From: a virus
Strand: one strand, 5' to 3'
Virus record (IMG/VR): IMGVR_UViG_3300047325_000063
Location: 1-32,870 of that record
DNA: 32,870 nt
Position numbers and translations under genes: made by a program. Under the pieces are notes generated by a model. The model was not told where the DNA came from. It saw only the letters and a program-made list of their open reading frames with translations, and ran no database searches. Shown here piece after piece: positions 1-32,870 of this stretch; the first letter of the stretch is position 1; each line of letters opens with the position of its first letter.

Positions 1-82
1 CGGTATTCTGAAGGAGCGTCAGGCGGTAGTTCATAGCCAAAATCAGAACGTTATAATCGGACTGGGTGAGTGTATTGTCCAT
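1..82 (-). CDS. Unknown protein, N-terminal fragment cut by the window edge
   Basis: An ATG at 82-80 opens a frame that stays open for 27 codons to the left edge and begins MDNTLTQSDYNVLILAMNYR. A GGAG Shine-Dalgarno (complement of 88-91) sits 5 nt upstream, which makes the start convincing. It is the next gene downstream of the giant repeat protein, 80 bp after its stop. The fragment is too short to assign a family. Position after a fibre gene would fit a small tail, chaperone or lysis protein, but that is only inference from context. Confidence 0.7.
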   Translation of the reverse strand, partial: MDNTLTQSDYNVLILAMNYRLTLLQNT

Positions 83-162
83 TAGATCTCCAAAAGAAAG
101 TTTTGTCTTCTGGCCCTTCTATAGTACCAGAAAGGGGTCTTGTATATCACTTATCTTAGAGC
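83..162 (-). other. 80-bp intergenic spacer with a weak hairpin
   Basis: This spacer lies between the stop of the giant gene and the next start. TTCTGG (108-113) and CCAGAA (127-132) can pair as a 6-bp stem with a 13-nt loop, followed on the minus strand by a T-rich stretch. It could act as a weak terminator after the giant gene, but the stem is short and the T-run is interrupted. No convincing promoter is visible. Confidence 0.3.
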
Positions 163-3100
163 TTAGTAGTGTGAGCAGAGAATGATTCCGTTGTGGAAAT
201 TTGTACTGGTGGTGCTTGCCGAAGTCTTGTAGGACACGCTCAGGATACCCGAAGATATAGTTGAGTTGAATCCTGATGCAGTTCCGATGACGACGTTGCC
301 AACAGCAGAAATAATGCCGATGTCACTAAGATTATTGGTAACTCGTAGCATAGCGTAATTTGTGGCTGAGGTCCCACTGCCAATCGTACGAATCGTGATC
401 ATAATCTCCGCATCGAATGGTGTCGCCGAACCGCTTGCAGACGCATTCAGAGTAAACGTTGAGATTGTTGTATCGCTGGTGTTACCACCACTTCCAAACC
501 GGACGGTGAAGGTACTTGTGTTGGCGGCACTACTCGTACAAGTGCCTTGAAGCTTGATCGTGAACGTTGTTCCAGCAGCAAGCGAGGCCGATCCAATAGG
601 GTTGGTAAGTAAGATTGTATCCGTTGTGTTGATTGCGCCAGTATCTGCTATCAATGCTGATCCAGGCCCAATCGATCCACCGGTGCCGCCACTAGTGATG
701 CCTAGCGGCGTTCCCAATGTAACAGCTCCGGTTACGTTGAGAGTTCCAGTTGCTGAGAGATTTCCATTGACGCTTGCCGATGTTGCCCCATAGGTACTCG
801 AGCCGGCAATGTAGGATGATCCTGTTATCGATCCTGTTGCTGTAATCGTCCCGGTAACTGACAACGTGCCGTTTACAAAGGCGCTGGTTGCTCCGTAGGT
901 GCTTGACCCAGCAGCGAAAGAGTTTCCAGTAGCGTTTCCAGAGGTATCGAAAATAACCGTGGCAGCGTTACTCTGACCGTTTGTGTAGAAAGAGATCGCA
1001 CCAGTAGCGGTCCCGATAGTACCGATGTGCAGCCCCGTGCCGCTCTGTTTGATCTGTTGGGTCGTTCCCGCGTTGGAAAAATTGACATAATTACCGCTCG
1101 CGAACACGACGCCTGAATCGCCATAGGCGCTATTTCCACCTCCGGTGAAGAACCCGGCGGCGGTCATGTTCGCGCTGATCGTTACCGCATTGGCTAAAGT
1201 TACGCTTGGAGTCGTGCCCGTGCCGACGTTGATGTTCGACGATGAAGTCAGTCCCGTGAGAGGCGTCGTTACCAAAGCGGCGTTGGGGACGGTAGCATTG
1301 GTTAAACCAGCACCGGATCCATTGAACTGTCCTTGAATCGAAAAATTGCCAGAAACACTAAGAACAGCTTGTGCTGAATTCGACTGTCCTAGAGTGTAGA
1401 AGTCGATCGGACCCGAGTTTGACCCAACTGGCCCAATATGCAAACCCGTTCCGGTTTGATTGATCTGATAGACAGTACCTGAGGTGTTGAAATTGACAGC
1501 GTTTAACGTAGACGTGCCAGTATCGCTGATACCGATACCGCTGATCGTTCCATTGACAACCGCTGACGTAGAGCCATAGCTAGAGGATCCGATTTGGTAT
1601 CCCGAGCCATTGATTTTGCCCCACGACGTGCTGCTTCCAATGACTCCGGTACCAAAAGCAATATCGCTACTGTTTTCAAAGTCGATGAACTGCATCGCCG
1701 TGGAGTCTACGTTGTGGTATATGCGCCAAGCCGCTGTGGTCCACGATGTTCCACCGACTTGACGGTACATTGTCATGTTCAGAGAATCGTTGTTTGCCGA
1801 TCCTCCGTAGATATTGAAGCTTTGTCCTAGGTTGTTGTTCGCTGTCGCTCCCAATGATCCACAGTATAGTTGAGTCTGTAGTGCCCCATAGGTACTCGAC
1901 CCTGCAACGAACGAGTTGGTTGAGGTAATCGTTCCAGTTACCGATAGGTTGCCGTTGATAGATAGGCTACCTGGAATAGTGCCACCGCTTAGGGCAGAAG
2001 TAACAGTTCCAGCTCCCCAAGATCCGCTAGGGTATGACCCGCTGTATACGGGTATATTGCCATTGCTTGGATATTCTCCATAGGCCCAGTCGTAAAGTCC
2101 CTCCATCGACTGTATGAAGGGGATGGAGGGCACATACTGAATCGGAATTGCTCCGATGCCGGCGTACGCTATGACGCCGAGCAACTCATAGTTGGCAGAC
2201 TGGCTGGTAGCATTGTAGCCTGTTCCCGCTGCACCGGTAGCGGTGAAGGCGATAGCGAGTGGTATCGAGCCAGTTACACTCGTACCGGCGGTCCACGGAG
2301 CGAAGACGCCATAGTTAGCACCTGGATATCCTGGCAATGCTTCTACAAAGATAGAGGTGGTAGGCTGAATAACGCAAGTGTATGCTGGTCCTGTCGTTGT
2401 ACCGCTGCCTCTTACTAAGAGCAGACCAGAGCTTCCGAAAGTCAGAGTGCCAGAAGTAACACTGGGCGGAGATCCCAAGCACTGACCCATGACCGTATGG
2501 CGCTGTTGCGCAACGATGGCGTGATTAGCAAAGGGGAGATTGGTTCCCGCAGTGGCTAGAGCGGTATTGTATGTGCCACCCGAGGCGATGACCGTCGTCA
2601 CACTTGTGTCGTGTCGGCTATAAGCAACGGTTCCGCCGTTCATCAGGGAGCCGGCATCACTATTGGTTCCGCCGCTGAGATGCTTGACCTGAAGGCTTCC
2701 GGTAACAACGTGTCGACTCGAGACTTGGTTTGGATTTAGGTATAAGCCATCAGAACCGGTCGTTGAGGCCACAACGGTAGTGACCGGAAGAGCATGAGTT
2801 GCATATGGAAGTATCGTTCCGCTGGTCGGAAGGTTAGCATTGAACGTACCTCCGGATACGATAACCGCCTGAACACCAGGCGAATGCCTGCTGTGAAGTA
2901 GTGCAGATCCCGACATGACATTTGTAACGTCACCAGGAGTGCCACCAATAAGATGCTGCGCTTGAATGGCGCCTGTTACTACATGACGACTCGAGACTTG
3001 ATTTGCATTGAGGTATAGTCCATCAATGCCCGTACCTGAGGCGACTACAGTTGTGACCGGTAATGAGTGGCGAGTATGGAGAAGTAGAGCTCCACTCATA

Positions 3101-6100
3101 AATGCAGAGGTGTCTGTGTTCAGTCCCCCATTAAGGTGTTGGACATTTATAGTCCCGGTTACAACGTGACGTGAACTGACTTGGTTTGGATTGAGGTAGA
3201 GTCCATCTGATCCTGTCGCCGTAGCAATAACAGTGGTTACCTGTAAGGAGTGCCGCGTATGTAGAAGCAAAGCTCCGGACATGAAGGCACTTGTATCGGT
3301 GTTAAGTCCTCCATTAAGATGTTGAACGTTTATAGTTCCCGTGACAACATGTCGACTACTAACTTGGTTAGCGTTCAAATAAAGTCCATCGCTGCCAGTT
3401 GTGGAGGCAATCACCGTAGTAACTGGTGCAGCATGACGAGTCATGAGTATCTGCGCACCGCTCATAAATGCTGTGTTGTCCGTGTTCAAACCGCCGTTCA
3501 GGTGTTGAACATTGATAGCTCCGGTAACAACATGTCGAGAAGAAATTTGATTAGAGTTTAGATATAGGCCTTCACTTCCGGTTGATCCCCCGATAACAGT
3601 TGATGTTTGAACTGACATTGCTCCGTGTAACAGACCAGAGTTTGTTCCCTGTAGCCCAATGTTGGGCTTGTAACCGGATGCAACAGATCCTAATTCAAGC
3701 TGCATCTGTGAAAAGAAGAGATTGGCATTAAAATCAGAAGCTGCGCCAGAAGCAGCCATGATAAGCTTAACTGCGCTGCCAGATCCAACATTAAATGTGG
3801 TTGAGTATTTAACAAAATTGACGCCAGCAGGAACAGTTATTCTGGCAAGCTCAAATCCACTAGAAAGTTGAGCGATTAAGGCAATACTTGATCCAGTAGA
3901 TGAAGCAGTGGTCGTATTAGCAACACAGGAGAGTGTATAGTTATTGTATGGCCCTACTGTGATATATGGAGCATTGGATAGGGTATAGAAAATGGCCCCG
4001 CTTGTCCCACCGGTAGGAACATTTAGATAAACGCTCTGGAAACCATAGAAAGGGCTCCAGTAAAAGTGCGCAGGAGGGTTATTCCAGTAGGCATAAGGTC
4101 CGCCCCCAAAGATGTTATCTGAGTCTGGGATTAGGTTTAGCTGGGAGGCGGCCGTTGCTACAACTGTCGAGAAGTGATTAGCTAGCGGGAGAATAGTACC
4201 AGTTGTAGGCAAGTTTGCATTGAACGTACCGCCGGAGACAATAACTGCCTGTACACCAGGTGAATGTCTGCTGTGAAGCAGCGCAGATCCGGACATAACA
4301 GCTGAAGTGTCGGTGTTTAGCCCGCCGTTTAGGTGCTGGACGTTGATCGCTCCGGTGACCACATGTCTAGTAGAAACCTGGTTCGGATTTAGGTATAAGC
4401 CGTCGACACCAGTCGAAGATGCGATGACTGTCGTTACGGGAGCTGCGTGACTGGTCATCGGGAGGATCGTTCCGCCAGTTGGAAGACTGGCGTTGAACGT
4501 TCCACCGGATGCAATGACCGTCGTTACACTTGTGTCATGACGGGAGTACTTTAGGGTGCCCCCATTCATAACCGCCGTTGTGTCACCTACGGTACCGCCG
4601 ACAAGGTGCTGTGCCTGAATGGTTCCAGTAACAATGTGTCGGCTTGAAACCTGATTAGAGTTAAGGTATAGGCCATCCGATCCGGTAGTAGAAGCTATTG
4701 TTGTGGTTACCGGAGTAGCATGGCTGGTCATCGGGAGGATCGTTCCACCCGTCGGAAGGCTGGCATTGAAAGTTCCACCGGAGGCGATAACCGTCGTTAC
4801 ACCAGCGGCGTGCCGAGAATAGAGTAGTGTATTGGTTCCGCTTGCCATGAGAGGACTGGTGTCAGTTGGTGCAGCTCCTGACAGATGCCTGCCTGAAATC
4901 ACTCCAGGCTGAACGTAAGATCCATCTCCAGTTGCCGGCACTGAGGCAACTGTTGCTTTAACTGAAATATGCTGAGAGCTATACGGTTGCGGTGAAGAGG
5001 AGTAGTTGAAGAAATTTAGGAGTCCTGAGACGCCTGTGTAGCTGGTCGTTCCAGCAGGACTTGCGAGAACAACCGTTGTATCGGTAAAGAGCCCATAGTT
5101 AACCCCATCTACGATTGCCTCAACGGTATTAGAACCGATACCGACTCCGATGATAAGGTTGTAGCTATGATATCCAGTATCGTTTGTCTTTGTAGCTCCA
5201 GCGAAACCTGAAACCGTTCCGCTAGCTCCCGCCAGGAATGTCTGGATGCGGATATTGCCAGTTCCGTCGAGTGCAACACGGTATCCGTTGCTTAACGTAC
5301 CGATCATGACACCGGCAAGATCAGCAGTGGCACCCTTTGCTATCGACATCTGGGAGTTAAGAATAGACCCCGTCGTTAAGAAGGTTGTGGCGGCTTGAAT
5401 GCCGTTGGTTCCTGAAAGCGCGCCGCTCGCATTGAGAGTACCGCTTGGGAAGTTGGAGATCAAGAGCAGGCCACCGGAGCTAATAACGGCCTGAACACCG
5501 GCAGACATGCGGGCGTGATTCAGGCGTTGTGACCCATCCATAAGGTTGGTCGTGTCGCCTGCAGTTCCCCCGGTAAGATGCTGGGCTTGAATCGTGCCCG
5601 TAACTACGTGCCGACTCGAGACCTGGTTGGGATTGAGGTATAGCCCATCAGAGCCAGTTGTCGAAGCAACAACCGTCGTGACTTGCGTAGCGTGAGCAAC
5701 ATACGGCAGGATTGTCCCACCCGTAGGTAGACCCGCATTGAATGTACCGCCGGAAGCGATAACTGCTTGGACGCCAGGCGAATGTCTTGAGTGAAGTAAT
5801 GCAGATCCAGACATTACAGCAGAACTATCAGTATTCAATCCGCCATTGAGGTGTTGAACATTTATAGCACCGGTGACGACGTGACGGGTTGAGACCTGGC
5901 CAGGGTTCATGTACAGTCCATCAGAGCCAGTTGTCGAAGCAACAACTGTTGTGATCTGCGCCGCGTGGGCTACATACGGTAGAATTGTCCCGGTTGTTGG
6001 AAGATTGGCATTGAACGTACCACCGGAAACGATAACCGCTTGAACACCCGGTGAGTGACGAGAGTGGAGCAACGCCGAGCCGGACATAACAGCCGATGTG

Positions 6101-9100
6101 TCTGTATTGAGTCCGCCGTTCAAATGCTGGACGTTGATCGTTCCGGTCACGACGTGACGGCTCGATACTTGATTTGGATTCAGGTATAGTCCGTCGGACC
6201 CAGTCGCGGCAGCGATGACCGTAGTAACCTGCAGAGCATGGTTGGCAATCGGCAGGAGCGTAGCTGCAGTTGGCAGGCCGGCGTTAAACGTACCACCAGA
6301 TGCGATGACCGTGGTAACCCCGGCGGCATGCCTAGTGTAAAGTAGGGTATTGGAGCCACTTGCCATAAGTGGGTTTGTGTCGCTTGTGGCTCCTCCTGAT
6401 AGGTGCCTACCACTGATCACGCCGGGTTGAACGAACGACCCATCACCACCCGTCGTCGCGGCAACGGTGGATTTTATCGAAGCGTGCTGAGAGCTATAGG
6501 ACTCCGGTGAAGCGGTGTACTGGAAGAAGTTGAGAAGCCCGGAAACTCCCGTGTAGCTAGTAGTTCCACAGGGACTCAAGAGAGTTACAGTACTGTCGGT
6601 GAAGACACCATAATTGACACCATCGATGAGGGCCTCGACGGTGTTTGATCCGGCTCCAACCCCAACAATCAGGTTATAGCTGTGATAACCGGTATCGTTG
6701 GTCTTTGTCGCGCCGGCAAAGCCAGAGACCGTTCCGCTTGATCCGGCTACGAACGTCTGAAGTCGAACGTTACCAGTGCCATCTAGGGCAATGCGATACC
6801 CGCCGCTAGCTGTGCCGATCATGACACCAGCAAGATCTCCAGAAACGCCTTTGGCGATGGACATCTTGGAGTTAAGAAGAGCACCGGCGGTCAGGTATGT
6901 CGTTGCTGCTTGGATTCCGTTGGTACCCGATAGGGCTCCGCTGGCATTGAGAGTACCGTTGGGGAAGTTTGAGATTAGAAGCAGGCCACCCGAGCTGATA
7001 ACAGTTTGAACTCCAGCAGACATGCGTGCATGATTGAATCGCTGGGACCCGTCCATCAGATTGGTCGTGTCTCCGGCGGTGCCACCGCTGAGGTGCTGTC
7101 CCTGGAGGGAACCTGTGACAACGTGACGACTTGAAACCTGATTCGGGTTCAAGTACAAACCATCTGAGCCAGTTGTGGCAGCAATTACCGTGGTGACTTG
7201 TGCGGCATGGCTGGTGATCGGTAAGATGGTGCCTGATGTGGGCAGAGCGGCATTGAACGTACCGCTGGCGGTGATAACGGTCATGACCCCGGAGGCATGC
7301 CGCCCATAAGCAAGACCAGACCCAGACATCATTGTTGCTGTATCGCCCGGCGTTCCACCGGTCAAGTGCTGTGCTTGGATCGTTCCAGTTACGACATGAC
7401 GGCTAGCAACCTGCCCTGGCGCCAGGTATAGACCATCTGCGCCGGTAGCTGCACCAATGACTGTCGTAACCTGCCCTGCGTGGTTTGCCAGTGGAAGGAT
7501 TGTTCCAGTTGTCGGAAGGTTAGCGTTGAAGGTTCCACTGGAAACGATAACGGCTTGAACGCCTGGCGAGTGTCTCGAGTGAAGCAAGGCCGATCCACTC
7601 ATAACAGCAGACGTATCTGTGTTCAATCCACCGTTGAGGTGTTGAACGTTAATTGACCCGGTTACTACATGCCGAGTAGAAACCTGATTTGGATTGAGAT
7701 ATAGGCCATCTGTACCGGTAGTAGAAGCGATAACCGTCGTGACTGGAGTGGCGTGACGAGTCATCAGTAGCGTGTTTGTGCCACTGGACATCAGTGCCGT
7801 AGTGTCGGTTACTGCTCCGCCAGATAGGTGCCGTCCGCTAACGACACCTGGATTGAGGTATGAGCCATCCGTTCCAGAAACGCCAGCGACTGTTGCGATA
7901 ACGCCAGAGGCATGCCTGGTGTAGACGAGGCCGGCACCTGCCAGTAGAGGCGATACGTCGCCTGGCGTACCACCTGTAAGATGCTGGGCCTGGATGGCCC
8001 CCGTGACAACATGACGAGACGAAACCTGACTGGGGTTTAGGAATAGACCATCACTGCCTGTTGTCGATGCAATCACCGTGGTAACTGGTGCAGCATGTCG
8101 GCTCATGAGCAGCGCTGAACCAGACATTACGTTTGAGGTGTCGCCGGGGGTTCCGCCGACGATGTGCTGTGCTTGGATCGTGTTGTTTACGACATGCCGC
8201 GAGCTAACCTGACCAGAGGCTAGATACAGGCCTTCGGCTCCTGTTGTGGCAGAGATGACCGTAGTGATCTGAACCGGGTGGTTGACCAGCGGCAGGATCG
8301 TTCCGGTCGTCGGAAGACCAGCATTGAAGCTACCGCCCGAGGCAATGACCGTTTGAACACCCGGCGAGTGACGGCTGTGAAGCAGAGCCGATCCAGACAT
8401 GACCGCGGTCGTATCGCCAGGCGTACCACCGACGATGTGCTGGCCTTGGATTGCTCCTGTAACGACATGCCGGCTGCTTACTTGGTTGGCGCTCAAGTAG
8501 AGCCCGTCAACTCCCGTGGTCGCAGCGATCACGCTCGTGAGCGGTAGTGCGTGACGGGTATAAAGAACCGTGCCAGAACCCAACAAGGCTCCGGTGTCAG
8601 ACGTCTGTCCTCCCACGAGGTGACGGCCGGTGATAACCCCCGGTTGGACGAAGGATCCATCGGTGCCTGAGGCCGCCGCGATCGTCGCCGTCACTGAGGG
8701 GACATGACGGGTATAGAGCAGCGTGCCGCTGCCTAAGAGCGCCCCCGTGTCGCTTCCGGCGCCGCCGACCAGGTGACGACCTGATATGACCCCCGGCTGC
8801 ACGTAAGATCCCTCCGCACCGCTGGTTGGGCTGACGGTCGACCGGATCGAGAGGTGCTGGGCAGTATAGGGCTGTGGTGAGGAGGTGTACTGGAAGAAGT
8901 TTAAGAGACCCGAGACGCCGGTGTAACTCGTCGTCCCGGCGCTTGCACCCAGGGTCACGGTCGTATCGGTTAGGATACCGTAGTTGGTTCCGTCGATGAT
9001 CGCTTCGACTGTGTTCGACCCAGAACCCACAGCAACGATCAGGGTGTACCGGTGGTATCCCGTGTCGTTGGTCTTGGTTGCCCCTGCGAAGCCGGCAACC

Positions 9101-12100
9101 GAGGCGCTTGCGCCGGCGATCAATGTCTGAACCCGGACGTTGCCCGTGCCGTCGAGCGCGAGGCGATAGCCGGCTCCGGTGGCTCCGATCATGATGCCTG
9201 CGAGATCACCTGAGACGCCCTTGGCGATCGACATCTGGGAGTTAAGAATTGTTCCCAAAGAAGTCAGATAGGTAGTGACCGCCTGGACGCCGTCGGTGCC
9301 CGAGAGAGCGCCGCTGGCATTCAGGACGCCGTTGGGGAAGTTCGAGATCAGCAGGGCCCCACCAGAGCTGATGACCATCTGAACCCCGGATGACATGCGA
9401 ACGTGATTGAAGCGCTGGGCTCCATCCATCAGGTTCGATGTGTCTCCCGCGGTGCCACCGGCGAGATGCTGCCCTTGTAGGGAGCCCGTTACAACATGTC
9501 GGCTCGAGACCTGATTCGGGTTTAAGAAGAGACCATCTGCTCCTGTCGAGGTAGCGATGACCGTCGTGATCTGAGCGGGGTGATTGACATAGGGAAGAAT
9601 CGTGCCGGTACTCGGCAGCCCCGCGTTATAAGTACCCCCGGACGCAATAACTGTCTGGACAGCAGGAGAGTGACGGGAGTGCAGTAGCGCAGAGCCGGCC
9701 ATGACGGCCGTGCTATCACCTACAGTACCACCACTGAGGTGCTGTACCTGGAGCGAACCAGTAACAACGTGACGAGAAGAGACCTGATTCGGGTTCAAGT
9801 AGAGTCCATCAGATCCAGTGCTCGTTGCGATTACGGTCGTGACCGGCGTCGCGTGCCGACTCATCAAGAGGGCCGATCCGGACATGACGTTAGATACGTC
9901 ACCGGGAGTGCCGCCCAGAATGTGCTGTGCCTGGATGGCTCCAGTTATAACGTGACGCGAACTAACCTGGTTCGGATTCATGTACAGACCATCACTGCCG
10001 CTAGCGCTGGAGAGAGTGGTCTTTACTGAAAGGTCATGCGCCAAGTAGGCAAGAGTGTTTGTCGAAGGAGATGCCACCGGACCGAGGCGATACCCGGTCG
10101 CGACTGATCCCGCTTCGATCTGCGGACAGGCAAATATAGTTGAGCCACTTGTAAAAATGGCACCGTTGTTATTAAGAGCAACCTGTACGCTGTTGCTTAG
10201 AGGTGTAAAACTAAAGCTGTACCTATTCCAAGACCCACCAGTGCCACCCGCGCCCGAATTAACGGCTACGTATTGCTGTCCGAACCCATTGGTTCCATCT
10301 AGTACAAAAATTCCATTGGAGACCGAGCTGGCGTTAGACTTGATAAAGTAGGAAAAGGTATAGACGCTTCCGCTTACAACGGGACATTTTGTTCCGTAGT
10401 AGACCCAGGCTCCGCTTCCAAATGGGGTAATGTTAATTGCACCGTTTCCATCTGGCCCTGTGCCATTGGCGATAAAAATCATGCCGGTAACTGCTGGGTA
10501 GGGAATGTTCCAATACGTGTTACCAAATGACATTGCAGAATCAACCACGACGTTAGCTTGAAAGCCTGAAACGGCCGATGTAATTACCGTTGCATCGTGG
10601 TTGGCCTGCGGTAAGCGACTTGTGACACCACCCGGAGGACTGACATTGAGCTGCCCGCTGCCGCTGACGTTAGAAACGACCTGCAGTAACTGAGCCGAGT
10701 GGCGGGTGTGCAGTATGTTGCCACTCGACATGAAAGCGGCAGTATCGGTCGGAGCACCGCCGTTCAAGTGTTGAACGTTGATTGCTCCCGTGACTACGTG
10801 CCGGCTTGAGACCTGGTTGGGATTTAAGTAGAGTCCATCGGAACCCGTTGATGCGGCAATGACCGTAGTAACCTGTGAGGCATGGTTAGCAATCGGCAAG
10901 AGGGTGGCTGCCGTTGGTAGGCCAGCGTTAAATGTACCTCCTGACGCGATGACCGTGGTGACCCCAGAGGCATGTCTGCTATAGAGCAATGTGTTGGAGC
11001 CACTGGACATCAAGATGCCAGTATCATTTGTGGCGCCGCCTGTTAGATGACGCCCAGAAATAACACCAGGCTGAACATAAGATCCATCTGCTCCAGTTGT
11101 TGAAGCTACTGTTGCTTTAACAGAAGCATGTTGAGAGCTGTACGGTTCGGGAGAGGAAGAATACTGGAAGAAGTTTAATAGGCCGGAGACACCTGTGTAG
11201 CTTGTGGTTCCACAGGGGCTTCCTAGGGTAACTGTAGTATCCGTGAATACCCCGTAGTTAACTCCATCAATAATGGCTTCAACGGTATTTGAACCGGTGC
11301 CAACGCTAACAATTAGGTTATACCGATGGTATCCAGTATCATTGGCTTTTGTAGCTCCGGCGAAGCCCGCAACTGAAGCACTGGCTCCAGCTAAGAATGT
11401 CTGCAGTCGTACGTTTCCGGTACCATCAAGAGCGATGCGATACCCATTCCCTGTAGCACCGATCATAACCCCAGCGATGTCAGTCAATGCGCCCTTGGAG
11501 ATTGACATCTGGGAATTGAGAATAGCCCCCGTCGTTAAGTACGTGGTGGCTGCTTGAATACCGTTGGTACCAGCAAGAGCTCCACTTGCGTTGAGGGTAC
11601 CGTTAGGGAAGTTCGAGATCAGGAGCAAGCCGCCTGAGCTGATCACGGCTTGAACGCCAGCTGACATTCGAACGTGATTCAGACGCTGCGAACCATCCAT
11701 GAGGTTGGTTGTATCTCCAGCGGTACCGCCAGAGAGATGCTGGCCTTGGAGAGATCCCGTTACGACATGACGCGAGCTGACTTGGTTGGGATTTAAAAAC
11801 AGCCCATCAGAACCAGTCGCGGCTGCGATTACGGTTGTTACTTGATTCGCGTGACTTGTAATTGGAAGGATGCTACCTGAGGTAGGCAGGGCCGCATTGA
11901 AAGTTCCACCGGAGGCGATAACTGTTTGAACGCCAGGGGCATGACGAGAATATAGTAAAGCTGAACCTGCCATAACGGCAGTTGTATCGCCAACGGTTCC
12001 CCCCGTTAAGTGTTGTGCTTGAATCGCACCAGTGACAACGTGTCGAGACGAAACTTGTCCCGGGTTTAGATATAGGCCATCAGAACCAGTGCTTGTCGCT

Positions 12101-13836
12101 ATAACAGTTGTTACTGGGACAGCATGGCGTGTCATGAGCAGAGCTGAGCCACCCATAACAGCTGTATTGTCTCCTGGGGTACCCCCGCTTAAATGCTGTG
12201 CCTGGAGGGAGCCAGTGACGACGTGTCTGGAAGTAACCTGATTTGGATTGAGATACAGACCATCCGCTCCGCTAGATGAAGCGATTGTTGTTGTAACTGG
12301 AAGCGCATGCCTGGTCATCAACAAAGCAGAACCGGCCATAACAGCTGCTGTATCGCCTGGTGTTCCGCCGGTAATGTGTTGAGCCTGGATTGCTCCGGTC
12401 ACGACATGTCGAGAGCTGACTTGCGAAGGATTTAAATACAGTCCGTCAGACCCGGTGCTAGTAGCAATTACAGTTGTTACCGGTGTAGCGTGACGAGTCA
12501 TAAGAAGTGCCGACCCAGCCATCACGGCGGCCGTATCTCCCGGAGTGCCGCCGGTTATATGTTGGGCCTGTATTGCTCCCGTAACGACGTGACGTGAGGC
12601 AACCTGGTTTGGGTTCATCCATAGCCCGTCTGGCCCAGCGGTTGCAGACGCAATTACACTTGTCATCGGTGTTGCGTGACGGTTATAAAGTAAGGCTCCG
12701 CTTCCCATTAAGGGGCTAGTATCGTTTGATGCACCTCCAGAAAGATGGCGGCCGGAGATGACTCCAGCGTTTACATACGATCCATCTGCCCCGGAAACTC
12801 CGGCGATAGTTGCGACAACACCTGATGCATGACGGGTATATACGAGACCAGATCCAGCCAGTAGTGGACTGGTATCTCCAGCATTTCCACCTGTTAGGTG
12901 CTGGGCTTGAATAGCACCGGTTACCACATGGCGGGACGAAACCTGATTGGGATTTAAATACAGGCTATCAATCCCAGTAGAAGCGGCGATGACAGTTGTT
13001 AACGGGGCGGCATGGCGGGTATAGAGCAGGGTTCCGCTGCCCATCAGGGTTCCGGTATCGGTTGGTGCTCCACCTAATAGATGACGACCGCTGACGACAC
13101 CTGGATTGAGGAACGAGCCATCGGCACCGCTCGCAGAGGCAATGGTAGACTTTGTTACATTGGTGTTGTACTGGTAGATCAGGTTGCCGTTGGCATCAAA
13201 CTCGTTCTCGATCGTCGAGATCTCGCTGGCCACAGCAGCATTTGTGATCGGGACTCCGGACTCATAGATGATTGATCCGGGTGTGATGTACGCCGGGTCG
13301 GCGCCCTCGATGAGGCTGAATCCGATCGTACCGTTGAGTACGAAGGGCGGAGTCAAAATCGCCGCTGCGTAGATCGTCGTGTCGCCGTAAACGAAAATCT
13401 GTAGTGAGTTGGTCGTCGGCGATAAGATCGAGACGGTGAAAGCATGCTCGTGGAGGTCAAGCGGGTACTTGGCCTCGTACTGAGCCAAGTAGATCGGCTT
13501 CCAGCGATCGTGCGACACCGAGTAGATCCGGCAGTAGCCGTCGTACTCAAAGAGAACGACGTAGCCGTTCTTGAAGGTTGTCGCATTGCTCGGGGCATCG
13601 GTGTAAATGGCAAAGCCAAGAGCCCCCTTCAAGCTTGAGCGCTGGAAGACGGCTCCGAACGTAACGATCGACGTCGTCCCTGCCGCCGGCTGCTGCCGTA
13701 CACGGTTCGACGGATAAATTAACCGGTTTCCGTTGGGTAGGACGAGCCGGTTGCTGACGGTGTCGGCCTGCACGCCGGCAAAGACCGACCCGATCGCACC
13801 TGCATTTGTCCCGCTTGCCGGGGTCACGTTGCTCAA
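163..13836 (-). CDS. Giant modular fibre/adhesin-type virion protein (4557 aa)
   Basis: This one uninterrupted frame has no recognised enzymatic motif and looks like a surface fibre or adhesin. Residues 1-225 form a beta-rich, concanavalin-like N-terminal region. Residues about 229-3780 are an array of 50-61-residue units. Type A, GLYLNPNQVSSRHVVTG followed by QHLxGG, occurs 26 times by eye; type B, GSYVQPGVISGRHLxGG, occurs 8 times; 14 spacers read SGGTFNAGLPT. Four lectin-like modules of about 172 residues and two jelly-roll-like modules interrupt the array. The last 770 residues carry GTLSVTGTITxTG-type repeats common in phage fibres and end in a beta-rich domain; no peptidase S74 chaperone is seen. 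Start is TTG: the frame has no ATG for about 260 codons, and AGGAG lies 7 nt before this TTG. Attachment to tail or capsid is undecided; the fibre role is inferred. Confidence 0.8.
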   Translation of the reverse strand: MSNVTPASGTNAGAIGSVFAGVQADTVSNRLVLPNGNRLIYPSNRVRQQPAAGTTSIVTFGAVFQRSSLKGALGFAIYTDAPSNATTFKNGYVVLFEYDGYCRIYSVSHDRWKPIYLAQYEAKYPLDLHEHAFTVSILSPTTNSLQIFVYGDTTIYAAAILTPPFVLNGTIGFSLIEGADPAYITPGSIIYESGVPITNAAVASEISTIENEFDANGNLIYQYNTNVTKSTIASASGADGSFLNPGVVSGRHLLGGAPTDTGTLMGSGTLLYTRHAAPLTTVIAASTGIDSLYLNPNQVSSRHVVTGAIQAQHLTGGNAGDTSPLLAGSGLVYTRHASGVVATIAGVSGADGSYVNAGVISGRHLSGGASNDTSPLMGSGALLYNRHATPMTSVIASATAGPDGLWMNPNQVASRHVVTGAIQAQHITGGTPGDTAAVMAGSALLMTRHATPVTTVIATSTGSDGLYLNPSQVSSRHVVTGAIQAQHITGGTPGDTAAVMAGSALLMTRHALPVTTTIASSSGADGLYLNPNQVTSRHVVTGSLQAQHLSGGTPGDNTAVMGGSALLMTRHAVPVTTVIATSTGSDGLYLNPGQVSSRHVVTGAIQAQHLTGGTVGDTTAVMAGSALLYSRHAPGVQTVIASGGTFNAALPTSGSILPITSHANQVTTVIAAATGSDGLFLNPNQVSSRHVVTGSLQGQHLSGGTAGDTTNLMDGSQRLNHVRMSAGVQAVISSGGLLLISNFPNGTLNASGALAGTNGIQAATTYLTTGAILNSQMSISKGALTDIAGVMIGATGNGYRIALDGTGNVRLQTFLAGASASVAGFAGATKANDTGYHRYNLIVSVGTGSNTVEAIIDGVNYGVFTDTTVTLGSPCGTTSYTGVSGLLNFFQYSSSPEPYSSQHASVKATVASTTGADGSYVQPGVISGRHLTGGATNDTGILMSSGSNTLLYSRHASGVTTVIASGGTFNAGLPTAATLLPIANHASQVTTVIAASTGSDGLYLNPNQVSSRHVVTGAINVQHLNGGAPTDTAAFMSSGNILHTRHSAQLLQVVSNVSGSGQLNVSPPGGVTSRLPQANHDATVITSAVSGFQANVVVDSAMSFGNTYWNIPYPAVTGMIFIANGTGPDGNGAINITPFGSGAWVYYGTKCPVVSGSVYTFSYFIKSNASSVSNGIFVLDGTNGFGQQYVAVNSGAGGTGGSWNRYSFSFTPLSNSVQVALNNNGAIFTSGSTIFACPQIEAGSVATGYRLGPVASPSTNTLAYLAHDLSVKTTLSSASGSDGLYMNPNQVSSRHVITGAIQAQHILGGTPGDVSNVMSGSALLMSRHATPVTTVIATSTGSDGLYLNPNQVSSRHVVTGSLQVQHLSGGTVGDSTAVMAGSALLHSRHSPAVQTVIASGGTYNAGLPSTGTILPYVNHPAQITTVIATSTGADGLFLNPNQVSSRHVVTGSLQGQHLAGGTAGDTSNLMDGAQRFNHVRMSSGVQMVISSGGALLISNFPNGVLNASGALSGTDGVQAVTTYLTSLGTILNSQMSIAKGVSGDLAGIMIGATGAGYRLALDGTGNVRVQTLIAGASASVAGFAGATKTNDTGYHRYTLIVAVGSGSNTVEAIIDGTNYGILTDTTVTLGASAGTTSYTGVSGLLNFFQYTSSPQPYTAQHLSIRSTVSPTSGAEGSYVQPGVISGRHLVGGAGSDTGALLGSGTLLYTRHVPSVTATIAAASGTDGSFVQPGVITGRHLVGGQTSDTGALLGSGTVLYTRHALPLTSVIAATTGVDGLYLSANQVSSRHVVTGAIQGQHIVGGTPGDTTAVMSGSALLHSRHSPGVQTVIASGGSFNAGLPTTGTILPLVNHPVQITTVISATTGAEGLYLASGQVSSRHVVNNTIQAQHIVGGTPGDTSNVMSGSALLMSRHAAPVTTVIASTTGSDGLFLNPSQVSSRHVVTGAIQAQHLTGGTPGDVSPLLAGAGLVYTRHASGVIATVAGVSGTDGSYLNPGVVSGRHLSGGAVTDTTALMSSGTNTLLMTRHATPVTTVIASTTGTDGLYLNPNQVSTRHVVTGSINVQHLNGGLNTDTSAVMSGSALLHSRHSPGVQAVIVSSGTFNANLPTTGTILPLANHAGQVTTVIGAATGADGLYLAPGQVASRHVVTGTIQAQHLTGGTPGDTATMMSGSGLAYGRHASGVMTVITASGTFNAALPTSGTILPITSHAAQVTTVIAATTGSDGLYLNPNQVSSRHVVTGSLQGQHLSGGTAGDTTNLMDGSQRFNHARMSAGVQTVISSGGLLLISNFPNGTLNASGALSGTNGIQAATTYLTAGALLNSKMSIAKGVSGDLAGVMIGTASGGYRIALDGTGNVRLQTFVAGSSGTVSGFAGATKTNDTGYHSYNLIVGVGAGSNTVEALIDGVNYGVFTDSTVTLLSPCGTTSYTGVSGLLNFFQYTASPESYSSQHASIKSTVAATTGGDGSFVQPGVISGRHLSGGATSDTNPLMASGSNTLLYTRHAAGVTTVIASGGTFNAGLPTAATLLPIANHALQVTTVIAAATGSDGLYLNPNQVSSRHVVTGTINVQHLNGGLNTDTSAVMSGSALLHSRHSPGVQAVIVSGGTFNANLPTTGTILPYVAHAAQITTVVASTTGSDGLYMNPGQVSTRHVVTGAINVQHLNGGLNTDSSAVMSGSALLHSRHSPGVQAVIASGGTFNAGLPTGGTILPYVAHATQVTTVVASTTGSDGLYLNPNQVSSRHVVTGTIQAQHLTGGTAGDTTNLMDGSQRLNHARMSAGVQAVISSGGLLLISNFPSGTLNASGALSGTNGIQAATTFLTTGSILNSQMSIAKGATADLAGVMIGTLSNGYRVALDGTGNIRIQTFLAGASGTVSGFAGATKTNDTGYHSYNLIIGVGIGSNTVEAIVDGVNYGLFTDTTVVLASPAGTTSYTGVSGLLNFFNYSSSPQPYSSQHISVKATVASVPATGDGSYVQPGVISGRHLSGAAPTDTSPLMASGTNTLLYSRHAAGVTTVIASGGTFNASLPTGGTILPMTSHATPVTTTIASTTGSDGLYLNSNQVSSRHIVTGTIQAQHLVGGTVGDTTAVMNGGTLKYSRHDTSVTTVIASGGTFNASLPTGGTILPMTSHAAPVTTVIASSTGVDGLYLNPNQVSTRHVVTGAINVQHLNGGLNTDTSAVMSGSALLHSRHSPGVQAVIVSGGTFNANLPTTGTILPLANHFSTVVATAASQLNLIPDSDNIFGGGPYAYWNNPPAHFYWSPFYGFQSVYLNVPTGGTSGAIFYTLSNAPYITVGPYNNYTLSCVANTTTASSTGSSIALIAQLSSGFELARITVPAGVNFVKYSTTFNVGSGSAVKLIMAASGAASDFNANLFFSQMQLELGSVASGYKPNIGLQGTNSGLLHGAMSVQTSTVIGGSTGSEGLYLNSNQISSRHVVTGAINVQHLNGGLNTDNTAFMSGAQILMTRHAAPVTTVIASTTGSDGLYLNANQVSSRHVVTGTINVQHLNGGLNTDTSAFMSGALLLHTRHSLQVTTVIATATGSDGLYLNPNQVSSRHVVTGTINVQHLNGGLNTDTSAFMSGALLLHTRHSLPVTTVVASGTGIDGLYLNANQVSSRHVVTGAIQAQHLIGGTPGDVTNVMSGSALLHSRHSPGVQAVIVSGGTFNANLPTSGTILPYATHALPVTTVVASTTGSDGLYLNPNQVSSRHVVTGSLQVKHLSGGTNSDAGSLMNGGTVAYSRHDTSVTTVIASGGTYNTALATAGTNLPFANHAIVAQQRHTVMGQCLGSPPSVTSGTLTFGSSGLLLVRGSGTTTGPAYTCVIQPTTSIFVEALPGYPGANYGVFAPWTAGTSVTGSIPLAIAFTATGAAGTGYNATSQSANYELLGVIAYAGIGAIPIQYVPSIPFIQSMEGLYDWAYGEYPSNGNIPVYSGSYPSGSWGAGTVTSALSGGTIPGSLSINGNLSVTGTITSTNSFVAGSSTYGALQTQLYCGSLGATANNNLGQSFNIYGGSANNDSLNMTMYRQVGGTSWTTAAWRIYHNVDSTAMQFIDFENSSDIAFGTGVIGSSTSWGKINGSGYQIGSSSYGSTSAVVNGTISGIGISDTGTSTLNAVNFNTSGTVYQINQTGTGLHIGPVGSNSGPIDFYTLGQSNSAQAVLSVSGNFSIQGQFNGSGAGLTNATVPNAALVTTPLTGLTSSSNINVGTGTTPSVTLANAVTISANMTAAGFFTGGGNSAYGDSGVVFASGNYVNFSNAGTTQQIKQSGTGLHIGTIGTATGAISFYTNGQSNAATVIFDTSGNATGNSFAAGSSTYGATSAFVNGTLSVTGTITATGSITGSSYIAGSSTYGATSASVNGNLSATGTLNVTGAVTLGTPLGITSGGTGGSIGPGSALIADTGAINTTDTILLTNPIGSASLAAGTTFTIKLQGTCTSSAANTSTFTVRFGSGGNTSDTTISTFTLNASASGSATPFDAEIMITIRTIGSGTSATNYAMLRVTNNLSDIGIISAVGNVVIGTASGFNSTISSGILSVSYKTSASTTSTNFHNGIILCSHY
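3660..4148 (-). repeat. Jelly-roll/carbohydrate-binding-like module 2 in the giant protein
   Basis: This insert of about 163 residues starts near QLNLIPDSDNIFGGG and ends QMQLELGSVASGYKPN. It has the same architecture as module 1 (NYTLSCVANT, then VKYSTTFNV, then the QLELGSVASGY ending) but low residue identity. The DNA is visibly AT-rich compared with neighbouring units. Confidence 0.5.
4969..5485 (-). repeat. Lectin-like module, copy 4
   Basis: This fourth copy carries GYRVALDGTGNIRIQTF, GYHSYNLII and VEAIVDGVNYG, again between an NLMDGSQRLNHARM unit and a GSYVQPGVISGRHL unit. The conserved flanks in all four copies show that lectin module and flanks duplicate as one cassette. Confidence 0.6.
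6484..6999 (-). repeat. Lectin-like module, copy 3
   Basis: This third copy carries GYRIALDGTGNVRLQTF, GYHSYNLIV and VEALIDGVNYG, between an NLMDGSQRFNHARM unit and a GSFVQPGVISGRHL unit. It is very close to copy 1 at protein level. Confidence 0.6.
8854..9370 (-). repeat. Lectin-like module, copy 2
   Basis: This second copy has the same order of motifs (GYRLALDGTGNVRVQTL, GYHRYTLIV, VEAIIDGTNYG) and the same flanking units. Its DNA looks more GC-rich than the other three copies, and it is the most divergent at protein level, with an extra residue in LTSLGTILNSQ. Confidence 0.6.
10078..10570 (-). repeat. Jelly-roll/carbohydrate-binding-like module 1 in the giant protein
   Basis: This insert of about 164 residues starts near SGFQANVVVDSAMSFG and ends with CPQIEAGSVATGYRLGP. 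The middle has SGSVYTFSYFIKS and WNRYSFSFTP. A QxExGSVATGY ending is typical of beta-sandwich modules in phage structural proteins. It is locally more AT-rich than the flanking repeats. Sugar binding is inferred, not shown. Confidence 0.5.
11128..11640 (-). repeat. Lectin-like module, copy 1 (first in the protein)
   Basis: This about 172-residue module runs from ISSGGLLLISNFPNGTLN to PYSSQH. Its core, GYRIALDGTGNVRLQTF, GYHRYNLIV and VEAIIDGVNYG, resembles a concanavalin/LamG-type beta sandwich. It is preceded by a special type A unit ending NLMDGSQRLNHVRM and followed by a type B unit. Fold assignment is by pattern only. Confidence 0.6.
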
Positions 13837-13843
13837 GCAAGAG

Positions 13844-13848
13844 CTCCT
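13844..13848 (-). promoter_or_regulatory. Ribosome binding site fixing the TTG start of the giant gene
   Basis: The minus strand reads AGGAG here, 7 nt before the TTG at 13836-13834. No ATG or better-placed GTG lies in frame nearby, so this site decides the start. It lies 6 nt downstream of the 12-bp hairpin at 13855-13882. Confidence 0.75.
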
Positions 13849-13854
13849 GACGGA

Positions 13855-13882
13855 AGCGGCGAGCGCCGTAGCGCTCGCCGCT
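13855..13882 (-). terminator. Perfect 12-bp hairpin upstream of the giant gene
   Basis: AGCGGCGAGCGC (13855-13866) and GCGCTCGCCGCT (13871-13882) form a perfect 12-bp GC-rich stem with a 4-nt loop. It begins 33 nt after the stop of the 150-aa gene and ends 6 nt before the Shine-Dalgarno of the giant gene. On the minus strand only TT follows, so it is a poor intrinsic terminator in that direction; it may instead be an attenuator, processing site or mRNA-stabilising structure. Confidence 0.55.
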
Positions 13883-13914
13883 TTAGAGACTTCCCTTTAG
13901 CTAGCCTGCTCGGC

Positions 13915-14367
13915 TTAGCTGTAGTTGTTCTCCAGCAGGTCGCCGGCTGCCACCGAGGTGATACCCTGCCAGCCGAAGCCACCGCCGCTGACGCCAGCGA
14001 GTGAGGTGTTGTAGAGCGTACCGCTGCCGGCGAATGTCTCGCCCGAGACGGCGATCGTGTTGTGCTGTGCGAACAGGGCATAGTTGTTGGCCGAATCCGT
14101 GTGATACGGCAACATACCCGCACTCCAGGTCCCGGTTGCAGACGTTACCGCCGTACCGGAGACGAGCGCCAGGCGCCCTGAGTATACAGCGTTGCTGATG
14201 TTGACGAGCTGGGCGGCGCTGAAACTCGCAAGGTTGCCGGAGAGCGGGCTGCCGCGGAAGAGATTGGTACCCGTCAGCGGATCCCAGTACGATGCGTTGG
14301 GATCTTGATAGGTCCCGATCGTATTACTACCGGAGACGGTCAGGTTGAGCGAGACGATCAGTGCCAT
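13915..14367 (-). CDS. Small virion-surface-type protein with shared N-terminal module (150 aa)
   Basis: The family is not recognised. The protein begins MALIVSLNLT, and residues about 26-72 (YWDPLTGTNLFRGSP, then FSAAQLVNISNAV and LALVSG) match the N-termini of the 580-aa and 117-aa proteins nearby. The remaining 75 residues are rich in Gly, Ser, Thr and Ala, with no membrane segment or enzyme motif. The start is ATG with AAGGAG 8 nt upstream. It lies just before the giant gene, separated from it by the 12-bp hairpin. A role as a short fibre or decoration subunit, anchored by the common N-terminal module, is an inference from context and composition. Confidence 0.75.
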   Translation of the reverse strand: MALIVSLNLTVSGSNTIGTYQDPNASYWDPLTGTNLFRGSPLSGNLASFSAAQLVNISNAVYSGRLALVSGTAVTSATGTWSAGMLPYHTDSANNYALFAQHNTIAVSGETFAGSGTLYNTSLAGVSGGGFGWQGITSVAAGDLLENNYS

Positions 14368-14399
14368 TGGCCCTGCTCCTTAAGTTGGTCTTGCTCGCC

Positions 14400-14753
14400 T
14401 TACGTCTTGGCGCCGGTGACCCGCTCGTGATTAGCGACCGCACTGCGCGCTTGAGCTTGCATTTGTTCCTGCTTGGCCGAGTCTTCGGCCGTCCAGCGGT
14501 ATCGCGGCGCGCCAAAGGTCTTGATGCCCTCGAGCTGTAGTCCGGCGGGCACGTCGCCCTTGGAGATTACGAGCAGTCCGGCCCGAATGCCCCGAGCGAC
14601 TGGCTCGAGCTCCTTGAGCGAGAAGTTCTCGAGATCGCCCGATTCGGGCCGGCTCAAAAAGAGATTGGTCTTGGTCGTGGGATCATACCATGAGTTGGCC
14701 TCGGGGTTGCGGGGGTTGAGTGCGACTCGAAAGCTTTTTGAGGATGGTGGCAT
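14400..14753 (-). CDS. Small protein made mostly of the shared N-terminal module (117 aa)
   Basis: The family is not recognised. Residues about 20-67 (SWYDPTTKTNLFLSRP, ENFSLKELEPVARGI, GLLVIS) are clearly homologous to the N-terminal module of the 150-aa and 580-aa proteins. The remaining part, about 50 residues, is charged and probably helical (AKQEQMQAQARSAVANHE). So this copy carries the module without any beta-rich body. ATG start with AGGAG 6 nt upstream; 32 bp separate it from the next gene. It could be an adaptor or capping subunit for the partners with full-length bodies, but nothing in the sequence proves this. Confidence 0.75.
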   Translation of the reverse strand: MPPSSKSFRVALNPRNPEANSWYDPTTKTNLFLSRPESGDLENFSLKELEPVARGIRAGLLVISKGDVPAGLQLEGIKTFGAPRYRWTAEDSAKQEQMQAQARSAVANHERVTGAKT

Positions 14754-14805
14754 GTGGTACTCCTAAGGTTTCGTTTGCCTTGCTCTTTACTGATATTGTA
14801 ACACT

Positions 14806-15297
14806 TTAACCAAATCTGGCGAAGAAAGGCTGGCTAAGGTAGACATACTGTCCAGAATTTATCGTACAGTCATTACATTGAAGGGCAATGGCAACTTTTG
14901 ATATATTGGCAGGACAAGTCCATAGGGTAAAATTGCGATTATATCCATTGGTAAAAAGCAGGCCAGTATAATTTGTTGCTAGGGGATCTGAGGATACAAA
15001 GAGTTGGCAATTCCCTAAAGTAATCGATGAGATACTGCCCCAACAGGAGCCTCCATAAACTCCACCTGGCACTACTGAAATGTATTGATATACATTAGGG
15101 TAGCCTACGAGCGGAGAACCGGTTCCTAAAAATGAAACTGCGTTTGATCCGCTTGGTCCGTTTGCTGTGATCGTTGGATTTCCAGCACTAGTTTGAAATG
15201 CCCACCCGGCGGCGCTGTTCAGTAATCCAGGATTGACAAGCAGGTTTTCTCCTAGATTTTTACTGCTTATTGAAGATTTTTTTGTTCCGATTAACAT
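14806..15297 (-). CDS. Small jelly-roll/carbohydrate-binding-like protein (163 aa)
   Basis: After a short Ser/Lys-rich start, residues about 15-35 read LGENLLVNPGLLNSAAGWAF, a typical opening of carbohydrate-binding-like jelly-roll domains in phage virion proteins. It is followed by VYQYISVVPGGVYGGSCWG and an aromatic, Cys-containing beta-rich region ending in LSQPFFARFG. It resembles, at pattern level, the two inserts of this type in the giant protein. The ATG directly follows the TAA of the 580-aa gene (TAAATG) with AGGA 5 nt upstream, so translation is probably coupled. The DNA is much more AT-rich than the capsid genes: one 60-base line counted by hand is 40% GC, against 67% in the capsid gene. 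It lacks the N-terminal module of its neighbours, so it may be a detached C-terminal domain of the 580-aa protein. Confidence 0.7.
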   Translation of the reverse strand: MLIGTKKSSISSKNLGENLLVNPGLLNSAAGWAFQTSAGNPTITANGPSGSNAVSFLGTGSPLVGYPNVYQYISVVPGGVYGGSCWGSISSITLGNCQLFVSSDPLATNYTGLLFTNGYNRNFTLWTCPANISKVAIALQCNDCTINSGQYVYLSQPFFARFG

Positions 15298-17040
15298 TTA
15301 ATCCTGTAAGACACCAACGGTTAGATACAGATCTGTTGTTGTTGTAAAGGTAGGCGTACCTGTTGTGACTAGTACACCATAAAGTCCGGCAGTGGCAGAC
15401 GTTAAAGATTGCCCGATACCAGAGATCGTATAGAAAGTTCCAGTTCCGAGTCCGCTATCATAGCCAGATAGATAGAATGGGCCAATAACTTTGCTAATGT
15501 CGGCGGAGTTAATAGCGGGTGAGCTTTTATCTGTCCAAGTCGAGCTTGTTGGATTTGCGGTGAAAAGATAAAGCTTAAAACCAGCAGTCTGATTACTTTT
15601 GCATGTTAATACAATACTCTCAAGAACTCCGGTCTGAGCTGTTCCAAAAATAGAGGCCCAAGATAGAAGTCCGCCAACTACTTGACCTGCAGTATAAGCG
15701 CTGCCCGATGTACAGGTTACTGTAGTTCCGACGATACCAGAACGCGTTGCAATACTGCCAATGATGTTTGTTCCCGCCGGGAGGGCTTGAGTCGGATCGA
15801 GTCCAACGGTAACGATTGAGGTATCGGGGGCGGAAGAGACGATCGTCGTGACCGTGACCTGTGGTCCGGTTCCGGTCAAAGCTGTGCTGAGTCGAACACG
15901 GAACTGAGAGAACCCGGCGACCGGGATCTGCCAGGCATGGCTCGTGGCGCTAGCGCATGAGAATGTGAGATCGGTGAGATACGAATCAGTTCGCGGAGCC
16001 TTGACCCCAAGCCACGTGACACCGTCATAGACTTCCCAGGTCAGTGTACCACCGGTAATCGTCCCCGAGGGAACGACTGTCACGATGACGGTATCGTAGC
16101 CATTGACCGTCGAGGTTGCAGCCGTGTTGACTGCCGTTCCTGAAGACCAGGCTACGGCCGCTGGTGCCAGGTACGCATCGTAAATCGGTATGGGGTTAGT
16201 TACTGAGACCGCGGCGCCGGCGACCTGTACGCCCACTGAGCCGAGCAAGTTCGTGCCGGCCGGGAGAGCCTGGCTTGGATCGAGGCCAACCGTAACGATC
16301 GACGTATCCGGAGCCGACGAGGTGATGATCGTCAGCGAGACGCCTGGACTCGTTCCGCTAAGGGCCGTACTTAACCGGACGCGGAACTGTGGGAAGCCGG
16401 CAACCGGGATCTGCCAAGCATGGTTGCCTGGAGCTCCCGACATCGTGAAGGTGCTGTCGGTCTGATATGAATCGGTCCGAGGAGCTTTAACGCCTAGCCA
16501 GTTTACTCCATCATAGAGTTCCCATGTCAGCGCACCGCCGGTGATCGTACCTGAGAGGACAGCTGTTACTACGACAGTATCGTAGCCGGCAGTATTCACG
16601 GTGAGAGCTGTATTGAGAGCGGTTCCGGAAGCCCATGCCACGGTCGATGGCGCCAAGTAGGCATCGTACATGGGAATTGGATTGGTTGGACCGACCGCGG
16701 CTCCGGAAACTTGAATACCAACAGATCCGATAGTTTGGCTTCCTGCGTTTAGACCTACCGCCCCAATGATGTTTCCACCAGCTGGTAGCGACGGTAGGCT
16801 ACTAACTGCGACGGTTGTTGCCGGTCCGGTAATCGTTGCAGTCGGGAGGGATCCAGATACCAGGACCAGGATTGAGCTGGCAACCGCTTGGGAGATGTTG
16901 GTAAGTTGAGCCGTAGAGAAAGCGCTGAGGTCAGACGACGTCGGGGCAGAACGTGTTAGAGACACGCCCGTGAGTGGATCGTAGTATCCAAGCTGGTCGA
17001 GATTCGGCCCGCTGGGACTAAACTTGACGATGAGCGCCAT
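15298..17040 (-). CDS. Virion-surface-type protein with shared N-terminal module and tandem 162-aa repeat (580 aa)
   Basis: Residues about 18-64 (GYYDPLTGVSLTRSAP, FSTAQLTNISQAV, LVLVSG) form the N-terminal module shared with the 150-aa and 117-aa proteins. Residues about 105-266 and 267-428 are two tandem copies of a beta-rich domain (NPIPxYDAYLAP, LTWExYDGVxWLGVKAPRTD, HAWQIPVAGFxQFRVRLSTAL). The last about 140 residues form a different domain (YTAGQVVGGLL, LESIVLTCKSNQTAGFKLYL, DISKVIGPFYLSG) of a kind common in phage structural proteins of unknown function. It follows the capsid gene after a strong hairpin. ATG start with AAGGAG 5 nt upstream. The C-terminal part is more AT-rich than the rest. 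A capsid decoration fibre or spike is a reasonable inference. Confidence 0.75.
   Translation of the reverse strand: MALIVKFSPSGPNLDQLGYYDPLTGVSLTRSAPTSSDLSAFSTAQLTNISQAVASSILVLVSGSLPTATITGPATTVAVSSLPSLPAGGNIIGAVGLNAGSQTIGSVGIQVSGAAVGPTNPIPMYDAYLAPSTVAWASGTALNTALTVNTAGYDTVVVTAVLSGTITGGALTWELYDGVNWLGVKAPRTDSYQTDSTFTMSGAPGNHAWQIPVAGFPQFRVRLSTALSGTSPGVSLTIITSSAPDTSIVTVGLDPSQALPAGTNLLGSVGVQVAGAAVSVTNPIPIYDAYLAPAAVAWSSGTAVNTAATSTVNGYDTVIVTVVPSGTITGGTLTWEVYDGVTWLGVKAPRTDSYLTDLTFSCASATSHAWQIPVAGFSQFRVRLSTALTGTGPQVTVTTIVSSAPDTSIVTVGLDPTQALPAGTNIIGSIATRSGIVGTTVTCTSGSAYTAGQVVGGLLSWASIFGTAQTGVLESIVLTCKSNQTAGFKLYLFTANPTSSTWTDKSSPAINSADISKVIGPFYLSGYDSGLGTGTFYTISGIGQSLTSATAGLYGVLVTTGTPTFTTTTDLYLTVGVLQD
15757..16242 (-). 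repeat. Tandem 486-bp repeat, copy 2 (580-aa protein)
   Basis: This copy encodes residues about 267-428, from GSVGVQVAGAAVSVTNPIP to LPAGTNIIG. A third copy starts (GSIATRSG) but is replaced at once by the unrelated C-terminal domain. Confidence 0.75.
16243..16728 (-). repeat. Tandem 486-bp repeat, copy 1 (580-aa protein)
   Basis: This copy encodes residues 105-266 of the 580-aa protein, from IGSVGIQVSGAA to the LPAGTNLL that opens the next copy. The translated copies are highly similar, while the DNA differs at many third positions. Confidence 0.75.
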
Positions 17041-17058
17041 CTAAGCTCCTTAAAATGA

Positions 17059-17091
17059 GATACAGGCGGCGGAAAACCCGCCGCCTGTATC
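17059..17091 (-). terminator. Strong terminator-like hairpin after the capsid gene
   Basis: GATACAGGCGGCGG (17059-17072) and CCGCCGCCTGTATC (17078-17091) form a perfect 14-bp stem with a 5-nt loop. On the minus strand the stem is followed by TCATTTTAAGGAG, giving a short T-tract. It lies 38 nt after the capsid stop and about 7 nt before the Shine-Dalgarno of the 580-aa gene. It probably separates the highly expressed capsid transcript from the downstream surface genes, with partial read-through. Confidence 0.75.
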
Positions 17092-17129
17092 GGGAAGCAC
17101 TAGCCAGATTTCGACGTGCCGGTTGTTGC

Positions 17130-18245
17130 TTAGACCGAGTGGACCGTGAGCGGACGGTTGTAGCTCGGGGTGAGCGAGACCGCACGGATCTGAACGACGC
17201 CGCGGCCCTCGTTGAAGACGCCGGGAGCGTAGCGCTCTTTGACGCGGAAGCTCGTGATGTCGAGCATCGGGTTCTTGAACTCGTCGGTCTGCAGATCTTC
17301 GCGGATCAGGATGGCACCGACGTTGTCCCGATCGAGCAGGAACATGTCGAAGGTCCGGTTGACGCGATCGATCGGCGCGAACGGGGTCAGGATGATCTCG
17401 AAGCTGAACGGCAGGCGAGACTGGATCGACTGCGGGCCGAGCTCGATATCCTTGACCGGGTAGGCGACGTTCTGACCTGGGAAGACGACGTTCTGAGCGA
17501 GCGATCCTAGGATGTCGTTCTTCGCGAACACGGCCCAGACCAGCGGATGGATCAAGAGCGTCGTCGGAACGAAGCCGTTGTACATCAGGCCGGCGAAGAG
17601 GTCGATGAAGTCGAAGACCGAGAGGGTGTTGTTGGGCTGACCGTCGGGGCCGAGACCCGTGGTGTGCTGGGTCGGATCCGACTGGTTGTTGTCCATGAAC
17701 ACGTGGCTGTGCTTGTAGAGCTCTTTGAAGAGCCACTCTTCTTTGAAGCGAGCCATCGCGCGGCCGGCGTGACGAAGGTGCAGGCCGATGACATCCCACT
17801 CGGAATCTGTGATCATCTCGTCGGAGATCTTGACTGCGAGACCGACCTTGCGGACCTTCAGTTCGAAGGTCGACCGGTGACGCTGGAATTCGAGAGCCTG
17901 CTCTTTGTAGGGCTGGCCTTCGTCGACGAAGTGGGCCTGAATGAGGCCGACCGAGGGGAACTCGATCGAGTTGCCATTCTGGACCCGGATGGTCGTGAAG
18001 AACTGGCTCGCGACGTACACGGGCTCAGCCGCTTCGCGCATGACGCCGGTCATGATGCGGGGGACGAGGACTGCGGAGTCAGCGGAGTTCAACGCCTCTT
18101 TGACGGTGATCCGGGGAATGGCTTCGCCGGCTTCGTTACGCAGCCACTCTTCGAAGCCTTCGGTGCTCGCGCGCTGAAGCGACTCCGAGAAGTGCTTCTT
18201 GACTACGTCAGCATAGTTCTTGCCGAGAGTCATTTCGGTTGCCAC
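17130..18245 (-). CDS. Major capsid protein, HK97 fold
   Basis: This protein forms the icosahedral shell. It has the HK97-fold layout: a charged N-terminal arm (1-50), a beta-rich E-loop-like stretch (about 85-135, with NSIEFPSVGLIQAHFVDEGQ), a long spine helix (about 149-176, DVIGLHLRHAGRAMARFKEE), and a C-terminal beta region with TTLLIHPLVWAVFAKN and ERYAPGVFNEGRGVVQIR. Length (371 aa) is normal for the family. There is no extra N-terminal scaffold domain, which agrees with a separate scaffold upstream. The start is GTG: AGGAG lies 11 nt upstream, an in-frame TAG lies three codons before it, and the first ATG is four codons further in. Order protease-scaffold, accessory protein, capsid supports the call. 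Confidence 0.88.
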   Translation of the reverse strand: MATEMTLGKNYADVVKKHFSESLQRASTEGFEEWLRNEAGEAIPRITVKEALNSADSAVLVPRIMTGVMREAAEPVYVASQFFTTIRVQNGNSIEFPSVGLIQAHFVDEGQPYKEQALEFQRHRSTFELKVRKVGLAVKISDEMITDSEWDVIGLHLRHAGRAMARFKEEWLFKELYKHSHVFMDNNQSDPTQHTTGLGPDGQPNNTLSVFDFIDLFAGLMYNGFVPTTLLIHPLVWAVFAKNDILGSLAQNVVFPGQNVAYPVKDIELGPQSIQSRLPFSFEIILTPFAPIDRVNRTFDMFLLDRDNVGAILIREDLQTDEFKNPMLDITSFRVKERYAPGVFNEGRGVVQIRAVSLTPSYNRPLTVHSV

Positions 18246-18256
18246 AGAGATCTAGT

Positions 18257-18268
18257 CTCCTAAAGGAG
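18257..18268 (-). promoter_or_regulatory. Capsid gene ribosome binding site within a small inverted repeat
   Basis: The minus strand reads CTCCTTTAGGAG, so the AGGAG Shine-Dalgarno (18257-18261) can pair with the CTCC just upstream. Spacing to the GTG start is 11 nt, longer than for most genes here. The pairing is only 4-5 bp with a tiny loop, so any translational effect is speculative. Confidence 0.4.
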
Positions 18269-18355
18269 TTCTTGCTCAAGTGGCCTTTACGGCGTTTTTA
18301 GCTAGCATGCCGAAGTCCCCGAGCCCAAGTTCTTACAGGTGCTGACTTGCAGGTC

Positions 18356-18383
18356 GGGGAGGGCGACTTTCATCGCCCTCCCC
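18356..18383 (-). terminator. 11-bp hairpin after the 435-aa gene
   Basis: GGGGAGGGCGA (18356-18366) and TCGCCCTCCCC (18373-18383) form a perfect 11-bp stem with a 6-nt loop, 16 nt after the stop of the 435-aa gene. No T-tract follows on the minus strand, so it may be a processing or 3'-end-protecting structure rather than a true terminator. Confidence 0.55.
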
Positions 18384-18399
18384 AGAAAGCCAATCCGGC

Positions 18400-19707
18400 T
18401 TAGACGAGGTCGATGAACAAGCGCATCGACCCGATGACGCCCTGGAAGTCGATCTTGGAAGGAACGCCGACGATCTGGTTCTCGAGTGACGTATAGGTGA
18501 TCGAGTACGTTTCGGTACCGGTCTGACCGGACTTCGTTATGTACACGATGCCGCGGTAGCGATCGATGTTGTAGTCCACGTTCTCGGTCAGCGGGGTCGT
18601 CGGATCCGCTCCGTAGACCAACATCTTGGTCGGGAACGGATGGTCTGGGCTTGGGTTGGTCGCGCCCTGCATGTCGCGAGCGACGCGCTTGTGGTTGAGC
18701 TGGATCGTGTTGATGACGGTTGTCGCGTTGAACGTGTTCTGGGTACCGTTACCGACGTTCTCCGTGTAGTCGACCGCCGCCATGCGTGCGCCGTCGGTCA
18801 GGCCGGGGATACCCATGGCATCCCAGAGCTGCTCGGGGAAGCGAGTAACCAGGTCGTTGTACTGATAGTACGCCGGGTACTGGTTCTGCTGAGCGTTGAG
18901 GTCGGGACGGGCGTTGGTTACCGAACCGATCGTGCCGTTCACGGTGTCGCCGGCGCCGCCGTCAGGCGTCATCAGCGGAGCGTTGACATCGTAGGGGTTG
19001 AACATTTCCTGCTGGCCGCCCATTTCGCCGTTCATGGCGGACCACTCCCACATGACCCACTGGAGCCAACCTTGGACCGGCATGTTGCGGTCGATGACGA
19101 TCGCTTTGCCGACGATCTGCTCGATCGAGACGCCGTCCCACTTGATGATCTTACCATTGGGATCGGACATCACGTGGTCGCCGGGGTTGATCGCGGTGCC
19201 GGTACCGTCGTAGACGCAGCCCCACTTCATGCCCTGGGCAAGTGCGGAGTTGCCGCCGAAGTACGGCAGTTCGATGTAGCTGGTACGGGTGACCGTTGGG
19301 TAGTTACCCTTGAAGCGATCGTTGAGCCGCTTGAAGCAGTTCTTGTACGCGATGCCGATCGGCTTATTGGCAAGACGCGTGTAGTTGCCGTAGGGCGTCT
19401 GCTGAGTCGTGCCGTAGCCGCCGTTGGCGATCGTGATGCACGTCGTCATGAAATCGGTGTCGTAGTCCTTGGCGTACGGAGTGCCGGCGCGATGCGAGAC
19501 GACAGTACCCTTGGCGATCTGGACTTCCGCGGGGCGGAAGTACGTGCCGGCGAAGGGATACGTGAACTGCACGGGCAGGTAGGGATCGACGACGAATGTC
19601 TCGGCGAAGTTGTGGAGCTCGTCGGTGATGACGAGAGAGTTCTGGGTGCGGAAGACGTTGTTCGCGCCGTCCTCGAGCTGCCAGGAACCACCCTGAGGAA
19701 GTAACAT
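18400..19707 (-). CDS. Probable capsid accessory/decoration protein (435 aa)
   Basis: The family is not recognised with certainty. The protein is beta-rich with many aromatics. Residues about 45-70 (LPVQFTYPFAGTYFRPAEVQ) and 163-208 (GCVYDGTGTAINPGDHV, then NGKIIKWDGV and IVGKAIVIDRNMP) resemble the 'parameter plus barrel' pattern of phage head decoration proteins. The last 75 residues (KMLVYGADPTTPLTENVDYN, then GIVYITKSGQTGTETYSITY) look like an immunoglobulin-like or fibronectin-like end domain. It sits between the protease-scaffold and the capsid gene, where decoration proteins are often found. The ATG start has GGAGG 12 nt upstream, which is long, but no better start is visible. An auxiliary capsid role is inferred from position and pattern. 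Confidence 0.6.
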   Translation of the reverse strand: MLLPQGGSWQLEDGANNVFRTQNSLVITDELHNFAETFVVDPYLPVQFTYPFAGTYFRPAEVQIAKGTVVSHRAGTPYAKDYDTDFMTTCITIANGGYGTTQQTPYGNYTRLANKPIGIAYKNCFKRLNDRFKGNYPTVTRTSYIELPYFGGNSALAQGMKWGCVYDGTGTAINPGDHVMSDPNGKIIKWDGVSIEQIVGKAIVIDRNMPVQGWLQWVMWEWSAMNGEMGGQQEMFNPYDVNAPLMTPDGGAGDTVNGTIGSVTNARPDLNAQQNQYPAYYQYNDLVTRFPEQLWDAMGIPGLTDGARMAAVDYTENVGNGTQNTFNATTVINTIQLNHKRVARDMQGATNPSPDHPFPTKMLVYGADPTTPLTENVDYNIDRYRGIVYITKSGQTGTETYSITYTSLENQIVGVPSKIDFQGVIGSMRLFIDLV

Positions 19708-19804
19708 AGGTGAGGGAATCCTCCGTGCTGAGCCAGCGAACGCACACTGGTAATCATCAGCAGGATACGGACTTACGCCTTACATCGTCTTCCGCTTACC
19801 CGTA
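19708..19804 (-). other. 97-bp spacer between protease-scaffold and 435-aa gene
   Basis: The spacer holds the GGAGG ribosome binding site of the 435-aa gene. No strong hairpin, repeat or promoter is visible. Confidence 0.5.
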
Positions 19805-21691
19805 TTACTTCGGAAGGTGTTTGACGAGCTCCGAAACTCCGCGGCTGACCTTTTTCTGAGCTGACTTGCTACCCAGGAAGGCCGCCAAGATGGTTCCGCC
19901 ATCGTCGGCCAGGTTGTCGGGAGTGGTTTCTGTGAGCTCGTTTTCGAGGCCGAGACCGGACTTTCCGACCCGGGCGCTTGCGAAGATCTGGGAAGCTTCA
20001 GTCGTGGCTTCGGTCAGTTGAGTCTGCAGGTCGGCAGTCTCGAGAGCCAGTAGCTCGTCCATCTTTGCACTGCGGGTCGCTTCGTCGAGGCCCTGAACCG
20101 TGAGGATCGCTTCGACGACGGTAGCCTTGGTGGTAGCTTGGGCGGCTTCGAGTTCGGTGCCGAGGTCCTGAACCTGAACCGTGAGGGTGTCGAATTCGGC
20201 ATCCCGGTCGAGTGCTTCGCGGGTCAGGGTGCCAATCTCGCCCTCGAGGTTTTCGATCTTGGCCTTGAGTTCGGCTTCGAGGGTCGAACTCTCGGCTGCG
20301 GTTTTGACCAGGAAGCCCTTGGAGGTGAGCAGTGTCTTGGCGGCTTCGATCTGAGCTTCTTCGGGCTCTTGGGTCGAGGCCTGATGCTTGATCGCTGCGG
20401 CTCGGAGGATCCGACGAGCCCGGACTCCGGCGTCTTGATTCTCTGTTTTCCCACCGACGGCGGGGCCGAGCACGACCCAGGTCAACGAGGTGCGAAGGGC
20501 GGTCGGATCGATTTGACCCTCTGCGTTGCGGTATGGGAACCGGCGGATCTTCTTTCCGTCCGCGTTCTCGAGAACGAGCGCAAAGGCGGTATCGGGCAAA
20601 GCGGAATTGTTCTCTGTCGATAGTACGCAATAGGCGACCTCGTTCAGCTCATCTTCGTGGTCGGGGTTGTTGACGAAGACGTACTCGGCGAGCTTCTTGA
20701 CTTCACCAACCGTCTTAACCCCGAAGTAACCCATGACCTCACCGGTGTAGACAGCATCTTCTTGTGTTTTGAGAAGATTGTAATATACACTGACGGGGTT
20801 CGCGGAGATATGATTACGCATGATACCGAAGTGTTCATTGAGAATTTCAGCGACGGACCGATCAACAGGTTCGGCCGGCGGATCGACGGGGTCGACCACG
20901 GGATCCGTTACGGACTCGGTAAGGGTCGGACGGCTCCAGAGCGAGATGCTCTCTTCGGCATCGGCCTCGGCCTTTTTACCCTTGAGCTTCACTTCTTTGA
21001 CTTCCATCGAAGTCACGCGGCTCTTGGCGTCTGAGGGAGTGACGACCATCGAGTACTCCCGGCCATAGCAGTTGCCGACCATGACCTTAGCAAGCTTCGC
21101 GCCGGCTTCGGTCTTGGGAACTTCGACAAAGCGTCCCTCGTAGTCGGTGCCCTTTTCGCCCTTCTTATAGAACTTGCCGCGCTGGTGCTCGTGGAAGAGT
21201 CCACCCCAGCCGGCGGCTTGGAGGTCTTCATCGCAGATGGAGCACTTAGCCGTGTCGACGTCGAGACCGACGGAGCCGGTCTGATATTCGCCGCGCAGGA
21301 ACTTTGCGATCGCGTCGGGTTCGGTGATCTCAGCGGTCAATGCTAAGTGGCCTGGCGTCTTGCCGGACTTCTCGACCCACTCGGCTTTGGTCATCCGGCC
21401 GATGATGTTATCGACGTTGCTGCCGTCGTGGTTCTTGATGACCGGCGCCGGATGAGGCTTGAGCCAGCTCTCGAGGCCACCGGGATTGCCCTGGTCGTCG
21501 CGCTCGGTGTGAGTGAGACCCTCTTTGGAGTAATGAGTATAGTTGCGGGTCAGGCCTTCGTGGATCGCCTCGAGGTTGATCTCGAGTGCGTAGGATCCGC
21601 CCCCCGGCATGAGCGCTTCGGTTACTCGCGTAACGTTAGCTTCTTCGATTTTGGGAGTGTGTAGCGCGAAGCTCTCGGTGACTCGAAACAT
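19805..21691 (-). CDS. Prohead maturation protease fused to scaffold (628 aa)
   Basis: This is a head assembly protein. Residues about 30-225 match the prohead protease pattern (HK97 gp4/S78/U35 type): PAPVIKNHDG with candidate catalytic His88, NIIGRMTKAEW, GHLALTAEI, then YQTGSVGLDV with candidate Ser140 and later GREYSMVVTPSD. A CSIC (150, 153) plus HEH (167, 169) insert may bind zinc. Residues 260-275 are a Pro/Asp-rich linker. Residues 300-410 form a separate alpha/beta region. Residues about 465-570 are a long Glu/Ala/Leu coiled coil typical of scaffolds, and the C-terminus is basic (KSAQKKVSRGVSELVKHLPK), as scaffolds use to contact capsid. The ATG at 21691 overlaps the upstream TAA (TAATG) with GAGG 8 nt before it. 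The frame stays open 58 codons further upstream inside the nuclease gene, but that part is Arg/Trp-rich shadow. Confidence 0.8.
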   Translation of the reverse strand: MFRVTESFALHTPKIEEANVTRVTEALMPGGGSYALEINLEAIHEGLTRNYTHYSKEGLTHTERDDQGNPGGLESWLKPHPAPVIKNHDGSNVDNIIGRMTKAEWVEKSGKTPGHLALTAEITEPDAIAKFLRGEYQTGSVGLDVDTAKCSICDEDLQAAGWGGLFHEHQRGKFYKKGEKGTDYEGRFVEVPKTEAGAKLAKVMVGNCYGREYSMVVTPSDAKSRVTSMEVKEVKLKGKKAEADAEESISLWSRPTLTESVTDPVVDPVDPPAEPVDRSVAEILNEHFGIMRNHISANPVSVYYNLLKTQEDAVYTGEVMGYFGVKTVGEVKKLAEYVFVNNPDHEDELNEVAYCVLSTENNSALPDTAFALVLENADGKKIRRFPYRNAEGQIDPTALRTSLTWVVLGPAVGGKTENQDAGVRARRILRAAAIKHQASTQEPEEAQIEAAKTLLTSKGFLVKTAAESSTLEAELKAKIENLEGEIGTLTREALDRDAEFDTLTVQVQDLGTELEAAQATTKATVVEAILTVQGLDEATRSAKMDELLALETADLQTQLTEATTEASQIFASARVGKSGLGLENELTETTPDNLADDGGTILAAFLGSKSAQKKVSRGVSELVKHLPK

Positions 21692-22143
21692 TAGGCGAGC
21701 CTCTTCAGAAGGTTGACTAGCACTTGCTCGCAGCCACCAAGATCGGTGACGATCTGCGATCCGGTAAATCTTACGACCTGCCAGCCAAGGTTTTCGATCT
21801 CTCGCTGGCGTTTGAGGTCCCGGCGCTTTTGGGCCGGCGAAGAATGATAGGCAGCCCCGTCGCACTCGATCGCGATATCGGACTCAGGGAGAGCAAAATC
21901 GAGGTAATACGATCGGCCGTTATGGCGAGTGACTCGGTACTGAGCCCGGTACTTCAGGCCCATCGTTTGCAGCAGCCAGCCTAAACGCCGTTCGATGTAA
22001 GACGGGACGTATCTCTGCTTTACAGTACGCCGCGGCTTGGCTGTTTTCGGCTTCTTCCGAGCTTGGGTAGTCTTTGTCGCCCGGCGAGTAGTCTTCTTGC
22101 TGGCTTTCTTGGCGGCTGCCTTACGCGGCCGTGGGGAGGGCAT
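21691..22143 (-). CDS. DUF559/Vsr-like endonuclease with basic tail (150 aa)
   Basis: Residues 1-44 form a strongly basic Lys/Arg tail (19 basic residues), likely a DNA-binding arm. Residues about 45-150 match the DUF559/very-short-patch-repair-like branch of the PD-(D/E)xK nucleases: YIERRLGWLL, YYLDFALPESDIAIECDG with candidate Asp82, Glu93 and Asp95, then AYH (His100), KRQREIENLGWQVVRFTGSQ. The likely role is a DNA nick or cut on packaged or host DNA, but substrate and specificity cannot be read. Its first 23 bp overlap the end of the portal gene in another frame, and its stop overlaps the next start (TAATG), so it is embedded in the head operon. The Shine-Dalgarno is weak, which suggests coupled translation. 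Among head genes it may act in DNA processing at the portal. Confidence 0.8.
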   Translation of the reverse strand: MPSPRPRKAAAKKASKKTTRRATKTTQARKKPKTAKPRRTVKQRYVPSYIERRLGWLLQTMGLKYRAQYRVTRHNGRSYYLDFALPESDIAIECDGAAYHSSPAQKRRDLKRQREIENLGWQVVRFTGSQIVTDLGGCEQVLVNLLKRLA

Positions 22144-24580
22144 CCGGTTGCGCTTCCGGGATTTTCAGGCCACATAGGCACTGTGGATGAAGGGTCGGGG
22201 CGGCCGCAAGTCGACGTCGTGCCGACGAGGAATTGGAGAATTCGCCGGCGGTGCAAACCTCACAGCAGTCGGCCTCTCGATCGAAAACGACCTCGGTGTT
22301 CGTAACCGATGCCCCAGAAGCATAGCCAAACCAATAAGCTTGGGGTAGCTCAGTTCGAGCGATCAAGGTCAGGCGGTAGCGATGACGTTCGAACGTATCG
22401 TTGATCGCCGCGACGTAGTCCGGCCGCTCGAGAACCCGGCCCACCGATCGGCTAAGATCGTTGATGAGACGGGTGACCGTGCGCTCGTTGAACTCGACCA
22501 AGGCCGCCCGCTCGTTGATCCAAGGATCGGCCAGCGTCAGATTGGACTCTTGAATGAACTGACCTAAGCCATGATGGAACGCAGGCAAGAGGTAGCGGCC
22601 GGAGAGACTGGCCAGGCGCTCCTGGGTCAGGGCGAAGAGGCTCCTGACCATGCCGGTACGATCGAAACCGGTTAGGCGCTGGGCTGTTGCCTGTTCGATT
22701 GCGGCTTCTTGAAGCTCACCGTAGATCGTCTCGAGCTCGCCTAAAAACCGCATTGCACTCGTGCTGAGATCGCGCTTGCCGACCATGAGCTTGCCTTCGG
22801 TTGAGCGCTTGGGGCCAAGACGCTTCCCGTGTTGGTTCGCCGGCCGGTTCTTGTTGTCGTTTCCTTTGGCGGTCGTCTTTGGCGCTGCTGTGGGACCCGG
22901 CAAATGTCCAGCGGGTGTTTTGACTGGGGTCTTGACGGTCTTAGTCGTACTGACTTTCTTTCCACCACCGGGGATCTGATGGACGGTCTGACCAGTCGTA
23001 ACGGTTTGATGGGCGCCGGCCGTCGCAGGAGCTTCGTTTTTCGTTGCTTCGGTGTCAGCTTTGACCTGATCGATCTCGGCTTTGGTAAGATCGTTTTGGG
23101 CCTTGCCGGTATCCATGGCAAGTTTGTGCTTTTCGAGCATGAGCTTGCCGTGCTCGTCGAGGTCCATGATCCCGGAGATCTTGACGATGTCTTGCGGCAG
23201 CAAGAAGCGAACCAGGTATCCGTCTTCCCAGTCCTTGTCGGTGAACGGCTGACGGCCGGTGAGTTTGCGGAACTCTTCGAAGGTGATCGCGTTCGCCTGT
23301 AGCAGCGAGAGATAGTGGCTCTCGCGCTTGATCTGAGACTCGACTTCGATCTCTTCGAAAATGATCATCGCCCAGTTCTTTATCGGATCGGCGTACCAGT
23401 CAAAACCACCCTCGAGGAGTAGCTCGCGTAGAATCTCTTGGTTAACGTTACGGGCAAAGACGTTCTGGAAATGCTTGATTTGATCGTGCATCTCAGTTGA
23501 CATTGCGTCGGCTGTGGCCCGAGATGAGTCGGCGCTGTCGCCCATAGCTACGGACGAGACACCGAGACCACTAAAGGCGCGGCCCTTGAAGTGAGTCAAG
23601 TATGGTCCCATCTCTAAAGCCTGGCCTTCTACGCCGATGACCTCGAAGCTGACCTTTTCGCTCGTGGTCAGGGTCGCATCGGGGGGAGCATTGGAGACAA
23701 GGTTGCGGTAGTAGGTCAGGTCCTCTTCGGTTGCCTGCATGCCGGGTTTATCCAGTCCAACTTTGACCTGCGTGAAAGGGAAGGCGAACCGGTACGTCAG
23801 ACGGGAGACGTGGTCTTCGATCCCACGAAGCATCCGGATGTCTTCGATGACCGCGGTTAAGAATGGCGTCCCGTATGCATAGCCGTCCTCGCGGTTGACG
23901 ACGATATGGATGATCTCACCAGGTTGCCACTTCTCGATGTTTTTCGTGTCATTCGGCCGCTCGACGGCACCCATCGGCCACTGCTCGTAGCGTACGACGT
24001 TACCGTTCTTGTCGCGTACGATATGCATTGTGGCGGGGTGAACGAGCTCATAACAGACGATCGGATCTCGTTGCTCGAGCTTCGGCTGTGCGTCGTCCTT
24101 GCCGCCAGGCTTGACCCGAGGGACGCCCTTGAGCTTAAGGCCATTGGGTAGCATCGTCTGCTTGCGCCGATGCTTGATGATGAAGACGTTGGCATAGGCG
24201 ACGAGATCGTGGGCGATTGCCTGGAAGAAATCGTCGATGTGGTTGTGACTTGGCATCGCGTCGACGATGAGCTGCAGCCGGGTAAGTAGATATTTGTCGA
24301 TCGCGGGCTTGAGGGTATGGATCTTATAGCCGCGCAGGAAGATTGAGTTCTCATACTTCGAGACCGCGGTCCGGATATAGCCGTCAGCCTTGAGGCCATT
24401 GGAGATAATCTGATAGTTGACTTCGTGGCGCTCGATAATTTCGCGCTTATTGTAGCCATCCCAAGGCGACTTAGTCACCGAGATCGTATCGGAATCACGC
24501 TGCTTAGTGCGCGGTGAATAGAACTCGAGCACGGGAAGAGTGCCCGAGAAAGGTTGAGGTGACTCAGTCAGCAAGTTCAC
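22121..24580 (-). CDS. Portal protein fused to MuF/SPP1 gp7-type minor head domain (819 aa)
   Basis: Residues about 1-480 look like a portal protein: NGLKADGYIRTAVSKYENSI, DDFFQAIAHDLVAYANVFII, CYELVHPATMHIVRDKNGNV, WQPGEIIHIVVNREDGYAYG, HFKGRAFSGLGVSSVAMGDS and ADAMSTEMHDQIKHFQNVFA. Residues about 490-600 are a Lys/Thr/Pro-rich linker. Residues about 605-808 match the Mu gpF/SPP1 gp7 family: LIARTELPQAYWFGYASG, then CCEVC (772-776) and the HPQCLC signature (798-803). The portal forms the DNA channel ring, while MuF proteins act inside the head near the portal and can be ejected with DNA. Here both are one chain. Start is GTG with only a weak Shine-Dalgarno, 22 bp after the AAA+ gene stop. 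The gene overlaps the nuclease gene by 23 bp. Confidence 0.85.
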   Translation of the reverse strand: MNLLTESPQPFSGTLPVLEFYSPRTKQRDSDTISVTKSPWDGYNKREIIERHEVNYQIISNGLKADGYIRTAVSKYENSIFLRGYKIHTLKPAIDKYLLTRLQLIVDAMPSHNHIDDFFQAIAHDLVAYANVFIIKHRRKQTMLPNGLKLKGVPRVKPGGKDDAQPKLEQRDPIVCYELVHPATMHIVRDKNGNVVRYEQWPMGAVERPNDTKNIEKWQPGEIIHIVVNREDGYAYGTPFLTAVIEDIRMLRGIEDHVSRLTYRFAFPFTQVKVGLDKPGMQATEEDLTYYRNLVSNAPPDATLTTSEKVSFEVIGVEGQALEMGPYLTHFKGRAFSGLGVSSVAMGDSADSSRATADAMSTEMHDQIKHFQNVFARNVNQEILRELLLEGGFDWYADPIKNWAMIIFEEIEVESQIKRESHYLSLLQANAITFEEFRKLTGRQPFTDKDWEDGYLVRFLLPQDIVKISGIMDLDEHGKLMLEKHKLAMDTGKAQNDLTKAEIDQVKADTEATKNEAPATAGAHQTVTTGQTVHQIPGGGKKVSTTKTVKTPVKTPAGHLPGPTAAPKTTAKGNDNKNRPANQHGKRLGPKRSTEGKLMVGKRDLSTSAMRFLGELETIYGELQEAAIEQATAQRLTGFDRTGMVRSLFALTQERLASLSGRYLLPAFHHGLGQFIQESNLTLADPWINERAALVEFNERTVTRLINDLSRSVGRVLERPDYVAAINDTFERHRYRLTLIARTELPQAYWFGYASGASVTNTEVVFDREADCCEVCTAGEFSNSSSARRRLAAAPTLHPQCLCGLKIPEAQPDALPTAA

Positions 24581-24602
24581 AACGAGCGATCCCGTCTGGG
24601 TA

Positions 24603-25601
24603 CTAGGTCATGCCTTGCATCAGCAGCGGATAGGCGCCTTGGGTCACGGGGACGATCGTATTTCCATCGTAGCCTAGTTTGATGTAGCTGTCGGCCGCGA
24701 TCTCGCCTGTGATGATCTTGTGGGCCAGCGGTCGTTCGATGATCTTAATGATAGAGCGTCGCAGCTCTCGAGCCCCGAATTCCCGACTGAAGCCTTCTTT
24801 GAAAACCTTGTTCCGGAGGGTTTCGTCGATTTCGACGCAGATCTCCATGCGTCCGAGTCGCTTATTGAGATCTGCAATCATATTCTCATAGATCCGCATC
24901 TGTTGCTCGGAATCTAAGACGTTGAACGTGACCAGTGCGCTCATCCGATTGAGAAACTCTGGCCGGAATGTCTTTCGTAGCTCTTCGGTGAGCTGGAAGT
25001 TCTGAGACTCTTTGCTCGGGCGCGCCGGCCGGAAGCCGAGGTCTTTGCTTCCCAGGAAAGTGCCAGCCCCTACGTTGGAGGTTATAAAGATCAGGGCTCT
25101 CCCGAAGTCCAGGACGTTACCCTTGCCGTCGGTGAAGTGACCGTTCTCGAAGATCTGCAACCACATGTCGAAGAACCGACTGTGAGCCTTTTCGATCTCA
25201 TCGATTAAAAGGATGAAGCCCTTCTCCGGATCCTTGAGGTTGTTTATCGCGTTGGTTAGACGCGAGCCGATCTCAGCACCCTGGTACCCCGGCGGCGACC
25301 CGTAGAGCTTAGCTACCTCGTGCTCGAGTAGGTACTCTGAACAATCCAGCCGGATTAGATTTTCCGGTGGCTGGGTCAGGCGTGCGATTTCGACGGCAAG
25401 GTGAGTCTTGCCAACTCCGCTGGGGCCGAGAAGCAGGAACGTTCCAATCGGCCGCTGGTCGTCATGGAGTCCGGCCTGAAAGCGCTCAATCGCACTCATG
25501 ACCTCCTCGATCGCCTTGTCTTGGCCGATCACGGAAGCCCTGAGTTCCCGAGCAAGCTCGATAAGGCGAGCAGGGAGCTTTGGATCTGGAGCAGGCATCA
25601 T
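24603..25601 (-). CDS. Stand-alone AAA+ ATPase of ClpA/ClpB second-domain type (332 aa)
   Basis: This predicted protein-remodelling ATPase carries one Hsp100-type AAA+ module with all key motifs: IGQDKAIEEV (25-34), Walker A GPSGVGKT (59-66), pore-loop-like YGSPPGYQG (100-108, Tyr106), Walker B ILLIDE (130-135), sensor 1 FITSN (172-176, Asn176), arginine finger in EFLNR (Arg219) and sensor 2 GAR (Arg279) in FGARELRRSIIKIIERPLA. The N domain, first ATPase domain and middle coiled coil of ClpA/ClpB are missing. No ClpX zinc domain and no IGF-type ClpP loop are seen. It likely forms a hexamer that threads or refolds a protein substrate; the substrate is unknown. It lies 17 bp after the phosphoesterase gene and 22 bp before the portal gene, so a virion-assembly client is suspected. 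ATG start with AAAGG 5 nt upstream. Confidence 0.88.
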   Translation of the reverse strand: MMPAPDPKLPARLIELARELRASVIGQDKAIEEVMSAIERFQAGLHDDQRPIGTFLLLGPSGVGKTHLAVEIARLTQPPENLIRLDCSEYLLEHEVAKLYGSPPGYQGAEIGSRLTNAINNLKDPEKGFILLIDEIEKAHSRFFDMWLQIFENGHFTDGKGNVLDFGRALIFITSNVGAGTFLGSKDLGFRPARPSKESQNFQLTEELRKTFRPEFLNRMSALVTFNVLDSEQQMRIYENMIADLNKRLGRMEICVEIDETLRNKVFKEGFSREFGARELRRSIIKIIERPLAHKIITGEIAADSYIKLGYDGNTIVPVTQGAYPLLMQGMT

Positions 25602-25618
25602 GGCAACCTTTCGGTCGA

Positions 25619-26806
25619 TTAGGGCTTGCTCGGGAGAACCATACGATAGCCGCTACCAGTCCGGCGAATCGGTGTGACGCGAGGGAGAATCGTGTTGGTT
25701 TCCAAGTCGAATTCTACCCGGCCACATCCGAGCGGACCCTGGCCCATTCCCTGATCGGCCGCGTAGCCCATGTAGCTGTGGAAGGTTCCCGTGAAGAGGC
25801 CGTAGCGTGCCCGGTGAACTCGAGTACGGGTTGCAGGGTCGATGACGTCTTCGTCGATCTGAACTACGTCGAGTTGGTGCGTGTGGCCGGCGGTGATGAT
25901 GTCGGCCGAGGGAAATTTACCCAGCATTCCTTCCATCTTATTACGCCGGCTGCCGGCGCGGTTGCCGCTAGGGAAACCGTGGATATTATAGCTTAGGTAG
26001 CTCGCGCCAGCGGCTTGGATCTGGGTATATCCTTCGGTCTGGAGGTAGCGAACGTCAAGGTGCCGGGCCATCGTCTGAGTGGCGTCGACGATGTTTTTGG
26101 TTGCCTTGTCGAGCCGGTCTTCGTGGTTCCCACGGAGCATCCAGAGGATCTTCCGGGCCCGGGCTAGGGGCAAAAGGTCATCTGTAGCGAGGGTGAATTG
26201 CTCCTGGATTGTTAGGGACTGCTCGGCCATGACACCGACAGACTGCGAGGTCAGCAGGTCTACCATGTCACCCTGCATGGCGAGATACTCATCATCGTGG
26301 GTTAGGACCCACTGGAGCATTTCCCGCCAGGCGTCGTAGGTGCAGGCATCGGTCCCGATGTGAACGTCACCCAGGTGGTTGATGCCGATCCGAGAGCCGT
26401 GCTTGGGTGAGGGTAGGGTAATCGGTGTGATTGCCGGGCACTGCACTTCTTCGATACGGGCCTGATAGTCTTTACGGATCTCGGCTGCCGAGCGGAGCTT
26501 CGGAGAGTTGTGGAATCCTGTTCCACTAGGTTCTTGTAGCTCTAAAACTGGGGCAAAACCATCGGAAGCTCGCACTGGCTGAAGTAGCGGTACCGCTACT
26601 TCAAAGATTGGAAGTACTACCTCACTAGCTGGCTGAACTGCCTGCTCATACCCGTCGAAGCGTACCTCTGGCGGGGCCGCTGGGTCGTGAGCTTCGCAGT
26701 ACGTCGGCCGCGGCTTGAGGTGGGCCGGGTAGTGGAACTCATCGCCGCAATGCGAACAGAACGCTCGCTTTAGCGTGACGTGTCCATCTTTTAAGTAGGG
26801 GCGCAA
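25619..26806 (-). CDS. Calcineurin-type metallophosphoesterase with Cys/His-rich N-terminus (395 aa)
   Basis: Residues 17-40 (FCSHCGDEFHYP, then YCEAH) form a likely zinc-binding knuckle. Residues about 45-125 are a Pro/Val-rich linker. Residues about 140-390 carry the phosphoesterase signature: LGDVHIG (Asp147, His149), GDMVD (Asp180), GNHED (Asn227, His228), IHGF (His276) and GHTH (His308, His310), so a two-metal active site is intact. Members cleave phosphodiester or phosphomonoester bonds in nucleic acids, nucleotides or proteins; the substrate here is unknown. A role in DNA end processing would fit the zinc knuckle but is inference. The start is TTG with GGAGG only 4 nt upstream; no ATG fits. 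It sits 17 bp before the AAA+ gene. Confidence 0.85.
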   Translation of the reverse strand: MRPYLKDGHVTLKRAFCSHCGDEFHYPAHLKPRPTYCEAHDPAAPPEVRFDGYEQAVQPASEVVLPIFEVAVPLLQPVRASDGFAPVLELQEPSGTGFHNSPKLRSAAEIRKDYQARIEEVQCPAITPITLPSPKHGSRIGINHLGDVHIGTDACTYDAWREMLQWVLTHDDEYLAMQGDMVDLLTSQSVGVMAEQSLTIQEQFTLATDDLLPLARARKILWMLRGNHEDRLDKATKNIVDATQTMARHLDVRYLQTEGYTQIQAAGASYLSYNIHGFPSGNRAGSRRNKMEGMLGKFPSADIITAGHTHQLDVVQIDEDVIDPATRTRVHRARYGLFTGTFHSYMGYAADQGMGQGPLGCGRVEFDLETNTILPRVTPIRRTGSGYRMVLPSKP

Positions 26807-26907
26807 ATAGCCTCCGGGTTCGATCCTTAGGATCTATCCCAGGTAGCTCGATTTCTTACCTTGGGTCCCGATTCTTCTTTACGAAGTGTAGCACAGTTGC
26901 TCTAAAG
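26807..26907 (-). other. 101-bp spacer before the phosphoesterase gene
   Basis: This spacer holds the GGAGG site at its downstream end and an imperfect hairpin (CCCA-GGTA pairing with TACC-TGGG, one bulged base, around 26839-26867). No clear promoter is visible, although the spacer is long for this operon. Confidence 0.4.
26811..26815 (-). promoter_or_regulatory. Ribosome binding site fixing the TTG start of the phosphoesterase
   Basis: The minus strand reads GGAGG here, 4 nt before TTG (26806-26804). The spacing is short, but the core is perfect and no in-frame ATG or GTG lies near it. Confidence 0.6.
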
Positions 26908-28419
26908 CTACCGAATTCGTAGTGCGTAGCGCTTCGCCATTTCTTCAGCATTCTCCCCCGGTAGGGTCCGAAGGCCCCAGCCCATGCCATGGGAAGAGGT
27001 AAGCTGATCTAGGGTAGCATTCTGAGGTGGCGTTATATTCTCTATTACGGGCAGCTTAGGCAGCTTATAGGTTGCATCCTGTTGCCGCCGGTATTCTCCG
27101 CCGGCTGTTTCGGCTGCCTGCTCGAAGCTTTCAGCTGTCTCGAGCGCTGAAATGAGCAGATCAAGCATGGCAAGGATCCGCTTGGTGCTAGCATCCGAGC
27201 CGGTTGCGCTGGTGCTACTGTCGGTTAGGTTAAGGTGGACCCAGGTTCCCCTATAGAGGTTAAGGAGTTCTTTTTGGAACTTCCCATTGACCTCAGCTAG
27301 GAGGTTGGTTATAACGCCACCAAACTGGTCGATACAGGGGTTAAGGTACCCTCCGAAGGCGCCGGCCACGGCCATCATCAGCTTCTCGACCGGGGTCAGC
27401 ATCATGGCTTCGATCTGGGCGAAAGCATTGACCGCCTCGCTGAGAATCGCGGTTGCAAGTGCCTGAATGAGGGCATTTATCCGCCCCTCGAGGTTAAGAA
27501 ACTTGATCCAGCCATTAGTGCTCGCCAGGATGATGATGAACCGAAGCGCCTTTAAAATCTCGATGATCTCTAGGATTTCGCCGGCAAAGTTGATCGTATT
27601 GCCGGTTACCAGCAGGCCGACGTGATCGATCGCGCACTGTAGGGCGTTCTGACTGGTCGGGTCCGATCCGGCGTTGTTCGTACCTACGATGTATCCGACC
27701 GTATTGGTCATCTCGCTCGTCATAGCACTGACGGTGGACTGGACTTGATAGTACGGCGCGGCGACCCGGCCGTCGATCGAGAGCGAGTGGAATCGCTCCG
27801 CTAGGGTCTGAGCGTAGACCGTCGTTCCTCGTCCGTTAGGCTCATGGAGAAGCCCGTAGGCCATGATCTCGAGGAGGGTCTCGGTAGTCTTTTGGATGTG
27901 CGGGGCGTAATACTCAGAGGTCCGGAAGAGGTTGATGTAGAGCTGGCCAGCAACCAGGTTCTGGTCTCGCATGTGGCGCGACCAAGCCTTTAGGACCAAG
28001 GGGGAGTACTCACTACGCAGGTTGAGCAGGGCTGAGCGGACTTCACCGACGGTTACGTGTGACCCGGCCGCGTTTGAAAGGTCCACCTGTTCCTGGGAGG
28101 TTAGGGCGGGGCTTCCCACCACTGCCACCCTAACCCCAGCTAGGTGAGAAGCGAGCCTGCTGATTTCTTTTGCTTGATATTTGCGGATCTCGAGAATATC
28201 GCCGTAGGTAGCCAAGGCTCCTAAGACCGTCCGGCCAGCTTTGGTCGCTGAGGCCAGGCCATGCAGGGAAGGTAGCCCGGGTTCTTCTGGAATGCCGGGG
28301 ATCGATTTGGGGATCGGGCGCGTGATATCAGGGCGGTAATCAAGGTACTGCTCGGCGGCAGCGGCCTCGTCAGCAATGATCTGTTCGGGAGTTCGTGGAT
28401 CTAAGGGGTCAAGAGCCAT
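26908..28419 (-). CDS. Uncharacterised helical virion-type protein (503 aa)
   Basis: The family is not recognised. Residues 1-55 are acidic and Pro-rich (PDITRPIPKSIPGIPEEPG). Residues 60-250 are mixed helical. Residues about 268-372 are hydrophobic and amphipathic (EILEIIEILKALRFIIILAS, then LIQALATAILSEAVNAFAQI and MMAVAGAFGGYL), and may contact membranes or pack as a helical bundle. Residues 410-445 look like a coiled coil. No catalytic motif was found. The ATG directly follows the terminase TAA (TAAATG) with AAGG 7 nt upstream, so translation is coupled to terminase. A head or ejected internal protein is possible from position, but this is not shown. Confidence 0.7.
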   Translation of the reverse strand: MALDPLDPRTPEQIIADEAAAAEQYLDYRPDITRPIPKSIPGIPEEPGLPSLHGLASATKAGRTVLGALATYGDILEIRKYQAKEISRLASHLAGVRVAVVGSPALTSQEQVDLSNAAGSHVTVGEVRSALLNLRSEYSPLVLKAWSRHMRDQNLVAGQLYINLFRTSEYYAPHIQKTTETLLEIMAYGLLHEPNGRGTTVYAQTLAERFHSLSIDGRVAAPYYQVQSTVSAMTSEMTNTVGYIVGTNNAGSDPTSQNALQCAIDHVGLLVTGNTINFAGEILEIIEILKALRFIIILASTNGWIKFLNLEGRINALIQALATAILSEAVNAFAQIEAMMLTPVEKLMMAVAGAFGGYLNPCIDQFGGVITNLLAEVNGKFQKELLNLYRGTWVHLNLTDSSTSATGSDASTKRILAMLDLLISALETAESFEQAAETAGGEYRRQQDATYKLPKLPVIENITPPQNATLDQLTSSHGMGWGLRTLPGENAEEMAKRYALRIR

Positions 28420-30276
28420 TTAGAAACCTTGTCCGCGTCGGATGTGGCCGGAGCCGCCGCGCTGGAAGAAAGAAGCAATACCATCGTTTTGCTTAGGTCG
28501 ATCGGGAACGCCTGCTGAGGTAACGATCTGGGTCTTGTTAATATAGCCGCTCTTAGCAAATCGTAGGTCGTCTTCGAGGTTGTCTCGATCGATTTCATCG
28601 GGCGCGGCCAGGTAGTCGACCCGCTCAAAATTATCTACGGCGTCGGGCCTGAGCTTCTTATAGCGCTGCCCGATCGGCCCGTCGATATAACCCGCGTTGA
28701 AGAGCTTGATCGGCTTGTTGCCGAATTCCTGATGGAGGCCCCAGACCGCGAGCATCAGGCCATCGACGATGTGCTCGTTGATGCTCGTATACTTGGGTTC
28801 CCCGGAGGCGGTGATCTTCTCGACGACGTAGTTCTCGAGCTGGCTCTTGATCTCATCGTCGTAGGGCGACATGATCATATTGCCCTGGTCGAACTCGTTG
28901 ACCAACCGGTTGACCATCTCTGGCTTGATCCGGCGCTTCTCCGGCTGCTTGGAAGCGGGATCGATGATCTCGATGCCCTGAGAGAAGTTGACCCGGCGGA
29001 TCTTCTCTTGGAGCTTGTAGTTCGGATCGTCTGGGTCTTTAGTCTCGAGGCCGAGCATCTGGAGCGATTCGATCTGATGCTCGCCGTAGCCGGCATCGAG
29101 ATAGAAGTAGTCTGGCGAGAAGTCCTTGTTGATCTGAATCAGCTCGCGGACCGCAGTCGTCAGAGTGAACTGGGATTTCGGGATCTCGCGGCGGTGGATG
29201 ACCTGGATATACTCAAACGGCTGGGTCATCGCCTTCGAGTAGGCGTCGGTCGGTGGGGCCGCCATCGTGGCCTCGATGATGACGATCTGGGTGCCAGCGC
29301 CGTACTTGTCCCAGTCGACGCCGACGATGCGATAGGTACTCGGATTGGGCGTCAGAGCTTGGGCGTAGCCGTAGTTCGGGTACTTGATCGCCTCCTTGAT
29401 GCTGCCAAACTTGGAGATGGCCGAGGGATGCGGGTAGAGCTTCTGGTCTTCACCGCGCTTGAGGGCGGCCGCGATCGCTTCCTTATCAAAGACGCCGCGG
29501 ACTTCGTCGCCGAACTCCGCCATGAACTCTCGGTTGAAACCGTCGACACCGTACTGCCGGCGGAACATATTTGCATCTTCTTCGGAGAAGTCGGGGTTCG
29601 CTTCCCAACACGTGAAGTGGAACTCCCGGAAGCCGGTACTAGGATCGGTACAGAACTGGTAGAACTTGCCACGCTTACCCGTAGGGGTCGACGTTAGTAA
29701 GACTTCCATCGAGCGGTCCTGGATCTGAATAGCGAGGATCGCTTCGATGTCTTCGTCGGAAAGATAGTCAGCTTCGTCGATGTAGATCAGCTTGACGCCG
29801 CGGCCCTGACCACGAGCAGCCTCACCACGGCCGCCGGACTTGGTACCGGCGGTGATGAAGCTGATGAACCCGCCATTGTTAAAACGAATGACGTAGGGGT
29901 TGGTCTTGTCTTGCTTGATCGTCGAGTCGTTGAAGTACTCGGGGTGGCCGTTCATGAACTGCTCGTGGCAGGTCTGATAGATTTCCGCCACCTGGCGCTC
30001 GGTCGGGGCAAAGACGAGCACGCCGTGTCCTAAGATCGAGGAGACGTGCATGCACTTGACTGAAGCCATGATCGACTTGCCGGCGCGTCGTGATACTCGG
30101 ACGACTTTGCGCCGGCCGGGAGCCTCGAGTACGGTTTGCTGCCAGGGGCGCGTCAGCCATCCTTCCGAGACCCGGATTTGGTCATGGAGAACTCCGTCGG
30201 CATCCGAGTAGCTTTCCTTCACGACTTTAGGAGGGAAAGCAGACTCGGCCCAAACTAGAGGCTGGTCCGTGAGCAT
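28420..30276 (-). CDS. terL: Terminase large subunit, packaging ATPase-nuclease
   Basis: This is the motor that cuts concatemeric DNA and pumps it through the portal. ATPase domain: Walker A VSRRAGKS (61-68), Walker B LIYIDE (163-168) and coupling motif STPTG (196-200). RNase H-like nuclease domain: VDWD (Asp321), YLDAGYGE (Asp394) and HIVDG (Asp505), three acidic positions of the catalytic site. Length of 618 residues is normal to long. The annotated ATG has no Shine-Dalgarno. The frame stays open 26 more codons to the TAA of the 244-aa gene (30355-30357), and those codons read plausibly as TerL (AKFTPAELKVLG before MLTDQPLVWAE) but contain no ATG, GTG or TTG. The true start is therefore uncertain: see findings. 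The small subunit is not identified in the window. Confidence 0.92.
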   Translation of the reverse strand: MLTDQPLVWAESAFPPKVVKESYSDADGVLHDQIRVSEGWLTRPWQQTVLEAPGRRKVVRVSRRAGKSIMASVKCMHVSSILGHGVLVFAPTERQVAEIYQTCHEQFMNGHPEYFNDSTIKQDKTNPYVIRFNNGGFISFITAGTKSGGRGEAARGQGRGVKLIYIDEADYLSDEDIEAILAIQIQDRSMEVLLTSTPTGKRGKFYQFCTDPSTGFREFHFTCWEANPDFSEEDANMFRRQYGVDGFNREFMAEFGDEVRGVFDKEAIAAALKRGEDQKLYPHPSAISKFGSIKEAIKYPNYGYAQALTPNPSTYRIVGVDWDKYGAGTQIVIIEATMAAPPTDAYSKAMTQPFEYIQVIHRREIPKSQFTLTTAVRELIQINKDFSPDYFYLDAGYGEHQIESLQMLGLETKDPDDPNYKLQEKIRRVNFSQGIEIIDPASKQPEKRRIKPEMVNRLVNEFDQGNMIMSPYDDEIKSQLENYVVEKITASGEPKYTSINEHIVDGLMLAVWGLHQEFGNKPIKLFNAGYIDGPIGQRYKKLRPDAVDNFERVDYLAAPDEIDRDNLEDDLRFAKSGYINKTQIVTSAGVPDRPKQNDGIASFFQRGGSGHIRRGQGF

Positions 30277-30354
30277 ACCGAGGACTTTGAGTTCGGCCGG
30301 GGTGAACTTCGCCGTCAGGTCAGAGGAGATCAGACAAAGAAAGAACCTTGGTTT

Positions 30355-31089
30355 TTAGGAGACTTTCGATCTCTTACTAAAGCCTGCGGGGCTGCGTTGC
30401 CTGGATTTAGCAAGAGCATGCTGCCAACCCCACACCGTGTCTGCGTCCATTGGTGTAGCTTTATAGGTGCTTTTTTGTGCTGTTGGTTTTGGTGTTGCCG
30501 CTGCCTGCTTAACGGCTGGGATGGGTCCCTTTTTCTGCATAGTGCCTGGTCGTTTAGCCATGGCACTGTTTACCCGTAGATCGAGAACTCTTTGTCTTTT
30601 TGCGTTCCTGGAAGAGGTCATAACTTTATTCAGACCGGTCATGCCTTCAGGATTTACTTTTGTTTGTGAGAATTTGTACCTATTAGCTTGGGCAGTAGAT
30701 ATTCTTTTTTCGAGCCTGAGACGATCGCTAGCACCGAGCAATACCTTTTTACTTTCTGCTCCGCGCATGCCCAGACCGATCGCCCCACGTGAAGCCATGC
30801 CTAATCCCGCTCCCATAACAGCGCCACGAAAAGCGCCTCCCAAGCGATTATCTCCGTCATCAGTAGCACCGCCGTAAAGAGCACCAACTCCAGCGTTAAG
30901 ACCAACACCGCGTGCGAGGTTACCGGATTTCCAGCCAGCTTTGCCTAAATTTGGGCCGAGCCCGGTCATGTCTTGTAGGGCTCCGATACCGCGTGCTTTC
31001 CAGGCGGCGGTAGCATCGACGTCCTTAATGCCAATAGCATCGTTTTTTATACCCTTGGCAAGACCGCCGATCCAGTTGACTACGCCCAT
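30355..31089 (-). CDS. Glycine-zipper-containing basic protein (244 aa)
   Basis: The family is not recognised. Residues about 61-112 (GVGLNAGVGALYGGATDDGD, then AFRGAVMGAGLGMASRGAIG) form a glycine-zipper-like hydrophobic segment with close similarity to residues 57-107 of the 219-aa protein upstream. The C-terminal half is basic (about 110-244, with AKRPGTMQKKGPIPAVKQ), as in DNA- or membrane-associated phage internal proteins. ATG start with GGAG 6 nt upstream; the stop is in frame with the upstream extension of the terminase frame. An ejected or internal head protein is one possibility. Confidence 0.7.
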   Translation of the reverse strand: MGVVNWIGGLAKGIKNDAIGIKDVDATAAWKARGIGALQDMTGLGPNLGKAGWKSGNLARGVGLNAGVGALYGGATDDGDNRLGGAFRGAVMGAGLGMASRGAIGLGMRGAESKKVLLGASDRLRLEKRISTAQANRYKFSQTKVNPEGMTGLNKVMTSSRNAKRQRVLDLRVNSAMAKRPGTMQKKGPIPAVKQAAATPKPTAQKSTYKATPMDADTVWGWQHALAKSRQRSPAGFSKRSKVS

Positions 31090-31126
31090 ACTCTACTCCA
31101 AGGTTATTGCTGATCTTCTTACTTAT

Positions 31127-31786
31127 TTAAGTTCCTCTTGCTGCTTTTTCAGCCTTGTTGATCGCAGCTGCTCTTTTTGCCGACGCTCTTTTTTGATCTC
31201 TTAGCTTTTGCATGACTGCGTCACCCTCAGCTCGATTTGCGCCCCTGGCGGACATAGTAGATCTAGATCCACCCGGACCGACGACGAAGTCTGCCTTATT
31301 GTAGCGGCCGGAGCTATACTGACCTCGAGTAGCATTAGCTTTATTGACGGCATCTTCTATACCACCGCCTGTGGGTTTACTCATTGTGGAGGTTTGGCCG
31401 GTACGGAATGGACCATGAACTTCACCGAAGCCCATCTTGCCAAGCCCGCTCATGGTTTCGGCTCGTAGTTCCGTATCACGTAGGGCCATCGTCAGTGCGC
31501 CGCGCCCGGCGAGACCCAAGCCTCCACCGATAGCCCCACCCCAGAGCGCGCCTTTGAGACGATCGTCGCCATTGGTAGCGGCTCCGATAGCGGCGCCGGC
31601 GCCGGAGTTGATGCCGAAAGCGCTCGCGGCACCCCAGCCCCACATCTTACCTTGATAGTTCACACCAAGCTCGCCGCCGAGACCGCCGGTTTTTACGGCC
31701 TGGTTTACCGCCCAATTACCTACGGCTTTACCGGCAGCTTCTGGGTCTTTGCTCAACGCACGGGCCATTCCGATTAACGAAGCCAT
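31127..31786 (-). CDS. Glycine-zipper-containing basic protein (219 aa)
   Basis: The family is not recognised. Residues about 52-105 (GAASAFGINSGAGAAIGAAT, then GALWGGAIGGGLGLAGRGAL) are a glycine-zipper-like hydrophobic segment homologous to that of the 244-aa protein. A Gly/Ser-rich middle is followed by a basic helical tail (MQKLRDQKRASAKRAAAINK). ATG start with AGGAG 6 nt upstream. The likely origin is gene duplication within the operon with divergence of the tails. Confidence 0.7.
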   Translation of the reverse strand: MASLIGMARALSKDPEAAGKAVGNWAVNQAVKTGGLGGELGVNYQGKMWGWGAASAFGINSGAGAAIGAATNGDDRLKGALWGGAIGGGLGLAGRGALTMALRDTELRAETMSGLGKMGFGEVHGPFRTGQTSTMSKPTGGGIEDAVNKANATRGQYSSGRYNKADFVVGPGGSRSTMSARGANRAEGDAVMQKLRDQKRASAKRAAAINKAEKAARGT

Positions 31787-31813
31787 ACCGAACTCCTGCG
31801 AGGGATTTACGGA

Positions 31814-32257
31814 CTAACGGTAGCGAGTTGCGAACAGGCCGGCTTCGCGGCCGAGGTAGCCGCTCGCGCGGCCCTTGCTTTCTTGAATAGCTTGTAGGGC
31901 CTGAGCTCGAGCGTTCTGAGCATAGGGCGTGTCCTTATAGCGGTAGGGACTCATCTTCATCTGTTGACGCTGCTGCTCGCCGATGGCTTCACTGTTGATA
32001 CGGTGCATCTGGCCGATCCATGGTGCCACTTGTAAAGCAAGCATTGGAGCCCATAAGACCGTCTGGGCCCAGGCGCTAGCTATACCATGAGCCCCTGAGT
32101 AGAGATAGCCATGGCCTTTTTTGCGGTCTTCGAAGAATGTCCCGATCCCTGATATGCCAGCCGTAACCGGAACAAAAGCCTTACCGGCCAGTCCGAGCCC
32201 CGACTTCAGTATCGAGCCATTTTCTGCTTGGTTCATGGCCGTGTTAATGATTGCCAT
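31814..32257 (-). CDS. Small protein with central hydrophobic segment (147 aa)
   Basis: The family is not recognised. Residues about 15-42 (SILKSGLGLAGKAFVPVTAG) are Gly-rich. Residues about 57-85 (HGIASAWAQTVLWAPMLALQ) are hydrophobic and could span or bind a membrane. The C-terminus is polar and helical (QNARAQALQAIQESKGRASG) and ends YLGREAGLFATRYR. ATG start with AAGGAG 8 nt upstream, 12 bp after the previous gene. Its company of Gly-rich small proteins suggests a shared virion or membrane role. Confidence 0.65.
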   Translation of the reverse strand: MAIINTAMNQAENGSILKSGLGLAGKAFVPVTAGISGIGTFFEDRKKGHGYLYSGAHGIASAWAQTVLWAPMLALQVAPWIGQMHRINSEAIGEQQRQQMKMSPYRYKDTPYAQNARAQALQAIQESKGRASGYLGREAGLFATRYR

Positions 32258-32269
32258 CGGTCAAACTCC

Positions 32270-32737
32270 TTAACGATTTCTGTGGAGGGCGAACACGAGA
32301 TCGCCACTGGCACCGAGATCATAATCTGAGCCTCCGCGGCTACCATAGCCACCGGGGCGTTCCACTTGCGTAGCGGGATGAGGAACCTGACTTTGTCCCT
32401 CGGGACTGCTATTGGTGATGATGAGCCCCAGTCCAAGAGCAGCAAGACTAGATTTGACGGGGTTGCGAGCAGCCATCTGACCGAGTCCAACGACACCCAT
32501 GGCCTTACCGGTTATGCTCCCGGCGGCCGTGTAGCCAAGATTGACCGCACCGAGACCGGCTGCTTTGCCATATTTTTTCGCAGCTGGGATGACTCCGTTG
32601 GGAGCTATCTTTTGACCGAGGCCCTTAGCTTGATTGCCGACCGCTGAGGCGAACTGCTTGGGGTTAAAGATGGCCGGCTCAATGTTTCTCTTTCCGGTGT
32701 TTACGAAACCACCGAGGATCTCGCTGAAAACACTCAT
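32270..32737 (-). CDS. Small Gly/Ala-rich protein (155 aa)
   Basis: The family is not recognised. The first 60 residues are basic and amphipathic. Residues about 60-107 (AAGLGAVNLGYTAAGSITGK, then SSLAALGLGLII) are Gly/Ala-rich and hydrophobic. The C-terminus is disordered, Gly/Ser-rich, and ends with SGDLVFALHRNR, a tidy motif that looks like a docking or sorting tail. ATG overlaps the stop of the upstream gene (ATGA), with GGAGG 6 nt before it. Confidence 0.65.
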   Translation of the reverse strand: MSVFSEILGGFVNTGKRNIEPAIFNPKQFASAVGNQAKGLGQKIAPNGVIPAAKKYGKAAGLGAVNLGYTAAGSITGKAMGVVGLGQMAARNPVKSSLAALGLGLIITNSSPEGQSQVPHPATQVERPGGYGSRGGSDYDLGASGDLVFALHRNR

Positions 32738-32870
32738 GCAGCCCTCCGGTTGCTCGGCATCGTGTTCGTTGCCTTGCTCTTACGCCGGTTGTTCTGCACG
32801 AGATTGACTCCCTCAGCGACGACGAGCGCTTGATGGGGAACTGTGGTAAGAATATGCCCGACCGCTAAGC
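32734..32870 (-). CDS. Unknown protein, C-terminal fragment cut by the window edge
   Basis: A frame open to the right edge ends at TGA (32736-32734), overlapping the next ATG as ATGA. The visible 44 residues include LAVGHILTTVPHQALVVAEG and a basic tail (NNRRKSKATNTMPSNRRAA). The other two frames have early stops. It is the only gene here that ends in TGA. Function unknown. Confidence 0.6.
   Translation of the reverse strand, partial: LAVGHILTTVPHQALVVAEGVNLVQNNRRKSKATNTMPSNRRAA

Follow-up and report, generated by a model that had tools for sequence, protein, structure and literature searches.

A giant modular gene in the post-capsid slot of a large myophage, a candidate virion-surface glycan adhesin

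Gene neighbourhood and phage lineage

The window, by which we mean the whole stretch of DNA analysed, comprises the 32,870 bases of a metagenomic IMG/VR record. Its genes are arranged in the order terminase, portal, capsid, small proteins and a giant gene, shortly past which the contig stops. The following genes were assigned, all on the minus strand:

28420 to 30276, minus strand: large terminase subunit (homology)
22121 to 24580, minus strand: portal protein, 819 aa (homology)
17130 to 18245, minus strand: major capsid protein (homology)
15298 to 17040, minus strand: 580-aa protein with an N-terminal small domain and an internally duplicated region (sequence comparison)
14806 to 15297, minus strand: 163-aa protein, stand-alone relative of the J modules described below (family match to a profile that included this protein)
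14400 to 14753, minus strand: 117-aa protein, member of the small-domain family nearest to the copies in contigs L005 and L003 (sequence comparison)
13915 to 14367, minus strand: 150-aa protein opening with the small post-capsid domain, a possible virion anchor (sequence comparison)
163 to 13836, minus strand: giant fibre/adhesin gene, 4557 aa, 457 kDa, TTG start

Some neighbours have features of their own. The portal protein has a C-terminus resembling MuF-type head morphogenesis domains, with a weak match among PHROGs, and the end of the portal gene is overlapped by a gene for a 150-aa protein (21691–22143, minus strand) which, by eye, has the look of a very-short-patch-repair-type endonuclease. 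In the 580-aa protein, a region of roughly 150 aa is present twice; the search of IMG/VR returned no confirmed relative of this protein. At positions 1–81 (minus strand), a further gene begins (MDNTLTQSDYNVLILAMNYRL...) and is truncated by the contig end.

The capsid protein is 46.6%, 38.9% and 25.5% identical to those of Moorella phage MTATph1, Bacillus phage KLEB27-3 and Acinetobacter phage ME3, respectively (E 8e-96 to 3e-24), and the terminase is homologous to the same lineage (E 3e-72 to 1e-20). Among IMG/VR contigs, capsid identity is 78–81% for L002–L005 and 50% for L006–L010, and related capsid genes were found in Paenibacillus, Alicyclobacillus and Oceanobacillus contigs. In the ME3 record, the terminase, portal, capsid, sheath and hub are annotated as homologous to those of Bacillus phage 0305φ8-36. 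Judged by these homologies, the window comes from a large myophage with a contractile tail, of which it is a fragment, and this phage is kin to MTATph1, KLEB27-3 and ME3 (0305φ8-36 lineage). The window ends before the contractile-tail genes; sheath- and tube-like genes were read by eye in L003, and sheath genes are annotated in KLEB27-3 and MTATph1. Our literature search found no paper on either of the latter two phages.

A single open frame of repeated modules

Read from 13836 to 163 on the minus strand, the giant gene contains 4557 codons and no internal stop, with its stop codon at 163–165; the largest other frame in the region spans at most 98 aa. Given a stop frequency of 4.7% in the other five frames, an opening of this length would arise by chance with a probability of about 10^-96. 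The single intact frame of the original prediction was thus borne out, and its strand is minus. The TTG start is preceded by an AGGAG ribosome site 7 nt upstream. The 457 kDa product is rich in Gly, Thr, Ser and Ala and contains only 29 Lys and 26 Glu residues. Its parts, all on the minus strand, are:

13153 to 13836, minus strand: N-terminal domain, aa 1–228 (concanavalin-like, as suggested by its sequence pattern only)
2512 to 13152, minus strand: array of 55 modules, aa 229–3775 (segmentation)
11119 to 11652, minus strand: L module 1, lectin-like insert (segmentation)
8845 to 9381, minus strand: L module 2 (segmentation)
6475 to 7008, minus strand: L module 3 (segmentation)
4960 to 5493, minus strand: L module 4 (segmentation)
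10024 to 10593, minus strand: J module 1, CBM4-like jelly roll (weak Pfam CBM_4_9 match, Foldseek CBM4)
3604 to 4161, minus strand: J module 2, J-type by sequence comparison
757 to 2511, minus strand: linker domain, then a shaft rich in Gly, Ser and Thr that carries 'SVTGTITATG'-type repeats, aa ~3776–4360 (direct reading)
166 to 756, minus strand: C-terminal head, aa ~4361–4557 (sequence match to a protein of L026)

Mechanical segmentation covered aa 229–3775 without gaps. It yielded 26 A units (61–62 aa), eight B units (51–54 aa), which differ from A in lacking the ten-residue block VVTGAIQAQH, 14 spacers (s; 29–30 aa), four L inserts (178–179 aa) and two J inserts (186–190 aa). These numbers match exactly those first counted by eye, with one degenerate spacer (s*) in addition, and the giant modular gene is confirmed as a real observation. 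The modules follow one another in the order B A B A A A A s A L B s A s* J A A s A L B B A s A A B A s A s A L B s A s A s A L B s A s A s J A A A A s A s.

Most modules open with a TTVIAS-like strand and 49 of the 55 end with H-x2-3-[VILM]. The dipeptide RH occurs in every A (26/26) and B (8/8) unit, and each of the 26 A units also contains QH or KH. The L inserts sit in a fixed cassette: each of the four is preceded by an A variant ending in ...NH(V/A)RMS(A/S)GV and followed by a B unit.

A metagenomic contig with so many repeats, whose end lies close to the gene, could hold an assembly artefact, which the original prediction had named as a finding that would overturn it, or a decaying pseudogene. 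The divergence of the repeats speaks against both. For the 21 compared 61-aa A units, the median identity was 66% at the protein level (max. 95%) and 60% at the nucleotide level. Their pS of 0.80 equals the value expected for random synonymous draws from the gene's own codon usage, meaning that the repeats differ at nearly all synonymous sites able to differ; pN was 0.25, and about 0.07 in the closest pairs. Because pN lies far below pS, the frame is under protein-level selection, and the combination of saturated synonymous sites and conserved protein rules against a misassembled array as well as against a frame in decay. Together with the shortness of the exact repeats, the longest of which measures 29 nt within the 13.7-kb gene, this pattern identifies the repeats as old duplications kept by selection on the protein. 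The length of the open frame and the independent contigs that carry giant genes in the same slot argue in the same direction. As far as the sequence tells, we reject an artefact or pseudogene as very improbable.

For comparison, the capsid genes of three related phages differ at a pS of 0.54–0.64. By this yardstick, the array's duplications seem to predate the divergence of the three phages, yet the repeat is absent from the other two; arrival by exchange, loss in the other phages or faster evolution could each explain this. The array illustrates a route to stability: its copies keep their protein sequence, but full randomisation of the synonymous sites leaves recombination few exact DNA repeats to act on. 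The idea that DNA repeats are actively avoided was considered and found unsupported, as the gene has more exact k-mer repeats than codon-shuffled versions of itself.

Resemblances of the modules

The J modules gave a Pfam match to CBM_4_9 (E 0.007) of 17.1 bits, below the cut-off of 25.9. An AlphaFold2 model of J, built from a five-row alignment, was of low confidence (pLDDT 46, pTM 0.51). When this low-confidence model was compared with the PDB in Foldseek, the first six matches (E 2.5e-4 to 7.9e-4) were all CBM4 modules or variants engineered from one, with 12–13% identity in the top rows, and superposition on CBM4 gave a Z score of 8.8 and an r.m.s.d. of 3.5 over 113–116 residues. The match of J to the jelly-roll fold of CBM4 modules is thus a tentative one, made with a low-confidence model and accompanied by a sub-threshold profile score; the two tests, each weak, agree that J modules resemble CBM4 carbohydrate-binding domains. 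Viral structures matched by the J model include tail-fibre and neck-passage proteins, and J modules also match tail-fibre PHROGs weakly.

The L modules had no Pfam match, no convincing PDB match and no usable fold match, and their alignment retrieved no confirmed locus in IMG/VR. By eye, they and the N-terminal domain look concanavalin- or lectin-like, purely in their sequence pattern. The N-terminal domain gave one weak Pfam match (SH3b_T, E 0.024), and its residues 21–195 are 43% identical to residues 109–284 of the giant protein of L005. Of the sugar-binding heads originally proposed, J has gained a weak profile and fold match to CBM4, while L stays lectin-like by pattern.

For the A/B repeat, we found no solved relative, no Pfam match and no phage match by tblastn, and on these searches it is an orphan. 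The array had no phage match by megablast or tblastn, all phage matches of one A unit plus spacer were non-significant, and neither a four-module query nor the A-unit alignment retrieved a confirmed IMG/VR locus. PHROG 31002 and 21014 were rejected as array families, since their scores are only sums of weak repeat matches. The profile searches recommended in the original prediction therefore gave the weak CBM_4_9 match for J and no Pfam match for A/B or L. Structure prediction of the array covered a single chain of 765 aa, for which the AlphaFold2 model (pLDDT 31) was unusable.

At 41% identity, the C-terminal head matches the end of a fibre/spike-like protein of 1571 aa from another phage (L026, 2043–6755). 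Besides this shared head, that protein has repeated STHGDTT-type segments.

The post-capsid slot and a possible virion-surface adhesin

In the window, the giant gene lies directly after the capsid gene and its small neighbours; its position between capsid and tail genes is completed by the relatives, in which the tail genes beyond are seen. Two relatives with 78–80% capsid identity to the window also hold giant proteins in this slot: one of 2826 aa in L005 and one of about 3306 aa (3310 codons stop to stop) in L003. The joined contigs L003 and L015 (111 kb) carry the capsid gene, small proteins, the giant gene and then Ig-, sheath-, tube- and tape-measure-like genes, as judged by pattern and order, with a baseplate J homologue about 32 kb beyond the giant gene. 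The slot of L010 contains several smaller proteins and a patatin-like one; in the joined contigs L010 and L017 (a 161-kb relative), this phospholipase-type protein lies at 18634–19464, between capsid and tail genes.

The three giants share modules but not repeats. The N-terminal domain is common to the window and L005, and J-type modules occur in the window, L003 and L005. Unlike the window protein, the L005 giant is built of repeats resembling beta domains of about 100 aa, and the L003 giant contains collagen-like GPTGPTGP stretches; the two have in common an extra N-terminal domain of about 90 aa. In the window, only a 78-nt gap with the ribosome site (13837–13914) precedes the giant gene, and it holds no domain of this type. 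Behind the capsid gene, the window, L003, L005, L010 and the Bacillota contigs all encode a small domain (VALNP...YDPxTGxNL...), and the same domain opens the 580-aa and 150-aa proteins of the window. A PDB profile search with it was empty; by analogy with repeated domains of 0305φ8-36, it may be a virion anchor.

We consider it somewhat likelier than even that the gene product is a giant virion fibre working as a multivalent sugar adhesin, where we infer location, trimerisation and sugar binding. The original reading, a very long fibre or a capsid-surface adhesin, is partly supported: it fits the slot after the capsid gene, the CBM4-like J modules and the shared C-terminal head. The N-terminal side would be attached to the capsid or neck, and the A, B and spacer modules would build up a long shaft of beta structure that is probably a trimer. 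From this shaft, the L and J inserts would project as glycan-binding heads, with the C-terminal head capping the tip. Many weak contacts with the host envelope or extracellular polysaccharide could then keep the phage near cells until its tail fibres engage, in an attachment both multivalent and reversible. Wholesale exchange of the gene's content among relatives would change the surface while leaving the core virion genes untouched. β-Helices and triple β-spirals rise by 0.25–0.9 Å per residue; on the assumption that the shaft, with its 2458 residues, is β-structured, a fibre length of roughly 60–220 nm can be estimated. Counting against this reading are the orphan A/B repeat, the low confidence of the J model and the absence from the window protein of the ~90-aa N-terminal domain of the L003 and L005 giants, which leaves it with no identified attachment domain.

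A capsid or neck site is more likely than the tail tip because of the position in the head cluster and because KLEB27-3 has a separate block of dedicated tail-fibre genes beyond its baseplate (61–77 kb, with the capsid gene at 15.8 kb). The same block makes it unlikely that the protein is an ordinary receptor-binding tail fibre encoded at an unusual position, as does the placement of the giants in the head cluster of two relatives, one of which has some 32 kb between its giant and the baseplate gene. Such a fibre would nevertheless share the build of long tail fibres, a beta-rich shaft with sugar-binding modules, and would account for the weak tail-fibre PHROG matches of J and for a C-terminal head in common with a fibre/spike-like protein. 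For a giant capsid fibre, whose dedicated locus has its content exchanged wholesale among relatives, a more speculative and rather improbable extension is that the conserved histidines of the joints and A units, if they line a trimer axis, could stiffen the fibre as a ladder of histidines or metal ions.

The main rival keeps the adhesin role and moves the site. The giant could make up most of a large fibre, curly or corkscrew in shape, on the tail, along the lines proposed for genes of 0305φ8-36; the curly fibres of that phage leave the upper baseplate, and its indel module, orfs 126–134, holds candidates for them together with low-copy virion proteins (PMC2147016). The homologies annotated between ME3, a relative of this capsid lineage, and 0305φ8-36 in terminase, portal, capsid, sheath and hub lend weight to this reading. 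However, the 0305φ8-36 candidates are, by description, proteins present in high copy and not a single giant chain, and it is from gene numbering that orfs 126–134 appear to occupy this slot. We regard a curly fibre as possible but clearly the less probable site.

Compared by description only, the 0305φ8-36 module resembles the window in having variable extra virion-protein genes by the head genes of a related large myophage, known since 2007 (PMC2147016), and its repeated domains, proposed as virion anchors, are likened to the small post-capsid domain. It differs in comprising several separate genes, whereas the window has different repeats, all in a single chain of 4557 aa. Carbohydrate binding is reported for the capsid proteins T4 Hoc, T5 pb10, SPP1 gp12 and phi29 gp8.5 (PMC7602432). 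Long flexible capsid appendages are present on Agrobacterium phages 7-7-1 and Atu_ph07 (PMC12796354, PMC6102473), likened to the window independently of any sequence link, and those of 7-7-1 bind the host flagellum (PMC12796354). The protein was originally set apart from known phage fibres by its length. Its size is indeed unusual but has precedents in the ~2800–3300-aa slot proteins of its relatives and in huge phages, whose largest proteins, some tentatively annotated as structural, reach 7,694 aa (PMC7162821), a likeness of size that leaves composition aside. Proteins of that length and variable modules by the head genes were thus already known. What is new is a family of orphan repeats whose joints follow a strict motif, its union with CBM4-like inserts in one chain, and the comparison revealing that close relatives fill one slot with giants of differing content. 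This capsid–tail slot appears to hold giant, exchanged, probably sugar-binding fibre-like proteins. Capsid and curly fibres of large phages are known from microscopy, their proteins mostly unassigned, and the slot offers a concrete gene to test.
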